Source: Mesonia mobilis DSM 19841
GTDB lineage: Bacteria > Bacteroidota > Bacteroidia > Flavobacteriales > Flavobacteriaceae
Direction of reading: 5' to 3'
Length of the DNA stretch: 64,000 nt
Assembly: GCF_000423405.1 (NCBI RefSeq)
Contig: NZ_AUHX01000005.1
Span: 1-64,000, forward strand
Position 1 is the stretch's first letter. Each line of letters starts with the position of its first letter. A model generated the notes under the pieces. The model ran no database searches. It was not told the origin of the DNA and saw only the letters and a list, made by a program, of their open reading frames with translations. A program made the translations under genes and the position numbers. Shown piece by piece: positions 1 to 64,000 of this stretch.

Positions 1-141
1 GCTATCCTTAGGTATATAACCTAAAAAAGAGACAAAACCGGACTCATCATTGCTAAACTGGCGATGACCACTTTTACTTCCATAAACATCAAAGACTGAT
101 TTACTGATATCGATTCCAAAAGTTTCTTTATATTTACCCAT
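1..141 (-). CDS. IS110-family transposase, N-terminal part (cut by window edge)
   Basis: The minus strand from the ATG at 141 reads 47 codons, open to the window edge. It begins MGKYKETFGIDISKSVFDVY, the start of the DEDD RuvC-like domain of IS110-type transposases, where GIDISK carries the first catalytic aspartate. The rest of the gene lies left of the window, so whether the copy is intact cannot be judged. The gene-free DNA just upstream (142 onward) is where IS110-group elements encode their guide RNA. Family assignment rests on this short N-terminal motif only. Confidence 0.75.
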   Translation of the reverse strand, partial: MGKYKETFGIDISKSVFDVYGSKSGHRQFSNDESGFVSFLGYIPKDS

Positions 142-400
142 AACACTGATTTTTGGAAAGAACATATATTACGCTGATCACAACAACTTGAAATCGAGGT
201 CTAACCTCACAGAACTGAACGTGATTGACGCAATTAAAGAGAGAGGATTATCAATGTTGCCGAAGTCTAACGCTTCACCGTATAACAGAACCTTAATTCC
301 CTCTTTGTTCTTTCTGATTAATTACTATTTATTTTAAAATGCAAACTTAAGATGTATAAAAATAATAGCGGTTTAGTTACTAAAGCCAAAGTCTAGCGTA
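142..400 (-). ncRNA. Gene-free IS110 flank, candidate bridge RNA region
   Basis: No coding frame is visible between the transposase start and integrase 1. The part next to the transposase holds short hairpins: GAGGT-cta-ACCTC near 197-209 and GAAG-N7-CTTC near 264-278. Both have GTCTAAC in or beside the loop, so the same 7-mer occurs twice. IS110-group elements are known to transcribe a structured bridge RNA from the non-coding end upstream of the transposase. Treating this stretch as that RNA is inference from position and hairpins; the outer limit near 400 is a guess. From 400 to 496 nothing was recognised. Confidence 0.3.
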
Positions 401-496
401 TATTGCACCAAATTGAAACAAAGTCATTCATTTTCAATTGATTATACGATTCTACATTTTCTTTAATATCATCTAATATCAATTGATTTCAACATT

Positions 497-604
497 TGTT
501 GTACCTATGTTGTACCTGAAAAGAACAATAATTTCGTATCTTTATGGTGTACTTAGGTAAAGGAATACATTCAAAATGGAATGTTGTACCTATGTTGTAC
601 CTGA
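497..604 (+). repeat. TGTACC iterons upstream of integrase 1
   Basis: An exact 23-bp direct repeat occurs at 497-519 and 582-604. Each copy contains two TGTACC units starting 11 bp apart (500, 511 and 585, 596), so four units lie just before integrase 1. The same hexamer, also at 11-bp spacing and in the same orientation relative to the gene, recurs upstream of integrase 2 (58146-58173). Likely arm-type binding sites for the integrase or for its regulator; that role is inferred. Confidence 0.55.
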
Positions 605-634
605 TTTGACTTTCGTACTCAAAACAGGTCAATT

Positions 635-1849
635 ATGTCATCAAACGCAAAGATAGTTCTACGTAAAAAACCAAACAGTAAAGGGCTTTACCCATTAACT
701 GTTCGAATTACAAAAAATCGTCGTTCAACATATCAATATATAGGTCATTATATTGACATAGAGGATTGGGACGAAAAAAATATTCGAGTAAGAAAGTCTA
801 ATTCAAATGCTGATAGTTTAAACAAGTTGCTATCACAGGAACTCTCGAACGCCAATAAAGCACTTATTGACTTACAATCCGAGCATAAAGATGCATCTGC
901 CAACCAAATCAAAAAAGAGATATATGCCTCGGGAAACTCTGCTACCTTTTTTGAACTAGCACAAGAGCATCTGGACGAATTGGAAATCGCCGAAAAATTA
1001 AACCGCTTATCTACGGATAGTGCTTTGGTTAGCTATATCATAAAGTTTAATAAATCAAAACAGTTGGCTTTTCAGGAAATTAACGAACGCTTCCTAAAAA
1101 AGCTGATGATATATTTGAAAGCCAAACACGAACTTTCAGAAACATCAGTAATGAACATCTTAGTCCTCATTAGGTTGTTGTTCAACAGAGCTATTAAGCT
1201 CAAAATAGTTAGTAGGGAATTATATCCTTTTGGTGGTGACAAGATTAAAATTAAGTTTCCAGAAACAAGCAAAGTCGGGTTGAATATTATTGAAGTAAGA
1301 GCCATAGAAGCTCTTGAGAATTTAACTTTGAGTGAAATACACACTCGAAATGTCTGGCTCTTTAGTTTTAATTTTGCCGGAATGCGAGTTACCGATGTAT
1401 TGTGGACAAAGTGGTCTGACATATACGACAAAAGGTTGCATTATAGAATGAACAAAAACTCAAAATTACTATCATTAAAAATTCCAGATAAGGTTTTCAA
1501 AATTTTAGATTATTACAAAGAAGACAAAAGATATGCAACCGATTTTGTTTTTCCCGAATTGAAAAAAGCGAATCTCGATGATGCAAAAGATGTCTATAAC
1601 AAGAGAAAGACAGCTACCAAGAAATTTAATGACAACTTAAAATCTATAGCTAAAAAGGCGAAAATTGATAAGAAAATTACAATGCATATTGCGAGGCATA
1701 CCTTTGGCAATATTGCTGGTGATACCATCCATCCCTTTATGCTGCAAAAATTGTATCGTCATAGCGATTTAAAAACCACATTGAACTATCAAGCTAATTT
1801 TATTCACAAAGAAGCAGATGATGCTTTGGATAGTGTGGTAAATTTTTGA
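635..1849 (+). CDS. Tyrosine recombinase/integrase 1
   Basis: A 404-residue site-specific integrase of the Bacteroidota type. It has an N-terminal arm-binding domain (about 1-90), a SAM-like core-binding domain (about 100-200) and a C-terminal catalytic domain. Visible catalytic residues are the Arg in FAGMRVTDVLW (about 250), HIARH (about 352), the His in LYRHSDLKTT and the Tyr in LNYQ. The last ~55 residues are almost the same as those of integrase 2 at 56765, so the two are close relatives. It lies 30 bp after a set of TGTACC repeats. It could mark a separate insertion or the other end of the same element. Confidence 0.93.
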   Translation: MSSNAKIVLRKKPNSKGLYPLTVRITKNRRSTYQYIGHYIDIEDWDEKNIRVRKSNSNADSLNKLLSQELSNANKALIDLQSEHKDASANQIKKEIYASGNSATFFELAQEHLDELEIAEKLNRLSTDSALVSYIIKFNKSKQLAFQEINERFLKKLMIYLKAKHELSETSVMNILVLIRLLFNRAIKLKIVSRELYPFGGDKIKIKFPETSKVGLNIIEVRAIEALENLTLSEIHTRNVWLFSFNFAGMRVTDVLWTKWSDIYDKRLHYRMNKNSKLLSLKIPDKVFKILDYYKEDKRYATDFVFPELKKANLDDAKDVYNKRKTATKKFNDNLKSIAKKAKIDKKITMHIARHTFGNIAGDTIHPFMLQKLYRHSDLKTTLNYQANFIHKEADDALDSVVNF

Positions 1850-1934
1850 ACTATTATCAGCCATCTGCAAATATTTTAAAGTCATATTTCAACATATTCA
1901 ATTGCCATTCCCTTACCTTTACCAACATAATTTT

Positions 1935-2846
1935 ATGTTTATGGTGTTAAAGGTTAAATGGACTGAATTTAAAAGTAGTCTTGAAAATTTTCAGTCCGAA
2001 GGAAATGCGCTTATTAAAAAATATAAAGCAGCAAGAACTGAGGATTTATTAAATGAATTGAAAGAGGAAAAACAATCGTGGGAAAGCGATGTAATCAGTT
2101 ATGTAAAGGCTTCTTTTGACCCTGAACACACCAATTTTGCATACGAGTTTAAGGCTCAGCAAGGATATAATTTCGGAATGAAATTAGGTATCGACCAAAG
2201 AGTCAAAAACACTATTCAAACCATTAAAGATGAAATTAATGGGCTTGATTACTATTTAAAAATATTATTCATTTCAGATGCTATTGTGCGAGCTGATGAC
2301 ATTGATTTAGAAGAGCATAAAAACCTTGATACCGAAGGCATTCTTGATCTTATACTTTCTAAACTATATGAACTGTATAATGATGGGAAATACTATTCTA
2401 TTAAGTGGATTCTTGAAGGTAACGGCCTAAAGTTAGGTGGGCGTAGCGAAGATTGGGACTATGGTAGAATGCTTGAAGAACGAGGCCTTATTGAGACTAT
2501 GAATGGTCGTGAGGTAAATGCCAAACTAAAACTTGAGGGAAAGTATGCCATTGAACAAGCCAGAAAATCCCAAGTGCCCGACTACTCAAAAATTAGCGAT
2601 TCTGATGAAGAATTAAAAACACTTCTCAAAGAGGTACTTGCCGAAGTTAAAAGATCAGGATATGGTCAGCAAATCATCTTCGATGAGTTTGATGAGCTGC
2701 GCAAAGACATTCCGCATCTTAGCAAAAAATCGTTTGGTCAGTTATTAAAATCAAAACTTGGCGATTTGGTCGCAGCCAAAGCCTTTGACAAAGCTATCGC
2801 CAGCGACATATTCAAACAATTTACTAACCAAATATTTCCATTTTAA
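1935..2846 (+). CDS. Hypothetical protein, integrase-linked
   Basis: Not recognised. The frame is open from an ATG at 1902, but ATGs at 1935 and 1941 look more natural because the first residues (MPFPYLYQHNF) are unlike the rest; the 1935 start gives about 303 residues. The protein is soluble, charged and mostly helical, with a Lys/Glu-rich N-terminal part that could form a coiled coil and no membrane segment. It ends 3 bp before the next gene start (2850), so the two probably form one transcript. Sitting between an integrase and a nuclease-like gene, it may be a defence or stability cargo gene, but nothing in the sequence proves this. Confidence 0.6.
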   Translation: MFMVLKVKWTEFKSSLENFQSEGNALIKKYKAARTEDLLNELKEEKQSWESDVISYVKASFDPEHTNFAYEFKAQQGYNFGMKLGIDQRVKNTIQTIKDEINGLDYYLKILFISDAIVRADDIDLEEHKNLDTEGILDLILSKLYELYNDGKYYSIKWILEGNGLKLGGRSEDWDYGRMLEERGLIETMNGREVNAKLKLEGKYAIEQARKSQVPDYSKISDSDEELKTLLKEVLAEVKRSGYGQQIIFDEFDELRKDIPHLSKKSFGQLLKSKLGDLVAAKAFDKAIASDIFKQFTNQIFPF

Positions 2847-2849
2847 CGT

Positions 2850-3628
2850 ATGAGAATATGGGCAGGTATTAAAAATAGAATAGTTCAATTCTTCCGAAAA
2901 GAACCACCACCAGAATATGAGGTGACAGAATATGTGTTTTCGGATAGACAACCTCTTGATGGTTCTTCGACCATTTCATTTTTCGTAAACAATCCCAAGC
3001 CAGATGTAAGTGTTACCAGAACTTTTGATAGCGAAGACCAAGCCGTTAATTGGCTTATGGAAAATCGAGATTTCAAAAAGATGTTATTTAGTAATGTATT
3101 TCCATCCGCAAATTCGGTGAAATACCAATGTGGCGTTAAAGAACCTATCACAATCCCAAACAAAATGCCAGGGATATTGACATTCTTCTGTATGAACAAG
3201 GAAAGGAACAAAATGCGGTTGGAATAGAATGTAAAATAGTAAAAACCGAATCGCTTGAAAATCAACCACCAAAAATAAACAAGATTACAAGCGTTCAAAA
3301 AAAGGGAACTATTCAGGCAAATGGATATACCGAAATTGGATTCAACAGGGTTTATCTGCTAATCATACTATTGGATGATGGCCGGCATTACAAAAACCCC
3401 AATGTTATGTTCAGAACTACACCTTTTAAATGGTTGAAAGAATTGTATGGTTTTGACTGGCAAACCCGAATGAGTGATGATATTGGAATTATTTACGTTC
3501 ACATAAATCAATTTACTACTAACCATATAAATCAGACCAAAGGATTGGGATTGCGTGTAGAACGTGAAGCAATACCAATTTTACAACCTGAAGAACTAAC
3601 TGATAAAATCAAAAAACTGGATTCATAG
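2850..3628 (+). pseudogene. PD-(D/E)XK nuclease-like gene with a frameshift
   Basis: Two frames join into one sensible protein. The first runs from 2850 to a stop at 3227; the second is open from 3140 to 3628. Adding one base in the GGG run at 3171-3173 continues ...NKMPG directly into DIDILLYEQGKEQ and later GIECKIVK. That D-x-D followed by E-x-K spacing is the core of PD-(D/E)XK nucleases. The restored product would be about 259 residues. Either the gene is broken by a one-base deletion or the read lost a G. The nuclease assignment is from motif only, and the downstream half (HYKNPN onward) resembles nothing I know. Confidence 0.6.
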
Positions 3629-3634
3629 GATAAT

Positions 3635-3727
3635 TTGAAACGTAAAGGAACTTGCAAGATATGCGGAAATCATAGTAAACTAACGTTTGAGCACGTTACA
3701 CGAGAGTGTAAACTGAACTCTCTATAG
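3635..3727 (+). pseudogene. Truncated HNH/zinc-finger-like gene stub
   Basis: A 30-codon frame from TTG at 3635 reads LKRKGTCKICGNHSKLTFEH and then VT and a short tail to a stop at 3725-3727. CxxC followed by LTFEHV resembles the start of HNH-type proteins in which the zinc knuckle precedes a FEHIPP-like segment. The match stops after EHV, and a TTACAC-gaga-GTGTAA inverted repeat begins at that point. This looks like a gene cut off by a recombination junction at about 3697. Low certainty because the stub is short. Confidence 0.4.
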
Positions 3728-3745
3728 TTTGCCTGATTCATTTTC

Positions 3746-4519
3746 TCAAGTGCTCGGTTCTTGCCTAAAACATTCCACCAACATCCCATAAAGTTCTGGA
3801 TGTTTTCTTTTTAGTAAATCCGCTCGTTCAAAAAAATACTCTGAAGCAACCGCAAAGAATTCAGCTTGATTTGTTCCACCATATTTACGAATATCTGAAT
3901 GGTTATCGTTAATCGCTTCCATTTCTTTATGGATTAAGTTTAACCAAGGTATGGCATATTGATGTTCCATTAGCCGCTCTGACACACCGTCTGTTCTATC
4001 GTCCAACTTATCTATAAGGTGCACAAATTCGTGTATGCCAGTATTGCTTTTATCGGTTGTATTTTTAAAGCCGTGGTACAATGCTTTCTTGGAAAGTATC
4101 ATCTGTTTCTCGAACCTTCCATTTCCAACTATTCCACCAATATTCCGTGAGTTATCCTTACTGCTAAATTGCATATCCTCATTAAAATTATCAGGATATA
4201 AAAGGATGCCACTTAAATTTGTGTAGTGCCATTCCTTGAAGCCAAAAACTGGAATGACGGCACTTGCTGCAATTAAAACCTTATCCAACTCTTCCAGTTC
4301 AAACTGCACAGCATCGATATAGACCTCACTTAAAAATAGCATCATTTTTTGCTGAAAAATTAGCTGTGCGTCTTTTGATAGATTTCTATAAAACAGCACA
4401 TTATCCGTCAATAATTTATGCCAATGTTCTGGAAATGGTTTTACACTATGACGTTTTGCTTTTCTATAAAAATGAACAGCAAAAAGAACAATCACAACCG
4501 AAATAAAAATATAAGCCAT
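3746..4519 (-). CDS. MtfA-like zinc metallopeptidase (M90 family)
   Basis: A 257-residue protein with one N-terminal membrane helix (IFISVVIVLFAVHFY) and the zinc site HEFVH at about residue 163, followed by IDKLDDRTDG, as in the M90/MtfA family (DUF980). In enterobacteria MtfA binds the glucose repressor Mlc; Bacteroidota homologues have unknown substrates. It starts 12 bp after the copZ-like gene, as the last gene of a copA-copZ-mtfA run, which suggests a role in quality control under copper stress (inference). Confidence 0.8.
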   Translation of the reverse strand: MAYIFISVVIVLFAVHFYRKAKRHSVKPFPEHWHKLLTDNVLFYRNLSKDAQLIFQQKMMLFLSEVYIDAVQFELEELDKVLIAASAVIPVFGFKEWHYTNLSGILLYPDNFNEDMQFSSKDNSRNIGGIVGNGRFEKQMILSKKALYHGFKNTTDKSNTGIHEFVHLIDKLDDRTDGVSERLMEHQYAIPWLNLIHKEMEAINDNHSDIRKYGGTNQAEFFAVASEYFFERADLLKRKHPELYGMLVECFRQEPST

Positions 4520-4531
4520 ATTAAAAACGTA

Positions 4532-4744
4532 TTAATCTACAGGTTCGGCCTTAAATCCCACTTTTTGCAAAGTCGCCTTTACATCTTCTTCGGTTACACC
4601 ATCGCTTTCAATGGTTAAGATTTTATTAGGATTGGCGGTATCTACTTCCCAACTTTCTACACCTTCTTGTTTGTTTAAAAAAGGGGTTACTTTTGATACA
4701 CACCCACCACAATTGATATTTGTTTTAAATTTTAAAGTTTTCAT
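4532..4744 (-). CDS. copZ: HMA-domain copper chaperone (CopZ-like)
   Basis: Seventy residues forming one heavy-metal-associated domain. The metal-binding CxxC is present as NCGGCVSKV near residue 12. Such proteins carry Cu(I) in the cytoplasm to P-type ATPases. It begins 20 bp after the CopA ATPase on the same strand, which supports the chaperone-pump pairing. There is no signal peptide, so it should stay cytoplasmic. Mercury or another soft metal cannot be excluded, because the neighbouring genes handle both metals. Confidence 0.85.
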   Translation of the reverse strand: MKTLKFKTNINCGGCVSKVTPFLNKQEGVESWEVDTANPNKILTIESDGVTEEDVKATLQKVGFKAEPVD

Positions 4745-4764
4745 AGTATTGAATTTATTAATTA

Positions 4765-7023
4765 TTAAAGTTTTACTCGTTTAAGTCTTAAGCTGTTTGC
4801 TACTACAGATACACTACTGAATGCCATTGCTGCACCTGCAATCATCGGATCCAACAAAAACCCATTTACGGGATACAAAACTCCCGCTGCAATTGGAATA
4901 CCGATGATGTTGTAAATGAATGCCCAGAATAAGTTCTGACGTATGCCCAACACGGTTCTTTTTGATAGTTCCAATGCTTTTGGGATAGATTGTAAATCTG
5001 ATGTTATCAAGGTCATTTTTGCTACATCCATTGCGATATCCGAACCTTTGCCCATAGCAATACTCACATTGGCTTGCGCCAGGGCGTGCGAATCGTTGAT
5101 ACCATCGCCCACCATTGCTACTATCTTTCCGTCCGCCTGTAATTTTTCGACAAAAGCCGCTTTGTCCGAAGGCATCACTTCTCCTTGGTAATTTGTTATT
5201 CCTACTTGTTTTGCGACAGCAGATGCGGTTTTATTGTTATCTCCAGTAAGCATATAGACCTCAATGCCTCGTTCTTGAAGTGTTGCTGTGGCCATTTTTG
5301 AAGTTTCCTTAATCTTGTCTGCAATGGCGAGTATCGCCAGCACTTGTTTTTCATTGCCAAAGAAAATGACGGTTTTCGCTTGCTCTTCGAGACTTTCTGC
5401 TGTTTGCATCAAGGAAGCATCGATTTGAATATTTTTCTCAAGCATTAGTTTATGGTTTCCAACATAGTATGGTGAACCATTTTCTGTTTGAGCTTTCACA
5501 CCTTTTCCTGTAATACTTTCAAAAGAAGCAATTTCAGCTTTTTCAATATTTTCATCTTTTAAGTGATTGACTACAGCTTCCGCCAAAGGGTGTTCTGATT
5601 GTGCTTCAATAGCTAGAAGAACTTTTTTGTATTCGTTGATATCTTCGAGTTTATCCTTCCAAAATATATCAGTTACTAAAGGTTTTCCTTCTGTAATTGT
5701 ACCTGTTTTATCAAGAATGACAGCATTCACTTTATGACCGAGTTCTAAACTTTCGGCATCCTTTATAAGGATATTATTTTCTGCGCCTTTACCAATTCCC
5801 ACCATAATGGCGGTAGGTGTTGCCAATCCCAAAGCACAAGGACAGGCGATTACCAATACTGCTACAGAGGTCAATAAGGCTTGTGAAAAGGCATTATCGC
5901 CTCCTAAAGACATCCAGACAATGAAGGTTACAATGGAAATACCCAATACCACAGGAACGAAAATACCGGCAATCTTATCGACCAGTTTTTGAACGGGTGC
6001 CTTACTCCCTTGCGCTTGCTGAACCATTTTAATGATTTGGGAAAGCAGGGTTTCTCCACCTACTTTTTCAGCGGTAAATTGAAAACTTCCTTTTTGATTA
6101 ACGGTACCAGCGAATACCTTTTCCCCTTGGGATTTCTGAACTGGAACGGGTTCACCAGTAATCATACTTTCATCTACATATGAGCTTCCCTTGGAAACTT
6201 CGCCATCCACGGGAATCTTTTCTCCGGGACGCACCAAAATGGTCTGACCTACTTGAACAGACGAAATAGGAATTTCCTTTTCTTCACCATTCTCAATAAT
6301 TTTCAACGTTTTAGGCTGTAGTCCCATTAATTTTTTAATGGCTGAAGATGTATTTGACTTTGCCTTTTCTTCCAATAGTTTCCCCAAGGAAATAAAGGTG
6401 ATAATCACGGTAGCCGCTTCGTAATATACGTGAGGCTCGATGCCACGACTTAACCAAAATTCAGGAAAAAAGGTATTGAATACACTAAAGAGGAAGGCGA
6501 TTCCGGTACTCAACGCCACCAAGGTATCCATATTTGCTTTACCGTGTTTGGCCTGCTTGAAGGCATTGATGAAAAAACTGCGCCCAAACCAAAAAAGAAT
6601 TGGAAAGGCCAATACCAATGAAATCCATTTGCCTGGTTCCCATTGCATATAGAACATTCCCAACACAAAAATGGGTAGCGTAAGTATCGCCGACCAGATG
6701 GTTCGGTTTTTTATGTCCTGATAATGCTTTTGCTGAAGTTCTTGCTGTACTTCCGAAGGGTCTTCGGCATCAATTATAATATCGTAACCGACCTCACGAA
6801 GCGCGTTTTGAAGTTGATTTGGACTCAACTCCTTGTCATATTCCACAAGAACGGAACTATTGGCAAAATTAACACTTGCATCAAACACACCTTCCGTGTG
6901 TTTTAATACAGATTCAACACTTGCTGCACAAGAGGCACAAGTCATTCCCGTAACAGGGAATGATTCCTTTATTCCTTTTTTAGTATTCTTTTCTTTGGTT
7001 TCAAATATGTTGATTGTCTCCAT
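4765..7023 (-). CDS. copA: Cu(I)-exporting P1B-type ATPase CopA
   Basis: A 752-residue heavy-metal ATPase with one N-terminal HMA domain (GMTCASC, Cys 29 and 32), eight predicted membrane helices, the TGEP actuator motif, the transmembrane CPC metal site ([10 protein letters not shown]) of P1B-1 Cu(I)/Ag(I) pumps, the phosphorylated Asp in DKTGT, and the MVGDGINDS hinge. It pumps monovalent copper out of the cytoplasm. Chaperone and peptidase genes follow. A perfect inverted repeat lies 12 bp upstream (7036-7052). The gene starts over 160 bp after the second MerTP gene, so it probably has its own promoter. Confidence 0.95.
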
Positions 7024-7035
7024 AAATCCGTTCTT

Positions 7036-7052
7036 ATTTGTATGTTACAAAT
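7036..7052. promoter_or_regulatory. Inverted repeat upstream of copA (candidate operator)
   Basis: ATTTGTA-tgt-TACAAAT is a perfect 7-bp inverted repeat ending 12 bp before the copA start codon. Its size and position suit a repressor site. The candidates in this window are the ArsR-type and CsoR-like regulators; neither can be assigned from sequence. Confidence 0.35.
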
Positions 7053-7187
7053 TTCAGGATTAAAAGACTGTAATGTGTTACGTTATATGCTGAATGATTT
7101 GTAGAATTTACTCTTCACGAATTATTACTACCAATTGGATAAGTCGTTTTTAATTTATCTTTTATCACCGCAATGGATACGTGTCTA

Positions 7188-7799
7188 TCAGTCTCTACTA
7201 TTTGTAATCAAATACCCTTTTGATTGAATGACCTTTTTTATCTCATCGACATTCGTTTTAGTGGTATCAAATTCTATAATTGAAGTCCCTTCTTCAAAAG
7301 ACGTAGATACATTTGTAACCCCGTCAATTTTGTTTACCGAATGGTTGATGTTTTCTTCACAACCCGAGCATACCATCCCTTCAATATTCAACTTTACAGT
7401 TTGAATATCGGTATTGTTTGTTGCAACAATTCCTACTTTCTCCGTTGAATGAAATATTTGTGGATAATAAGAAACAAATGTCATTACAACAACAAACACT
7501 GTAACCAACCACAAATAGAATTTCGACTTAAAAAATGATGGCTTAGCCATATCACAGTTACCACAATCGTCCACCTTCTTTTTTTTATAAACCTGATAAA
7601 AGGCCAGTCCCAATGACAAAAATGCTATAACCAACAGATAAGGTTTCAAGGCAATAAGCCAAGAAAAATAGACAGAACTTCCACTAATACCAGCTACACT
7701 TGTAAGTAGCAAAGGACCCCAGCAGCATAGTTTAAGGGAAACTGCTGAAAATACAGCAGTCCCCATAGATGTTTTTTTGTTCCATTTAGTAATTGCCAT
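7188..7799 (-). CDS. merTP: Fused mercuric transport protein MerTP, copy 2
   Basis: The frame is open to 7865, but the ATG at 7799 (MAITKWNKK) is the better start: it lies 2 bp after the stop of the upstream gene and gives 203 residues. Three membrane helices carry the MerT vicinal cysteines in the first helix (KLCCWGP) and a further CxxC in the cytoplasmic loop (DCGNCDM). A C-terminal HMA domain has GMVCSGC. The protein would pass Hg(II) into the cytoplasm for reduction. It is diverged from copy 1 at 10631, and its pairing with a thioredoxin-like gene and a CsoR-like regulator suggests different control or metal. Confidence 0.85.
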   Translation of the reverse strand: MAITKWNKKTSMGTAVFSAVSLKLCCWGPLLLTSVAGISGSSVYFSWLIALKPYLLVIAFLSLGLAFYQVYKKKKVDDCGNCDMAKPSFFKSKFYLWLVTVFVVVMTFVSYYPQIFHSTEKVGIVATNNTDIQTVKLNIEGMVCSGCEENINHSVNKIDGVTNVSTSFEEGTSIIEFDTTKTNVDEIKKVIQSKGYLITNSRD

Positions 7800-7801
7800 A
7801 C

Positions 7802-8071
7802 CTAACAACTTCCTATTCCCGCGTTTACCAAATCCTCTTTTGTGATTTCGATGTTGGTGCAGCAATTCAGTAGTTTTCCGTCCACAGCAATGGCGGGAAC
7901 TCTTGTAACCCCATATTCCTTCATTTTTGAAACACAGATTTTACTTTCGCATTGCTCGGACAGATTATGAAGTGTGATTTCGCAGTCCTTTCCTGCTGTC
8001 TCTTTTACTAATTGCACCACAGGCTCGCATACCGGGCAACCTGCTGTAAAAATCTCGATTTGTCGTTTCAT
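7802..8071 (-). CDS. Small thioredoxin/glutaredoxin-like protein
   Basis: An 89-residue thioredoxin-fold protein. It has the N-terminal CxxC redox site FTAGCPVCEP (Cys 12 and 15), the cis-proline loop VTRVPAIAVDG, and extra cysteines (CESKIC, NCC, final Cys). Such proteins are common in mer and ars clusters, where they may reduce metal-bound thiols or hand over metal. It is followed after 2 bp by MerTP copy 2. Its own promoter seems to lie between 8100 and 8132. Substrate is unknown. Confidence 0.75.
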   Translation of the reverse strand: MKRQIEIFTAGCPVCEPVVQLVKETAGKDCEITLHNLSEQCESKICVSKMKEYGVTRVPAIAVDGKLLNCCTNIEITKEDLVNAGIGSC

Positions 8072-8099
8072 CTTATTTAAGTTTAAATTAATAATGGAA

Positions 8100-8132
8100 C
8101 AAAGATGAGAACGTGAGGTAGGGGGTCACCAA
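8100..8132 (-). promoter_or_regulatory. Promoter with G-tract operator, CsoR-type
   Basis: On the minus strand TTG (8130-8132) and CATCTTTG (8100-8107, one mismatch to TAnnTTTG) are 22 bp apart. The segment GTGAGGTAGGGGGTCACC (8113-8130), with GTGA/TCAC ends and a run of five G, lies between them. CsoR/RcnR-family repressors are known to bind G-tracts in such spacers, and a CsoR-like gene lies just upstream. Function is inferred. Confidence 0.4.
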
Positions 8133-8139
8133 ACTTTTT

Positions 8140-8526
8140 TTAACCTTTTTTTTCGTTGTAGTTTTTTAATCTGGTTTCAATAGTTTGGATTTCTTTTAAG
8201 CGATTGGTCAAATCGGATAATTCCAAATTGGGGAATTCACTTTTTAAATATTCAATTTTATCTTCATTGCCACAATTTCCTGGGCAAGAGTCCACGGCCT
8301 TTACAATTCCAATAGCAAGTGCTTTTCGATAGACTTCATCCAGCAGTAAGTAATGTGCTTTTTGAATCCCCTTATCAATGGATCTGAACTGTATGTTTAT
8401 TTGTTCGGGGTCCTTTCCTTCATCAAGCATTTTAACAATGCCGTTTATTTGACCACTCAAAGTTTTTAATCTGGATTTAATATCCAAGATTAAATCAGTA
8501 GGTAATTTGTACTGTTCTCCTTTCAT
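8140..8526 (-). CDS. CsoR/FrmR-family (DUF156) metal-responsive regulator, atypical
   Basis: A 128-residue protein with the helical core of the family (RLKTLSGQINGIVKMLDEGKD then a QKAHYLLLDEV helix). The first ligand cysteine of CsoR (in the DxxC position after the first helix) is replaced: the segment reads EGKDPEQINIQ. Cysteines occur instead in a C-terminal CPGNCG, absent from ordinary CsoR. The C-terminal extension is longer than usual. It starts 9 bp after merA, so it is co-transcribed with mercury genes. It probably controls the following thioredoxin-MerTP unit. The inducer is unclear: Hg or Cu through the new Cys pair is plausible. Confidence 0.75.
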   Translation of the reverse strand: MKGEQYKLPTDLILDIKSRLKTLSGQINGIVKMLDEGKDPEQINIQFRSIDKGIQKAHYLLLDEVYRKALAIGIVKAVDSCPGNCGNEDKIEYLKSEFPNLELSDLTNRLKEIQTIETRLKNYNEKKG

Positions 8527-8535
8527 AACTCAAAC

Positions 8536-10242
8536 TTAACTCGCGCAGCAACTTAATTTGGAAACATCTTTCCCAAAGGTAATCGCTGCCAGTTTAACAG
8601 ATTCTCCTAAAGTTAAATATGGATAAAAGCTTTCTGCTAAATCTTTTACAGTGATTCCAAATTTAATAGCCATACTCAATTGTTGTATCAGTTCACCACC
8701 TTCAAGTGCAACTACTCTTGCGCCTATTAATTTATCGGTTTCAGTGTTGCGTATCAGTTTTATGAACCCTCTGGTATCTTGAGCTGCCAAGGCTCTTGGA
8801 ACGTGAATTAAATCAAGTTTACTGACTTCAAAAGGAATTTCCTTTTTTTCTGCTTCAATTTCATCTATACCTGCTCCTGCGATTTGAGGGTCTGTAAATA
8901 CTACCCAAGGTAATGATGAATAATCAATACTTGTTTTTGTTGATGAAAACGCATTGTTCACTGCTGTACTACCTTCGGTTGCTGCTGTATAAACAAATGC
9001 CGGTGTAATGGTGACGTCGCCTGCTGCATAAATATTGGAAATATTGGTTTCCATCTTTTCATTTACAATAATATGGCCGCTTTCTGTTAACTTTAGGCCA
9101 ATATTCTCAAGCCCTAAATTAGAGGTGTTAGGCTTCGTCCCTGTAGCCACCACAATATGTCCTTTTTCAACAATTTGAGTTGTGGAACCATCAGGACAAT
9201 TACAATGAATAATTGTATCGTTACCTTTCTTTTCAAATTTAAAAGCTCTAAAGTTTGGAAGGATTTCAATTCCTTCACTATTCATTTGTTCTACCAAAAC
9301 ATCTGTAATATCTTTTGTTTGACTGCGTAATGGCCTGTCGGTAAATTCAATGATACGTACTTTTACACCCAATCTGTTGTAAGCCATCGCAATTTCCAAA
9401 CCAATATAACCAGCTCCCATAATGGTCAAACTTTCAGGTTTTTCCTCTAAATCGAACAAGGTCACATTGGTTAAATAACCAACCTCATTCAGTCCTTCAA
9501 TATTTGGAATATTGGTAGTTGCTCCTGTTGCCATTAGAATGTTGGTTGCTGTGTAGGTGTCTTTTCCATCCACAAGGATTGTTTTATTATCAACAAGTTC
9601 AGCCCAACCTGTACGCATTATCAGGTTTTCAAAATCACTTACCACATCCATATATTTTTGTTGCTGAAGTGAAGCAACCAATGCTTTTTTATCTTTTATG
9701 ATTTGTGTAAAATCAATGTCTGCTCCTCTAGGTTTTATACCCTTAAAATTGGAATGCGTAGCGAGACGTACCGTTTCGGCAGCCCGAATAAGGTTTTTAG
9801 ACGGTACACAACCCACATTTACGCAAGTGCCACCAAAATCTAATCCTGCATTTACCATAAGTGTTGTGAGCCCTAAACCTTCAGCTTTAATGGCTGCTGA
9901 AAATGCAGCTGAACCACCACCAATAATTATTAAATCGAATTTATTTTGGCCTTTGGAATTTACAGCGGAAACCTCTTCCTCGTCGACATTATTTACAACC
10001 GAATAATCACCAACGCTGTTTATAGCATCTATTACATTTGCCTTACTCATCTTATCAGCATCAAAATTAAATTCGCCTTTTCCGGTTTCGTGGTTAACTG
10101 TGGAACTTAAAACTCCTTCAGTTGCGTTCATATCCTTTTCGATATGTGTTGCACAACCTTCACAGGTCATACCTTCGATTTCCAATGTAATGGTTTCTCT
10201 ATTTTGAGGCATTTTGATTTTCATTTTAGCTGTATTTTTCAT
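8536..10242 (-). CDS. merA: Mercury(II) reductase MerA
   Basis: A 568-residue flavin disulfide reductase that reduces Hg(II) to volatile Hg(0) with NADPH. It has an N-terminal HMA domain (GMTCEGC, Cys 27 and 30), an FAD-binding GGGSAAF motif, the redox-active pair in GGTCVNVGCVPSK (Cys 140 and 145), an NAD(P)-binding GAGYIGLE motif and the C-terminal vicinal cysteines of MerA (LSCCAS, 565-566) that pass Hg to the active site. All hallmark residues are present. It follows the MerP-like gene and has no merB partner in the window, so organomercurial cleavage is not expected. Confidence 0.96.
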   Translation of the reverse strand: MKNTAKMKIKMPQNRETITLEIEGMTCEGCATHIEKDMNATEGVLSSTVNHETGKGEFNFDADKMSKANVIDAINSVGDYSVVNNVDEEEVSAVNSKGQNKFDLIIIGGGSAAFSAAIKAEGLGLTTLMVNAGLDFGGTCVNVGCVPSKNLIRAAETVRLATHSNFKGIKPRGADIDFTQIIKDKKALVASLQQQKYMDVVSDFENLIMRTGWAELVDNKTILVDGKDTYTATNILMATGATTNIPNIEGLNEVGYLTNVTLFDLEEKPESLTIMGAGYIGLEIAMAYNRLGVKVRIIEFTDRPLRSQTKDITDVLVEQMNSEGIEILPNFRAFKFEKKGNDTIIHCNCPDGSTTQIVEKGHIVVATGTKPNTSNLGLENIGLKLTESGHIIVNEKMETNISNIYAAGDVTITPAFVYTAATEGSTAVNNAFSSTKTSIDYSSLPWVVFTDPQIAGAGIDEIEAEKKEIPFEVSKLDLIHVPRALAAQDTRGFIKLIRNTETDKLIGARVVALEGGELIQQLSMAIKFGITVKDLAESFYPYLTLGESVKLAAITFGKDVSKLSCCAS

Positions 10243-10271
10243 TGAAATCGGTACTGTTTACTTATTAAAAA

Positions 10272-10613
10272 TTAGACCTTCCCTTTAATTACTTCGGCCT
10301 TAAACCCTTTCTTTTCTATGATAAGTTTTAGGGCTTTGATACTTGTTTTTGAACCATCAAACTCAATAACAGCAATATCTCCAGGGTATTCAACCGAATG
10401 TTCCAAAACACCATCTACTTCCTTTAATGCATTATAAATAGCATTGGAACAACCAGCACAAGTAATGCCTGTAATTTTAAATTTCACCGTGATTGCATTA
10501 TGTTTCTTTGAAGCTACTTCCACAACTTGATTTGTAACCTCCTTGCTTTGTGATTTGGCCTGAAAAGAAAACAGCATTAAAGCCAAAATAGGCACTATTG
10601 ATAGTTTTTTCAT
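10272..10613 (-). CDS. merP: Periplasmic MerP-like HMA protein
   Basis: 113 residues: a signal peptide (MKKLSIVPILALMLFSFQAKSQ) and one HMA domain with GITCAGCSNA. It would bind Hg(II) (or Cu) in the periplasm and pass it to the MerT-type transporter. It starts 17 bp after MerTP and ends 29 bp before merA, so it belongs to the arsR-merTP-merP-merA operon. Because MerTP already carries its own HMA domain, this is a second, free carrier. Confidence 0.85.
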   Translation of the reverse strand: MKKLSIVPILALMLFSFQAKSQSKEVTNQVVEVASKKHNAITVKFKITGITCAGCSNAIYNALKEVDGVLEHSVEYPGDIAVIEFDGSKTSIKALKLIIEKKGFKAEVIKGKV

Positions 10614-10630
10614 AATGGGTAATTTTGCGT

Positions 10631-11245
10631 TTATTTATCTTTTATAACTTTGTATCCTGTTGAATTAATTGCCTTTTCAATAGCTACTTTAGAGGTTTTA
10701 GACTTATCAAACTCTACGATGGCATTTCCCTTTTCATACGAAGGGGTTACATTTATAATACCGTCCAATTCATTTACAGCGTGTTTTATGCTTTCTTCAC
10801 ACCCAGCACAAGTCATTCCTTGAACATTAAAGTTTACAGTTTGAATATTTGATTGGTTTACAATGACTACTTCTTTTTTATTATCTGGATAAAAAATGAA
10901 TGAATAATATGGAAATGCCAGCATTATAATTGCAAATACAGTTACAATTCCTAAAAACTTTTTTGATTGTATAAATTTTGGTTTTCCTTCCTTACCGGCA
11001 GGCAGGTCGTCCGTATCGCATTCACAATCGATTTCTTTTTGAGGTTTTAGTTTTTGATACCAAGCAAAGCCGAGCACTAAAATTGTTAGCCCGATTAGAT
11101 AAGGTCTAAAAGGCTCAAGCCAAGAAAATGTTGAGGCAATTCCACTTGTTCCAGCGATTAAAGCCAAAACGGGTGTAATACAACATAATGAAGCTGTAAT
11201 AGCAGCAAGTAAACCTGCACCAATTAATTTGTTCTCACGTTTCAT
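10631..11245 (-). CDS. merTP: Fused mercuric transport protein MerTP, copy 1
   Basis: 204 residues: three membrane helices, with the MerT vicinal Cys pair in the first (SLCCITPVLAL), a Cys pair in the loop (DCECDTD), then a C-terminal HMA domain (GMTCAGCEESI). This MerT-MerP fusion is common in Bacteroidota. It takes Hg(II) through the inner membrane. Its start codon overlaps the end of the arsR-type gene by 4 bp, so translation is coupled to the regulator. Confidence 0.9.
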   Translation of the reverse strand: MKRENKLIGAGLLAAITASLCCITPVLALIAGTSGIASTFSWLEPFRPYLIGLTILVLGFAWYQKLKPQKEIDCECDTDDLPAGKEGKPKFIQSKKFLGIVTVFAIIMLAFPYYSFIFYPDNKKEVVIVNQSNIQTVNFNVQGMTCAGCEESIKHAVNELDGIINVTPSYEKGNAIVEFDKSKTSKVAIEKAINSTGYKVIKDK

Positions 11246-11616
11246 ATCGTTTCTAAAACTTTGTTTTTATCGAGTATTTCAAAAAACGGATTTAATAATG
11301 TTGAATATTCAGGGGTTAGTGAGTAAAAAATCGTTTGAGCATCTCTTTCGGTTTCCAATAAATTTCTGTCCTTCATTTTTCTCAAATGTTGAGAGATAGC
11401 AGAAATATTCATTTCGAGAATATCACTTAAGTCGCAAACGCAAAGTCGTTTCTCCTCAAAGAGTAGGTAAAGAATTTTTAGCCGAACATTATTTCCGACT
11501 AAAGAAAGTCCATTTGCCAAATAGTCAAACGATTCATTTAATTCTGAAACTGTCTTTTTACAACGGTTTATCTGTTCAATATCTGCCTGTTGTCTTATGC
11601 AAGAATTATTTTTCAT
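11242..11616 (-). CDS. ArsR/SmtB-family repressor of the mer operon
   Basis: 124 residues with a winged helix (recognition helix around MNISAISQHLRKM) and the metal-sensing CxC in the alpha-3 helix region (LCVCDLSDIL), as in ArsR. More Cys near the N-terminus (Cys 5, Cys 19) may add ligands. As first gene of the operon arsR-merTP-merP-merA it most likely is the mercury-responsive repressor, replacing MerR. A perfect inverted repeat overlaps its promoter (11641-11660). The predicted -7 box ends only 4 bp before the ATG, so the mRNA may be leaderless. Confidence 0.9.
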   Translation of the reverse strand: MKNNSCIRQQADIEQINRCKKTVSELNESFDYLANGLSLVGNNVRLKILYLLFEEKRLCVCDLSDILEMNISAISQHLRKMKDRNLLETERDAQTIFYSLTPEYSTLLNPFFEILDKNKVLETI

Positions 11617-11620
11617 AAGG

Positions 11621-11660
11621 CAAAGTTACAATTATTTCTTATTTAAGCAAATACTTAAAT
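11621..11660 (-). promoter_or_regulatory. Promoter and ArsR-type operator of the mer operon
   Basis: Minus strand: TTG (11648-11650), 19-bp spacer, TAACTTTG (11621-11628), a full match to the Bacteroidota promoter TTG-N19-TAnnTTTG. The TTG sits inside the perfect inverted repeat ATTTAAG-caaata-CTTAAAT (11641-11660), a shape typical of ArsR/SmtB operators. Repressor binding would cover the -33 element. Assignment to the adjacent ArsR gene is inference but well supported by position. Confidence 0.75.
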
Positions 11661-11758
11661 ACAAAAAAGAATGATATGTAAATTTTGATCATTATGTTCC
11701 TTTTGTTTTGATTTGTGTTTTGCAAAAACTAAAACTACCGAATTGTACGTCTGTTCTT

Positions 11759-12406
11759 TTAGCTTGTAGGTGAAGGTATTGCTGGCTTTACAGTTAATTG
11801 TCTTTTAAAACTACAAAACAGAAAATTCTGTATGGTGTTGAATGGTGTTGTGTGGTCCTCTGATACACAGCGAATTTTGTCAAATCCTTTTTTTAATTCC
11901 GATGTTAATTCCTCTTCATTGTATTGTTTTATTTCAAGTCCGCTACATTTTTTTGGTCCGTTTTGTGAAAAGGTTCCTATTATTAAATAACCTCTTACAA
12001 ATTTTGTCGCTATGTTAGTATATTTTTTAATCTGGTCATCTGTTGTAAGAAAATGAAAAGTTGCTCTGTCGTGCCAAACATCGAAAGATGTATCTGGTTC
12101 AAATTCGGCAATGTCGCTTACAATCCAATTTACTTTACTTGCCTTTTCTCCCAGTCTTTTTTTAGCTTTCGCAATTGCTTTTTCTGAAATATCAAGTACA
12201 GTAATGTTATTATACCCTTCCTTGAGTAAATAGTCAACAAGTTTACTGTCGCCACCACCAATGTCTATAATTTTTGCCTTTTTATTTAGTTTGAACGAAC
12301 GTATAAACTTCAGTGAAGTTTTTGGTATTTCTTGCGTCCAACTTACCTGGTCTGGATTTTTAGTTTGGTAAACTGTATCCCAATGTTTCTTTCTGTCTAA
12401 TTTCAT
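11759..12406 (-). CDS. Class I SAM-dependent methyltransferase
   Basis: 215 residues with the SAM-binding motif I IIDIGGGDSKLVDYL (about 46-60), an acidic end of strand 2 (TVLDIS) and a W-H-D-R segment (DVWHDRATFHFL) as in methyltransferases often annotated as tellurite- or thiol-methyltransferase-like. The substrate is unknown; in this setting it may methylate a metal(loid) or a thiol. It stands alone between the mer operon and the HMA-AraC regulator. A short C-terminal tail (TVKPAIPSPTS) is unlike the domain and might be a fused end. Confidence 0.8.
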   Translation of the reverse strand: MKLDRKKHWDTVYQTKNPDQVSWTQEIPKTSLKFIRSFKLNKKAKIIDIGGGDSKLVDYLLKEGYNNITVLDISEKAIAKAKKRLGEKASKVNWIVSDIAEFEPDTSFDVWHDRATFHFLTTDDQIKKYTNIATKFVRGYLIIGTFSQNGPKKCSGLEIKQYNEEELTSELKKGFDKIRCVSEDHTTPFNTIQNFLFCSFKRQLTVKPAIPSPTS

Positions 12407-12488
12407 TTTGATATCTCAATTCAGTTTATTAGTAACTCGTTATATTATCCATAGATTTAAAATATCCCACTTATAATGGTAAAAACCC

Positions 12489-13055
12489 TTAAATCTCATC
12501 CAAAGGTTTACGGTTCTTATTAGTGCTTTTTTTAAATTCCGAAGGTGTCATTCCTGTTAGCTTTTTAAACTGATTGCTTAAATAAGCAACACTACTGTAA
12601 TTCATTTTAAAGGCTATTTCACTCAAGGTTAATTCATCATAAACAATAAGTTCTTTTACTCGTTCAATTTTTTGGTTGATGATATATTGCTCAAACGTGA
12701 TGCTTTCTACTGACGAGAATAGGGAACTTAAATATTTGTAATCCAAGTTAAGTTCGCCAGTAACAATATCTGCCCATTTTAATTCGGTCTTTTCATTGGA
12801 ATAATGTATTTTCTCAATTACCAAATTTTTCATTTGCTCGATAAGCCGACTTTTACGGTCGTCAATCAAACTAAATCCTGCATTTTGTAGCTTTTTTTGC
12901 AAAGATTTTTTTTCGAATTCATTGAGCATCGAAACCAATTCTACTTCTCCTAACTTGACAGCTTTGTAATCAATGTTCAATCCTACCAAAATTTGGGAAA
13001 CTGCGGATATACATCTCGGACAGACCATATTTTTAATGTGGATGGTATTATTCAT
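12489..13055 (-). CDS. HMA-AraC fusion regulator, copy 1
   Basis: 188 residues. The N-terminal 70 resemble a heavy-metal-associated domain with NMVCPRCISAV; the C-terminal ~90 are an AraC-type helix-turn-helix pair (LSEIAFKMNYSSVAYLSNQFKKLTG, then PSEFKK). The sensor is thus a metal-binding domain instead of the usual cupin. It overlaps the preceding small membrane-protein gene by 4 bp. A paralogue lies at 27954, at the other side of the copper block. It probably senses Cu(I) or Ag(I) and activates the efflux genes (inference). Confidence 0.8.
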   Translation of the reverse strand: MNNTIHIKNMVCPRCISAVSQILVGLNIDYKAVKLGEVELVSMLNEFEKKSLQKKLQNAGFSLIDDRKSRLIEQMKNLVIEKIHYSNEKTELKWADIVTGELNLDYKYLSSLFSSVESITFEQYIINQKIERVKELIVYDELTLSEIAFKMNYSSVAYLSNQFKKLTGMTPSEFKKSTNKNRKPLDEI

Positions 13056-13234
13056 AGGTTGAAAAAATGCCTAATAAAATCTAAATTTAGATATATGATT
13101 AGTATTACAGCAGCAATAAATAATCCTATCATCGCTGAAATTCCGATAACCTTATCTTTTTTTGTAATCGGATTTTTCTGTTTATATGTATTTTTCTTGT
13201 TTTTTCTTCTATTTCTTCTACTTTCACTCATCAT
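13052..13234 (-). CDS. Small basic single-pass membrane protein
   Basis: The frame is open to an ATG at 13282, but the Met pair at 13234/13231 (MMSESRRNRRKNKK) gives a natural start of about 60 residues: a strongly basic N-terminus, then one membrane helix (VIGISAMIGLFIAAVILIIYL). It overlaps the start of the HMA-AraC gene by 4 bp, which supports it being real. No family was recognised. Perhaps an accessory of the efflux system. Confidence 0.5.
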   Translation of the reverse strand: MMSESRRNRRKNKKNTYKQKNPITKKDKVIGISAMIGLFIAAVILIIYLNLDFIRHFFNL

Positions 13235-13298
13235 CTTTCTCCTCTTTAAAATATTAAAGGCTGAAGAATCCGCTTTTACCAATTAACTCTAACCCTGA

Positions 13299-15101
13299 TT
13301 ATTTTAACGTATCTCTAACCTCACCACAGGTTAACATTGCTTCGCCATAATATGGGTTACGGACTTCTTCCTCTAAACTTATCCAGTACGCTCCCTTATT
13401 ATTGTCTGCCATTGGACAAAACTGGATATAAACATTTTCATTGACCCCAAAGAGCTGTACACTACTTATCATATGCGCAGACAAATGCTTAAAATGCCCT
13501 CTTTGTTTTGAAATATCCGTATTACTTGAAATAGCATTTGCCGAAGTATTTAATTCCTTCTGAATGGTCATCCAATGGTTATGTGCTTTTTCATCAGACA
13601 ACAACTTCATATCTACATTTTTCAGGGATTGTATTATTTGTTTTCCTGCTTGCTGTGCACTTTTGGCATCATCATTAACCAAAGCATCTTTCAAAAGAAT
13701 ATAATCCTCAAACACCTGTTTTAACTGGCCTTGAAATTTGTTTGAAACAGCTATCCTTTCTTTCATTTCTGAATGGTCAGTATTCCCCTTACTATCATCA
13801 GAATTGTTTCCTTGCATACCTAAATGCCCTTCGTGACCGGTCATTGTTTTGCCACCAGCAGTGTTCATCATAGATTTTTTGCCTTGTAATTGTGCAGCAG
13901 CATCTACTGTAAACGTGCCATTAGTTACCACTTCATCACCATTTTGAAGACCTTCAATTATGGTATAGGTGTCTCCATTGGCATTACCGAGTAAGACCTC
14001 TCTCATTTCAAAAACAGCTTCGTTAGGATTAGTTTTAATATAAACTACAGAACGTTCACCAGTCCACATCACAGCTGTAGCAGGAACTGTTATTTTACTT
14101 GAAGTGCTTTCTTGAGCACCTTCAATTTTACCTTCGACAAACATACCTGGTTTAAATAGGTCGTTCTTATTATTAAGTACTGCTCTAACTACGACGGTAC
14201 GTGTAGAAGAATTTAATAAAGGGTCAATAAATGAAACTTTTGCATCAAATACTTCATTGCGATACGCATTGGTAGTCACTTTAATGGTTTGACCAACTTT
14301 CAAGGAAGCAATCTGATTCTCATAGGCATCAAATTCTGCCCAAACCGTATTGAGGTTGGCTATTTTATATAAGGGCTGTCCTTGTTTTACATAGTCACCT
14401 TCTTCAACCATTTTCATTGTTACCGTTCCTGATACAGTTGCAAAAACTGGAAAGTATTCTTGCACTTTTCCAGCTGACTCAATAGCGTTAATTTGCTTTT
14501 CGGAAAGCTTCCATAATTTCAGTTTATTCCTTACAGCCTTGTACAATTCGGGTTGCGACTCTTTTAAGGATGATGCGGTAAGCAATTCTTGCTGTGCTGC
14601 AACCAAGTCTGGCGAATATATCGTAGCCAAGCGCTGGCCTGCGCCTACACGTTCTCCAGTAGAATTAACATATAATTGTTCTATTCTACCTCCAAAATAG
14701 GTTACCTGTACAGCATTAGATTCTTCATTGGCTTTTATCTTTCCAGATAATTTTAGGATATTATTTCCAATCTCTCCCTGACCAACAATGGATGTTTGAA
14801 TATTGGCCAATGCCATTGCATTATCTGTCATTTTGATTTCATTGGCATTGAGGCCATCGGCACCTGATTCAGCTGGAATTAAATCCATTCCGCAAATAGG
14901 ACAATCTCCAGGTTCCGGTTGCATAATCTGTGGGTGCATAGAGCAGGTCCACATTTGATTAGTAGCAATTTCTTCTGAATGTTCGTGATTGTCTTTAGCA
15001 CTATTTGTTGCCTTATCAGTAGAATCTCCACCGAACAGTAGAAAGCCACCTAGAAGGCCAACAATCAAGGCAATACCTATATAAATGATGTTTTTTTTCA
15101 T
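13299..15101 (-). CDS. cusB: RND efflux periplasmic adaptor CusB with metal-binding and DUF3347 domains
   Basis: 600 residues. After an N-terminal membrane anchor (IIYIGIALIVGLLGGFLLFGG) comes a heavy-metal-binding YHS-like motif WTCSMHPQIMQPEPGDCPIC, then the membrane-fusion core with barrel-sandwich hybrid and beta-barrel, and a C-terminal DUF3347 domain (ending FCPMADNNKGAYW...MLTCGEV). CusB proteins link the CusA pump to the CusC channel. The extra DUF3347, also present as free proteins at 17098 and 18133, probably binds copper or silver. It lies some 6 kb downstream of cusC/cusA on the same strand, separated by other copper genes. Confidence 0.92.
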   Translation of the reverse strand: MKKNIIYIGIALIVGLLGGFLLFGGDSTDKATNSAKDNHEHSEEIATNQMWTCSMHPQIMQPEPGDCPICGMDLIPAESGADGLNANEIKMTDNAMALANIQTSIVGQGEIGNNILKLSGKIKANEESNAVQVTYFGGRIEQLYVNSTGERVGAGQRLATIYSPDLVAAQQELLTASSLKESQPELYKAVRNKLKLWKLSEKQINAIESAGKVQEYFPVFATVSGTVTMKMVEEGDYVKQGQPLYKIANLNTVWAEFDAYENQIASLKVGQTIKVTTNAYRNEVFDAKVSFIDPLLNSSTRTVVVRAVLNNKNDLFKPGMFVEGKIEGAQESTSSKITVPATAVMWTGERSVVYIKTNPNEAVFEMREVLLGNANGDTYTIIEGLQNGDEVVTNGTFTVDAAAQLQGKKSMMNTAGGKTMTGHEGHLGMQGNNSDDSKGNTDHSEMKERIAVSNKFQGQLKQVFEDYILLKDALVNDDAKSAQQAGKQIIQSLKNVDMKLLSDEKAHNHWMTIQKELNTSANAISSNTDISKQRGHFKHLSAHMISSVQLFGVNENVYIQFCPMADNNKGAYWISLEEEVRNPYYGEAMLTCGEVRDTLK

Positions 15102-15112
15102 TGTCTTTGTTT

Positions 15113-15595
15113 TTATTTGTTATTTTCTAATCGTTTAATCATTGCTTTCATTTCTGCAATTTCCTTTTCTTGTGCTTTAATTATATCATCTGCTAATTTC
15201 TTCACTTCCGGGTCTTGTATATCCGCTCGCTTACTGGTTAAAATGGCGATAGAGTGATGCGGAATCATAGCTTTCATATAGAGCACATCGCCAATAATTG
15301 GGGCCTGTGCCCTCACAAGGCCTAACGCGCCACCAAATAGAACAATACTTCCAAGAACAATTGCTATATTTTTCTTTTTGTTTTGGTACATATTACGCAT
15401 TGTTACAAACATAATAATGGCCATAGCGGCAATACCCAAACAGCTCATATAAAATCGGGTAAGACTAAAATAGACGTGGTCAATTTCATAAGAGTTTAAG
15501 TACATTGTAACGTACATTGCTATGAAGGATGCCACGAGCATACCTACAAATTTTGTGTAGTTGTTTTTCTTTGAATTTTGATTTGAATTTTCCAT
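15113..15595 (-). CDS. DUF305 membrane protein
   Basis: 160 residues with three membrane helices in the first 105 residues and a C-terminal DUF305-type segment containing MIPHHSIAILTSKRA and a final Lys/Glu-rich helix. The HH motif is typical of DUF305 proteins, a ferritin-like helical fold found often next to copper genes. It starts 17 bp after the PepSY gene and is followed by cusB, in one operon. Role in copper resistance is inferred from context. Confidence 0.85.
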   Translation of the reverse strand: MENSNQNSKKNNYTKFVGMLVASFIAMYVTMYLNSYEIDHVYFSLTRFYMSCLGIAAMAIIMFVTMRNMYQNKKKNIAIVLGSIVLFGGALGLVRAQAPIIGDVLYMKAMIPHHSIAILTSKRADIQDPEVKKLADDIIKAQEKEIAEMKAMIKRLENNK

Positions 15596-15617
15596 TTTAT
15601 GTTGGTTTTAGTGTTAC

Positions 15618-16328
15618 TTATTTTCGTTTCTTTTTAACCAATTTTCTAATTGTGGGCGACGATATGTACCAAAGTAAGAACCCACTTAATACTGTAATTA
15701 ACCCTAACAATGAAAACGCCCGCAGGATTATGGTATTAAAGTTGTCCCTGCCTTGATAGTCCATAGTGTGGTTCATCCACAAAAAATCGAACCAGCGCCA
15801 GTTTCTATGACGAACGGTCTGAAATGCACCATTTTCTATGGCGACATAAGCCTTCAAGTTTTGTGGGGTTTTATATGAAATCTCATAGGCTGGTAATGGA
15901 CGACCACGGTATTCGTGATGTGCATCTACTTTCTCAATTCGTTTTATATCCCTTATTTCCAAATCGGGCAGCATATATCTATTGGCTACCTGTTTTGCTT
16001 CAGCTTTAGTAATACCATTTTTTTCATTTCCCGTTTTAGCACTAAATAAATTAGCTTCGTTAATCCAATAGTACGGCTCATTGGCTATTTCCAATAATTT
16101 TAGTGTTTGGATTGGTTCTTCACTCGCTAATTGCTCAGTCCCCAATAGGTTGGAAAAAGCAGTTTGCCGTGGCTTTTCTTTTTTGAACTGGTCGCCGTGT
16201 ATTTCATCAATGTCCGTCCAGCTAAAATACATTCCGCTGATAGTCCACATCAAGAACTGAATGCCGAGGAATATACCCAAGTATCGGTGCGCTTTTCGAA
16301 TCCATTTTGCTGTCTTTCTGTTGACCAT
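15618..16328 (-). CDS. PepSY-domain membrane protein
   Basis: 236 residues with an N-terminal helix (YLGIFLGIQFLMWTISGMYF), a periplasmic PepSY-like region and a C-terminal helix (ILRAFSLLGLITVLSGFLLWY), matching PepSY-associated TM proteins. Such proteins often accompany metal uptake or reduction genes. Here it precedes DUF305 and cusB. The molecular function is unknown. Confidence 0.85.
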   Translation of the reverse strand: MVNRKTAKWIRKAHRYLGIFLGIQFLMWTISGMYFSWTDIDEIHGDQFKKEKPRQTAFSNLLGTEQLASEEPIQTLKLLEIANEPYYWINEANLFSAKTGNEKNGITKAEAKQVANRYMLPDLEIRDIKRIEKVDAHHEYRGRPLPAYEISYKTPQNLKAYVAIENGAFQTVRHRNWRWFDFLWMNHTMDYQGRDNFNTIILRAFSLLGLITVLSGFLLWYISSPTIRKLVKKKRK

Positions 16329-16340
16329 ACTTTCTATAAT

Positions 16341-16546
16341 TTAATTCACAAAATATTTGACAATTATTCCACCTACCAACCAGACGTAACAGATATAGGC
16401 AACATACTTTAAAATCTTTTCAAGCAATGGGCTTTTAGGTGCCATCCCGCTCATCGTACTTTCAACACCCTTATTTTTAAAGAACCCTAAATAGTTGTTT
16501 GTAAAACCCTGTGTTTTCAGATTTTTTTCTTGTTGTCATTAACCAT
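16341..16546 (-). pseudogene. Small single-pass membrane protein, frameshifted
   Basis: Minus strand: ATG at 16546 reads MVNDNKKK and stops at once, but one extra A in the seven-A run (T run at 16522-16528 on plus) would continue as NLKTQGFTNNYLGFF and on to a stop at 16341, giving 68 residues. The C-terminal part holds one helix (KYVAYICYVWLVGGIIVKYF). A shorter version could start at the ATG at 16454 (MSGMAPKSPLL, 37 residues). Either a real frameshift, slippage on the A-run, or a sequencing error. Confidence 0.5.
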
Positions 16547-16560
16547 TTTAATTTAAGCTC

Positions 16561-16695
16561 TTAACTAAATAATTGAAGTGCCAATGCACCACCAACTATT
16601 AATATTAGGATTGTATATACTATATAATTGAGCCATTTTTTAACCACAGATTTACCTATTATTTGTTGGCAACCGTTCTTGCAACATTCTTTCAT
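16561..16695 (-). CDS. 44-residue Cys-rich single-pass membrane peptide
   Basis: The minus-strand frame from ATG 16695 to TAA 16561 encodes MKECCKNGCQQIIGKSVVKKW followed by a hydrophobic helix (VYTILILIVGGALALQLF). Three cysteines in CCxxGC form a likely soft-metal site at the membrane face. The next small gene starts 14 bp after its stop, then PepSY-DUF305-cusB, so it is probably the first gene of that operon. The reading-frame statistics are limited by its size. Confidence 0.55.
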   Translation of the reverse strand: MKECCKNGCQQIIGKSVVKKWLNYIVYTILILIVGGALALQLFS

Positions 16696-16746
16696 TGTTA
16701 TAAATTCTTTTCTTTATTGTTATTTGCAAAACCATATAAATAATAC

Positions 16747-17031
16747 TTGAAGATGAGAGGTAAACTTTAATGAACCAACCAAATTTTTACCCCTCAAAAT
16801 CAAGCATCTTCACTAAACTTCTTTTCTGCGAAATTTTAATTTGCCCGACCTAGGAAGAGAGACGCTATATTTAGGGATTTAATCTCTCTCCCAGTTCAGG
16901 CTGCTATTAACCAAATCAACTTCTCTTTTTCAAAAGTTCATTGTGCCTGACTTGGGAGGGAACTAACACTAATCATCAACATTGTTTTCCTTCCCACGAC
17001 AGGACTTTACAACTATTCAGGTAACCCTGTC
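16747..17031 (-). promoter_or_regulatory. Leader with chained, mutually exclusive hairpins
   Basis: This 400-bp gap has no gene but several paired segments. On the minus strand, in order: A gacagg (17031-17026), B cctg..tgggaagga (17003-16988), C tccctccca..caggc (16961-16945), D gcctgaactgggagagaga (16901-16883), E tctctc..ggtcgggc (16862-16843). A pairs with B, B with C, C with D (agtcaggc/gcctgaact) and D with E, so alternative folds exclude each other, as in attenuators. A further TGAAGATG/CATCTTCA pair spans 16747-16812. It precedes the Cys-rich peptide operon. Transcription has not been shown. Confidence 0.4.
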
Positions 17032-17097
17032 ATCTCCTAAGCTACTGTTAACTAATAAACCAGTATATTTAAAAGAGTATTAAAGGCAGGGGATTAT

Positions 17098-17658
17098 TTA
17101 TTGAATAGTTTTTTGCACTTTTCCACATTTAAGCATTCTGCTACCGTAATATGGGTTTTTTACTTCTTTGCTGGTACTCAACCACGCACTACCTTTATCG
17201 TACATTGGGCAAAATTGTTGGTAAAGCGTGTTTTTTGTTCCCGTAATAGCTACCAAATCTGTTATGTCCTTACTTAAGGTCTTAAAATGTTCGCGCTGGT
17301 GGTCTATGGCACTTTCAGAAATATGCTCGGCGTGCTCTACGGCATCTTCTATAATATCTTCTAATTCTTCTTGATTTTCTTTTGAATAACTGTCCGTATC
17401 AAAAGCTTTAAGAGAAACTACCAATTTAGACCCAGCTTGGGCTGCTTTTTTGGTGTCATCTGCAACCAAAGCATTTTTTAAATTAAAGTAATCACTTAAA
17501 ATTGTTTCTGTTTTTGCATCATTTTTCATAGTTGTCATTTTACTATGATCCATTTTCATATCTTCGTGATCGTGGTTCATTTTTTTCTTTTCCTGTGCGT
17601 TGGTAAAAGAAACTGCTAACAATAGCACTGCTGCTATACTCATTTTTAAATTTTTCAT
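17098..17658 (-). CDS. DUF3347 periplasmic protein
   Basis: 186 residues with a signal peptide ([22 protein letters not shown]), a His/Met-rich linker ([15 protein letters not shown]) and a DUF3347 domain ending [12 protein letters not shown]...MLKCGK. The domain is very like that of the protein at 18133 (shared [12 protein letters not shown] and [13 protein letters not shown]) and the CusB C-terminus. Conserved Cys, Met and His suggest Cu(I)/Ag(I) binding in the periplasm. It is last in the operon with the haem-binding and second DUF3347 genes. Confidence 0.85.
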
Positions 17659-17680
17659 TTTTATTATATTTAATTATAGT

Positions 17681-18133
17681 TTATAAATTGTCTTTTAATT
17701 GTGTCATAAAATTAATTACCTCTTTCGCTTCCTCTTCTGAAAAGGCTGCCTCTTTATGTATCAAAGTGTAAGAATCCAAAGGCATTTCGCCAGCTTCAAT
17801 CTGTTTGACAATAGACCTTAATTTACTGGCTTTTCGTCGGTTAGACAAGGAATCCCATTTACTGAAGTTAAGCTCGGCCTTTCCTTCTTTAATATGGTCT
17901 TCCAAAAACCAAGCAACGGGTTGAATTTTATTGTACCAAGGGTATTGCGTATTATTACTGTGGCAATCATAGCAGGAAACCTGTAACTTATTTTGAATGT
18001 TCTCCGGAACATTGTTAACCAACATAAAATCAGTTTCGGGTACCGTATCACTTTGATTTCGTGTTGTGGGAATAAATTGAATTCCCACAAACGCCACCAA
18101 AAGTATTATTGCTATGATTTTTACAATCCTCAT
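17681..18133 (-). CDS. Haem-binding domain protein (cytochrome c-like)
   Basis: 150 residues with an N-terminal signal anchor (IIAIILLVAFVGIQFIP) and one c-type haem motif SCYDCHSNNTQYPWY, as in the Haem_bd family. After it, WFLEDHIKEGKAELNFSKW is typical of the family. It is periplasmic and may move electrons, for instance to or from copper-oxidising proteins nearby (inference). Its start codon overlaps the stop of the upstream DUF3347 gene (TAATG), showing translational coupling. Confidence 0.85.
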   Translation of the reverse strand: MRIVKIIAIILLVAFVGIQFIPTTRNQSDTVPETDFMLVNNVPENIQNKLQVSCYDCHSNNTQYPWYNKIQPVAWFLEDHIKEGKAELNFSKWDSLSNRRKASKLRSIVKQIEAGEMPLDSYTLIHKEAAFSEEEAKEVINFMTQLKDNL

Positions 18134-18738
18134 TAGTTAATCTCTTTTTGTACCTTCCCGCAATTCAACATTTGACTTCCGTAATAGGGATTCTTAATGT
18201 CTTTGCTCAAACTCAGCCAAGCACTACCGCCATCGTACATTGGGCAAAACTGTTGGTAAAGGGTGTTTTCAGTTCCTGTAATTGCAACCATATCAGATAC
18301 ATCCTTGCTCAATATTTTAAAATGCTCTCGCTGATGACCTATATCACTTTCCGAGATATGTTCTGCGTGCTCTACGGCATCTTCTATAATATCTTTTAAT
18401 TCGGCTTTTTGAGTGTCGGAAAAATTTGATGAAACATCAAAATTCCCTAAAGTTGTTGCCAGAGTTGCACCAAGTGTTTTTGCTTTAGCATTATCATCTG
18501 CAACCAACGCATTTTTAAGATTAAAGTAGTCCTTTAATACCGCTTGTGTATTACTATCTCCACCCATTGCCATTTCCCTCTTTTCGCCGTCGTGATGACC
18601 ATCACTGTTATCGTGGTTCATTTCTGAATGGTCTCCATCCGTGCTATTTTGTTCTTTGCTGTTGTCTTTACAAGACATTACTGTTATGGTTATAAATGCT
18701 ATTGCAACTATACCTAATGTTGATTTTAATTTGCTCAT
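18133..18738 (-). CDS. DUF3347 lipoprotein
   Basis: 201 residues with a lipoprotein signal ([15 protein letters not shown], Cys about 23), a His/Asp-rich stretch ([19 protein letters not shown]) and a DUF3347 domain ending [12 protein letters not shown]...MLNCGK. It is a close paralogue of the protein at 17098 and probably arose by tandem duplication. Lipid anchoring puts it on the periplasmic or outer membrane, the soluble paralogue in the periplasm. Metal binding is inferred from the conserved Cys/His/Met. Confidence 0.85.
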
Positions 18739-18789
18739 TTTGTTTTAATTTATGTTTGTGTTTATTTGTATTACTTTTTGAAATGTATT

Positions 18790-19176
18790 TTATAGTTTTT
18801 CAATTACGTTTTCTAGCATTGCAGTTATTTCATTGGCAACCTCATTCAACTTCTCATTCTCCACTGCCTGCATCGATGCCATTGGGTTTACTGCTGCTAC
18901 TTCAATGGTGCCTGCTTCAATTTCCTGAACTATGACATTGCAAGGCAACATCGTTCCAATTTTATCTTCTGCTTGCAAAGCTTTGTGAGCATAGGGAGGA
19001 TTGCAAGCCCCTAGAATCCTATACTTTTTGAAGTTTATATCCAGTTTGTTTTTTAAGGTCTCTTTGACGTCAATTTCTGTGAGTATGCCAAAACCTTCGT
19101 CTTTCAATCCTTGGGTAACTTTATCAATAACATCTTCAAAAGTTCCATTGATCGTTTTATTAAAATAGTATTTCAT
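18790..19176 (-). CDS. DUF302 domain protein
   Basis: 128 residues matching the DUF302 fold: a DxxxxVTQGLKDEGFGILTEIDV segment, then YRILGACNPPYAHKAL and MLPCNVIVQEI, both typical of the family. No signal peptide is seen. DUF302 proteins are often found near metal and sulfur genes, but their function is unknown. The conserved Cys in GACNPP and LPCN may bind metal. It follows the multicopper oxidase by about 20 bp, in the same operon. Confidence 0.85.
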   Translation of the reverse strand: MKYYFNKTINGTFEDVIDKVTQGLKDEGFGILTEIDVKETLKNKLDINFKKYRILGACNPPYAHKALQAEDKIGTMLPCNVIVQEIEAGTIEVAAVNPMASMQAVENEKLNEVANEITAMLENVIEKL

Positions 19177-19197
19177 TAGCTTTTATTTTTTAGTTGT

Positions 19198-21570
19198 TTA
19201 AAATCTTGCTAATAGTCCACCACCCAATCCATATCGGTTATTGTAGTTAGCTTGTATTGAAAAATTTCTTGAAAGGATATATGAAGCTCCTACCAACCAT
19301 TGAGTCTCACTTTCATAAGAATTGTTGTTTTCCAAATCGTTTACCCAGCCAAAATCAATTCTGTATTCATATTCTCCCTCTAAAAAAACTCTTGGGAAAA
19401 TCAATAACTCTCTGTCCAGACGTATTCTTGGGCGTAATTGGTGGTCTATACTCACATCTACATTAAATCGGTAAGGTGTAAAGTATTTAACCCCAACCAG
19501 TCCAACGGTATTGAACTCATCGTACGAATTTGGAATTTCAGTTTCGGTATTTACTCCTACATAAACACGTACCCAATCATTTAGGTATCTATTGTAATTT
19601 ACTTCTGCTTCAAGGTTTTGGTCGTAATCGAACTCTGCCCTTAATCCAAATTCGTTACGGATATTGCTCGACGTTAAAAAGAGTTCATTAAAATTTGAAC
19701 CTGCACGAGCCAATCCCCACGAATAATAATGGTCTGTCTCATCGATAAGTTTCTGAACTGGATAATCTTTCATTCTATCATCCCTTGGGGTATCGTAACT
19801 AAACACTCTTGCCATACCACCCATCATATGGTACAATATGTGGCAATGAAAAAACCAATCGCCATACTCTTCGTTATAAAATTCAATAATAACTTTCTGC
19901 ATTGGTGGTACGTTCACGGTATGCTTTAATGGGGAACGTTCTCCTTTTTCATTAATGACCCTGAAGTAATGACCGTGCAAGTGCATTGGATGGTGCATCA
20001 TAGTCAGGTTATTTAATGTAATTCTGGTTACCTCGCCTCCTTTTATATTTATCTTATCGGTTTCTGATAATGGAACCCCATTCATACTCCATACATAGCG
20101 ATTCATATTACCTGTTAGGTTAAGCAACACTTCATTTACTGGTAAATCTGCCTTAAATTCAGTTTTTTCTTTTGCTTCTAAAAAATCATAGTTGAAGTAT
20201 GTCTTTCGCTCCTCATAATCAAAAGAAGTAGAATCCTTCTGCATCATTGGCATATTGTGCATATGACCTTCCATTTTATTTGATGCTCCATTATGGCTCA
20301 TTGACATCGAGTCTTTTTTCATTCCCATTGTATCACCCATCTTCATATCCATTTGGTCATTCATTTTGCCATCCTTCATCGACATCTTATCGTTCCCCAT
20401 TTTCATCTCGCCGTCCTTCATATTCATCTTCATTCCGTACTTCTGCATTAAAACTTCGGGTGTATTCTTCTTCTTGTTTCCAACCATTGCAGGTGCTCCC
20501 ATTTTCATATCCATTTTAGCCATTTGCTTCATCATCGCTACCTTATCAGGTCTATCAATTCTTTTGGCTGGGTAAAGAGTGCCATTACCTAACTGTATAG
20601 AGGTATGACCTGAACCATCTTGAGCGGTTGCGGTAATTTCAATAGTTCCTTCTGGAATAGTTACAATTACATCGTAGGTTTCAGCAATACCAAAAAGGAA
20701 GCGACTTTTTGATATAGGTTCCACATCAATACCGTCACTTGAAACAACCATTGGGTTACCTCCGCCAAAGTCCATCCAATAATAGGTAGAAGCCGATGCG
20801 TTAATGAAGCGAAGCCTTACTTTTTCGCCAGCCGTAAATTCTGGATACTCTGCCAGTTTTTTACCGTTGGACAAAAATGCGGGATAATAAATGTCTGCAA
20901 TATCAGCCCCTTCCATACGGTCTCTCCAAAATTTAAGTTGAGCACCAAAGGCACCTTCTGAAATGACCCTACTTAATGGCACTGCTGTGCCTTTTTTAAC
21001 TTGATACCACTCGTTACCTCTTTTAAGGTTTCGTAATACATTCATTGGTTTTTCATTGGTCCAATCTGATAATACCACGACTAAATCTTTATCATATTCC
21101 AAGGTTTTCTCTTTTGGATGGATGATAATAGACCCATAAACACCTTTTTGTTCTTGTAGCATTGTGTGGGAATGGTACCAATATGTTCCCGATTGGTTGA
21201 TTGGAATCCTGTATTGGAAAGTTGTTCCTGGCTCAATCGGTGGGGTAGTTAAATATGGAACCCCGTCGTAAAAATTGGGAAGTATCAATCCGTGCCAATG
21301 CACTGAAGTTTCTTCATCCATTTTATTGGTTACGTTGATTATAGCAAGGTCTCCCTCGCTAAATTCCAAGACTGGACCAGGAATTTGGCCGTTTATGGTC
21401 ATTGCCTTGGACGTTATGCCTCCAAGGGTCATCTCCTTTTGTTCTAGGGTAAGGTTATACTCTTTGACGGGTCGTCCTTCTTCTTTTCTATCTTGTCCGT
21501 TGGTTCCTACTTGTGCAACACTTTCAAATGAAACGAGAAGTACAAATAGTATTGTTATCTTTCTAATCAT
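19198..21570 (-). CDS. Multicopper oxidase (CopA type) fused to a C-terminal CopB-like barrel
   Basis: 790 residues. After a signal peptide come three cupredoxin domains with all copper motifs: SVHWHGL, YWYHSH, HHPMHLHGHYF and FHCHILYHMMGGM. Between about 340 and 440 is a Met-rich insert with repeated MKMG/MSM motifs, probably a Cu(I) shuttle site. From about 590 the sequence becomes alternating beta strands ending in ...GGGLLARF with terminal Phe, like the outer-membrane CopB barrel. It would oxidise Cu(I) to Cu(II) at the outer membrane. The CopA-CopB fusion is the notable feature. Confidence 0.9.
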   Translation of the reverse strand: MIRKITILFVLLVSFESVAQVGTNGQDRKEEGRPVKEYNLTLEQKEMTLGGITSKAMTINGQIPGPVLEFSEGDLAIINVTNKMDEETSVHWHGLILPNFYDGVPYLTTPPIEPGTTFQYRIPINQSGTYWYHSHTMLQEQKGVYGSIIIHPKEKTLEYDKDLVVVLSDWTNEKPMNVLRNLKRGNEWYQVKKGTAVPLSRVISEGAFGAQLKFWRDRMEGADIADIYYPAFLSNGKKLAEYPEFTAGEKVRLRFINASASTYYWMDFGGGNPMVVSSDGIDVEPISKSRFLFGIAETYDVIVTIPEGTIEITATAQDGSGHTSIQLGNGTLYPAKRIDRPDKVAMMKQMAKMDMKMGAPAMVGNKKKNTPEVLMQKYGMKMNMKDGEMKMGNDKMSMKDGKMNDQMDMKMGDTMGMKKDSMSMSHNGASNKMEGHMHNMPMMQKDSTSFDYEERKTYFNYDFLEAKEKTEFKADLPVNEVLLNLTGNMNRYVWSMNGVPLSETDKINIKGGEVTRITLNNLTMMHHPMHLHGHYFRVINEKGERSPLKHTVNVPPMQKVIIEFYNEEYGDWFFHCHILYHMMGGMARVFSYDTPRDDRMKDYPVQKLIDETDHYYSWGLARAGSNFNELFLTSSNIRNEFGLRAEFDYDQNLEAEVNYNRYLNDWVRVYVGVNTETEIPNSYDEFNTVGLVGVKYFTPYRFNVDVSIDHQLRPRIRLDRELLIFPRVFLEGEYEYRIDFGWVNDLENNNSYESETQWLVGASYILSRNFSIQANYNNRYGLGGGLLARF

Positions 21571-21618
21571 AATTCTTTATTTTAGTGTTCAAAAGCCAAT
21601 TTGGCCTAGTTCAATTTT

Positions 21619-22836
21619 TTATCTTGTTAAATAATTTATTAAAGCATATTCTGTAAAATACTCTTTAATGGAATCGATTAAATTGATTTGAAACTTTAAC
21701 TGCAATTCCTGTACATCTAACACATCATTAAAATCTATAGTTCCAGTTTCGTAGTTTTTCATAAGAATTTCCTCGGCATCAATGGCCTGTTTCAAATTAT
21801 CGGTTTGTACATTAAACTTAATTCTCATTGTATTTCTATTATAAATAGCTTGTGCAAGACGTGTTTCAAGGTTATTGAGCCTCTCTTCTTTCTGTGATTT
21901 TATTTCTAGTTGTTTCAACTCATTTTGTCTTGTCACAGACTTATATTTATTATTGAAAATGGGAATTGAAATAGAAACCATAGGCATCACAATGTCTTTA
22001 CCATTATCGGAAAAATTCATATCTGGACGTTCTGAAACCGGAACATAATCCAATCCAAAACCAATGTTTGGTGCACTCTCCTTTTGGTTTAATGCTTCTG
22101 ACTGCTCAACAGATTCGTACAGCTTATCATATTTTAAAAGCTCTGGATTGAGTTTGAGGTTCTCATTAGAGACCAATGGTTCTTCATCAGGAATAGTCAA
22201 CTCTTGTGGCACTTGGACTTCCAGTGTTTCGTCGCGATTCAATAAATTATTAAATACCGTTTGTTCTGCTAAGTAATCTTGTTCCAAGACTTCCTTTTGC
22301 TGCACCAGTTCGTTTTGCCGAATCTGTAACCGCAGCACATCAACAGCCGAGGCATTTCCAACTTCTACAGAGGTCAATGCCAAACGCTCATAGGTTTCCA
22401 ACAACTGAATGTTTTCATCCAAAATAAGTTGTTTTGCCTTGATTGAATATAGTTTGTAATAGGATTGCGATACTGATAGTGCTAACCTTCGTTTCGCAAT
22501 GACAATATCCACATATTGAGCATCTGCCATTGAACTCGCATAATTTTCTCTTGCGGTAATGGTGCCAAACCAAGGTAGCATTTGTGATACCGAAAAGCGT
22601 GCACGTTGTGCACCTGTTCTGGTTTCGGGTTCGCTCACAAAGTAGCCTACGCCAATCTCTGTATTTGGTAACCAATCTGCTTCATTTACCTTTTCTTCCG
22701 CTATGTTGTAGCGCAATTCAAAAGCTTGAATTTCTGGATTATTCTTTTCAGCTTCCTGAATATAGGATGCCAGTTGTTGTGCATCAGCTTTCGCGAAAGC
22801 AATAAAAACAAGTGCTATTACAATTATATATCTCAT
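21619..22836 (-). CDS. cusC: TolC-family outer-membrane channel CusC
   Basis: 405 residues with a signal peptide (IIVIALVFIAFAKADAQ) and two repeats of long helices and beta strands typical of outer-membrane efflux proteins. It is the exit duct for the CusA pump, whose gene precedes it. The start codon overlaps the end of cusA by 4 bp. It is shorter than E. coli CusC but usual for Bacteroidota metal-type TolC proteins. Confidence 0.9.
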   Translation of the reverse strand: MRYIIVIALVFIAFAKADAQQLASYIQEAEKNNPEIQAFELRYNIAEEKVNEADWLPNTEIGVGYFVSEPETRTGAQRARFSVSQMLPWFGTITARENYASSMADAQYVDIVIAKRRLALSVSQSYYKLYSIKAKQLILDENIQLLETYERLALTSVEVGNASAVDVLRLQIRQNELVQQKEVLEQDYLAEQTVFNNLLNRDETLEVQVPQELTIPDEEPLVSNENLKLNPELLKYDKLYESVEQSEALNQKESAPNIGFGLDYVPVSERPDMNFSDNGKDIVMPMVSISIPIFNNKYKSVTRQNELKQLEIKSQKEERLNNLETRLAQAIYNRNTMRIKFNVQTDNLKQAIDAEEILMKNYETGTIDFNDVLDVQELQLKFQINLIDSIKEYFTEYALINYLTR

Positions 22837-25800
22837 CTAATAGTTCTTTTCAATTGAAATTCTTTTGTCCAGCTAAACAAAACCGGTACTACAAATAAGG
22901 TCACAAGTGCTATGAGCATCCCTCCAAAAGATGGGATAGCCATAGGAATCATTATATCACTCCCTCGACCTGTTGATGTTAATACGGGCAGTAAAGCGAG
23001 TATGGTAGTGGCGGTCGTCATCAAACAGGGACGAATTCGTTTCTCCCCTGCTTCGACTACAGATGCTCTGATCCCAGATTTATCTGTTGGTTTGTTTTTA
23101 TCAAATGTTTGAGTGAGATAGGTCGCCATAACCACACCATCATCAGTTGCAATACCGAATAGGGCAATAAAACCAACCCAAACGGCAACACTTAAATTAA
23201 TGGTGTGCATTTGAAAAAGGTCTCGTAAATTTTCTCCGAAAAAGCTGAAGTTTAAGAACCAATCTTGGCCGTAGAACCATATCATTAAAAAACCTCCCGC
23301 AAAGGCGACAGCAATTCCAGTAAAGACCATTAATGACGTTCCAACAGAACGGAACTGGAAATATAGGATTAGAAAAATAATAGCCAAAGCCAGAGGTACT
23401 ACCACGCTCAATGTTTTTTCTGCTCGTAACTGATTTTCATACGTTCCCGTAAATTGATAATTGATACCCTTTGGAACGGTCAATTCGCCATTGTCAATTT
23501 TTTCTTGAATAAGGGCTTGGGCATTTTCCACCACATCTACTTCGGCGAAACCATCTAATTTATCAAAAAGGACATAGCCTACTAAAAAAGTGTCTTCACT
23601 CTTTATAACCTGTGGCCCTTTCTCATATCTAATAGTGACCAACTCACTTAACGGAACCGGACTTCCTTTTTCTACAGGCACATAAATATCTTTTAAATCG
23701 TTTGGATTTGCGCGTAATTCCCTTGGGTAGCGTACACGAATACCATAGCGCTCCCTACCTTCTACTGTTTGTGAAAGCACCATACCACCAACAGAAACCT
23801 GTATAACTTGCTGTACTTGCTCTATGGTTATGCCATAGCGCGCAAGTCGTTCTCTGTCAATATCTATAAGTAGGTATGGCTTCCCCACAATACGGTCGGC
23901 AAAAACTGCTTCATCCTTTACACCCTCTGCTTGTTTTAAGATATCTTCCAATTGTACCCCAAACGCCTCAATTTCTTTTAAATCCTGTCCTTTCACCTTA
24001 ATGCCCATAGGTGCTCGCATACCAGTCTGTAGCATCACCAAGCGTGTTTCTATGGGTTGTAGCTTTGGTGCTGAAGTAACACCTGGAAGCTTTGTAACCC
24101 TTACGATTTCTTTCCAAATATCGTCTGGCGATTCAATTTCAGGTCGCCAATTTCTAAAGTACTCTCCATCGTCATCTGGAATGAGCTGTGAACTTGTCAC
24201 AGAGAATGGGTCTGTAATTTTTGAGGCTTTATAGTCATCATCTTCTACTTCAATTTCGCTATTAGGGTTGGTTACTAAACTGCCATCCTTTAAAACAAAT
24301 AAGCCGTCTTCGTTTACCTTAAAGCGTTGTCTTTTGCGATTTTCATTTAAAATATATTCAGATTTATATTGAATAACATTCTCATACATCGATAACGGTG
24401 CAGGGTCTAATGCTGATTCTGTACGCCCAGATTTACCGACTATGGTTTCAATTTCTGGAATGCTCGCAACGGCCATATCGAGTTGCTGTAGGACGCGTTT
24501 ATTTTCCTCCACACCTGCGTGTGGCATTGAAGTGGGCATTAACAGGAATGAACCCTCATTGAGTGAAGGCATAAACTCTTTACCAGTATTACGCATAATC
24601 ATCACTCCAAAAATTATAATGGCAGTTGGTATCGAAAGAAATAACAGCTTATTGCGCAATGCCCAATTTAAAATTCGAACATAATAATTTCTAAAAAGTG
24701 TAAATACACCCAAAAGACCAAAACAGATAAGACCAACGAAGATTAAGTTTATAAGGATACTTCTATCTACTCCCAGTGGTCTCCAATATTCCGCCAATAG
24801 GAATATGATAGCAAAAGCCGAAACAAATATATTGATGATGTTGGCGCGTTTTGACGTAATCTTTTCCTTTAGTGAAAGGAAGCCAACAACGCCAAATGCA
24901 ACTAATATTAATCCAAGCGGATAGCCTAAAATTAAAGATAAAACGCCAAAAACAATCAATGCTCCATTTAGCATATAACTAAAAGAAGTTTTTAAATTTC
25001 TCTTTTTAAATAAATAGGCCGCAAATGGTGGAATTAAAAATAGGGCAACAATAAGAGATGCGGTGAGTGCTGCCGTTTTTGTAAATGCCAATGGCCTAAA
25101 CAATTTCCCTTCTGCACCAATCATAGTAAATACAGGAATGAAACTAATAATAGTGGTCATTACTGCCGTTAAGATGGCGCCAGAAACTTCGGCAGTCGCA
25201 TTATAAACTACCGTATTCATAGGTAGCTTTTCTTCATTTTCATCAATATGCCGCAAGACATTTTCCGAAAGGATAACGCCCACATCGACCATAGTTCCAA
25301 TAGCAATTGCAATACCAGATAAGGCGACAATATTTGCATCTACATTGAACAGTTTCATAGAAATAAAGACAATCAAAACCGCAACAGGCAATAATCCGGA
25401 AATCAATACGGAAGCCCTTAAATTGAAGACCATTATGATAATCACAAAAATGGTAATCAATATCTCTAAAGTTAGCGCTTCATCAAGTGTGCCCAAGGTT
25501 TCTTGGATTAGTTCTGTTCTGTCATAAAAGGGTACGATGGTTAATTGCGAAGTCCTCCCATCGCTTAATGTTTTTGATGGAAGCCCAGAACTTAACTCGT
25601 TTATTTTTTCTTTAACATTGTTGATGACTTCCATAGGATTGGCCCCATAACGAGCCACTACAACACCACCAACAACCTCGGCTCCTTCCTTGTCCAATAA
25701 GCCTCTTCTTGTAGCAGGACCGTGTGTTACTTTCGCAATATCCTTTATACGGATGGATGTAAAATCTTTTGAAGTAACTACCGCGTTTTCTAAATCAGAT

Positions 25801-26573
25801 AGTTTCTTAATATAACCCAATCCTCTTATAAGGTATTCAGCTTGGTTGATTTCAAGCGTTTGTGCACCAACATCTTTGTTGCTTTGTTTTACTGCTTTTA
25901 CAACCTCACTCAAGCCTATGTTGTATTGCCGCATTAATTCGGGATTAACATCCACTTGATATTCCAAAACATATCCGCCGATGGAAGCCACTTCGGAAAC
26001 ACCACTCGCCGAAGACAGTGCGTATTTTACGTAGAAATCCTGAATGCTTCGTAATTCCTGTAAATCCCATCCACCTGTAACATTACCATCTTTATCACGT
26101 CCCTCAAGGGTGTACCAATATATTTGCCCTAATCCTGTGGCATCGGGACCTAGAGCTGGATTAACGCCTTCTGGTAGAAGTCCGGCTGGTAATGAGTTTA
26201 ATTTTTCAAGTATTCGGCTTCTGCTCCAATAAAATTCAATATCTTCTTCGAAAATGATATAAATGCTCGAAAACCCGAACATAGATGAACTACGTATTGT
26301 TTTAACCCCTGGAATACCAAGAAGCGATGTGGTTAGAGGATAAGTAATTTGATCCTCAATATCTTGAGGGGAACGACCATCCCATTTAGTAAATACAATT
26401 TGTTGGTTTTCGCCAATATCTGGTATGGCATCTACGGCAACAGGGTCTCGAGGAAGTGAGCCTGTATTCCATTCAAACGGGGCGTTTACGACTCCCCAAG
26501 CAATAAAAAGTGCAAGTAGTAGAACGGCTACTAGCTTGTTCTCGATTAAAAATTTGATGCTTTTATTCAGCAT
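22833..26573 (-). CDS. cusA: Heavy-metal RND efflux pump CusA/CzcA
   Basis: The frame is open to 26636, but the ATG at 26573 (MLNKSIKFLIENKL) matches the usual RND start and gives about 1246 residues. Twelve membrane helices, two large periplasmic loops, the GTMVDVGVILSEN proton-relay helix of metal RND pumps and a C-terminal GIATDDGVVMATY repeat are seen. An extra hydrophobic insertion after helix 6 makes it longer than CusA of E. coli (about 1050). It exports Cu(I)/Ag(I), or divalent metals, through CusBC. Specificity cannot be fixed by eye; copper is favoured by the neighbours. Confidence 0.92.
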   Translation of the reverse strand: MLNKSIKFLIENKLVAVLLLALFIAWGVVNAPFEWNTGSLPRDPVAVDAIPDIGENQQIVFTKWDGRSPQDIEDQITYPLTTSLLGIPGVKTIRSSSMFGFSSIYIIFEEDIEFYWSRSRILEKLNSLPAGLLPEGVNPALGPDATGLGQIYWYTLEGRDKDGNVTGGWDLQELRSIQDFYVKYALSSASGVSEVASIGGYVLEYQVDVNPELMRQYNIGLSEVVKAVKQSNKDVGAQTLEINQAEYLIRGLGYIKKLSDLENAVVTSKDFTSIRIKDIAKVTHGPATRRGLLDKEGAEVVGGVVVARYGANPMEVINNVKEKINELSSGLPSKTLSDGRTSQLTIVPFYDRTELIQETLGTLDEALTLEILITIFVIIIMVFNLRASVLISGLLPVAVLIVFISMKLFNVDANIVALSGIAIAIGTMVDVGVILSENVLRHIDENEEKLPMNTVVYNATAEVSGAILTAVMTTIISFIPVFTMIGAEGKLFRPLAFTKTAALTASLIVALFLIPPFAAYLFKKRNLKTSFSYMLNGALIVFGVLSLILGYPLGLILVAFGVVGFLSLKEKITSKRANIINIFVSAFAIIFLLAEYWRPLGVDRSILINLIFVGLICFGLLGVFTLFRNYYVRILNWALRNKLLFLSIPTAIIIFGVMIMRNTGKEFMPSLNEGSFLLMPTSMPHAGVEENKRVLQQLDMAVASIPEIETIVGKSGRTESALDPAPLSMYENVIQYKSEYILNENRKRQRFKVNEDGLFVLKDGSLVTNPNSEIEVEDDDYKASKITDPFSVTSSQLIPDDDGEYFRNWRPEIESPDDIWKEIVRVTKLPGVTSAPKLQPIETRLVMLQTGMRAPMGIKVKGQDLKEIEAFGVQLEDILKQAEGVKDEAVFADRIVGKPYLLIDIDRERLARYGITIEQVQQVIQVSVGGMVLSQTVEGRERYGIRVRYPRELRANPNDLKDIYVPVEKGSPVPLSELVTIRYEKGPQVIKSEDTFLVGYVLFDKLDGFAEVDVVENAQALIQEKIDNGELTVPKGINYQFTGTYENQLRAEKTLSVVVPLALAIIFLILYFQFRSVGTSLMVFTGIAVAFAGGFLMIWFYGQDWFLNFSFFGENLRDLFQMHTINLSVAVWVGFIALFGIATDDGVVMATYLTQTFDKNKPTDKSGIRASVVEAGEKRIRPCLMTTATTILALLPVLTSTGRGSDIMIPMAIPSFGGMLIALVTLFVVPVLFSWTKEFQLKRTIR

Positions 26574-26645
26574 TACAATGATTATTAAATAGTTATACAT
26601 CGAATAATATCTTGATAAAATCAAAACATTAAACACAAGAAATTG

Positions 26646-26696
26646 AGCCCAAAATAGTATTGACCATAGGGCTAATTATTCCGATATTTATCGGAA
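26646..26696. promoter_or_regulatory. Palindromes upstream of cusA
   Basis: TTCCGATA-tt-TATCGGAA (26679-26696) is a perfect 8-bp inverted repeat between the HYC_CC_PP gene stop and cusA. Near it AGCCC (26646-26650) pairs with GGGCT (26669-26673). These could be a cusA operator, a terminator of the upstream gene, or both. No T-run follows directly, so an operator is slightly favoured. Confidence 0.35.
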
Positions 26697-26707
26697 ACTG
26701 TTTAAAA

Positions 26708-27124
26708 TCAAATTAAATACGTCTCGTGCAGTTTTTGTATATCCCGTATGAGAAAGGGAACCGCATAATCTCTAAATGGTACAATGTTCTTATCCAGTCC
26801 ATCAAAAAGATTAATATAAGTATAAAAGAAAGTAGCAACAAAGGCTTGATGCTCAAAGCTTAAATTGGTGTAAGATGTTTTTAAATCATCTTGACCGTCA
26901 TTCACTATTTGTACATCTGAACAGCAAGATTTTTCCGAAAAACCTGCTTCACAACTTTTTTGGGATGATTGATTTTCCATACCACAGGTTTGAGCATTAT
27001 GAAATAAAGCAAAATCAACCAATGAATCTCCACAATAATGCATATCTACAGTAAACGACATAGTGGTAACAAATACCAAACTCGCCAAGGCTACAGATAA
27101 TATTTTATGGAAAAACGATTTCAT
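26708..27124 (-). CDS. HYC_CC_PP family protein, copy 1
   Basis: 138 residues with a signal peptide (ILSVALASLVFVTTMSF) and the family motifs MHYCGD, KSCCSD and a C-terminal VPFLIRDIQKLHETYLI (the PP part is less clear here). The spaced cysteines could bind copper. It is upstream of cusA on the same strand and divergent from its paralogue at 27361. A TATATTTG -7 box (27132-27139) ends 7 bp before the ATG. Function unknown. Confidence 0.8.
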   Translation of the reverse strand: MKSFFHKILSVALASLVFVTTMSFTVDMHYCGDSLVDFALFHNAQTCGMENQSSQKSCEAGFSEKSCCSDVQIVNDGQDDLKTSYTNLSFEHQAFVATFFYTYINLFDGLDKNIVPFRDYAVPFLIRDIQKLHETYLI

Positions 27125-27131
27125 AAGATTG

Positions 27132-27341
27132 CAAATATATATAAAACAACGAAATATAAAAACATTAATAATTCTTTTCGTTATGTTAAACTTTTACTTC
27201 CTATACTATTTTCGACAAAAATAAAAGAATCAAACTTCTAAAAATATGATAAATATCATATTTTTATTTCTTTTTTGCAGTATGTTCGGCAAAAATAAGT
27301 TCTAAAAAATTCATTATTAAAAATTAGTTAACATTTGTTAA
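27132..27341. promoter_or_regulatory. Divergent promoter region with two palindromes
   Basis: Between the two HYC_CC_PP genes. A -7 box TATATTTG lies on the minus strand at 27132-27139. A 12-bp inverted repeat with a 4-bp centre spans 27239-27266 (core AATATGAT-aaat-ATCATATT). TTAACA-tt-TGTTAA spans 27328-27341, 20 bp before the 27361 start. These could be sites for a shared metal regulator such as the adjacent HMA-AraC protein; no assignment can be made. Confidence 0.4.
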
Positions 27342-27360
27342 TTTTTTTTATATTCGTATT

Positions 27361-27777
27361 ATGCAAAGCTTTAATAAAATAATAGCTGTTTCATTGGTAC
27401 TTGCAGTAATGTTTGCTTCATCGTCTTTTACTGTGAATATGCATTTCTGCTGTGATAAACTCGTGGATATGGCGGTTTTAAATAAAGCTCAGGTTTGTGA
27501 TAATGCGGTGAAGGCTCAGACCAATCCTTCAAAAAAATGTTCGTTCGAAAAAAAAGGTTGCTGTGCTAATAAATCTATAGTTAAAGAAAGTGGCGATAAC
27601 TTTCAAAAAGCTTCATTTGAGATGGAAAATCATAAACTGATTTTCCTACACACATTTTTTTACACTTACGTAAATCTATTCGAAGGGTTGGAACAAAATA
27701 TAATCCCTTTTAGGGATTATGACCCACCCCTCATACCGAAAGATTTTCAAGTACTCCACGAGGTATATTTAATTTGA
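27361..27777 (+). CDS. HYC_CC_PP family protein, copy 2
   Basis: 138 residues with signal peptide (IIAVSLVLAVMFASSSF), MHFCCD, KGCCAN and YDPPLIPKDFQVLHEVYLI, matching the HYC, CC and PP motifs. It is a paralogue of the divergent gene at 26708 with the same length. A GTAGGTT/AACCTAC hairpin follows its stop (27789-27813). It is likely secreted to the periplasm; the Cys-rich centre suggests metal binding. Function is not known. Confidence 0.82.
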   Translation: MQSFNKIIAVSLVLAVMFASSSFTVNMHFCCDKLVDMAVLNKAQVCDNAVKAQTNPSKKCSFEKKGCCANKSIVKESGDNFQKASFEMENHKLIFLHTFFYTYVNLFEGLEQNIIPFRDYDPPLIPKDFQVLHEVYLI

Positions 27778-27788
27778 TTTCATCCTAA

Positions 27789-27847
27789 GTAGGTTCTTTT
27801 TCAAACAACCTACCTTATATGTTGGCCTGTACTACGCAAAGGCTAAC
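27789..27847 (+). terminator. Hairpin pair after HYC_CC_PP copy 2
   Basis: GTAGGTT (27789-27795) pairs with AACCTAC (27807-27813), followed by TTAT, a weak terminator. A second hairpin pairs GTTGGCC (27821-27827) with GGCTAAC (27841-27847) with one wobble. Either a terminator with leader structure or regulatory RNA for the next gene. Confidence 0.35.
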
Positions 27848-27953
27848 AACTGGTGCGCTCTATCCTGAGCATACCACACTTTCAACTATTTGAAAAACAG
27901 AAATTTATAATCTATTAGAATAAATACCATTCTAAGAATAAATAATTAATACT

Positions 27954-28535
27954 ATGGATTTACAGAGAGAATTCTGGATAAAGAATATGGTATGTAGCCG
28001 TTGTCTAAAAGTAATAACGCAAGAACTGGAAGAGATGGGAATAACCGTACTCTCTTTGGAATTAGGTAAACTATTGGTTGAATCTTCAAAAAACACCAAC
28101 ACGGAGGTTACGTATAAAGTTACCAAAGTACTTCATTCCAATGATTTTGAAATAGTACAAAGTGAAGGGGAAATGCTGGTTGAAAAAGTAAAAATCATTC
28201 TAATCCAACTGCTTACTCAGTTACCACTTCATTTGAAAACAAATACTTCAGAACATTTGTCTTCTACGCTCAACAGGGATTATAAAATACTGAGCAGGCT
28301 GTTTTCTAAAAATGAAAACACCACCATTGAAAAATACTTTATAAAACTGAAAATTGAAAAAGTAAAAGAACTTATTCAATTAAAACAATATTCTTTTTCA
28401 GATGTGGCATATATGCTGGATTATAGTAGCATTAACCATTTATCAAGACAGTTTAAAGAGATTGTGGGAATGAGTATGAGCGACTATAAAAACACAGAAA
28501 AATGGAAACGAAATTTCTATGATGAAATTATATAA
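27954..28535 (+). CDS. HMA-AraC fusion regulator, copy 2
   Basis: 193 residues with the same build as the protein at 12489: an N-terminal HMA-like domain (KNMVCSRCLKVI) and a C-terminal AraC helix-turn-helix (FSDVAYMLDYSSINHLSRQFKEIVG). It heads a plus-strand group of small membrane and HMA proteins and is followed by a leader with a hairpin at 28615. It is probably the metal sensor for that group and perhaps for the divergent HYC genes. The CxxC suggests Cu(I)/Ag(I) or Hg(II) as inducer; direct proof is lacking. Confidence 0.8.
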   Translation: MDLQREFWIKNMVCSRCLKVITQELEEMGITVLSLELGKLLVESSKNTNTEVTYKVTKVLHSNDFEIVQSEGEMLVEKVKIILIQLLTQLPLHLKTNTSEHLSSTLNRDYKILSRLFSKNENTTIEKYFIKLKIEKVKELIQLKQYSFSDVAYMLDYSSINHLSRQFKEIVGMSMSDYKNTEKWKRNFYDEII

Positions 28536-28614
28536 ATAACAACGAAAGTTATGCAGATGAAGTAGCATAAAAACAGATAGCTTTCGTGTTAATTATAATA
28601 TTAAAAACCCTAAA

Positions 28615-28675
28615 GCCCGAACTCCCTAAGGCTTGTGTTGATAATCCCCCAATTACAACATAAGCCAGTTCAGGT
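28615..28675 (+). promoter_or_regulatory. Hairpin leader before the DUF2933 group
   Basis: GCCCGAACT (28615-28623) faces AGTTCAGG (28667-28674), and inside it GGCTTGTGTTG (28630-28640) pairs with CAACATAAGCC (28656-28666) with one G-T wobble. The outer motif is nearly the same as the D/E hairpin at 16843-16901 (gcccgacct...agttcaggc). The shared structure before two copper-linked operons suggests a common RNA or DNA control element. Confidence 0.4.
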
Positions 28676-28717
28676 CTTAAAAAGGCGAGGAATAAACATT
28701 AATTAAAATAAAAAACA

Positions 28718-28945
28718 ATGAAAAATCACTGGTTATGGATGGTCCTCGGTTGTGGACTGCCGCTTTTACTCATCTTTTTAGCACCATCTATTGGAATTGG
28801 TGGTGGCACCTGGCTTTTTGCATTTATTATAATAATGTTCGCAGTACACTTGTTAATGCCCATGCGGCACGGGAGCCATACGCACGGATTGTCCAATGAG
28901 AACTTAAAAAAGAAGGATAAAAAAAAAGAAGGACAATATTACTAA
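28718..28945 (+). CDS. DUF2933-like small membrane protein
   Basis: 75 residues: MKNHWLWMVLGCGLPLLLIF, a second helix (WLFAFIIIMFAVHLLMPM) and a His/Lys-rich tail (RHGSHTHGLS). The two-helix GCGLPLLL pattern fits DUF2933, found in metal-resistance clusters. The His-rich tail may bind metal at the membrane. It leads a run of four small genes. Confidence 0.7.
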   Translation: MKNHWLWMVLGCGLPLLLIFLAPSIGIGGGTWLFAFIIIMFAVHLLMPMRHGSHTHGLSNENLKKKDKKKEGQYY

Positions 28946-28955
28946 AATTTATGTT

Positions 28956-29168
28956 ATGAAACGAAAATTTCAAATTAATGGTATTAGTTGCGGCGGCTGC
29001 ATTAGCAGGGTCAAAAAGACATTGGAAGAACATCCAAAGATTGAAAAGGCAGAAATTTTTCTGGCACCAAAAGGAGCTACAATCATCACTATGAAGGAAA
29101 CGCTTTCAGTAGATGAATTACAAAAACAACTCAGCAACCTTGAGGGTTACACAATTGAAAAACTATAA
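28956..29168 (+). CDS. HMA-domain protein (small metal chaperone)
   Basis: 70 residues forming one HMA domain with GISCGGCISRVKKT (CxxC at 12 and 15). No signal peptide, so cytoplasmic. It starts 10 bp after the DUF2933-like gene. It resembles the protein at 4532 in size and probably shuttles Cu(I) to a pump such as the CopB-type ATPase further along the strand (inference). Confidence 0.85.
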   Translation: MKRKFQINGISCGGCISRVKKTLEEHPKIEKAEIFLAPKGATIITMKETLSVDELQKQLSNLEGYTIEKL

Positions 29169-29190
29169 AAGTAACTTAAAATCAAAAATT

Positions 29191-29415
29191 ATGTTTTTTC
29201 ACGACGGAAGTTTCGGAGGTATGCACCTGATATGGTGGATTATTTGGATGGCGTTTATCATTTGGATTTTCTTTATCCCAACTGATATCCCATACCAAAA
29301 ACCAAAAAAAGAAAAGCCATTGGACATCCTAAAAAACAGGTTTGCCAAGGGCGAAATTTCAAAGGAGGAATTTGAAGAATCCAAAAAATTATTAAAATCA
29401 GATAACCAATCTTAA
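29191..29415 (+). CDS. SHOCT-domain membrane protein
   Basis: The frame is open from 29113, but the ATG at 29191 (MFFHDGSFGG) starts after the upstream stop and gives 74 residues. One membrane helix (LIWWIIWMAFIIWIFFI) is followed by a C-terminal SHOCT motif (PLDILKNRFAKGEISKEEFEE). SHOCT proteins bind other proteins or lipids at the membrane; the function here is unknown. Confidence 0.8.
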   Translation: MFFHDGSFGGMHLIWWIIWMAFIIWIFFIPTDIPYQKPKKEKPLDILKNRFAKGEISKEEFEESKKLLKSDNQS

Positions 29416-29427
29416 AACATATAAATT

Positions 29428-29703
29428 ATGTATCGATTAAATGTAAAAAAATTCGGTTTTGCCCTCGGTCTAACAGTATCCTTAATTTATTTGGGCTGTA
29501 TGATCGTGATGGCTACAGCAGGACAGGAAGGAACGATTATATTTTTCAACAGCCTTTTACACGGTCTGGACACCAGTAATATTATAAGAATGGACGTGCC
29601 ACTATTAGAAGCATTTTTTGGTATTGTGCAAAGCTTCATTTTAGGCTGGTTGATTGGAGCGTGTATTGCGGCATTTTATAATGCCCAAATAAAAAACAGA
29701 TGA
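29428..29703 (+). CDS. DUF5676-like membrane protein
   Basis: 91 residues with two helices (FALGLTVSLIYLGCMIVMAT and LGWLIGACIAAFYNA) around a short loop. It matches the small DUF5676 membrane family often found in metal-resistance islands. It starts 12 bp after the SHOCT gene. The role is unknown. Confidence 0.7.
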   Translation: MYRLNVKKFGFALGLTVSLIYLGCMIVMATAGQEGTIIFFNSLLHGLDTSNIIRMDVPLLEAFFGIVQSFILGWLIGACIAAFYNAQIKNR

Positions 29704-29797
29704 TTTTGCATTAAATAGGATTGTTTAATCGAAAGTTTAGATAAGGCCCTCTTGAATTTAGAACATAATTATATCAAAGATTCATAAACCGCTAAAA

Positions 29798-30616
29798 ATG
29801 ATAAACAGTAATACTTATAAAAATATTAAGATCATTTTGACTCATTTATTTATTGGGGCAGGTATTTTTTATTTCCTGGTACACCCTTTTACAATGGTAA
29901 TCTACTGGTTTGAGTTCAGTGATACGCCCTTCTCTTTCCCCTTGTTTCAGCAAGTCTTAGAAGAACGTTTTTTGGAATCTTTCAGTTTCAATATGCGGGG
30001 CATGGGCGGACTCTTAACTTTATTGGGAGGATTCTTGGGGATAGTTTCAGGTTTATTCTGGATAAACCTGAAAAAGAAAAATGAAATTATTGGCACACAA
30101 CAGCGGCTGCTTGTTCGTGATATTGAAGAATTAATCCAGGCCGGTGAAAATGAACGGGTGGAATTCAAATCTTCCATACGCTATGATTATTACCGTAAAA
30201 CAACCAATCGGGAACTGGAGTTGGTCATTGCCAAAACCATTGTGGGCTTTATGAATGCCAAGGGTGGAAAACTTATAGTTGGTGTTGATGACGACGGAAA
30301 TGTTCTGGGATTGGAAAAAGATTATAAAACCCTAAAGCATAAAAACATGGATGGGTATGAACGTGCGGTGTTCAGGATTATCTCTACACAATTGGGTCAC
30401 GAGGCTTGTTTCAGCAACCATATTTCGTTCTACAGTATTGATGAGAAAGATGTGTGCGTGGTGGATATCGAACCTTCCAACGAACCGGTTTATGTGAGTG
30501 ATGAAGGAAACACCACTTTTTATGTACGCACAGGAAATGCTACGTATCCACTATCGGTAAAAGAAACAGTGGATTATTTAAAAACCAAAAAGCTTAAGCT
30601 TATGCAATACAACTAG
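29798..30616 (+). CDS. Membrane-anchored AlbA_2 (Schlafen-type) protein
   Basis: 272 residues. Two N-terminal helices (about 10-32 and 70-92) are followed by an AlbA_2/divergent ATP-binding domain: ENERVEFKSSIRYDY, FMNAKGGKLIVGVDDDG, YVRTGNATYPL. AlbA_2 domains bind nucleic acid or nucleotides and are known in regulators and in anti-phage or toxin proteins; membrane anchoring is less common. It closes the small-gene group before the stress-protein region. A 130-bp gap follows. Confidence 0.75.
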   Translation: MINSNTYKNIKIILTHLFIGAGIFYFLVHPFTMVIYWFEFSDTPFSFPLFQQVLEERFLESFSFNMRGMGGLLTLLGGFLGIVSGLFWINLKKKNEIIGTQQRLLVRDIEELIQAGENERVEFKSSIRYDYYRKTTNRELELVIAKTIVGFMNAKGGKLIVGVDDDGNVLGLEKDYKTLKHKNMDGYERAVFRIISTQLGHEACFSNHISFYSIDEKDVCVVDIEPSNEPVYVSDEGNTTFYVRTGNATYPLSVKETVDYLKTKKLKLMQYN

Positions 30617-30748
30617 TTTATAAGAGAGGTTGGAAATGAAATATCCAAAATGATTCGATTACTAAATTCTTTGGCTTGACATGTAAATCTAATTCGGACA
30701 GAATTAGTGGAATTAAACCCGAAATCAGAGATTAAAAAGACGAAAAAA

Positions 30749-31210
30749 ATGAAAATTGTATTGGCCATAGATGGTTCAGATTTTAGTGAAGTAGCCATTA
30801 ACGAGCTTAAGAAAATGACTTTATCCTCAAATAGTGAAATTCATATTATAAATGTTTATGAACTTCCTAAAACAACCGGTCTGGGATTGCATACTATGGG
30901 CGGCAAGATAGGAAATTACATAGAAGAAATTAAAAGTAACGCTCAAAAATTGGGAAACAAAATCGTTTCAGAAGCTTCCGATAAAATCAAGGCCGAAAAC
31001 AAGGCACTTACCATAACCACAAGTGTTGTTAGCGGACTGCCCAAAAGTACTATTAATGAAAAAGCAGAAAATTGGGGTGCAGATTTAATTGTAGTAGGCT
31101 CTCAGGGTCACGGTGCACTTTCACGCTTAGTATTGGGCTCTGTATCCCAATATTTGACCACAAATGCCAAATGTTCAGTACTGATTGCAAGAGATAGAAA
31201 TAAAAAATGA
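30749..31210 (+). CDS. Universal stress protein, single domain
   Basis: The frame is open from 30707, but the ATG at 30749 (MKIVLAIDGSDFSE) matches the Usp start; 153 residues. It has the C-terminal ATP-binding motif VVGSQGHGALSRLVLGSVSQYL (G-2x-G-9x-G-S). It begins the stress/metabolic run and overlaps the NDH-2 gene by 4 bp. Usp proteins bind ATP and act in energy and redox stress. Confidence 0.9.
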   Translation: MKIVLAIDGSDFSEVAINELKKMTLSSNSEIHIINVYELPKTTGLGLHTMGGKIGNYIEEIKSNAQKLGNKIVSEASDKIKAENKALTITTSVVSGLPKSTINEKAENWGADLIVVGSQGHGALSRLVLGSVSQYLTTNAKCSVLIARDRNKK

Positions 31211-32562
31211 AAGAAAAGCAAACACATAGCATTACATTAGAATCCACTTGTAAGATAACAGATGAAATCTGTCTTCCCGATACCAAATTACCTAGTGTGG
31301 TTATCGTTGGTGGAGGATTTGCAGGTTTGGCATTGGTTGAAAAACTGAAACACAAAGAAGTTCAAGTGGTTTTACTCGATAAAAATAACTTCCATCAATT
31401 TCAACCTTTATTATATCAAGTGGCAACGAGTGCGTTGGAACCTGATAGCATAGTATTTCCATTCAGAAAACAAATCAATGGCTATAAAAATGTTTTCTTT
31501 CGTTTGGCAGAAGTTGTGGAAATTCAACCTGATTCAAATACTATATTGACCAATAAGGGAAGTGTTTCTTATGACTATTTAGTGTTGGCTACTGGCACGA
31601 CCACCAATTTCTTTGGGATGGATTCTGTAGCCGAAAATAGTTTGGGGATGAAGGATATTCGCGATTCCCTCAACATCCGTCATATGATGTTGCAAAATTT
31701 GGAACAGGCAGCTATTACTTGTGATGATAAAGAACGCGACGCGCTGACAAATTTTGTAATAGTAGGTGGTGGTCCAGCAGGCGTAGAAATGGCAGGAGCT
31801 TTGGCAGAGTTTTGCAAATACATCCTTCCCAAAGATTACCCAGAGTACCCTTCTTCCATTATGAATATTTATCTAATAGAAGCCATTGATGAGTTGTTAG
31901 GCACAATGTCAGACAAGGCATCATCGAAAACCCTCAAATATTTAGAGGATTTGAATGTAAAGGTATTATTAAATGAAGCTGTAAGCAATTATGACGGCAA
32001 CGAAGTCACTACCAAAAGTGGTAAGACCATTTTGGCTAAAAATCTTATCTGGACGGCTGGCGTAAAAGGACAATTCCCAAATGGTATTGATGAAAAACAC
32101 ATAGTCAGGGGCAACCGGATTAAAACCGATGCTAATTTAAAAGTAGAAGGCTACGAAAACATTTTTGCCATAGGCGATATAGCTGCGCTTATTTCTGAAG
32201 AAAGACCCAAAGGGCATCCACAGGTGGCGCAGGCAGCAATTCAACAAGGTAAATGGTTGGGTGATTCACTATTAAAAATCATTAAGAACGAGGCACCAAA
32301 ACCTTTCGAATATAAAGACAAGGGTTCTTTGGCAACCGTAGGAAAACGTAAAGCAGTAGCCGACTTGGGCAAATTTAAATTTGCAGGCTATTTCGCCTGG
32401 TTGCTGTGGTCCGTTGTTCACTTGATGTCCATAAGTGGATTTAGAAATAGATTGATGGTTGGTTTTAATTGGGCGGTAAGTTATTTCACTTATGAAAAGA
32501 GCAACCGCCTGATTATTAGAAACTTTAAACCGAAATCTTCGGTTAAAAACAGAACAAAATAA
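31207..32562 (+). CDS. Type II NADH dehydrogenase-like oxidoreductase
   Basis: 451 residues of the NDH-2 family: FAD-binding VVIVGGGFAGLALVEKL, KNNFHQFQPLLYQVAT, NAD-binding FVIVGGGPAGVEMAGAL and a C-terminal amphipathic membrane-binding part (AWLLWSVVHLMSI). It passes electrons from NADH to quinone without proton pumping. The first 35 residues (about 1-35) are an extension before the FAD motif. Translation is coupled to the Usp gene. It may keep respiration going when metal damages complex I (inference). Confidence 0.88.
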   Translation: MKEKQTHSITLESTCKITDEICLPDTKLPSVVIVGGGFAGLALVEKLKHKEVQVVLLDKNNFHQFQPLLYQVATSALEPDSIVFPFRKQINGYKNVFFRLAEVVEIQPDSNTILTNKGSVSYDYLVLATGTTTNFFGMDSVAENSLGMKDIRDSLNIRHMMLQNLEQAAITCDDKERDALTNFVIVGGGPAGVEMAGALAEFCKYILPKDYPEYPSSIMNIYLIEAIDELLGTMSDKASSKTLKYLEDLNVKVLLNEAVSNYDGNEVTTKSGKTILAKNLIWTAGVKGQFPNGIDEKHIVRGNRIKTDANLKVEGYENIFAIGDIAALISEERPKGHPQVAQAAIQQGKWLGDSLLKIIKNEAPKPFEYKDKGSLATVGKRKAVADLGKFKFAGYFAWLLWSVVHLMSISGFRNRLMVGFNWAVSYFTYEKSNRLIIRNFKPKSSVKNRTK

Positions 32563-32569
32563 TTTTGAA

Positions 32570-33925
32570 ATGAAAAACACCACAGATAAAAATAATAAGC
32601 TTTCCCTAATAGGTTCCATATCCCTTGGTACAGGCGTAATGATTGGTGCTGGCATATTTGTCCTAATGGGTCAAATAGCTGAATTAGTGGGAGATCTATT
32701 TCCAATAGCATTTATTGCGGGAGCTATTGTGGTAGGTTTTAGTTCGTATTCTTATGTAAAGTTTTCAAACGCTTTTCCTTCCTCTGGAGGTGTCGTAAAA
32801 TTTTTAAGTAAATCCTACGGGCCAGGAACTACAACCGGTGTTTTTTCATTGTTGATGTATGTCTCTATGGTAGTTTCCGAAAGTCTGGTGGCCGGCACTT
32901 TTGGAGCTTATACCCTTCGATTATTCCCAGAAAGTTATGCTGGTTATGCATCCATACTTGGTATTCTACTTTTGGTAACAGCTTATATAATAAATATTCT
33001 AGGAAATAAAGTAATTGGAGCAACGGCCACTTTTACAGCAATTATTAAAGTAGGTGGTATTGCACTACTTGCGATTGCAGGTCTGGTAGCTTCCGGATTT
33101 GCGGATATTACAGGAGACTATATCCCACAAAATACCGAAACCTTACCACAAGGGTTCGGCTTTGTAGCGGCATTGGCATTATCAATCCTTGCCTATAAAG
33201 GGTTCACAACAATAACGAATCAAGGTGGAGACATCAAAAATCCACACAAAAACCTTGGAAGATCCATTGTGATTTCTATTCTTATCTGCACACTTATTTA
33301 TGTAGCCTTGGCACTTGCTGTTGCAGGCGGTTTAAGCATTCCTGAAATAATAAAGGCAAAAGATTATGCTTTGGCAGCAGCAGCCGAACCTGTTTTTGGG
33401 GAATGGGGTTTATGGTTTACTATAGCAATCGCTATTGTAGCAACCTTTTCAGGGGTTATCGCCAGTGTCTTTTCGGCATCGCGCTTATTGGGGATGTTGA
33501 GTAATATGAAACAAGTACCCTCTTTAAAAAGGATAGGTAATTTTAAAAATCCAGCGCTCATATTCACGGTTTCCCTTGCCATTTTACTCACTGCCCTTTT
33601 CGATTTAACAAGAATCGCTTCTATAGGAGCTATTTTCTACCTCATTATGGATATCGCTATCCATTGGGGGCTTTTTCGCCACCTAAAAAACGAGGTAAAA
33701 TTTAAACCCATCATTCCGTTAATAGCCATTGTAATGGACATTGCAGTACTAGCAGCCTTTCTATATATAAAATATCTGAATGATCCAATGGTGCTCATCG
33801 TAGCAGCAATTGGAATTATCCTGATTCTCATTGCGGAACGTTTTTTTATGATTTCGCATACAGACGATGATGGCAATATGCCTATGGGAATGGAGAATAC
33901 AAATAATAAAAACAACAAATCATAA
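32570..33925 (+). CDS. APC-family amino-acid permease
   Basis: 451 residues with twelve predicted helices and the APC signature GTGVMIGAGIFVLMGQ in helix 1. It imports or exchanges an amino acid or related amine. The substrate is not visible. It starts 7 bp after NDH-2, in the same operon. The His/Asp/Met-rich C-terminal tail (HTDDDGNMPMGMEN) is cytoplasmic. Confidence 0.85.
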   Translation: MKNTTDKNNKLSLIGSISLGTGVMIGAGIFVLMGQIAELVGDLFPIAFIAGAIVVGFSSYSYVKFSNAFPSSGGVVKFLSKSYGPGTTTGVFSLLMYVSMVVSESLVAGTFGAYTLRLFPESYAGYASILGILLLVTAYIINILGNKVIGATATFTAIIKVGGIALLAIAGLVASGFADITGDYIPQNTETLPQGFGFVAALALSILAYKGFTTITNQGGDIKNPHKNLGRSIVISILICTLIYVALALAVAGGLSIPEIIKAKDYALAAAAEPVFGEWGLWFTIAIAIVATFSGVIASVFSASRLLGMLSNMKQVPSLKRIGNFKNPALIFTVSLAILLTALFDLTRIASIGAIFYLIMDIAIHWGLFRHLKNEVKFKPIIPLIAIVMDIAVLAAFLYIKYLNDPMVLIVAAIGIILILIAERFFMISHTDDDGNMPMGMENTNNKNNKS

Positions 33926-33943
33926 TTAATTAAAACAATTTAT

Positions 33944-34957
33944 ATGAAAAATATAGCAGTTATAGGATACGGAGTCATAGGAAAAAGGGTGGCCGATGCC
34001 ATCAATCTACAGGACGATATGAAGCTTTCGGGCGTGTGTGATATCATAAGCGATTGGCGCATTCAAAATGCCGTGAGAAAAAAGTACGATATCTACGCAG
34101 CAACTCAAGAAGCAGAAGACAGAATGAAATCCGAAGGTATTTCAGTAAAAGGCGATATGCACGACCTGTTGAAAAAATCAGATCTCGTTGTGGACTGTAC
34201 CCCTAAAAAGATTGCGGCTCAAAATGTAGCAATTTATAAAGAGCAAAACATCAAATTTATTTTACACGGAGGCGAAAAACACGAAACAACAGGCCATTCC
34301 TTTAGTGCAGAAAATAATTACAAATCAGCTCTAAACTTGAATGCGACAAGAGTAGTTTCCTGTAATACTACGTCTATTTTAAGAACCTTGACCGCTTTAA
34401 AAAGAGCCGATTTATTGGATTATGCCAGAGGTACACTTTTAAGAAGAGCTACAGACCCTTGGGAAAGTCATTTGGGTGGTATTATGAATACGATGGTTCC
34501 CGAAAAAGATATCCCAAGCCATCAAGGTCCGGATGCTAAAAGTGTTGACCCAGAATTGGATGTCATCACCGCAGCGGTAAAAGTACCGCAAACCTTAAGC
34601 CATCTGCACTATTGGAATGTGAAATTGAAAAAGCAGGCGACAAAGGAAGAAGTGCTAAATGCTTTCAAAACTTCAAGTCGTATTAAACTAATTCGATATG
34701 ACCAAGGCTTGGTTTCTAACAATACCATTAAGGAAATGTTCTTGGATATGGGAAGGCCTTGGGGCGATATGTACGAAGTTGCGCTGTGGGAAGATATGCT
34801 CAAAGTACAGGGAGACGAACTCTTTTATGCCTACGTGGTCGATAACCAAGCTATTGTAATCCCGGAAACAATTGATGCTATTAGGGCTTTAACTGGAATT
34901 GAAACAGATGGTACAAAATCCATAGCCAAAACAAATGAAAGTTTAGGAATCCATTAA
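33944..34957 (+). CDS. Type II (archaeal-type) glyceraldehyde-3-phosphate dehydrogenase
   Basis: 337 residues. The Rossmann motif [14 protein letters not shown], the active-site Cys in [11 protein letters not shown] (about 140) and the His in [10 protein letters not shown] fit the type II GAPDH of archaea, not the bacterial GapA. It oxidises glyceraldehyde 3-phosphate with NAD(P). Bacteria normally have GapA, so this is likely an extra, imported enzyme. It is followed after 11 bp by an archaeal-type aldolase, which acts one step upstream in glycolysis. Confidence 0.88.
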
Positions 34958-34968
34958 ATACTATCAAA

Positions 34969-36030
34969 ATGAAAACAGACAAGAATATAGTAGAACTTTT
35001 AGGAGAAAAAGCAGACTTCTATTTAGAACACGTTTGTGAAAAAATAACAAAGGATGAATTGCAAGTGCCAAGCAAAAATAGTTTAGAAAAAGTATTTGGC
35101 AGTAGCAACAGAAATCCGCAGGTGCTTCGAAGTCTTTCACAATTGTACAACAACGGAAATCTGGGAGGTACAGGCTATTTAAGTATCCTTCCTGTGGACC
35201 AAGGTATTGAGCATAGCGCGGCCTTTTCATTCTATAAAAACCCAGATTATTTCGACCCAGAGAACATTATAAAACTCGCCCTTGAGGCCGGTTGTAATGG
35301 GGTGGCTTCCACGTTTGGGGTTTTGGGTTTGAATGCCCGAAAATATGCCCATAAAATCCCTTTTATCGTTAAGATTAACCACAATGAACTGCTTACCTAC
35401 CCGAACAAATATGACCAAACACTCTTTGGTAAGGTAAAAACCGCTTGGGATATGGGAGCAATTGCCGTAGGAGCTACGATTTATTTTGGTTCAGCGGAAA
35501 GTAACAGACAACTCAAAGAAATAGCAGAGGCTTTTGAAGAAGCTCATAATCTTGGTATGGCTACCATTTTATGGTGCTATACACGAAATGAAGCTTTTAA
35601 AACCGATAAAGAAGATTATCACGCATCGGCCGATGTAACCGGACAAGCCAATCAGATTGGAGTAACGATACAGGCAGATATCATCAAACAAAAATTACCA
35701 ACCAATAATTTTGGTTTCAAAGAGATAGGATTTGGAAAATATGATGATGAAATGTATAAAACCCTTACCACAGACCACCCTATTGACCTTTGCAGGTTGC
35801 AAGTAGCCAATTGCTATATGGGTAAAATAGGGCTGATTAATTCAGGTGGTGGTTCCAAAGGCAAATCAGATTTGTCCGAAGCTGTAACAACTGCCGTCAT
35901 CAATAAAAGGGCTGGTGGCTCTGGGCTGATAATGGGAAGAAAAGCATTTCAAAAGCCTTTTATTAGAGGGATTGAGTTACTGCACTCCGTCCAACAGGTA
36001 TATCTGGAAGATAGTATAACCATAGCTTAA
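34969..36030 (+). CDS. Class I fructose-bisphosphate aldolase, DhnA/archaeal type
   Basis: 353 residues. The [16 protein letters not shown] motif is the hallmark of archaeal-type class I FBP aldolases, and [12 protein letters not shown] and a [10 protein letters not shown] phosphate-binding loop complete the TIM barrel. It cleaves or forms fructose 1,6-bisphosphate through a lysine Schiff base. It pairs with type II GAPDH at 33944, suggesting a portable triose-phosphate module. Confidence 0.88.
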
Positions 36031-36062
36031 TTATAACGAAAACAATTTAAAAACAATAAATC

Positions 36063-36893
36063 ATGAAAAACATACTCGTACCTACAAACTTTTCAGAAAA
36101 CTGCAAGAAAGCAGAGGAACTCGGAATTGAAATGGCAAAGCTTTACAATTCAGAAATTCATTTTTTTCACTTAATTAACACCCCCGTAAACTGGGTTGAG
36201 CTAGATAAGGAAAAAGAAAAAAGATATCCAGAAACAGTAAAGCAAATAGGCATCGCAAAAGCCTCCTTGAGAGAACTGGAGAAAAAAGCAGAACGACAAG
36301 GCCTTGAGTGCAGGACTTTTCTTGAATTTGATGGTGGTCAGGCAAATATCCTTAAACATTCGGGTCATTTTCATCACGATTTTATAGTTACGGGAAGTAG
36401 TGGCACCCGAGGCGGTATACGTGAGTTAATGGGAAGCAACGTAGAAAAAATTGTTAGGAAAGCTGATGTACCAGTTGTTGTAGTCAAGGATGAAGAAGTA
36501 TCCTTTCCTTTTAAGGATATCGTTTTTGTTTCAGATTTTCTTCAAGATGTAAGCGATGCATTTAAGCAGGTTATTTCGATTGCTGAAAAATGCGGCGCAC
36601 ATATCCATTTATTGAGGGTCAATACTCAGACCGATTTTAACAGTATAGAACAAGGGTTGGATCCCATCAAGGAGTTCCTGAAAAAATTCCCCGATTTGGA
36701 TAACTTCTCAATGAATGTATATAACGAACAAGACGTAGAAACAGGGATAAACAATTTTTTACGATATAAAAATGCCGATTTAATCGCAATGTGTACTCAC
36801 GGACGTACAGGCTTTTTAACTTTATTCTCTAAAAGCATCGCAGAGGGTGTAACCAATCACTCCGAATTACCAGTAATGACTATTAAAATGTAA
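36063..36893 (+). CDS. Tandem universal stress protein
   Basis: 276 residues made of two Usp domains. The first starts KNILVPTNFSENC and has VTGSSGTRGGIRELMGSNVEKIV; the second starts FKDIVFVSDF and ends MCTHGRTGFLTLFSKSIAEGV. The second nucleotide loop is less typical. It lies between the aldolase and the ATP-cone nuclease, 2 bp before the latter. Confidence 0.9.
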   Translation: MKNILVPTNFSENCKKAEELGIEMAKLYNSEIHFFHLINTPVNWVELDKEKEKRYPETVKQIGIAKASLRELEKKAERQGLECRTFLEFDGGQANILKHSGHFHHDFIVTGSSGTRGGIRELMGSNVEKIVRKADVPVVVVKDEEVSFPFKDIVFVSDFLQDVSDAFKQVISIAEKCGAHIHLLRVNTQTDFNSIEQGLDPIKEFLKKFPDLDNFSMNVYNEQDVETGINNFLRYKNADLIAMCTHGRTGFLTLFSKSIAEGVTNHSELPVMTIKM

Positions 36894-36895
36894 CA

Positions 36896-37738
36896 ATGAA
36901 TAAATCAGTCTTAATAAAAAAATACTCTGGTGAGTACGAAGCCTTTGATGTAAACAAACTCATCAACTCCCTGCGGCGTTCACGGGCAGATGAGGATATT
37001 ATTCAGGATGTAGCCCGGAAAGTACAAGAGCAGATTGAAGAAGGAATGACAACCAAAAAAATCTATCAGTTGGCTTTCAAGATGCTAAAACGAAAATCTA
37101 GGGTAAGTGCCTCAAAGTACAAGCTCAAAAAAGCTTTAATGGAACTAGGTCCAACCGGTTTTCCATTTGAAAAGTTAGTAGGCAAACTATTGGCACACGA
37201 AGGATTTTCAACACAGGTTGGTGTCATAGTTCAAGGCAATTGCGTTCAGCACGAAGTGGATGTGATAGCGCAAAAAGGAAATAAACATTATATGATTGAA
37301 TGTAAATACCATAGTGACCAAGGCAGGTTTTGCAATGTAAAAATCCCATTATATATCCATTCACGGTTTTTGGACGTGGAAAAGCAATGGAAACACCAAA
37401 AAGGTCACGAGGCTAAACTTCATAAAGGCGGGGTTTACACCAATACGCGTTTCACAACCGATGCCATTCAGTACGGGAAATGTGTTGGAATGCTTATGAC
37501 CAGTTGGGATTATCCAAGAGGAAATGGTCTCAAGGACAGAATAGATAAATCGGGGCTACATCCCTTAACCGCTTTAACAACACTTACCAAAGCTGAAAAA
37601 ACAAAATTATTGGATCAAGGCATCATACTCTGCAAGGAGCTACACGAAAATCCAGACTTTTTGGAACAAATGGGTATCAGTAAGCTAAGGCAAAATAAGA
37701 TACTCGAAGATTCAAGAGAATTATGTAGATCCCATTAA
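36896..37738 (+). CDS. ATP-cone domain fused to Mrr-like nuclease
   Basis: 280 residues. The N-terminal ~95 are an ATP-cone (KYSGEYEAFDVNKLINSLRRS and EEGMTTKKIYQLAFKML), the nucleotide-sensing domain of ribonucleotide reductases and NrdR. The middle has a PD-(D/E)XK nuclease core: FPFEKLVGKLL, HEVDVIAQKGNKHYMIECKYH. So nuclease action may be gated by ATP/dATP. It is within a stress and nucleotide gene group that also codes AMP phosphorylase and PRPP synthetase. Substrate (DNA, RNA) unknown. Confidence 0.82.
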   Translation: MNKSVLIKKYSGEYEAFDVNKLINSLRRSRADEDIIQDVARKVQEQIEEGMTTKKIYQLAFKMLKRKSRVSASKYKLKKALMELGPTGFPFEKLVGKLLAHEGFSTQVGVIVQGNCVQHEVDVIAQKGNKHYMIECKYHSDQGRFCNVKIPLYIHSRFLDVEKQWKHQKGHEAKLHKGGVYTNTRFTTDAIQYGKCVGMLMTSWDYPRGNGLKDRIDKSGLHPLTALTTLTKAEKTKLLDQGIILCKELHENPDFLEQMGISKLRQNKILEDSRELCRSH

Positions 37739-37779
37739 TTCAAATAATGAATAATTACTAATTTTTAAAAATAATACAA

Positions 37780-38034
37780 ATGAAAACTGAAGAATTGCAA
37801 AAACAGGGCAACATAGATTTAGAACCATTTTACCAGGCATTGGAAGATGACTCAAAACTACTTGAAGAAGCCCTTGAGATATTATTGGAAATGGTTCACT
37901 TTGTACCTAAATCAGTAAAGAAATTGGCTCTTTTTATTAAAGAGGATTCTCGTAATCTATATAATGAGATAACAAAATTATATAAATCGAGCCAAAACCA
38001 AAGCAATACACCTTCCTGCTGTGGAGGACACTAA
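37780..38034 (+). CDS. Small hypothetical with C-terminal CCGGH motif
   Basis: 84 residues, helical and acidic, with a final NTPSCCGGH that looks like a metal-binding tail. It is not recognised. It stands between the ATP-cone nuclease and the MBL hydrolase with short gaps (41 and 15 bp), consistent with one operon. It might be a small regulator or adaptor of either neighbour. Confidence 0.7.
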   Translation: MKTEELQKQGNIDLEPFYQALEDDSKLLEEALEILLEMVHFVPKSVKKLALFIKEDSRNLYNEITKLYKSSQNQSNTPSCCGGH

Positions 38035-38049
38035 ATAAATGCTATAAAG

Positions 38050-39426
38050 ATGACAAACAACAAAATAAACATCCATTTTTTAGGAGCGGCAGGCACAGTA
38101 ACCGGTTCAAAATATCTGGTAGATACAGGAGATAAAAAGATACTCATAGACTGCGGACTTTTTCAAGGGCTAAAGGAATTACGCCTTAAAAACTGGGAGT
38201 ATCCACCTGTTAATGTAGGTGATATTGATGCTGTTTTGCTCACCCACGGTCATATGGACCATACAGGTTATTTACCCAGATTGGTAAAGCAAGGTTTCAA
38301 AGGGCCCATTTACGGCACCAATCCCACCTTGGACATCGCAAAAATCATATTGAAAGATAGTGCCAAAATACAAGAACAGGAAGCAGAACGTGCCAACAAA
38401 GAAGGCTATTCCAAACACAGTCCTGCCGAACCACTTTACGATTTGAAGGATGTAGAAAAAACCATTCCGCATTTTAAAGGTATTCCACAAGCACAATGGA
38501 TTCCATTGTTTGACGGTATCAGAGTTCGTTTCCAATACAACGGGCACATTCTGGGAGCAACTTACATTGAGTTGGATGTACACAGGAAACGTTTTGTGTT
38601 TTCTGGCGATATAGGCAGAACAAACGATTTATTACTGTTTCCGCCATTAAAGCCAAAAAAGGCAGATGTATTATTTATTGAATCCACCTACGGAGGAAGA
38701 TTTCATCCTGATGAAGTAGAAGCACTTCCACAGATAGAAAAATTGGTCAATGACACCATCAACAGAGGTGGCAGCCTATTTGTTCCAAGTTTTTCAGTAG
38801 AACGTGCCCAATTGATGATGCTGATTTTTTGGAAATTATTGAAAGAGAAGAAAATACCAAAAATACAAATGATAATGGATAGCCCAATGGGAGCAAGTGT
38901 ATTAGAATTGTTTCATCGCACAAGAGATTGGCACAGGTTGGAAGATAACGAATGTGACGAAATGTGCTCGCACTTTACGGTCGTAAGCAGTTATCGGGAA
39001 ACAATGGAATTACGAACAGATAATAAACCGAAAATCGTGATTGCAGGAAGCGGAATGCTCACAGGCGGAAGAATGCTAAACTACCTTGAAACACAGGCAC
39101 AAAATCCAAATAACACCTTACTTTTTGTAGGCTATCAAGCTGAAGGCACTCGTGGCAGAAAATTATTGGAAGGCGATAAGGAACTAAAAGTCTATGGAAA
39201 ATGGGTGCCCTTTGATATGGAAGTTGCAGAAATTGAAGGTCTTTCAGCACACGCAGACCACGCAGAACTTATGGACTGGATGGATAAGATAAAAAACAAA
39301 CCCGAACGTATTTTCATTGTACACGGTGAAAAAGAGAGTGCAGAAGCATTGCAAAAAGGCATCAAGGAAACCTATGGGTGGGATGCAGAAATTCCGCAAT
39401 TATACACCATCGAAGAAATAGAATAA
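38050..39426 (+). CDS. MBL-fold beta-CASP hydrolase (RNA-processing type)
   Basis: 458 residues: GAAGTVTGSKYLV, the metal site LTHGHMDHTGYLPRL, a beta-CASP domain, SGDIGR, AGSGMLTGGRMLNYL and the RMMBL motif SAHADHAELMDWM. These are the features of CPSF73-like exonucleases and endonucleases. It likely cleaves RNA in the cytoplasm; the target is unknown. It precedes AMP phosphorylase, so a pathway from RNA to nucleoside monophosphates to pentose phosphates is conceivable (inference). Confidence 0.88.
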   Translation: MTNNKINIHFLGAAGTVTGSKYLVDTGDKKILIDCGLFQGLKELRLKNWEYPPVNVGDIDAVLLTHGHMDHTGYLPRLVKQGFKGPIYGTNPTLDIAKIILKDSAKIQEQEAERANKEGYSKHSPAEPLYDLKDVEKTIPHFKGIPQAQWIPLFDGIRVRFQYNGHILGATYIELDVHRKRFVFSGDIGRTNDLLLFPPLKPKKADVLFIESTYGGRFHPDEVEALPQIEKLVNDTINRGGSLFVPSFSVERAQLMMLIFWKLLKEKKIPKIQMIMDSPMGASVLELFHRTRDWHRLEDNECDEMCSHFTVVSSYRETMELRTDNKPKIVIAGSGMLTGGRMLNYLETQAQNPNNTLLFVGYQAEGTRGRKLLEGDKELKVYGKWVPFDMEVAEIEGLSAHADHAELMDWMDKIKNKPERIFIVHGEKESAEALQKGIKETYGWDAEIPQLYTIEEIE

Positions 39427-39454
39427 ATCGAAAAATCACAACAACCAATAAAAT

Positions 39455-40957
39455 ATGGACACACACTCAAACATATTAAAATATAAACATCTCGGAATCT
39501 ATACCCAAAACGAAAATGTAGTGTATATGCGCGAAGATTGCCACGTTTGTATTTCAGAAGGTTTTGAAGCACTTACCCGAATAAGAATATCCAATGCAAA
39601 TACATCAATCGTAGCAAGTCTTAATGTCCTGAATTCTGATATTCTGTTGCCTAATGAAATCGGACTATCAGATGCTGCTGCGAAAAAACTCAATGTTTCC
39701 GCAAACGATACATTATATGTTTCCCATTTAGAGCCTATTGAATCCTTAAGCCACGTCAGGGCAAAAATCTATAACAAAAAACTGGATTATAAGGCCTATA
39801 ACAACATCATAACCGATATCGTGGAAGGCGATTATTCCAACATCCACCTTTCGGCATTTATTACTGCCTGTGCTGGCGACCGAATGGATATTGATGAAAT
39901 ATCCGACCTAACGAAAGCAATGATTGCTTCCGGAAAGCAACTGAACTGGAACAAGGATATCGTGGTCGACAAACATTGTATTGGCGGATTGCCTGGCAAT
40001 AGGACAACACCATTGGTAGTTGCCATTGTTGCCGCGTATGGGCTTACTATGCCAAAAACATCCTCACGGGCAATCACTTCGCCAGCTGGCACAGCAGATA
40101 CAATGGAAGTACTGACCAATGTTACGCTCTCTTCCGAGGAAATAAAGACCGTAGTAGAAAAAGAAGGCGGATGTTTTGTTTGGGGCGGTACAGCGCAGTT
40201 AAGTCCTGCCGATGATGTGCTCATTAAAATTGAAAAAGCCTTGGATATTGATAGCGAAGGTCAGCTCATCGCTTCAGTACTCTCTAAAAAGGCAGCAGCT
40301 GGTTCTACTCACGTGGTCATTGATATTCCCGTGGGAGAAACCGCCAAGGTTCGCAGTACCGAAATGGCAGAAAAACTAAAAAATCATATGGAAACCGTTG
40401 GAACTGCTGTTGGGTTGAATGTAAAAGTTGTAGTTACGGATGGCACGCAGCCTGTTGGAAGGGGTATCGGTCCAACTTTAGAAGCCATAGATATATTAAA
40501 AGTTTTGAAAAATGAGGAAGATGCACCTAAAGACTTAACAGAAAGAGCATTGCTTTTAGCTACTGAACTATTAGAACTTTCTGGAAAAGTAGAAAAAGGA
40601 AAGGGACAGGAAACCGCACATAAAATTCTCAAATCTGGAAAAGCATATGAAAAATTCGTAGCCATTTGTAAGGCGCAAGGTCAATTTTCAAAACCAGTTT
40701 TAGCACCTTATAAAATTGAAATTAAAGCTGAAAAGTCAGGCGTTTTGCAACGAATTGATAACCGTAAAATTGCAAAACTGGCCAAGCTTTCTGGAGCACC
40801 ACAATCTAAATCGGCAGGGATTCTTCTAAATGTGCATTTGGGAGAACAAATCGAAGAGAACCAACTGCTTTATACCATATATGCTGAATCCAAAGGTGAA
40901 CTTAATTATGCCTTGGAATATGAAAACAACCATAACGACATCATAACTATAAATTAA
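39455..40957 (+). CDS. AMP/thymidine phosphorylase family enzyme (archaeal type)
   Basis: 500 residues: an N-terminal ~90-residue extra domain as in archaeal AMP phosphorylase, then the nucleoside phosphorylase II core with DKHCIGGLPGNRTTPLVVAIV and KTSSRAITSPAGTADTMEVL. Archaeal AMP phosphorylase converts AMP and phosphate to adenine and ribose 1,5-bisphosphate. Length and N-domain favour AMP phosphorylase over bacterial DeoA (about 440). It is followed after 10 bp by a PRPP synthetase. No ribose-1,5-bisphosphate isomerase or RuBisCO lies in the window. Confidence 0.85.
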   Translation: MDTHSNILKYKHLGIYTQNENVVYMREDCHVCISEGFEALTRIRISNANTSIVASLNVLNSDILLPNEIGLSDAAAKKLNVSANDTLYVSHLEPIESLSHVRAKIYNKKLDYKAYNNIITDIVEGDYSNIHLSAFITACAGDRMDIDEISDLTKAMIASGKQLNWNKDIVVDKHCIGGLPGNRTTPLVVAIVAAYGLTMPKTSSRAITSPAGTADTMEVLTNVTLSSEEIKTVVEKEGGCFVWGGTAQLSPADDVLIKIEKALDIDSEGQLIASVLSKKAAAGSTHVVIDIPVGETAKVRSTEMAEKLKNHMETVGTAVGLNVKVVVTDGTQPVGRGIGPTLEAIDILKVLKNEEDAPKDLTERALLLATELLELSGKVEKGKGQETAHKILKSGKAYEKFVAICKAQGQFSKPVLAPYKIEIKAEKSGVLQRIDNRKIAKLAKLSGAPQSKSAGILLNVHLGEQIEENQLLYTIYAESKGELNYALEYENNHNDIITIN

Positions 40958-40967
40958 AGAACATACT

Positions 40968-41861
40968 ATGAAAACAATATTATTCAGTCTTCCCGGAAAT
41001 GAAGAACTCACAGAACTAATGGCTACAAAAATGGATGCTGAAGTGGGTCAAGCCACATTAAGGAAATTCCCTGACGGGGAATCATACACACGCATATTGT
41101 CTGATGTTAAAGATAAATGTGTGGTACTGGTATGCACCTTGCACGAACCGGACGAAAAACTGTTGTCACTATATTTTTTAAGCCACACAGCCAAATCATT
41201 AGGAGCTATGTGTACCTGTTTGGTAGCACCCTATTTGGCGTATATGCGGCAGGACAAAGTATTTAATGAAGGAGAAGGAGTGACTTCCGGTTTCTTCGGA
41301 AAATTGATTTCTGGTTTCGCCGATAGCATTACCACGGTTGACCCTCACTTGCACAGAATTAGTTCGTTGGGAGAAGTGTATCAAATTCCAAATAAAGTGA
41401 TTCACGCTGCCGACGCAATTTCAGAATGGATTAAAGAAAATATCGAAAACCCGGTACTTATCGGACCTGATTCTGAAAGTGAACAATGGGTATCAGAAGT
41501 CGCCAAAAATGCAGGAGCACCATTTACGGTATTACAAAAGGTGCGTCACGGTGACCGTGATGTAGAAGTCTCTGTTCCCGATGTGGATATATATAAAGAT
41601 GCTACACCCATTTTGGTAGATGATATTATTTCCACAGCCCGAACAATGATTGAAACCGTACAACATCTTAAAAAAGCAGGAATGAAACCACCTATTTGTG
41701 TAGGCATTCACGCCGTTTTTTCAGGAAACGCCTATCAAGATTTATTGGATTCCGGAGTAGAAAAAATAGTGACTTGTAATACCATCCCACACTCTTCAAA
41801 TGGAATAGATTTAAGTGATATTATGGCAAAAGAGGTAAAAAAATTAATGCACCATATATGA
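40968..41861 (+). CDS. Ribose-phosphate pyrophosphokinase
   Basis: 297 residues. PRPP-binding loop ILVDDIISTARTM, flexible loop KVRHGDRDVEV, and the DPHLHR metal-binding motif identify a PRPP synthetase of the shorter, archaeal-like kind. It makes PRPP and AMP from ribose 5-phosphate and ATP. AMP is the substrate of the enzyme coded just before it, so the two may form a short route to ribose 1,5-bisphosphate. It is surely not the housekeeping copy, given its place in the island. Confidence 0.88.
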   Translation: MKTILFSLPGNEELTELMATKMDAEVGQATLRKFPDGESYTRILSDVKDKCVVLVCTLHEPDEKLLSLYFLSHTAKSLGAMCTCLVAPYLAYMRQDKVFNEGEGVTSGFFGKLISGFADSITTVDPHLHRISSLGEVYQIPNKVIHAADAISEWIKENIENPVLIGPDSESEQWVSEVAKNAGAPFTVLQKVRHGDRDVEVSVPDVDIYKDATPILVDDIISTARTMIETVQHLKKAGMKPPICVGIHAVFSGNAYQDLLDSGVEKIVTCNTIPHSSNGIDLSDIMAKEVKKLMHHI

Positions 41862-42502
41862 GAAAACAAGGCTTTATAGTACTATTTATATTATTCAGTA
41901 TCACAATAAATGCACAAACTGAAATGCTCATTGGGCAGATTTCAGGTAGAGTTGTTATTCGAGAAAATTTTGATGAAGAAGGCTCTTTTCTAAACAAACA
42001 AACTTTCAAAGCCAGTGAAACAATAAAGAAAAATGGATACTATGAAATTGAGGTAGTTACGGAATTGTTTGATAAAGACAAAAAATTGACCGATAAATAC
42101 ACCACAACCTATCGTTGCAAGCCTGATGAAGCAAGTGTAGTGGTAATGGCTTTCCCGTTTTCCAATCCAAAATCAAAGAAAACAGAAATCAACACCACTT
42201 CAAAGAAATTTAAAGAACTATACAATTTGGATAATCTGAAAAATATTGAATTGGAAATGAGTTTTGACTCGGGCTTGTTGAATTTTTTCGGTTCAAAAAG
42301 CATCATAAAAATTTACGATCGAAAATTAGAAGCTGGCAAAAACACTATTAAATCAAAAATAAATATTAAGGCCTATGCCTGGGGTATTCGCATCAAGCAA
42401 CTCAATTATACCGTTATCGAAAAATTAAATGAAAAAGGTTTATTGACTTTTCAGAAATTTTCAGAAGCAGATAACAGCTATTTTACAATAAACTATAATT
42501 AA
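41858..42502 (+). CDS. Hypothetical secreted protein
   Basis: 214 residues with a signal peptide (MRKQGFIVLFILFSITINAQ) and a beta-rich body without a known motif. Its start overlaps the stop of the PRPP synthetase by 4 bp, so it is translated with it. That is odd for a secreted protein after a cytoplasmic enzyme. A transthyretin- or CarboxypepD-like fold is possible (GQISGRVVIRENFDEEGSFL), but not sure. Confidence 0.65.
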   Translation: MRKQGFIVLFILFSITINAQTEMLIGQISGRVVIRENFDEEGSFLNKQTFKASETIKKNGYYEIEVVTELFDKDKKLTDKYTTTYRCKPDEASVVVMAFPFSNPKSKKTEINTTSKKFKELYNLDNLKNIELEMSFDSGLLNFFGSKSIIKIYDRKLEAGKNTIKSKINIKAYAWGIRIKQLNYTVIEKLNEKGLLTFQKFSEADNSYFTINYN

Positions 42503-42508
42503 AGACAG

Positions 42509-42802
42509 ATGAAAAATTACGATACACTTTCTGAAGCCATAAACGATTTACAGGGAAATGGCTATACATATGATTTTAACCTAAAACCAGAATGTTTGGA
42601 GTGTGCCTCACTAAAAATTGAAATACACCCAGAAGATTTTAATGTTGACGAGATGCATCGTTTTGAGGGTATGAGCAGTACCGACGATAATAGTGTGCTT
42701 TATGCTATTTCATCAAAAAATGGGATTAAAGGACTTTTGGTAGATGCTTATGGCGTCTATGCCGAAAACATTTCGGAAGCTATGAGAAAAAAATTACGAT
42801 AA
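42509..42802 (+). CDS. Small conserved hypothetical protein
   Basis: 97 residues: YDTLSEAINDLQGNGYTYDF, ECLECASLKIEIHPEDF, MHRFEGMSS and VDAYGVYAE. Small proteins of this pattern are widespread in Bacteroidota and sometimes carry the name phosphoribosylpyrophosphate synthetase, likely only through genome context. No catalytic motif of such an enzyme is present. A Cys pair in CLEC may bind metal. It lies between the secreted protein and CopB. Confidence 0.7.
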   Translation: MKNYDTLSEAINDLQGNGYTYDFNLKPECLECASLKIEIHPEDFNVDEMHRFEGMSSTDDNSVLYAISSKNGIKGLLVDAYGVYAENISEAMRKKLR

Positions 42803-42820
42803 CACTTAAACAAGACAATA

Positions 42821-44923
42821 ATGGAAAATCACGAACACCACAATCACGATGAAATGGACCATTCTAAAATGGACCATTCGAAGATGAAACACAAAAAAGA
42901 AGACCATTCTAAAATGAACCACAAAGGTGGAGACCATTCTGGCCACAATCCAGGGCACGGAGAACACGGGCACGACCATCATAAAATGATGATTGCCGAT
43001 TTTAGAAAACGGTTTTGGGTAACCCTTGTACTTACTATTCCCATACTGTTCTTCTCGCCGATGATTCAGGACTTTTTTGGATATGAGTTTTTGCTTCCCG
43101 GAAATCCATATATCCTTTTTGCACTTTCCACAATCGTATATTTCTATGGTGGTTGGCCATTTTTAAAAGGATTCTGGTCTGAAATCAAAAAAGGTGCACC
43201 AGGGATGATGACCCTTATTTCTATGGCCATTACCGTGGCTTACGTTTATAGTTCGGCAACGGTGTTTGGTTTAGAAGGTGTCGATTTTTTCTGGGAACTG
43301 GCTACGCTTATTGCTATTATGCTTGTAGGTCATTGGATAGAGATGAAAAGCGTTCTAGGCGCCTCTAAGGCCTTGCAGCTGTTAGTAAGCATGATGCCTG
43401 CCGAGGCACATCGTGTTAAAGGAGACACTATTGAAGATATTCCTCTGGAAGATTTACTGAAAGATGACGTAATACTTGTAAAACCAGGTGAAAAAGTTCC
43501 TGCTGATGGGATTATAGTAGACGGTTCAAGTTACCTGAACGAATCTATGCTTACAGGCGAATCCAAACCTGTAAAAAAAGATGAAAACGATAAGGTTATT
43601 GGTGGTTCGGTAAATGGTAACAGTACCTTAAAAGTAAAGGTTGAGCATACTGGAAAAGATAGCTATCTCAACAAGGTCATCAAAATGGTCGAAGAAGCGC
43701 AAAAAACCAAATCAAAAATGCAAAACCTCTCGGATAGAGCTGCAAAATGGCTTACCTATATCGCATTAGGTATTGGTTTTGGAACATTAGCGGTATGGCT
43801 GATTTTAGGCTTTCCATTTGTCTATGCTTTAGAAAGAATGGTTACCGTTATGGTCATTGCTTGTCCACACGCATTAGGTCTTGCCATACCACTTGTGGTT
43901 GCTATTTCTACTGCTGTTTCAGCTCAAAACGGGTTATTAATTCGAAATAGGACAGCTTTTGAAGAATCCCGAAAAATATCAGCTTTATTGTTTGATAAAA
44001 CGGGAACATTGACCAAAGGCGATTTTGGCGTTACTCGAATTGAGTCTGTTAGCGAAACTTATTCATCTGAAGAAATTTTAAGGCTTTCGAGTGCATTGGA
44101 ACAAAGTTCGGAACATCCTATCGCCGTAGGTATTATTAAAAAAGTCAAAGAAGATAATATGACCATCCCAAAGCCTGAAAACTTTAATGCAATTACAGGT
44201 AAAGGCGTTGAGGCCAATGTAGAAGGTAAGCAAGTAAAAGTGGTTAGTCCTGGTTTTTTAAGGGATGAAAAAATCACTATTCCCGAAGACGCATACAGTG
44301 ATGCCGCTGAAACAGTTGTTTTTGTCTTGATTGATGGAAAATTAGCTGGTTACATTGCTCTTGCCGATGAAATACGACCAGAATCTGCCGAAGCCATAAA
44401 AGTCTTTAAAAAGAATAATATAAAAGTTTTAATGGCTACCGGTGATAATGAAAGAACTGCCAAAGCTGTTAGCGATAAACTCGGCTTGGATGGATACTAC
44501 GCCGAAGTTTTGCCACATCAAAAAGTGGAAATAGTAAAAGAATTGGAAAGTAAGGGAGAGTTTGTGGCTATGACTGGCGATGGTGTAAACGATGCGCCTG
44601 CACTTGCAAAAGCTGATGTTGGTATTGCCGTTGGTTCAGGTACTGACGTTGCCGCCGAAACAGCAGATATCATTCTGGTCAACAGTAACCCACAGGATAT
44701 TGCCAACTTAATTCTCTTTGGAAAAGCCACCTACAATAAAATGATTCAGAATTTGATTTGGGCTACAGGATATAATGTAGTGGCTATTCCTTTAGCAGCC
44801 GGTGTATTATATTCTTCAGGCTTTGTTTTAGGACCAGCTGTAGGAGCGGTATTTATGAGTTTAAGTACGATTATAGTGGCCATTAATGCGCAACTATTAA
44901 AGCGAAAAATCGGTAAAAAATAA
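42821..44923 (+). CDS. copB: CopB-type copper ATPase (CPH motif)
   Basis: 700 residues. The N-terminus (1-55) is very rich in His, Met and Asp, in MDHSKM-like repeats instead of an HMA domain. The membrane metal site is IACPHALGLA (CPH), typical of P1B-3 CopB pumps, followed by DKTGTLTKGD and TGDGVNDAPAL. It exports copper, probably with preference unlike CopA (CPC) at 4765. It ends the plus-strand run; the next gene overlaps its stop region and is truncated. Confidence 0.93.
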   Translation: MENHEHHNHDEMDHSKMDHSKMKHKKEDHSKMNHKGGDHSGHNPGHGEHGHDHHKMMIADFRKRFWVTLVLTIPILFFSPMIQDFFGYEFLLPGNPYILFALSTIVYFYGGWPFLKGFWSEIKKGAPGMMTLISMAITVAYVYSSATVFGLEGVDFFWELATLIAIMLVGHWIEMKSVLGASKALQLLVSMMPAEAHRVKGDTIEDIPLEDLLKDDVILVKPGEKVPADGIIVDGSSYLNESMLTGESKPVKKDENDKVIGGSVNGNSTLKVKVEHTGKDSYLNKVIKMVEEAQKTKSKMQNLSDRAAKWLTYIALGIGFGTLAVWLILGFPFVYALERMVTVMVIACPHALGLAIPLVVAISTAVSAQNGLLIRNRTAFEESRKISALLFDKTGTLTKGDFGVTRIESVSETYSSEEILRLSSALEQSSEHPIAVGIIKKVKEDNMTIPKPENFNAITGKGVEANVEGKQVKVVSPGFLRDEKITIPEDAYSDAAETVVFVLIDGKLAGYIALADEIRPESAEAIKVFKKNNIKVLMATGDNERTAKAVSDKLGLDGYYAEVLPHQKVEIVKELESKGEFVAMTGDGVNDAPALAKADVGIAVGSGTDVAAETADIILVNSNPQDIANLILFGKATYNKMIQNLIWATGYNVVAIPLAAGVLYSSGFVLGPAVGAVFMSLSTIIVAINAQLLKRKIGKK

Positions 44924-45163
44924 ATGGACAAAAAAGAAAAACTCAACAGGATATTTTTAATCCTGTTGAGTTTATTTGTAGTGATGTTGGGCTATGGTAT
45001 ATTATTGCCAACCCTTCCTTACTATACCGAAAGGCTTGCTTTAGGAGCTAACCTCGATACTAATTCGATCAATTTTCATATTGGACTGCTTACAAGCATT
45101 TATCCATTATTTCAATTAATTTTTGTTGTGGTATGGGGAAAGCCTTCACTACGAAGTTCTTGA
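44924..45163 (+). pseudogene. Truncated MFS transporter (5' end only)
   Basis: The frame begins directly after copB and reads MDKKEKLNRIFLILLSLFVV, then a GYGILLPTLPYY motif as in MFS drug or metal exporters, up to FQLIFVVVWGK at about 45138. The following residues (PSLRSS) do not belong, because WGK should continue as LSDR. The gene was cut there and joined to another gene. Not functional as it stands. Confidence 0.75.
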
Positions 45164-45620
45164 CAAATCCAATATTTCTGGAATCGAAACTTTGATCACC
45201 GATAGCCTATCAACGGAGGAAACCGAATATAATTATGTACAGACATTTTCCAAAAAAGATTATGTGGAATGGCTGAAATGGGACTCTGTGTTTGAACCGA
45301 CTTATAAAATACTCGAAATAAAACAGAAAAATGGAACCGTAAAAGCTAAAATTTCAAAAACGGATAAAAGAATCATTTTCCTTCATCAAGAACCTATTGT
45401 GACTGACCAAGTTGTCCGTTTTGATAATGATAAAATAACTAGTATTGAAACAACTAAATATGTAATTTTTAACGATTCGGTATTTGTAAAAAAAAGAGAC
45501 GAACTTGTGGATTGGATTGATAAAAATCATCCTGAATTGAATGGTTTTATCTACGACCAAACAATGACAGGCGGAATGAATTATTTAAAAGCAATTGAAC
45601 TTTATGAGAATAAAAAATAA
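45140..45620 (+). pseudogene. NTF2-like protein, 5' truncated
   Basis: A frame open from ATG 45123 encodes ESLHYEVLDKSNISGIETLI and continues for about 155 residues to a stop at 45620, with the shape of SnoaL/NTF2-like proteins of Bacteroidota. The first residues (MLWYG) come from the out-of-frame MFS remnant, so the true start is missing. It may be dead, or expressed from the chance ATG. The join at about 45138-45141 is the junction of a deletion or recombination. Confidence 0.55.
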
Positions 45621-45786
45621 CGAGGTAGAATACCGTATAAAAACAATTGCGGCTTTGTCTACTGCGAGCACAATCGTAAAATCATAAAAGTAGGTGGTTT
45701 AAGCAATCTTCTTTCTCAAATTTTTATAACTTATAGATAAAAAAGACCCCTCTCAAAAGATCAAGTACACAAATAAAACTACTAGT

Positions 45787-46650
45787 ATGAAAAAAATAAT
45801 CTTAATACTATCTATTTTACTAAGTGTAAACATGGTGAATTCACAAAACACCATTCTCTGGTCTATTAGTAAACCAGATTCAAATAAGACCTCATATCTT
45901 TTTGGAACTTTTCATCAAATGGGAAATTCTTTTGTCGATAACAAACCTGAAATAATTTTTTTTTTAGAAAAGTCTAATGCAGTAATTTTTGAGTCTATTG
46001 GAGATAGATATGAGGAGATTACCAAAATTATGCTGGATAGACCTGATGATTTTTCATATAGAAATTACTTAAAAAGAGATGATTTTAAGTTCTTAGAAAG
46101 GTATACTACAGATTGGGATGTACCGATAAGTAAACATAAGCCTGCTGAGCTTTTAGTTAGGTTAAAACAAGAATATATAAAACGAAACTGTGGGACTATA
46201 AAATCGAAAGACACTAGTGAACATATGGATGAATATTTACAATCGATTATAAATAAAGAAAAGATTGAGATTATAGGATTGGAGACCCGTTCGGAACAAT
46301 TTAATTCAATAAATTATGTAAATAATGAAGAAATTACTTGGAAAATGGTAAAAGACGCATTTTCTGATTTAGAAAAAAATTTTTCAAACAAAAAATTTAA
46401 AAAGAATATTTGTGCAACAGCTGAGAATTATATGAAAATGGACATTGATTATCAGTTTAAAAGTGAATGTACACAGAATGAGGATATGTTGTCAAATAGA
46501 AATGAAAAATGGATTCCTATAATTGAAAATTCATTACAAAATTATAATTCGGTATTTATTGCTGTTGGTTTACTTCATTTAAAAGGTCAATGTGGTATTA
46601 TTGAACAATTAAGAAATAGTGGATATGAAGTTAATCCTATCAATTTTTAA
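45787..46650 (+). CDS. TraB/GumN-family protein
   Basis: 287 residues: signal peptide (KKIILILSILLSVNMVNSQ), then SYLFGTFHQMGNSFVD, a FESIGD segment, IIGLETRSEQFNSI and a C-terminal AVGLLHLKGQCGII, all typical of TraB/GumN (PrgY-like) proteins with a putative metal-dependent hydrolase fold. Location is periplasmic. It has a lower G+C than its neighbours by eye, and may be a separate acquisition. Confidence 0.82.
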   Translation: MKKIILILSILLSVNMVNSQNTILWSISKPDSNKTSYLFGTFHQMGNSFVDNKPEIIFFLEKSNAVIFESIGDRYEEITKIMLDRPDDFSYRNYLKRDDFKFLERYTTDWDVPISKHKPAELLVRLKQEYIKRNCGTIKSKDTSEHMDEYLQSIINKEKIEIIGLETRSEQFNSINYVNNEEITWKMVKDAFSDLEKNFSNKKFKKNICATAENYMKMDIDYQFKSECTQNEDMLSNRNEKWIPIIENSLQNYNSVFIAVGLLHLKGQCGIIEQLRNSGYEVNPINF

Positions 46651-46791
46651 AAGAGTAGCTTCAGCAATTTATATTACAGTTCAAGATTCTGTGCTAATTT
46701 GAAAATATCATCCTGGATTTAATAACTCAACGTAACAAATCAAATTCTCAGATTTTTATCCCTGAAGAGCAATAATATCGAAACTTAACAT

Positions 46792-49700
46792 TTACGAATA
46801 CCTACTCACAAATCGAGGGTCTTGTAATAATTCCATTTTTTCAATTTTGCTAATCGTGATCGATAGATACCCTAATTCTTGTTGAATAGTTCCTGTACAT
46901 CGATAAATCCCTTTGCCTCGAATTGGGTATTGAGCCGCGACTTTAGGAAAGTGAACCGTATCGAAAACCGTAAAGTTATAATCGTAAAACGTACCGAAAT
47001 ACATATACTCTCCCTTACTGGTTCTAGTGGTTTTTACCGTGATCAAATATCCATAAACCGTCACGCTTGGGTTTTGTCCAACCGTCTTTAAACCGTCACG
47101 GTTGAGATAGCGGTTGCAAATACGCTTGATATTCATTTTACTGGTGACTTTGTACTTCAATAGCTGAAATGGGTGAAACAAATGAAAACCTAAAACCGCT
47201 AACTGATCGTAAGCCTGCGTTAAAAAACTATGTTCAAAAGAGGGTAATACAAAATTTTTAGGCGGATTGCTAAAAAGCTGTTCCTGGTGTTCAAGCACTT
47301 GAGGTTGATTTATCATAAAATGAGCATTCCATAAAAGTTCGTGCTTATCTTTACCGGTAAACCGAAAGGCATCGATCTTAATTAAAATACTCACTTGCTC
47401 AATTCCGATAGGTACGCGCTCTAAAAAGTTGGCTAAAGATTGATAAGCCCCATAAAAATTTCGATTTTCTAAAATACGCTGAATGGTTTTAAGCTCTAAT
47501 TCTTTTAAATAACCCAATCCTAAATAAATAGCTTTGCCCTTGATTACGGTGGGATGATTGCTTGTATTAATACAAGGAGGATGCACAACTCCACCTTTAT
47601 TTCTTATTTCTTGCAAGTACGTTTCAACCGTATAAAAACCGCCCCCGTTGTTTATGGCAGCCACCATAAATTCTAACGGAAAATAACATTTCAAATAAAG
47701 ACTTTGGTAACTCTCCACGGCATAAGAAGCAGAATGTCCTTTCGGAAAGGCATAACCGGCAAAAGATGAAATTTGCGTCCATATTTCTTCGGTGAGCGCA
47801 TGAGGATAGCCCTTGGCTTTGCAATTACTTCTAAACTTAGCCGCAATACGCTCCATTTGCCCTTTAGAGGTTTTCTTACCGCTCATTCCGCGTCGCAACA
47901 CATCGGCATCATCGAGATCTAAACCTGCAAAATGATGAGCTACTTTCATCACATCTTCTTGGTAAACCATCACGCCGTAAGTATCGGGCATAATTTCATA
48001 TAAAACCGGATGCGCTTCTTTTCGTTTTTCAGGAAATCGGTGGCGTAGGATAAATTGTTCTTTCATTCCGGCACTAGAAACGCCCGGACGAATCACCGAA
48101 CTGGCAGCAACCATATTCAAGTAATTATCGGTTTGCAATTTAGTTAGTAAACCCCGCATCGCAGGAGATTCTACATAAAACACGCCCATACAATCCCCCA
48201 CTTGAAGTAGTTGATTGATCTGCTCATCTTTTTTAAACGCTTCTATAGCTTCAATATCGAGCAGTTTTGCTTCCGGTTGATTTTGTTTGATCAGCGCAAT
48301 AGCATCTTTAATTTTAGACAATCCGCGTTGTGCCAAAATATCAAACTTATGGATCCCCACTTCTTCAGCAATATTCATATCAATTTGAATGGTTGCAAAT
48401 CCTTTCGGAGGTAAAAAGGTGGCAGCAAAATTCTCCACCGCTTCATTTAAAATCAGAATACCACCGGAATGCACACTGATATAGTTAGGAAAGCCTTGGA
48501 TATAGGCACTATAATTCACGACCAGTTGCTCCAATTCATCCAACTGCTGATAGTGGTAATATCCCGAGGCAAGCTTATCGATATTTTCTTTAGGCAGCCC
48601 AAATACCTTTCCCAATTCCCGAGCAACGGCCTTTTGCTTAAAAGTCACATAGGTTCCCATCAAAGCAGTATGCTGATAGCGCTGAAAGATATATTCGGTG
48701 ACATCATTACGATCTTTCCAAGAAAAATCGATATCAAAATCAGGCGGTGAACTTCGGTTGGGATTAATAAAACGTTCAAAATAAAGGTCGAGTTCAATAG
48801 GATCTACATTGGTTATTCCTAGAATATACGCCACTATAGAATTAGCCCCACTCCCTCTTCCTATAAAAGGATAGTCTTTGCTTCGGGCATATTCAACGAT
48901 ATCCAGATTAATCAAAAAATAAGACACAAAGCCTAACCGAATAATCGCATCGAGTTCCTTGGTCAAGCGTTGATGTACATAAGCTGAAGGATGAGGATAA
49001 CGCTTTTCTAAACGTTCATCACATAATTTCCGTAGCAGCGCCTCATCCTCCTGTTGACTTCGGGTATACACTTTCAGGTTTTGATTGAGCCCTTTACCAA
49101 ATTCAAAATCTACCCTACACCCTTCAATCAGTTGGTGAGTATTTTCAAGTATAAATGGATAATCACGAAAGTGCTCTTCAACTTCTTCTTGAGCATACAT
49201 GCGATGGGCTTTGTCGGCTTGTTGAGTCTTAGGAAGTTTGCTCAATAAAGTATTCAGATCAATGGCACGTAATAAGCGATGCGCATTAAAATCTTTTTGA
49301 TGGCGAACCGTTACACTTGATAAAAACACTAAATGTTGTTGGTACTCCTCTGCATTAAATTTTGAGAATTTAAAACGGTTCAAATCATACATACCTACAC
49401 CAATCAACCGCTGTGGTTGAAATGCGGTTGCAGGTAGTTGTAACGCTTGTTCAAAAGGATAAATAAAATAACAATCCTCCAGTTCCGGGGCGATGACTGA
49501 GAAAGCCTTTTTCTGATGGAGATGTTCTGACAAGTAACGGTTCAACCGTAAAAAACCGTGACGGTTTTTGGCAATTCCTACATACAAAGCTTGATGATCA
49601 TTTCTAAAATCGATTCCCACCAAAGGCTTTATCCCGTAGGATGGAGCAATTTTTAAAAACTCCAAACAAGCGGAAGTGTTATTAATATCGGTAACCGCTA

Positions 49701-49797
49701 CGGTTGAAATCCCCTTGCTCTTTGCTAATCGACACAGTTCTTCTGCTGAAAAAGTACCATAGCGTAACGAAAACCAAGTATGACAATTTAGATACAT
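46792..49797 (-). CDS. DNA polymerase III alpha subunit-like (DnaE)
   Basis: 1001 residues: N-terminal PHP domain (NCHTWFSLRYGTFSAEEL), catalytic PPDFDIDFSWKDR with GRGSGANSIVAYILGITNVDP, a helix-hairpin-helix region and a C-terminal OB domain (NPSVTVYGYLI). It is shorter than replicative DnaE (about 1150-1450) and fits the DnaE2/error-prone group. The gene sits 2 bp after the Y-family polymerase. Such pairs do translesion synthesis. On a mobile element this would raise mutation rates or aid repair in transfer. Confidence 0.88.
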   Translation of the reverse strand: MYLNCHTWFSLRYGTFSAEELCRLAKSKGISTVAVTDINNTSACLEFLKIAPSYGIKPLVGIDFRNDHQALYVGIAKNRHGFLRLNRYLSEHLHQKKAFSVIAPELEDCYFIYPFEQALQLPATAFQPQRLIGVGMYDLNRFKFSKFNAEEYQQHLVFLSSVTVRHQKDFNAHRLLRAIDLNTLLSKLPKTQQADKAHRMYAQEEVEEHFRDYPFILENTHQLIEGCRVDFEFGKGLNQNLKVYTRSQQEDEALLRKLCDERLEKRYPHPSAYVHQRLTKELDAIIRLGFVSYFLINLDIVEYARSKDYPFIGRGSGANSIVAYILGITNVDPIELDLYFERFINPNRSSPPDFDIDFSWKDRNDVTEYIFQRYQHTALMGTYVTFKQKAVARELGKVFGLPKENIDKLASGYYHYQQLDELEQLVVNYSAYIQGFPNYISVHSGGILILNEAVENFAATFLPPKGFATIQIDMNIAEEVGIHKFDILAQRGLSKIKDAIALIKQNQPEAKLLDIEAIEAFKKDEQINQLLQVGDCMGVFYVESPAMRGLLTKLQTDNYLNMVAASSVIRPGVSSAGMKEQFILRHRFPEKRKEAHPVLYEIMPDTYGVMVYQEDVMKVAHHFAGLDLDDADVLRRGMSGKKTSKGQMERIAAKFRSNCKAKGYPHALTEEIWTQISSFAGYAFPKGHSASYAVESYQSLYLKCYFPLEFMVAAINNGGGFYTVETYLQEIRNKGGVVHPPCINTSNHPTVIKGKAIYLGLGYLKELELKTIQRILENRNFYGAYQSLANFLERVPIGIEQVSILIKIDAFRFTGKDKHELLWNAHFMINQPQVLEHQEQLFSNPPKNFVLPSFEHSFLTQAYDQLAVLGFHLFHPFQLLKYKVTSKMNIKRICNRYLNRDGLKTVGQNPSVTVYGYLITVKTTRTSKGEYMYFGTFYDYNFTVFDTVHFPKVAAQYPIRGKGIYRCTGTIQQELGYLSITISKIEKMELLQDPRFVSRYS

Positions 49798-49799
49798 AT

Positions 49800-51017
49800 T
49801 TATTGCTTTCGGTGAGCTAAGACAATGGGCGGTTCTCCATTAAACGGGTTTTGTACGCCCCCAATAGTTCGTGTTCCTAAGGTGGAAGCGCGTAACACAC
49901 TCTTTTCGCCGAAGCGGTTTTTAATCTTATCTAAGGATTGGTAGAGATTCAGCATTTTTTCAGAATCGTCAAACAAATTAATTTGATAGTTTCCGCCCAC
50001 AATTCCCGACAAGCGAACACCGATCAACCGAATCAATACCCGGCGTTGATAAAGATTTTGAAAAAGTTCTAGAGCTTTAGGCACCAAAATATGATCGGCA
50101 CTGGTATACGGTATTTTAGTTTGCTTTGAATAAGTCTGGTAATCAGAATAGCGAATTTTAATTGTCACGGTGGATGCTAATTTATTGCCGTTCCGTAATT
50201 GGTAAGCTAAACTCTCTGCCATCGCCTGTATAGTTGCTTTTAGTCGTATAACATCGATGGTATCTTTATTAAAGGTACGCTCCATCGAAATAGATTTTCG
50301 CTCGTGAAAAGGAATAATGGGAGAATGATCAATCCCTTGCGCCCGAAGCCAGATGAGCTTACCGTTTTTTCCAAGTACGCGTTCCAACATCTCCAAAGGC
50401 ATTTCTTGAAGTGTATGAATATAATGCACTCCAAGATGCACGAGTTTTTGAAAGGTTTTATTTCCGACCATCGGTATTTTCTTCACCGAAAGCGGCGCTA
50501 AAAAACCTTTTTCAGTACCTACTTCAATGATTTTTTGATTATTGGGTTTAGCCTCTCCAGTAGCAATTTTAGAAACGACCTTATTTTGAGAGAGACCAAA
50601 GGAAATTGGCAGTCCGCTTTCCCTTATAATTTTCTGACGTAATTCTCCTGCAAACTTATAGGTACCAAAAAAACGATCCATCCCTGTTAGATCTGCATAA
50701 AACTCATCGACACTGGCTTTCTCAAAAGAAGGCACTTCAGATTTTATAATTTCGGTAATCAGATGAGAGTATTTTGTGTAGGTAGAAGCATTTCCTTTGA
50801 TCACCGTAGCTTCCGGACAAAGATTTCGAGCAACTTTCATTGACATCCCACTATGCACACCAAACTTTCGGGTTTCATAACTACAAGCCGCTACCACTCC
50901 ACGATCTCCCAAACCACCTACTAACAACGGCTTATTCAATAACTCCGTATTAATTAACCGTTCAACAGATACAAAAAAGGTATCAAGATCTAAATGAAGT
51001 ATTGAATTGGCATTCAT
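49800..51017 (-). CDS. Y-family DNA polymerase (DinB/ImuB-like)
   Basis: 405 residues: SILHLDLDTFFVSVERL at the start, ACSYETRKFGVHSGM, KASVDEFYADLTGMDRF (catalytic D-E pair), and a little-finger domain. The catalytic carboxylates (D10-type, SVDE) are retained, so it should be active. It forms a mutagenesis pair with the following DnaE. No lexA- or imuA-like gene is next to it in the window. Confidence 0.88.
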   Translation of the reverse strand: MNANSILHLDLDTFFVSVERLINTELLNKPLLVGGLGDRGVVAACSYETRKFGVHSGMSMKVARNLCPEATVIKGNASTYTKYSHLITEIIKSEVPSFEKASVDEFYADLTGMDRFFGTYKFAGELRQKIIRESGLPISFGLSQNKVVSKIATGEAKPNNQKIIEVGTEKGFLAPLSVKKIPMVGNKTFQKLVHLGVHYIHTLQEMPLEMLERVLGKNGKLIWLRAQGIDHSPIIPFHERKSISMERTFNKDTIDVIRLKATIQAMAESLAYQLRNGNKLASTVTIKIRYSDYQTYSKQTKIPYTSADHILVPKALELFQNLYQRRVLIRLIGVRLSGIVGGNYQINLFDDSEKMLNLYQSLDKIKNRFGEKSVLRASTLGTRTIGGVQNPFNGEPPIVLAHRKQ

Positions 51018-51156
51018 AATTAGGATATTTTCCTTTTAAGAGGATTTTTTCCAAAATTATAAATATGAACTATTTCTGACAAGAAAATTAACAGTCAGGA
51101 TTGAATTAAAAATTAACAAGCCCTAAATAACGAGTATCCAGCATATTGCGAGAATA

Positions 51157-52593
51157 TTATTTAAAAATAGATTTTACATCTGCGAAGATGTTCTGGTAGC
51201 ATTCCCCTATTACTTCAGGATCTACAGTGTCTATCGTTGCTTCATTCACATGAGTATGCTTAGGAAAATCAAAGTTTATTTTTCGATCCTTACCATCGGC
51301 AAAAGCGATAAACTCCCCGGCTTTGAGTTTAAAAAACTCGTGAGCTCTCCGTTTAGAAACCTCTTTCTCCCCTTTGGTTACCCTACTTTGTAAAGTTAAT
51401 CCACTACTTTTACTCACACTCTTGGTAGGAGATTTAATGATTTCAAAAAAGCGCTCATAATACTTTGCCGTATCGGGATCATTCACCTTTCCGAAAAACT
51501 GATAAGATAGATTACTCAGAATCGCCTTACTCGCCTTATCTCCGTAAAGCATATCATTTTGTATCTTATCCTGCATCACATAGACCGTAGCAATATTATA
51601 GCTCCGAAGAGTTGCCGGAATACGGTGCATATGTGGTAATTTGATGGTGGGAGCTTCTTCCATCAATAGAAAAGATCCCTCCCGCTGGCGAACACTCATC
51701 TGCTTGGTAATGGTATGAATAATAGTGGCAATAATCGGGGAATAAGCAGATTCGTATTGCGGATTGTTACTAATGGAAATCACGGCGTGATGTTCAACTG
51801 CATTGATATCTAAGGGAATCTGATCAGCGGAGAGCATATAAAACATTTTCTGAGAGCTGATTTTTTTAAACGCATTAGCAAGTGTACTTTTAACTCCTGC
51901 GGTTTGCTTTTCAGAATCAACCCCATTGATAAATGCCCCTGCCATACTTTTTGCGGTGAGGTCACTACTTAGAAAAGCCACCAGACTCTTCGTATCTAAA
52001 TACTGAAACACAGCGATAAGATGGGGTAAACTACAATACTGCGGATACCTTGATTTCAGTTTCCAGATAAGTCCTGCCAGTAATCCTTCCACTGCATCTG
52101 TAAAAAAACGATTGCTTCCGATTGAAGACGATAGATTTTGTTCTAACAGATTCTCCATTAAAACTTTCGCCACTTCATTGACACTCTCTTCATTCGGCAA
52201 ATACCGAGGAGCGATGGGATTTACTCGGTATTGAACCCGATCAAAAGAAACAGGATAAAAGCGCACTCCTGCAGCCTCAAATAAAGGTAGAGCAATCTCG
52301 GTAAGTTCCTGATCTTTATAATCGTGAATCACCCCACAAAATTTATACTGGCTAAAATGCAGCAACAAATTATAAACCACACTAAAGGTTTTTCCGCTTC
52401 CTGCAGCTCCGATGATCGAAACCCCTTTTCTGATATCCTGAATTTTAAAATGTCCTCCACGAAGCTTAAGTTTTACTTGATATTTTTCAGGGACTTTTGA
52501 GGTGCTTCTTTCGGTAAAGAGTCCCCAACAAATCACTCCCAAAAACAAAAGAGGAGCTACATAAACGAAAAGGTAAGCAATATCTATACTCAT
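51157..52593 (-). CDS. Conjugation coupling ATPase (MobC/TraG, VirD4-like)
   Basis: 478 residues with an N-terminal membrane helix, Walker A IIGAAGSGKTFSVVYN, Walker B SFLLMEEAPTIKL and a C-terminal TraM-recognition part. It joins the relaxosome to a mating channel. It overlaps the relaxase gene by 4 bp. With no other channel genes here, the element would use the channel of a helper element. Confidence 0.85.
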   Translation of the reverse strand: MSIDIAYLFVYVAPLLFLGVICWGLFTERSTSKVPEKYQVKLKLRGGHFKIQDIRKGVSIIGAAGSGKTFSVVYNLLLHFSQYKFCGVIHDYKDQELTEIALPLFEAAGVRFYPVSFDRVQYRVNPIAPRYLPNEESVNEVAKVLMENLLEQNLSSSIGSNRFFTDAVEGLLAGLIWKLKSRYPQYCSLPHLIAVFQYLDTKSLVAFLSSDLTAKSMAGAFINGVDSEKQTAGVKSTLANAFKKISSQKMFYMLSADQIPLDINAVEHHAVISISNNPQYESAYSPIIATIIHTITKQMSVRQREGSFLLMEEAPTIKLPHMHRIPATLRSYNIATVYVMQDKIQNDMLYGDKASKAILSNLSYQFFGKVNDPDTAKYYERFFEIIKSPTKSVSKSSGLTLQSRVTKGEKEVSKRRAHEFFKLKAGEFIAFADGKDRKINFDFPKHTHVNEATIDTVDPEVIGECYQNIFADVKSIFK

Positions 52594-53624
52594 AATTCAA
52601 TAGATCCGGAATGGATGGCTTTGGTAATCCCTTTTTTAAGCTTCGTCATAATTTTTCCGGCGAGCTGTGAGGAAGTTAAGGGAATAGTTGTTAAGGGTAA
52701 TTTCACTCCTCTTTCTTTTAGCAGTTGGAAAGCTATTTTCTTCTCTGGTGCAGGAAGCCGAAGAAGTTGTTTAAAATACCTTTCCGGATGTTTTAAAAAA
52801 GTATTTCGAGCTTGGTAGCTTTCCACATAATTTCTTCGGTATTGAAATTTCCGATCAAAAACTTCTTCTGCCGCTTTAAAAAATTGATCCCGATCGAAAC
52901 CTCGTTTCACTTCTTTCCCGTGAAGCATAGTCGTTGACGCTTTGTACCTACTCCCAGGAGAAAGACTATACCGATTAGATCGATCTTTTCGACTCACCAG
53001 CACGTGAATATGGCGCTGATCCCCTTCCTTGATCATTCCCTCCTCGATCATCTTCCCTTGCTGTTGATGCGGCGATTTTTGCTGAAGTTCCCGAATGCTT
53101 TGCTGTTTCGTTTGAATACTTCCTTCCATCTCCCCTTTTTTAATGAGTACCATCTCGTGTTGTAAACGAACAATTTTTTGAATATAAGGTCGATTTTCCC
53201 GAACAGCCCTATCGGTACCTTTATACCTACGCTGGTGTTCTAATTTTGCAAAATAGAGAATATCATCCTTAGTAATTTTACGTCCCTCTATTTCCCGATG
53301 AAAAGCCTTGGCATAGTTTTCCATAAGGCTTCGGGTATAAGCTTTTAAGGCGGAAGGCTTATCAGCGATATGTGCCAGTTCCCTCGCGCTGGGATTGATT
53401 GTGATCGAATAAAATTTAGGCTCTTTTTTCTTTAGTTTAGTCGTGTTTTCATCAATAGACGTTTTCACCTCTTCAGCAGAAATTTTATCATCATATGGAT
53501 CAAAAAACGCCTCCATTTCATTTTGGGTTTTCCCTTGATTTTCTTTTTCCAGATAGTCTACAAAATCACCGGCACTTTGCAGGTAATGACTACCGAGTTT
53601 CTGTGGTGTGATGGTGATATACAT
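52590..53624 (-). CDS. Relaxase MobB, DUF5712 family
   Basis: 344 residues. The HIHVLVSRKDR motif carries the paired His of a relaxase metal site, and Tyr residues near the N-terminus could act in nicking. The MYITITPQKLGSHYLQSAGDF start fits the Bacteroidota DUF5712/MobB family. It cuts oriT and leads the strand into the recipient. It overlaps the BfmA gene by 35 bp in another frame. Confidence 0.82.
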   Translation of the reverse strand: MYITITPQKLGSHYLQSAGDFVDYLEKENQGKTQNEMEAFFDPYDDKISAEEVKTSIDENTTKLKKKEPKFYSITINPSARELAHIADKPSALKAYTRSLMENYAKAFHREIEGRKITKDDILYFAKLEHQRRYKGTDRAVRENRPYIQKIVRLQHEMVLIKKGEMEGSIQTKQQSIRELQQKSPHQQQGKMIEEGMIKEGDQRHIHVLVSRKDRSNRYSLSPGSRYKASTTMLHGKEVKRGFDRDQFFKAAEEVFDRKFQYRRNYVESYQARNTFLKHPERYFKQLLRLPAPEKKIAFQLLKERGVKLPLTTIPLTSSQLAGKIMTKLKKGITKAIHSGSIEL

Positions 53625-54222
53625 ACTCTATTTTTTGCTGAATTTTCTCCCATTGTTTCGGGGTCATTTCCAAACGGAAATAATTCTTCCCTAATCCAGG
53701 TTTGATGTAGCGAACATTAGATGAAATAGCCGAATATAATTCATAAAGCATCTTACTTCTCTCCTGTTCACTATGATAGGCGATTTCCCAAGAGGAAACT
53801 TCCGGAACCTCCCGGCTTGGAGCTTCCTTTTCCACCTTTAATTCAGGAATTTCCTTACAGGAAGACGGGTTGAATAATTCTCTTTCCTGAATATCCGGGG
53901 TATTCTCATCGGTAGCCGCTACCTGTTCGAAAAGCAATTGAAGCATAGCCTGAGTAGGCTTGGTTTGCCTTTTTTCAATATCTTTAATAATAGCGATCAT
54001 TGCATTCATTCTTTTTTTTAACCTACGCTCCAAGGTATCCATATTATTCCCTAAAGATTCATAAGGAGAAAGCTGATGTATGTCAAAAAATCGAAGCATA
54101 GCCTGGAAACTATCACTATGAGAAGCCCCTAATTTCTTGGAGAAAATCCGGAACTGATCCGCCACCTCTTTTTTAAAATTAATCGCTGAAAACTTGTACT
54201 TTTTAAAAGGTTTAGGTTCCAT
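53590..54222 (-). CDS. BfmA/BtgA-type mobilization accessory protein
   Basis: 210 residues. The first 60 (FSAINFKKEVADQFRIFSKK) look like a ribbon-helix-helix or short DNA-binding domain; the middle is coiled coil, the end has a YFRLEMTPKQWEKIQQKIEY motif. It matches the BfmA/BtgA family, which binds oriT in Bacteroides elements. It is the first gene of the mob operon, right beside the candidate oriT. Confidence 0.82.
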   Translation of the reverse strand: MEPKPFKKYKFSAINFKKEVADQFRIFSKKLGASHSDSFQAMLRFFDIHQLSPYESLGNNMDTLERRLKKRMNAMIAIIKDIEKRQTKPTQAMLQLLFEQVAATDENTPDIQERELFNPSSCKEIPELKVEKEAPSREVPEVSSWEIAYHSEQERSKMLYELYSAISSNVRYIKPGLGKNYFRLEMTPKQWEKIQQKIEYVYHHHTTETR

Positions 54223-54551
54223 TTGCTGTAAAAATTACCCGATATTTAAGGCTCACGAAGGTATTTGCTGCAAAAACAGGCAAGTACACAATCTGACCAA
54301 TCACCGCACCCCCTATCCCTAGGCGATTTCAGAAAAAACATATCGCTATAACACCGCTCTGCGTGTTATCCTCTTGCTTTTCCTTTTCGTCCCCGTGGGG
54401 GACAAAAATTCAAACCTCCGGCAGTCACCGAAAACCACGAATTAAAACTTATTTATTTGGTCGTTCAGGAAAGTCAAATCAAAAAATAAAAGGACCAAAA
54501 CTTCTATCTCCCAATGCTTTAAATATACGAATTTCAGTCTATTAAACATTA
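54223..54551. other. Candidate oriT region
   Basis: A gene-free stretch upstream of the mob operon. It holds TAACAC-N8-GTGTTA (54349-54368) and the GC-rich hairpin GTCCCC-gtg-GGGGAC (54389-54403), the only strong G/C clusters in this AT-rich part. In Bacteroidota mobilizable elements the oriT commonly lies upstream of the first mob gene. A nick site cannot be read. A small frame at 54363-54545 inside it is not convincing. Confidence 0.45.
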
Positions 54552-54582
54552 AAAAAAGCCCTCATTAAATAAGGGCTTTTTT
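54552..54582. terminator. Bidirectional terminator
   Basis: GCCCT-cattaaata-AGGGC flanked by an A run before and a T run after (54552-54582). It lies between the candidate oriT and the small gene at 54598, and would stop transcription in both directions. Confidence 0.8.
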
Positions 54583-54597
54583 GTTGTTATTTAGCAA

Positions 54598-54795
54598 TTA
54601 CATCTTAAATACAAAATGATAAGTATATAGGTTTCGTATGGCTTCCTCTTCTAGGAGTTGGTCATAATTCACATGGTTTTTCTGAGCATAACTCATCAAT
54701 TCTTTACCATAACGTCGAAGCACTTCTTTTTTAGAAATTGAAATTAAGTGTTCCTGTGTTTCGCTATCGAGATTCGTATAATTTAAATAGATCAT
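54598..54795 (-). CDS. Small hypothetical protein
   Basis: 65 residues: MIYLNYTNLDSETQEHLISI, an RYGKELMSYAQKNHVNYDQLL helix, and a final LYTYHFVFKM. Not recognised. It follows the RadC-like gene after 15 bp, so it is probably co-transcribed. Similar short acidic proteins are common near ssb and radC in Bacteroidota elements, with no known function. Confidence 0.6.
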   Translation of the reverse strand: MIYLNYTNLDSETQEHLISISKKEVLRRYGKELMSYAQKNHVNYDQLLEEEAIRNLYTYHFVFKM

Positions 54796-54810
54796 AAACG
54801 AAATTTTAAT

Positions 54811-55260
54811 TTACAAAACTCCCTGATCGGCAAAACTGTAATACTCTTTTTTAGGAGTAATGATAAGATGATCAAGAACTTTGACATCCAATAACTCTCC
54901 CGCTTTGATAATCTTTTGCGTAAGCTGTCGATCAGCTTCACTAGGTTTTAAAGTACCGCTTGGGTGGTTATGTAAAAGTATGATCGCTGTAGACAAACTT
55001 TTTAATACAACGGCAAATAAGATTCTAAGATCTACTAAGGTTCCGGTAATTCCACCTTTTGAAACCTCGTAAATACCTTTGACGATATTTGAATTATTGA
55101 GCAATAGAATTTTAAAATGCTCCTGCATTTCGATATGATTTTGATCCCAATGTTCAAAAGCCAGCTTGGCAGCATCTTGCGAACATCCAATTTTAAAAGT
55201 GGTATTTATCGTTTGATTTCCGTGGTAGCTGATTTGAATTTCATTAACTTTGGTTTTCAT
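54811..55260 (-). CDS. RadC-like JAB domain protein
   Basis: 149 residues with the JAB/MPN metal site HNHPSGTLKPSEAD and the final LIITPKKEYYSFADQG. The N-terminal helix-hairpin-helix part of full RadC is missing, as in the mobile-element versions. It may act in DNA processing during transfer or antidefence; the real activity is unclear. Located between ssb and the small gene at 54598. Confidence 0.85.
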   Translation of the reverse strand: MKTKVNEIQISYHGNQTINTTFKIGCSQDAAKLAFEHWDQNHIEMQEHFKILLLNNSNIVKGIYEVSKGGITGTLVDLRILFAVVLKSLSTAIILLHNHPSGTLKPSEADRQLTQKIIKAGELLDVKVLDHLIITPKKEYYSFADQGVL

Positions 55261-55295
55261 GATACTTTTATTTTTTAAAAGGTTAACAATGAAAA

Positions 55296-55330
55296 AGAGG
55301 GCACAACTTTAGACGGATATGCCCTCTTTA
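55296..55330. terminator. Terminator between ssb and radC-like gene
   Basis: AGAGGGCA (55296-55303) and TGCCCTCT (55320-55327) form a perfect 8-bp stem with a 16-bp loop, flanked by A and T tracts. It lies 9 bp after the ssb stop. Confidence 0.7.
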
Positions 55331-55338
55331 CTCTTTAC

Positions 55339-55680
55339 TTATTCCGCAGCTTGATTTCCAAGAAATAAAATTTCCTGTACCACCACTTCGGTTACATATC
55401 TTTTTTCACCCGTTTGGGTTTCATAAGATCTGGAGGTCAATTTTCCCTGAATGGCAATTTCTTTTCCTTTACCGACATATTTTTCGATAAGATCCGCCTG
55501 ATTTCCCCAGGCGATCAGGTTGTGCCATTGGGTATCCTGCACTTTCTCACCATCCTTTTGGTAATATTCATTGGTTGCCATCGATAGACGAACCGCTTTT
55601 TTACCACTGTCAAAAGTGATGGTTTCCGGGGTGTTCCCCACATTTCCGATTAATTGAACTTGATTTTTGATCGTACTCAT
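55339..55680 (-). CDS. ssb: Single-stranded DNA-binding protein
   Basis: 113 residues consisting of the OB fold alone (NQVQLIGNVGNTPET, WHNLIAWGNQADLIEKYVGKGKEIAIQGKL). It ends shortly after the fold (FLGNQAAE) and lacks the linker and acidic DDDIPF-like tip that recruits host repair proteins in housekeeping SSB. Mobile-element SSBs of this form protect transferred single strands. A 40-codon frame precedes it. Confidence 0.9.
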   Translation of the reverse strand: MSTIKNQVQLIGNVGNTPETITFDSGKKAVRLSMATNEYYQKDGEKVQDTQWHNLIAWGNQADLIEKYVGKGKEIAIQGKLTSRSYETQTGEKRYVTEVVVQEILFLGNQAAE

Positions 55681-55684
55681 AACA

Positions 55685-55807
55685 TTAAAATTTAGATTCT
55701 ACCATTAGGGTAGAAAGGTTAAACATTGATTTACTTATTATATCTGAAGCGTTTTCCTTTTTGATTTTTACTTCGCTTCCGATGATGTTGTTTTGAAATG
55801 ATTTCAT
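55685..55807 (-). CDS. Possible 40-residue peptide upstream of ssb
   Basis: Minus strand from ATG 55807 to TAA 55685: MKSFQNNIIGSEVKIKKENA then SDIISKSMFNLSTLMVESKF. The stop lies 4 bp before the ssb start codon, a spacing usual for operon genes. It begins inside the left arm of the long palindrome, and an inverted copy of the DNA on the right arm can encode a related short run. It may be a leader peptide or chance. Confidence 0.4.
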   Translation of the reverse strand: MKSFQNNIIGSEVKIKKENASDIISKSMFNLSTLMVESKF

Positions 55808-56046
55808 AATGCTATTTTTTTTGATTTACTTCCCATAGAGCTGTGAGCTGTTTCCTTTTTTGATGCTGATACGTTTTCAGGAATTGGAATTAGGGAAGAT
55901 GTATAAAAAGGAAGAATGACTGGCTTATGCCATCTGGACTAACTTCCAATTACTGGTATTTTGCATAGTAAAAAAGGGAGGGACAGTGAGCAGCTGGGAA
56001 GTCAACAAAAACCATTGAAATTGAAAAACAACCGGAAGCGAAGTAA
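55768..56046. repeat. Long imperfect palindrome (~280 bp)
   Basis: The outermost 14 bp are perfect: TTACTTCGCTTCCG (55768-55781) and its complement (56033-56046). Inside, in nested order, ACTTCCCA..GCTG faces CAGCTGGGAAGT, TTCCTTTTTTGAT faces a TAAAAAAGGGAG run, and AATTGGAATTAG faces CTAACTTCCAATT; TGGC-ttat-GCCA forms the tip. The two arms are diverged inverted copies of ~115-130 bp. It could be a replication or single-strand origin, a structured RNA, or two opposed copies of a gene leader. Confidence 0.7.
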
Positions 56047-56764
56047 ATGGATGAAATTGAGACTATATAAATATTTTAAAAGTAAAAATTAACATTCGTA
56101 TGTATAATCAGGGGTTCAAAAAATGTGAGATCAAATCAAATTGAGCTTATTATATGTTATCCATTAATGTAAATCGCTCTTCACAATATTACTTATATAT
56201 AATTATGTATTATTTTTTTCGGTATAAAGAACCGCATAAGCTTTATAAATCAGAATAAGAGTAAAAAAATTAATGCTAGCCCCTAAATTATTATTACACA
56301 AGACATCTTAAAGAATATTATTTATTATCATTTAAAGTGATGATATTATTTGAACTTAGGAAAGATTTACTCTTATCAAGAAATTTTTAAAAAAGCACAC
56401 GATAAATTGTTCATCGATGATAAGATTTAATAATAAAGCATTGTGGATTGATTTTAGACTTATTCTTATAAAACCTAAAATTCTTTGTATGCGCTCTGGA
56501 TAGTAATTATTACACTGATATAGAAACAGTAAAGTTAAAAAGTAATATCTTTGTAGTCTTTGAAAGTCCTTATCTAATTATTATAACAACCATTACCCCA
56601 AATCTTAATTCAAATAGCTAAGTCCTATTAAATTATAAGTTATATTATAGTATATTAGGAATATACGATATTACCAAAGATCAATAGAGATATAATTGAC
56701 CATGCCGTACAAGTAATATATAGTACTCAAAGAATGAAGAAATTTTTAAACAAATTCCACCTTT
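56047..56764. other. AT-rich stretch without recognisable gene
   Basis: About 720 bp between the palindrome and the end of integrase 2. Only very short frames occur on either strand, none with a sensible protein. It is strongly AT-rich. It may hold part of the origin or recombination region; I see nothing else in it. Confidence 0.5.
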
Positions 56765-58102
56765 TTAAAAATTTATTACTTCATCAAGTGCATCATCTGC
56801 ATCTCTATGAATAAAATTGGCTTGATAATTCAAAGTAGTCTTTAAATCACTATGGCGATAGAGCTTTTGTAGCATTAAAGGATGAATACGATCACCAGCT
56901 ATATTACCGAAGCTATGCCTAGCGATGTGATTAGATAAGTTTTTTTCAATCTCACATTCCTTGGCAATTTGTTTTAGGCATTTATTAAAGACCTTAGTAA
57001 CACTTTTTGTTCTTATATAGATTTGTTCAGCATCATTGGCATCCGTATTTCTAAGGAACGGAAAGACATAACCTTTATTAAGTTTTTTCTCTTTTTTATA
57101 GTATTCTAAAATTTTTTTTGCTTTCGCAGGAATTTTAAGGCTGAGTGCTTTTTCATTTTTATTCATTATATAATAAAGTCGATTATCCTTAAAATCCGAC
57201 CATTTTATTTTGACAACATCAGAAATACGAATCCCTGCAAAATAAAAAGAAAATAGCCATACATTATGAGTGTGCCAAATAGAACTATTTTCCTCCAACT
57301 TCAGTTTTTCTATTTTTTCAATTTCTTCTGTGCTTAATCCTATTTTATTACCAGAACCAATTCTAATTTTCTCTTTATCACCAGCAAAAGGGTAAAATTT
57401 TCGCTCAATAATTCCTTCCTTAATGGCTAAATTGAAAAGAGTTCTAATCAAAATAAGTTGATTAGTAATAGTTCTGGTTTTTTGCCCTAAGTAAGAATGA
57501 CAAAATGTTTTATATTTATTAATGAAAACTTCATCAATATCCCGAAACGCTAGAACCTTACTATTTTTGAAATGATCTACACCATCTAACCAACTATATT
57601 TGTTAAGCCTTGCCTCACTAATTCGGTGCAAGCGACGCTCATTTATTGATTTAATAACGGCTGATTTACTTTTAATCCTTTTTAGATTTAAAAATTCCTC
57701 CAGGTTATAGAGAATAGATAATTCAGCTTTAGCGACGGAAAATGTTCCTCTTTCATATTTTTCCATTATACGCTCTGCGGCTAGCTCAAAAAAAGATTTT
57801 TGTCCGTAGGTTCCTTTTAATTTTTGCTTTACCTGTTTCGGGCTAACCTGATCTTTAGATTCAAAAAATATGTCATTCACTTCACTCAATTTCTTCATTA
57901 AAAAATTGTTCAACTTTTGTGAATTTGGATGGCTTCTTTTCGCTTTTCCTGCTTTTTCATCCCAATCTTTTTCGAAAACATATTGACCAATCCACTTATA
58001 ATTAGTTTTGTAATTTTCAGAAATTCTCAATGCAAGAGGAATTCTTCCATCTTTTCTTATCTTATTTTTCCGCAAAACAATTTTTATATTAGACATACTC
58101 AA
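56765..58102 (-). CDS. Tyrosine recombinase/integrase 2
   Basis: 445 residues of the same family as integrase 1. It has an arm-binding domain (MSNIKIVLRKNKIRKDGRIP), core-binding domain and catalytic domain with FAGIRISDVV (Arg), NHIARHSFG, LYRHSDLKTT and the Tyr of LNYQ. It is 41 residues longer than integrase 1, mainly through a middle insertion (about 135-175, around RIKSKSAVIKSINERRLHRI). It lies beside the tRNA fragment at 58280, so it is the best candidate for having integrated the element there. Confidence 0.93.
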   Translation of the reverse strand: MSMSNIKIVLRKNKIRKDGRIPLALRISENYKTNYKWIGQYVFEKDWDEKAGKAKRSHPNSQKLNNFLMKKLSEVNDIFFESKDQVSPKQVKQKLKGTYGQKSFFELAAERIMEKYERGTFSVAKAELSILYNLEEFLNLKRIKSKSAVIKSINERRLHRISEARLNKYSWLDGVDHFKNSKVLAFRDIDEVFINKYKTFCHSYLGQKTRTITNQLILIRTLFNLAIKEGIIERKFYPFAGDKEKIRIGSGNKIGLSTEEIEKIEKLKLEENSSIWHTHNVWLFSFYFAGIRISDVVKIKWSDFKDNRLYYIMNKNEKALSLKIPAKAKKILEYYKKEKKLNKGYVFPFLRNTDANDAEQIYIRTKSVTKVFNKCLKQIAKECEIEKNLSNHIARHSFGNIAGDRIHPLMLQKLYRHSDLKTTLNYQANFIHRDADDALDEVINF

Positions 58103-58145
58103 TTAATTAGAATTACATAAATATAAATAATTAGTTTAAAAAAGG

Positions 58146-58173
58146 GTACAAAATGGGTACAGAATAGGTACAG
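58146..58173 (-). repeat. TGTACC iterons upstream of integrase 2
   Basis: Three GGTACA (TGTACC on minus) hexamers start at 58146, 58157 and 58168, exactly 11 bp apart, between integrase 2 and the tRNA fragment. Same hexamer, spacing and orientation as before integrase 1 (497-604). Likely arm-type binding sites. Confidence 0.55.
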
Positions 58174-58279
58174 AATAATTTGATTTTAACATTATTTAAA
58201 TAAAACCATAAAACATATAATTAACTGATAATCATACAATTTAATATATTTTACATTGTTTTATATAGCTATTTGAGTA

Positions 58280-58323
58280 GGTTCATAACCCGGAGGTCCC
58301 GAGTTCAAATCTCGGTCTCGCTA
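58280..58323 (+). tRNA. 3' half of a tRNA with CAU anticodon (attachment-site remnant)
   Basis: The sequence has an anticodon loop TTCATAA with the 3' stem CCCGG, variable loop AGGTC, T-arm CCGAG-TTCAAAT-CTCGG and acceptor 3' strand TCTCGCT plus A, with no encoded CCA. The 5' half (acceptor, D-arm, 5' anticodon stem) is missing: the upstream DNA is integrase-linked and AT-rich and has no AGCGAGA. This is the expected scar when an element integrates into a tRNA 3' end. The anticodon CAU and CCC stem suit a Met/fMet-type tRNA, but Ile(CAU) cannot be excluded. Confidence 0.7.
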
Positions 58324-58327
58324 CAAC

Positions 58328-58360
58328 AAAAAACCACTCTAAATTTAGAGTGGTTTTTTT
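58328..58360 (+). terminator. tRNA terminator
   Basis: Perfect palindrome AACCACTCTAAA/TTTAGAGTGGTT followed by a T run, 5 bp after the tRNA end. It terminates transcription of the tRNA, and in the other direction may serve the convergent gene at 58383. Confidence 0.85.
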
Positions 58361-58382
58361 ATGCTTCTATTTTAAAAATCAA

Positions 58383-59378
58383 TCAATTACTTACTACCCT
58401 ATTTTCTGTTTCTTTACCAGCCTGAAAATCTAAAATATTCTGAAAAGTGACCTTGGCAATTTCCTGCAAAGCTTCTTTGGTTAAAAAACCTTGATGTGAG
58501 GTGATCAAAACATTCGGAAATGAAATTAATCTAGCGATTTGATCATCCTGAATTATATTTTCTGAAAGGTCTCTAAAAAATAAATGCTCTTCTTGCTCAT
58601 AAACATCGATCCCTAAATAACCCAATTTTCCTTCTTTTAGAGCTTCGATCGCATCGCCGGTATGTATTAATGCTCCACGACTCGTATTTATAAGCATACA
58701 GCCGTTTTTAAGATTTTGTAAACTGGTAGCATCAATTAAGTATTTGGTTTCGGGAGTTAATGGGCAATGCAACGAAATAATATCTGAATTTTCCAACAAA
58801 TATTCTAAATCTACATACTTTACGCCCATAGCTTTTACCGTTTCGTTTTCATATTTATCGTAAGCTAAGATCGAATCGGTGAAACCTTGCATAATTTTAC
58901 AAAAAGAAGCCCCAATTTTCCCGGTGCCGATCACACCGATCGTTTTATGTTGAAGATTGAATCCTTGTAATCTTTCTAACGAAAAATTACCATCGCGTAC
59001 GCGATTATAAGCTTTGTGTGTTTTTCTGTTTAATGTTAGAATAAGTGCTAAAGCGTGTTCTGCAACAGCTTGCGGAGAATACGCCGGAACACGATAAACT
59101 TTCATATTTAATTTTTCAGCAGCTTCAATATTTACGTTATTAAAACCGGCGCAACGTAAAACGATCAGCTTCACTCCTACTGCTGCTAATTGCTGAAGGG
59201 TTTCTTCCTCTAATTTATCGTTCACAAAAACGCAAACCCCATCATAACCTCTTGCAAGGGCAACGGTATCTATACTTAATGAAGCTGAAAAATATTTAAA
59301 ATGAATTTCCTGCTGATCCTGATAGGTTTCAAAAAACTCTTTATCGTAAGATTTGGTACTAAAAAAGGCAATTTTCAT
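58383..59378 (-). CDS. 2-hydroxyacid (D-lactate) dehydrogenase
   Basis: 331 residues of the D-isomer 2-hydroxyacid dehydrogenase family: TIGVIGTGKIGASFCKI (NAD-binding), HCPLTPETKYLID, NTSRGALIHTGDAIEAL and the catalytic His in LITSHQGFLTKEAL. It fits the LdhA type (starts KIAFFSTKSYDKEFF). It interconverts D-lactate and pyruvate with NADH. First gene of the ordinary chromosome right of the insertion. Confidence 0.9.
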   Translation of the reverse strand: MKIAFFSTKSYDKEFFETYQDQQEIHFKYFSASLSIDTVALARGYDGVCVFVNDKLEEETLQQLAAVGVKLIVLRCAGFNNVNIEAAEKLNMKVYRVPAYSPQAVAEHALALILTLNRKTHKAYNRVRDGNFSLERLQGFNLQHKTIGVIGTGKIGASFCKIMQGFTDSILAYDKYENETVKAMGVKYVDLEYLLENSDIISLHCPLTPETKYLIDATSLQNLKNGCMLINTSRGALIHTGDAIEALKEGKLGYLGIDVYEQEEHLFFRDLSENIIQDDQIARLISFPNVLITSHQGFLTKEALQEIAKVTFQNILDFQAGKETENRVVSN

Positions 59379-59437
59379 AAGCTTAAATGAGTTTTAATCA
59401 CTTAAAATTATAAAAATTGCCTTTAGAGAGTTATGAT

Positions 59438-60808
59438 TTATCTCAGTTTCTCAATAATTTTATCGAGAGAAATAGTTTCTTGCTCACCGCTTGCCATATG
59501 TTTGATCGTATATTGTTCTGCTTCTATTTCTTGAGTTCCTGCTAAAACTACAAACGGAATATTACGACGATTGGCATGCGTCATTTGTTTTTTCATTTTT
59601 GCGCTATCTGGGTAAACTTCTGCGTTGATCCCGGCACCGCGTAAAGCTCTCACGGCTTTCATCGCGTACAACGCTTCTTTTTCACCAAAATTAATGAAAA
59701 TGATCTTCGTGTTCTCTTCAACCGCTTCGGGGAAAAGATCTAATTCTTCCAGCACCAAATAAATTCGGTCTAAACCAAAAGAGATCCCAATCCCGCTCAT
59801 ATTTTTCAATCCAAAAATACCGGTAAGATCGTCGTAACGACCACCACCACCAATCGATCCCATTTTCACACCTTCTGGAGCAGAGATTTCAAAAATTGCT
59901 CCCGTGTAATAATTGAGTCCGCGCGCTAAGGTTACATCTAAATCTAGCGTGGCGGTTTTTAATGGCATTTCTGCAATGGCTCGTTGTATAAATTCTAATT
60001 CTTCAATTCCTTTTTTACCGATTTCTGAAGTAAAAAGAATAGATTTAAGTCCGTTGATCTTTGCTGAAAAATCTCCGTTTAATTCAAAAATAGGATCTAT
60101 TTTTTCGATGGCTGCTTCAGCAATTCCTTTTTCTTTCATTTCTTTTATCACGCCATCTTTCCCGATTTTATCGAGTTTATCTAGCGCTATAGTAAAATCG
60201 ATGAGCTTATCACTTTCACCGATTACTTCAGCAAAACCAGAAAGAATTTTTCGATTATTCAACTTAATCGTGACTCCGCTTAATTTTAAAGCCGTAAAAA
60301 CCGAATCGTACAATTGCACAAATTCTACTTCTTGCCAAAGGCTATCGCTACCAACCACATCGGCATCACACTGGTAAAATTCTCTAAATCTTCCTTTTTG
60401 CGGACGATCGGCACGCCAAACAGGCTGAATTTGATAGCGTTTGAACGGAAATTCAACTTCATTTTGATGTTGCACCACATAACGCGCAAACGGAACGGTC
60501 AAATCATAACGAAGTGCTTTTTCTGAAATTTTTGAAGTGATCTTTAAGCTATCTTTTTCAGCATATAAATCATCTTTTACTTTACTTAAAAAATCACCAC
60601 TATTCAATATTTTAAAAATAAGTCGGTCACCTTCTTCTCCATATTTCCCCATTAAGGTCGAAGAATTTTCAAAACTTGGCGTTTCGATAGGTTGAAAGCC
60701 AAAATGCTGAAATTGCTTTTTAATGGTTGAAATAATATAGTTTCTACGATTTACTTCTTCCGGAGAAAAATCTCGGGTTCCTTTTGGGATACTTGGTTTT
60801 TGTGCCAT
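59438..60808 (-). CDS. hisS: Histidyl-tRNA synthetase
   Basis: 456 residues, class II synthetase: motif 1 ([18 protein letters not shown]), motif 2 ([25 protein letters not shown]), histidine-specific [14 protein letters not shown] and motif 3 ([13 protein letters not shown]), then the anticodon domain. It charges tRNA-His. A TATCTTTG -7 box occurs about 18 bp upstream of the ATG. Housekeeping, complete. Confidence 0.96.
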
Positions 60809-60906
60809 AACTTTATTTGAAAGTGCAAAGATAATTAAAGAAAATACAAATTATAAGTAACTTTTAGGCTTCTCGATAGTCTTATTAGTAATTGTAACTA
60901 AAATTT

Positions 60907-62148
60907 ATGTTCTCACTCGCCAAAGAAAACATTCGTATTGCATTAGGTAGCATTAGGAGTCAGCTACTTAGAACAATTTTAACGGTAATCATCATCACGA
61001 TCGGGATTACCGCTTTGGTAGGTATTTTAAGTGCAATTAATGCCTTAGAAAATACGATTTCTAGCGATTTTGCTTCGATGGGCGCCAATACTTTTAATTT
61101 ACAACGTTACGATTTTACGCTGCAAACTCGAGGCAGCAGCGAACGTGAGATCGTTAACCCGATTATTAGTTACCGCGATGCGAAAGAATTTAAAGAAAAA
61201 TACAACTTCCCGTATACACAAACTTCGATAAGTTTTACCGGAACTTCTGCTGCTGAAGTAAAATATAAAACCGAAAAAACCGACCCCGAAGTAAATGTGC
61301 TTGGCGTAAATGAAAACTTTTTGGGTAACTCTGGTCTAGAAATTGAAAGCGGAAGAAATTTCTCTTATTTTGATATTGAAAATAACGTAAATGTCTGCAT
61401 TTTGGGTGCCGATTTTAAAGATGCACTTTTTAACGGAATGGATCCTGTGGGCAAGACTATTAGTGTTCGTGGTGCTAAATTTAAAGTAATTGGTATTTTA
61501 GAAAGTAAAGGTTCTACCTTTGGTAATAATGAAGATTTGCGTGTGCTTATCCCTATACAAATTGGACGTTCGCTATTTAACCAAGCTTATATAAATTACA
61601 ATATTAGCGTGATGGTTGAAGATAAGCAGATGATGGATGGTGCGCAAGACGAAGCCATTCTTACTTTCAGAAATATTAGAAAACTTCAGCCTAGAGAAGA
61701 TAATAACTTCGGAATTAGAAGAAGCGACAGTCTAATTAATCAAATACTAAGTATTACCGAGTATCTAAACATTGCTGCTTTTGCGATTTCTTTTGTCACG
61801 ATTTTAGGTTCGTCGATCGCTTTAATGAATATTATGCTGGTTTCGGTAACCGAAAGAACTCGTGAAATTGGAGTTAGAAAAGCTTTAGGTGCTAAGAAAA
61901 ACACGATTGCCTTTCAGTTTTTTGCTGAAACGATTATTATCGGGCAACTTGGTGGTATTTGCGGTATTATTTTCGGGATGTTAATTGGCTATTTAGTAGC
62001 TTCTCTGGCCGAATTAAGTTTTAGCATTCCGTGGTTAGCCATTTTTACAGCTACCGCAGTTTCTTTAGTCATTGCTATAATTTCCGGCTTATTCCCGGCT
62101 TTAAAAGCGGCAAAACAAGACCCAATTGAATCCTTAAGATACGAGTAG
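60907..62148 (+). CDS. ABC transporter permease (MacB/FtsX type)
   Basis: 413 residues: an N-terminal helix (LRTILTVIIITIGITALVGIL), a MacB-like periplasmic domain, and three C-terminal helices of the FtsX domain with ERTREIGVRKALGAKK. It moves lipoproteins or peptides or transmits force across the envelope together with a separate ATPase. The ATPase gene is not in this window next to it. Chromosomal. Confidence 0.9.
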   Translation: MFSLAKENIRIALGSIRSQLLRTILTVIIITIGITALVGILSAINALENTISSDFASMGANTFNLQRYDFTLQTRGSSEREIVNPIISYRDAKEFKEKYNFPYTQTSISFTGTSAAEVKYKTEKTDPEVNVLGVNENFLGNSGLEIESGRNFSYFDIENNVNVCILGADFKDALFNGMDPVGKTISVRGAKFKVIGILESKGSTFGNNEDLRVLIPIQIGRSLFNQAYINYNISVMVEDKQMMDGAQDEAILTFRNIRKLQPREDNNFGIRRSDSLINQILSITEYLNIAAFAISFVTILGSSIALMNIMLVSVTERTREIGVRKALGAKKNTIAFQFFAETIIIGQLGGICGIIFGMLIGYLVASLAELSFSIPWLAIFTATAVSLVIAIISGLFPALKAAKQDPIESLRYE

Positions 62149-62152
62149 AAAA

Positions 62153-62632
62153 TTATTCTTCTACTTCAATTAACTTTTCAAAATATTGAAATAATTCACC
62201 TTGCGTAATATTTGCGCCTTGTGTGATTAACGCGAAAATATCTTTGTTACGATCTTCAGAAATCACTTTAGTTGAAGTATAGATCTGTACAGATTCGTTC
62301 AACAAATTATCTTGTAACCAACGGTAACCTTCTTTGGTACGAATATCAATCGTTTCGTTTTCTACTTTTACTCCTACCAAGGTCATTTTTACTTCACCGA
62401 TTCTGAACAAAAACATTTGTTGCTTTGAGAAATGCTCAAGATATCTGGCTTGGTTTAAGACACCTTCCCAAACGAGGTCACTAAAAACATCTAACTCATC
62501 TTCTGCAACTTCGGGTTTATTCTTTTTAATATCGTTCCACTCTTCTGCTGTAATTGATTGAGTGGCTAAAAAGTTAATAAATTCTTGGTGTAGCTCTTCT
62601 AGTTGTTCTTTAGTTAATCGGGTATATTTCAT
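62153..62632 (-). CDS. DUF6495 family protein
   Basis: 159 residues: KYTRLTKEQLEELHQEFINF, TAEEWNDIKKNKP and DLVWEGVLNQARYLEHFSKQ. This is a conserved Flavobacteriia protein, DUF6495. No function is known. It converges on the ABC permease gene, and is downstream of the ribosomal protein operon, separated from it by a terminator. Confidence 0.8.
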   Translation of the reverse strand: MKYTRLTKEQLEELHQEFINFLATQSITAEEWNDIKKNKPEVAEDELDVFSDLVWEGVLNQARYLEHFSKQQMFLFRIGEVKMTLVGVKVENETIDIRTKEGYRWLQDNLLNESVQIYTSTKVISEDRNKDIFALITQGANITQGELFQYFEKLIEVEE

Positions 62633-62659
62633 GATAAGCGTAATTTTTGGTTACAAAAA

Positions 62660-62682
62660 AACCTACCCAAATTGGGTAGGTT
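62660..62682. terminator. Terminator after rplI
   Basis: AACCTACCCAA/TTGGGTAGGTT is a perfect 11-bp inverted repeat with one central base, following an A run on plus, i.e. T run on minus. It ends the rpsF-rpsR-rplI operon 21 bp after rplI. Confidence 0.8.
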
Positions 62683-62703
62683 ATGTATTTTATAAAGAAG
62701 TGA

Positions 62704-63153
62704 TTATGCTTCTCCTACTACATCAAAAGTAAGGCTAGCAATTACTTCTCTGTGGAAACGAAGTTTTGCTTCGTATTGACCTAATCTTTTAATATTACCT
62801 CCAAAAATAGAGATATATTTTTTGTCAATATCTACACCTTCTTTAGCTAATGCTTCTCTTAAATTAGCAGAAGTAATACTTCCGAATAATTTATCTCCAG
62901 CACCGGCTTTAGCAGTAATTTTAAGGTCTAAACCATTAAGTTTTTCTGCTTGCTTTTCAGCTTCTTCGATGTGTTTTTGTTCTTTATATGCTCTTTGCTT
63001 AAGCGTTTCTTCTAGCACTTTTTTTGCTGAAGGAGTTGCTAATTCTGCAAAGCCTTGAGGGATTAAAAAGTTTCTCCCGTAACCATTTTTTACAGTTACG
63101 ACATCATCTGCAAACCCTAAATTATCTACGTCTTTCTTTAATATTAATTCCAT
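62704..63153 (-). CDS. rplI: Ribosomal protein bL9
   Basis: 149 residues: start MELILKKDVDNLGFADDVVTV, GYGRNFLIPQGFAELAT (the N-domain signature) and C-terminal domain KLFGSITSANLREAL. Component of the 50S subunit. Third gene of the conserved rpsF-rpsR-rplI operon, 13 bp after rpsR. Normal length. Confidence 0.97.
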   Translation of the reverse strand: MELILKKDVDNLGFADDVVTVKNGYGRNFLIPQGFAELATPSAKKVLEETLKQRAYKEQKHIEEAEKQAEKLNGLDLKITAKAGAGDKLFGSITSANLREALAKEGVDIDKKYISIFGGNIKRLGQYEAKLRFHREVIASLTFDVVGEA

Positions 63154-63166
63154 AATGTCGTTTCTT

Positions 63167-63463
63167 TTATTTTAATAAATCACCAACGTATGGCATTAAG
63201 GCTAAATGACGCGCACGTTTTACAGCTACAGCTACTTTTCTTTGGTATTTTAAAGAAGTTCCTGTTAATCTACGTGGCAAAATTTTACCTTGCTCGTTAA
63301 CAAATGCCATTAAAAAATCTGGATCTTTGTAATCGATATACTTAATTCCTGATCTCTTAAAACGACAGTATCTTTTCTGTTTTGAAGTCTCAATGTTAAG
63401 CGGAGTTAAATATCTAATTTCTCCGTCTTTTTTTCCTTTTGCTTGTTGCTCGATAGATGACAT
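63167..63463 (-). CDS. rpsR: Ribosomal protein bS18
   Basis: 98 residues with the S18 signature: [50 protein letters not shown]. It binds 16S rRNA in the 30S platform together with bS6, coded 5 bp upstream. The ~20-residue N-terminal extension ([20 protein letters not shown]) is usual in Bacteroidota. Confidence 0.97.
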
Positions 63464-63468
63464 AACTA

Positions 63469-63807
63469 CTACGCTTTTTGGTTGTTTCGTTTAACTCTTT
63501 TCTCTGCCCAAGCCACTGCGTGCTTATCTAACTTCACAGTTAAGAATCTCATCATACGCTCGTCACGTCTAAATAATAATTCTAACTGATCGATAACTTC
63601 ACCTTCTACTTGGTACTCAAATAAGTGATAAAACCCACTTTTTTTGTGCTGAATTGGATACGCTAATTTTTTTAAGCCCCAATTCTCTTTGTTAACCATC
63701 TTAGCCCCTTTCGAATCAAGAAAATCTTCGTATTTCTTAACTGTCTCCTTTACCTGGTCATCAGATAAAACGGGATTCAAGATGAAAACAGTTTCATAAT
63801 GATTCAT
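63469..63807 (-). CDS. rpsF: Ribosomal protein bS6
   Basis: 112 residues: [60 protein letters not shown]. It pairs with bS18 on 16S rRNA. First gene of the operon, behind a clear promoter (63835-63864). Confidence 0.97.
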
Positions 63808-63834
63808 AATAAAATATTTAAATTAAATTGGCTG

Positions 63835-63864
63835 CAAAAATAATACTTTTTTTATATCTAACAA
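63835..63864 (-). promoter_or_regulatory. rpsF operon promoter
   Basis: Minus strand TTG (63862-63864), 19-bp spacer, TATTTTTG (63835-63842): exact match to Bacteroidota sigma-ABfr consensus TTG-N19-TAnnTTTG. The leader to the ATG is about 22-27 bases. Confidence 0.8.
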
Positions 63865-63964
63865 TTATATTTACGCTTTATATTTGTAAATATAGCTTTA
63901 AGACTCTTTTAACTTGTTTTGAATAAAATTTATTCGTAAAATTGTTAATATTTTAAGTATTAAG

Positions 63965-64000
63965 ATGACCCACAATAAATTAAGATGTATCGTAGTTGAC
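63965..64000 (+). CDS. Response regulator start (LytTR type likely), cut by window edge
   Basis: From the ATG at 63965 the frame reads MTHNKLRCIVVD to the window edge. RCIVVD followed by acidic residues is the beginning of a receiver domain, as in LytR/AlgR regulators of Flavobacteriia. Only 12 codons can be seen, so the family is a guess. Confidence 0.5.
   Translation, partial: MTHNKLRCIVVD

Follow-up and report, generated by a model that had tools for sequence, protein, structure and literature searches.

Several described systems come close to the island reported here. In antibiotic resistance, the plasmid sul and dfr genes are examples of target replacement, and in arsenate resistance the ArsJ-associated GAPDH, which has a type I fold, works together with ArsJ. 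In S. aureus, a metal-independent phosphoglycerate mutase reportedly sustains glycolysis (PMC6684088). Metal-resistance islands and mobile elements with copper pumps combine integrases, Cus-type efflux, multicopper oxidase, P1B ATPases, and mer genes.

The window, i.e., the whole 64,000-nucleotide stretch of the marine bacterium Mesonia mobilis DSM 19841 analyzed here, contains an element with the components of the latter kind, but in addition it carries a long series of central-metabolism isozymes within the same run as a copper pump. As in the ArsJ system, a gene for GAPDH has been taken up into a metal(loid)-resistance element, although this GAPDH is of type II and the run is without ArsJ. 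As we propose, the likeness to antibiotic target replacement lies in a mobile second isozyme that would stand in for a poisoned one, except that here a metal would act as the poison, with several enzymes swapped together. The S. aureus mutase is similar in being a metal-independent isozyme, but it is chromosomal and concerns manganese starvation rather than copper excess. No literature on the island itself was found, as judged from titles and the beginnings of abstracts.

The positions of all features are collected in the table. The run described preliminarily at 30749–42802 indeed consists of 13 co-oriented and tightly spaced genes, all on the + strand, with intergenic gaps from −4 to 41 bp. 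Its end, however, was placed too early: the gene for a copper P-type ATPase starts 18 bp beyond the 13th gene, and hence the unit likely comprises 14 genes including this ATPase. A hairpin with a 14-bp stem (z −4.8) starts 15 bp after the ATPase stop codon.

Table 1. Features of the island, its lead-in, and the surrounding element (positions in the window)
Feature	Position	Strand	Basis or remark
Mobile element carrying the island	635..58102, approximate borders	.	
Tyrosine integrases	635-1849 and 56765-58102		
Metal genes: CopA-like ATPase, MerA, MerT, CusB, multicopper oxidase, outer-membrane protein, CusA	4765..26636	-	
Conserved lead-in: AraC-type regulator, SHOCT protein, DUF5676 protein, Slfn/AlbA_2 protein	27954..30616	+	Family matches and conserved order
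Usp1, universal stress protein, first of run	30749..31210	+	Pfam Usp, E 8.9e-26; ATG at 30749
NDH-2, type II NADH dehydrogenase	31207..32562	+	Pyr_redox_2 and NDH2_C
APC-family permease	32570..33925	+	AA_permease_2; variable gene
Type II (archaeal-type) GAPDH	33944..34957	+	NF003251; catalytic SCNTT with Cys140
Class I fructose-bisphosphate aldolase (FBA-I), DhnA/FbaB type	34969..36030	+	NF006707
Usp2, tandem universal stress protein	36063..36893	+	Pfam Usp, 2 stretches
ATP-cone and Mrr-type nuclease domain protein	36896..37738	+	ATP-cone, Mrr_cat
84-aa ORF	37780..38034	+	Position conserved; no family match
Beta-CASP metallo-hydrolase, RNase-like	38050..39426	+	Beta-Casp, RMMBL
Thymidine/AMP phosphorylase-like enzyme	39455..40957	+	NF003338 and TIGR02645 above, TIGR03327 below cut-off
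Second PRPP synthetase (Prs), PRK07199 subfamily	40968..41861	+	NF005537
214-aa ORF	41858..42502	+	No family match
97-aa ORF	42509..42802	+	No family match
CopB-like P1B-3 copper ATPase, final gene of run	42821..44923	+	TIGR01511; CPH motif; His-rich N-terminus
Strong hairpin, 14 pairs	44939..44973	.	Terminator-like on both strands; better T tail on - strand
Coupling-protein-like gene	51157-52593		
DUF5712 gene	52590-53624		

Comparison of 76 upstream regions revealed no common regulatory motif. The palindrome CTAATTC-N5-GAATTAG (30689–30707) was considered as a general operator and rejected: it is exact only in the window and in three other loci (L047, L066, L075), and even with up to three mismatches it occurs in just 8/76 regions. 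A Bacteroidota-type promoter pattern had no matches on the + strand between 26 and 46 kb of the window, and sigma-70-like sites showed no excess (52 vs. 61 in shuffled sequence), making them uninformative.

Several of the enzyme families are assigned by model scores above the respective cut-offs. The GAPDH is of type II (NF003251, 449.5 bits against 185; TIGR01546, 329.6 against 232.9) with the catalytic SCNTT and Cys140 kept in the alignment, and its four relatives with solved structures, which we take to be from archaea, are all named GAPDH. The aldolase is of class I (NF006707, 631.8 bits against 327), with DeoC/LacD as its sole Pfam family and no match to the class II family PF01116, while the island Prs scores 397.2 bits with NF005537 (cut-off 322). 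The ATP-cone domain of the Mrr_cat protein scores exactly at the Pfam cut-off of 25.8. The phosphorylase falls into the putative thymidine phosphorylase subfamily (NF003338, 692.5 bits against 434; TIGR02645, 604.9 against 434.6). The preliminary name AMP phosphorylase is not supported, as the score with the equivalog TIGR03327 (495.6 bits) is below the cut-off of 535. The archaeal kind ascribed earlier to enzymes of the island is supported for GAPDH and the phosphorylase by the NCBI models TIGR01546 and TIGR02645. The terminal ATPase (TIGR01511, 613.5 bits against 397) has a CPH motif and an N-terminus starting HEHHNHDEMDH..., and is of the P1B-3 (CopB) type as defined by the CPH motif and His-rich N-terminus in PMC5552934.

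In agreement with the proposal that the island duplicates basic host reactions, the same genome encodes a type I GAPDH adjoining a phosphofructokinase (contig C4, about 97.0–98.1 kb), a class II FBA (C2:344175–345194), and another Prs (C5:134511–135416, on another contig than the island). The mobile character of the surrounding metal-resistance element is likewise supported by two tyrosine integrases, a coupling-protein-like gene, the DUF5712 gene, presumably with a relaxase role, and copper and mercury genes.

The gene order is conserved in other genomes, including dozens of Flavobacteriaceae as well as Cyclobacterium and Membranihabitans. It is largely kept in the gammaproteobacterium Marinicella, where GAPDH-II is 87% identical; in the gammaproteobacterial survey the island was found in 1/229, that one being the survey centre itself. 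The GAPDH-II gene tree, constructed without archaeal sequences, is unlike ordinary vertical inheritance. FBA-I is found beside GAPDH-II in 78/80 related loci, whereas the APC permease is present in 43 of them and missing from 37. More than half of the loci (47/80) add phosphofructokinase and a D-2-hydroxyacid dehydrogenase, and the order FBA-PFK-dehydrogenase is kept in all 47; a few copies (6–7/80) add phosphoketolase, acetate kinase, or glycogen phosphorylase. The pump directly follows the 97-aa ORF in 7/9 related loci with enough sequence. The nuclease-like, beta-CASP, phosphorylase, and Prs genes also adjoin on Criblamydia and Pontibacter plasmids. In other Bacteroidota, ATP-cone/beta-CASP pairs occur with Usp genes but without a metal gene.

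GAPDH-II is linked to metal pumps. A heavy-metal ATPase is located within 20 kb of it in 26/26 genomes checked (20/20 plus 6 added ones, among them one with a partial GAPDH-II match, G560), compared to about 1.8 expected by chance, although these genomes are not independent. In 13/17 plasmid regions, picked for variety from 37 records, GAPDH-II has the same pump type at a distance of no more than 12 kb, against 0/6 for type I GAPDH (Fisher p 0.002); the latter regions were 6 of 30 among the matches listed (266 records matched), with ArsJ-associated genes and chromosome-sized records avoided. The other four plasmid GAPDH-II regions have no such pump within this distance. A CPx pump or CusA was found in at least 32/66 long GAPDH-II loci (±10 kb, short flanks), a lower bound because the motif list did not contain CPD; the pump of one locus (L146) scores above the model cut-off. 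The CPD variant is found beside GAPDH-II in 8 of the 13 pump-bearing plasmid regions. Copper ATPases of Rhizobiales plasmids, including the CPD subtype, belong to the same pump family (PMC5552934), but the text of that paper mentions neither phosphoketolase nor phosphorylase.

Different lineages pair GAPDH-II with different ATP-yielding genes near the pumps: FBA and phosphoketolase, with a copper ATPase, in Corynebacterium; FBA, PFK, and glycogen phosphorylase in Meiothermus; and the arginine deiminase pathway in Roseovarius and Sulfitobacter. Some neighbors look anaerobic, with nirK in one region and pyruvate:ferredoxin oxidoreductase and alcohol dehydrogenase in another. The Indioceanicola and Croceicoccus regions are rich in glycogen and trehalose genes, the latter being without a nearby pump.

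We tentatively suggest, at somewhat less than even confidence, that the genes of the island are transcribed together and act as a portable bypass of central metabolism within a copper (perhaps silver) resistance element. Metal beyond the capacity of the pumps would inactivate several host enzymes, namely the metal-dependent class II aldolase, type I GAPDH, and PRPP synthetase, as well as respiratory enzymes with iron-sulphur clusters. The non-homologous or distantly related substitutes provided by the island, possibly induced by metal and made in the same run as the copper-exporting ATPase, would be a class I aldolase that needs no metal, a type II GAPDH, another Prs, and NDH-2, which is without an iron-sulphur cluster. 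Fuller copies may keep substrate-level ATP and NAD+ flowing during respiration loss, through phosphofructokinase together with the D-2-hydroxyacid (lactate-type) dehydrogenase or through glycogen phosphorylase, phosphoketolase, and acetate kinase, thereby powering the pump to the benefit of the cell. What the sequences establish are the gene families with their order and close spacing, the duplicated host reactions, the conservation and horizontal spread of the island, and its linkage to metal pumps.

According to the respective reports, Cu(I) inhibits Prs in vitro and in vivo (PMC10249872), copper inhibits GAPDH of S. aureus (PMC6350627) and, in S. pyogenes, GAPDH but not the unrelated isozyme GapN (PMC7733945), and silver strikes GapA and Pgk of E. 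coli and depletes ATP (PMC6557469). Depletion of Cys, Met, and His in the island enzymes was not seen (Cys, island vs. host: GAPDH 3 vs. 3, Prs 6 vs. 5; His: GAPDH 9 vs. 6, Prs 11 vs. 9). As Cys140 is kept and Cys and His are not fewer than in the host enzymes, the presumed metal tolerance of the substitutes is not visible in their sequences. Several further observations run counter to the bypass. The run in the window has no Pgk or enolase, although silver also strikes Pgk; ATP-cone/beta-CASP pairs accompany Usp genes in other Bacteroidota in the absence of a metal gene; four plasmid regions lack a nearby pump, and a CPx pump or CusA was seen in 32/66 long loci with their short flanks; some neighbors look anaerobic; no regulatory motif is shared; the genomes counted are not independent; and genes on one element are linked regardless of their function.

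A close rival, which we regard as quite possible though short of probable, is that fermentation, glycogen, Usp, CBS, and nucleotide genes form an island that helps cells of sediments and biofilms to survive anoxia or energy stress, with metal genes selected on the same elements by shared habitats. The Usp genes within the run, the Usp-associated ATP-cone/beta-CASP pairs lacking metal genes, nirK, the pyruvate:ferredoxin oxidoreductase and alcohol dehydrogenase genes, the arginine deiminase pathway, and the glycogen/trehalose-rich regions, one of them pumpless, all fit a low-oxygen or starvation role. This role, however, does not account for the pump being inside the run itself, beyond mere presence on the element, nor for its linkage across the genomes and plasmids above, and it gives no reason why an aerobe's GAPDH and Prs should be replaced by enzymes of other types. 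A chance origin of the enzyme set, as cargo carried along by a successful metal-resistance element and serving no joint function, seems unlikely: mobile elements often carry mixed genes, and the APC permease, the PFK/dehydrogenase pair, and other insertions come and go, but the invariant FBA-PFK-dehydrogenase order, the near-constant FBA-I neighbor of GAPDH-II, and the recurrence of like gene choices next to pumps on plasmids from other phyla argue against it.

Two further pathways are much less probable. According to the preliminary description, RNA and AMP could be turned into pentose and triose phosphates. In such a route, RNA would be degraded to NMPs, and AMP phosphorolysed to ribose-1,5-bisphosphate (R15P), returning carbon as these phosphates. 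This is very improbable, even though the nuclease-like and beta-CASP proteins adjoin the phosphorylase and Prs both here and on the Criblamydia and Pontibacter plasmids. The archaeal pentose bisphosphate pathways likewise use an enzyme of the AMP/thymidine phosphorylase family, but both R15P pathways named in the abstract of PMC9700705 need R15P isomerase, and the Mesonia genome (99.9% complete) has no matches to this isomerase (TIGR00511) or to Rubisco (PF00016), used in the Thermococcales version, and no PhnN-type R15P kinase above the cut-off; the phosphorylase, in turn, scores too low for an AMP phosphorylase. Moreover, the glycolysis and fermentation genes in other island copies indicate energy metabolism over RNA salvage. 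Least probable of all is an ArsJ-like detoxification, in which GAPDH would form a metal(loid)-phosphoglycerate exported by the neighboring permease. A permease does adjoin GAPDH-II in the window, and GAPDH genes annotated in database records as ArsJ-associated are known from plasmids; but this permease is of the APC type, not of the ArsJ kind, and is missing from the 37 loci noted above. The ArsJ system itself pairs an MFS exporter with an adjacent type I GAPDH, whereas the run has a type II GAPDH and, among its scanned genes, no MFS family.

Returning to the metabolic bypass, we would extend it, with due caution and again at less than even confidence, to a class of mobile modules in which poisoned GAPDH, aldolase, Prs, and NADH dehydrogenase are replaced and substrate-level ATP is supplied in one unit with a copper exporter, the combinations varying across Bacteroidota, Pseudomonadota, Actinomycetota, and Deinococcota. 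Which intracellular targets of copper are the main ones is still a subject of debate. Should spare GAPDH and Prs be present on mobile copper elements because these targets matter in nature, evolution would effectively have listed the targets of copper. Even under the low-oxygen explanation, a portable kit for glycolysis and fermentation crossing phyla would be unusual. The Mesonia element hints that, besides pumping metals out, bacteria may withstand them by exchanging poisoned enzymes for others; if so, metabolic bypass would join efflux and sequestration among the ways of metal resistance.

The 13-gene run seen in the preliminary description is present, with gaps of −4 to 41 bp among its genes, and is extended by one further gene, encoding a CPH-type copper ATPase (CopB). 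The gene families assigned there hold for all members except the phosphorylase, which scores under the NCBI cut-off for AMP phosphorylases. A hairpin of 14 pairs begins 15 bp past the copper ATPase gene, where a 199-bp gap follows; the better T tail lies on the minus strand, which makes this hairpin no more than a suggestive terminator of the transcription unit. Among NCBIfam models, the beta-CASP protein scores highest against that of the type VII CRISPR nuclease Cas14 (392 bits, cut-off 800), ahead of the archaeal aCPSF1 model (308 bits).

The window, 64 kb from the start of contig C4 of a 3.2-Mb genome, carries the run on a mobile element, with ordinary genes, e.g., a HisS-like synthetase, past 58.3 kb. 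Both MerA and MerT of the element have an extra heavy-metal-associated domain, and its CusB-like protein contains a DUF3347 domain. The two adjoining polymerase genes resemble an inducible mutagenesis pair.

Features of the mobile element and its surroundings
Feature	Position	Strand	Remark
Tyrosine integrases	635-1849 and 56765-58102		flank metal genes and run
CopA-like ATPase, MerA, MerT, CusB, multicopper oxidase, CusA	between the two integrases	-	
MerA and MerT with extra domain, CusB-like protein with DUF3347	8536-11245 and 13299-15101	-	
Coupling-protein-like gene	between the two integrases		
Gene run	starts at 30749	+	
beta-CASP protein	38050-39426	+	
DNA polymerase III alpha-like gene and Y-family polymerase	46792-51017	-	same mobile element
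D-lactate-dehydrogenase-like gene	58383-59378	-	just beyond second integrase; 50% identity to dehydrogenase of fuller islands

The search for the same gene order proposed in the preliminary description was positive. A marker comparison gave the common order AraC - DUF5676 - (Slfn) - Usp - NDH-2 - (APC) - type II GAPDH (GAPDH-II) - class I aldolase (FBA-I) - ... - Usp - ATP-cone - ORF - beta-CASP - phosphorylase - PRPP synthetase (Prs) - two ORFs - CopB, which spans Flavobacteriaceae, Cyclobacterium, and Membranihabitans. The gammaproteobacterium Marinicella has a shorter form (phosphoketolase, GAPDH-II, ATP-cone, beta-CASP, phosphorylase, Prs, CopB), with identities of 87% for GAPDH-II, 89% for Prs, and 88% for CopB. 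GAPDH-II occurs in 15 of 249 Flavobacteriaceae genomes (one per genus; 80-97% identity to the window's protein, its own copy aside) and in 1 of 229 genomes of the class of Marinicella, namely Marinicella itself. Identical GAPDH-II proteins in different genera, e.g., Marixanthomonas, Nonlabens, and Gillisia, and the pairing of the window's copy with Cyclobacterium in the GAPDH-II tree (support 100/99) show horizontal spread.

Scanning the GAPDH-II alignment against genome contigs yielded 400 relatives, and the best 80 of the 400 were kept. As these loci end 10 kb from GAPDH-II, per-gene counts are lower bounds: FBA-I is found in at least 78 of the 80, ATP-cone in at least 60, phosphorylase in at least 33, CusA in at least 32, and Prs in at least 23. 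Between FBA-I and the second Usp, the same 80 loci contain an ATP-dependent phosphofructokinase (53) and a D-2-hydroxyacid dehydrogenase (47), always in the order FBA-PFK-dehydrogenase where the latter is present (47/47); its nearest models are D-lactate dehydrogenases, with scores under their cut-offs. Glycogen phosphorylase (7 loci), phosphoketolase (6), and acetate kinase (6) are occasional members. The window's run lacks all five genes.

Co-occurrence with metal genes, also proposed earlier, was found in all 26 GAPDH-II genomes examined. A heavy-metal ATPase lies 5.8-19.6 kb from GAPDH-II in 20/20 genomes (3 to 8 such ATPases per genome) and 3.5-7.9 kb away in six further ones (6/6), vs. 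approximately 1.8 of 26 expected by random placement. These comprise six Mesonia, including our own, fourteen other Flavobacteriaceae, Marinicella, and five members of another Bacteroidota family; because descent of the island is common to them, the count demonstrates linkage and not 26 independent events.

GAPDH-II was also found in 37 plasmid records, and 17 regions were compared (ten alphaproteobacterial, one beta- and one gammaproteobacterial, one each from Pontibacter and Meiothermus, and three actinobacterial). A P1B pump is situated within 12 kb of GAPDH-II in 13 of them, with the motifs CPD (8), CPH (3), and CPC (2, one with a more distant CPH pump as well); none was found within that distance in Pontibacter, Phenylobacterium, Acidovorax, and Croceicoccus, the Pontibacter plasmid having RND efflux genes near GAPDH-II and a CPH copper ATPase elsewhere. 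Control regions around plasmid-borne type I GAPDH contained a pump in 0/6 cases (p 0.002 vs. GAPDH-II regions). The ATPase with CPD in place of CPC/CPH, a subtype reported for only three Rhizobiales proteins in a passage of PMC5552934, apparently accompanies these plasmid islands repeatedly (loci L024, L029, L184, L185, L188, L190, L192, L193). On the Roseovarius and Sulfitobacter plasmids (L184, L193), a full arginine deiminase pathway sits between GAPDH-II and the metal pump. A Criblamydia plasmid region without GAPDH-II has ATP-cone, beta-CASP, phosphorylase, Prs, phosphoketolase, glycogen phosphorylase, and acetate kinase adjoining a CusA-type transporter; the P-type ATPase of this plasmid does not belong to the CPx type. 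The phosphorylase family as such occurs on 155 plasmid records (108 at ≥80% coverage).

The host has its own type I GAPDH (adjoining a phosphofructokinase), class II aldolase, and another Prs. The island encodes enzymes of different types, namely type II GAPDH, class I aldolase, and a PRK07199-subfamily Prs. The closest solved relative of this Prs is the archaeal structure 1u9y. Speaking against a metal-specific bypass, catalytic Cys/His are kept in the island GAPDH and Prs, and a search for metal-ligand depletion in these two proteins found none. Class I aldolases need no metal, and NDH-2 has no iron-sulphur cluster. The route from RNA/AMP to pentose and triose phosphates, proposed in the preliminary description, is not supported, as its downstream enzymes were not found in this genome.

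A general stress or low-oxygen kit is a close rival reading, only somewhat less probable than a metal-specific bypass. Some plasmid neighbourhoods of GAPDH-II have an anaerobic look, and others resemble glycogen/trehalose stores. Of 296 Bacteroidota genomes, 49 encode ATP-cone proteins; among 40 further ATP-cone loci, the 33 of at least 19 kb contain beta-CASP in 20, GAPDH-II in 5, phosphorylase and Prs in 1 each, and a CPx pump in at least 7 (a lower bound). By these counts, ATP-cone/beta-CASP is a wider stress gene pair and not a metal gene as such.

In favour of a metal-specific bypass, metal poisoning of such steps is reported elsewhere: Cu(I) inhibits S. aureus Prs in vitro and in vivo, with accumulation of metabolites upstream of GAPDH and Prs (PMC10249872); Cu inhibits S. 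aureus GAPDH (PMC6350627); S. pyogenes GapA is inhibited but GapN is not (PMC7733945); and Ag binds GapA and Pgk in E. coli, where activity is lost and ATP depleted (PMC6557469).

Our literature search found no description of this module, which is real, conserved, horizontally moving, and wider than in the preliminary description. GAPDH and Prs, the two copper targets named above, are both among the duplicated steps, and a copper exporter is encoded in the same run; on this basis, we infer from the pump linkage, tentatively and at slightly under even confidence, that the island may function as a metal-specific bypass, which would replace the poisoned steps of the host.
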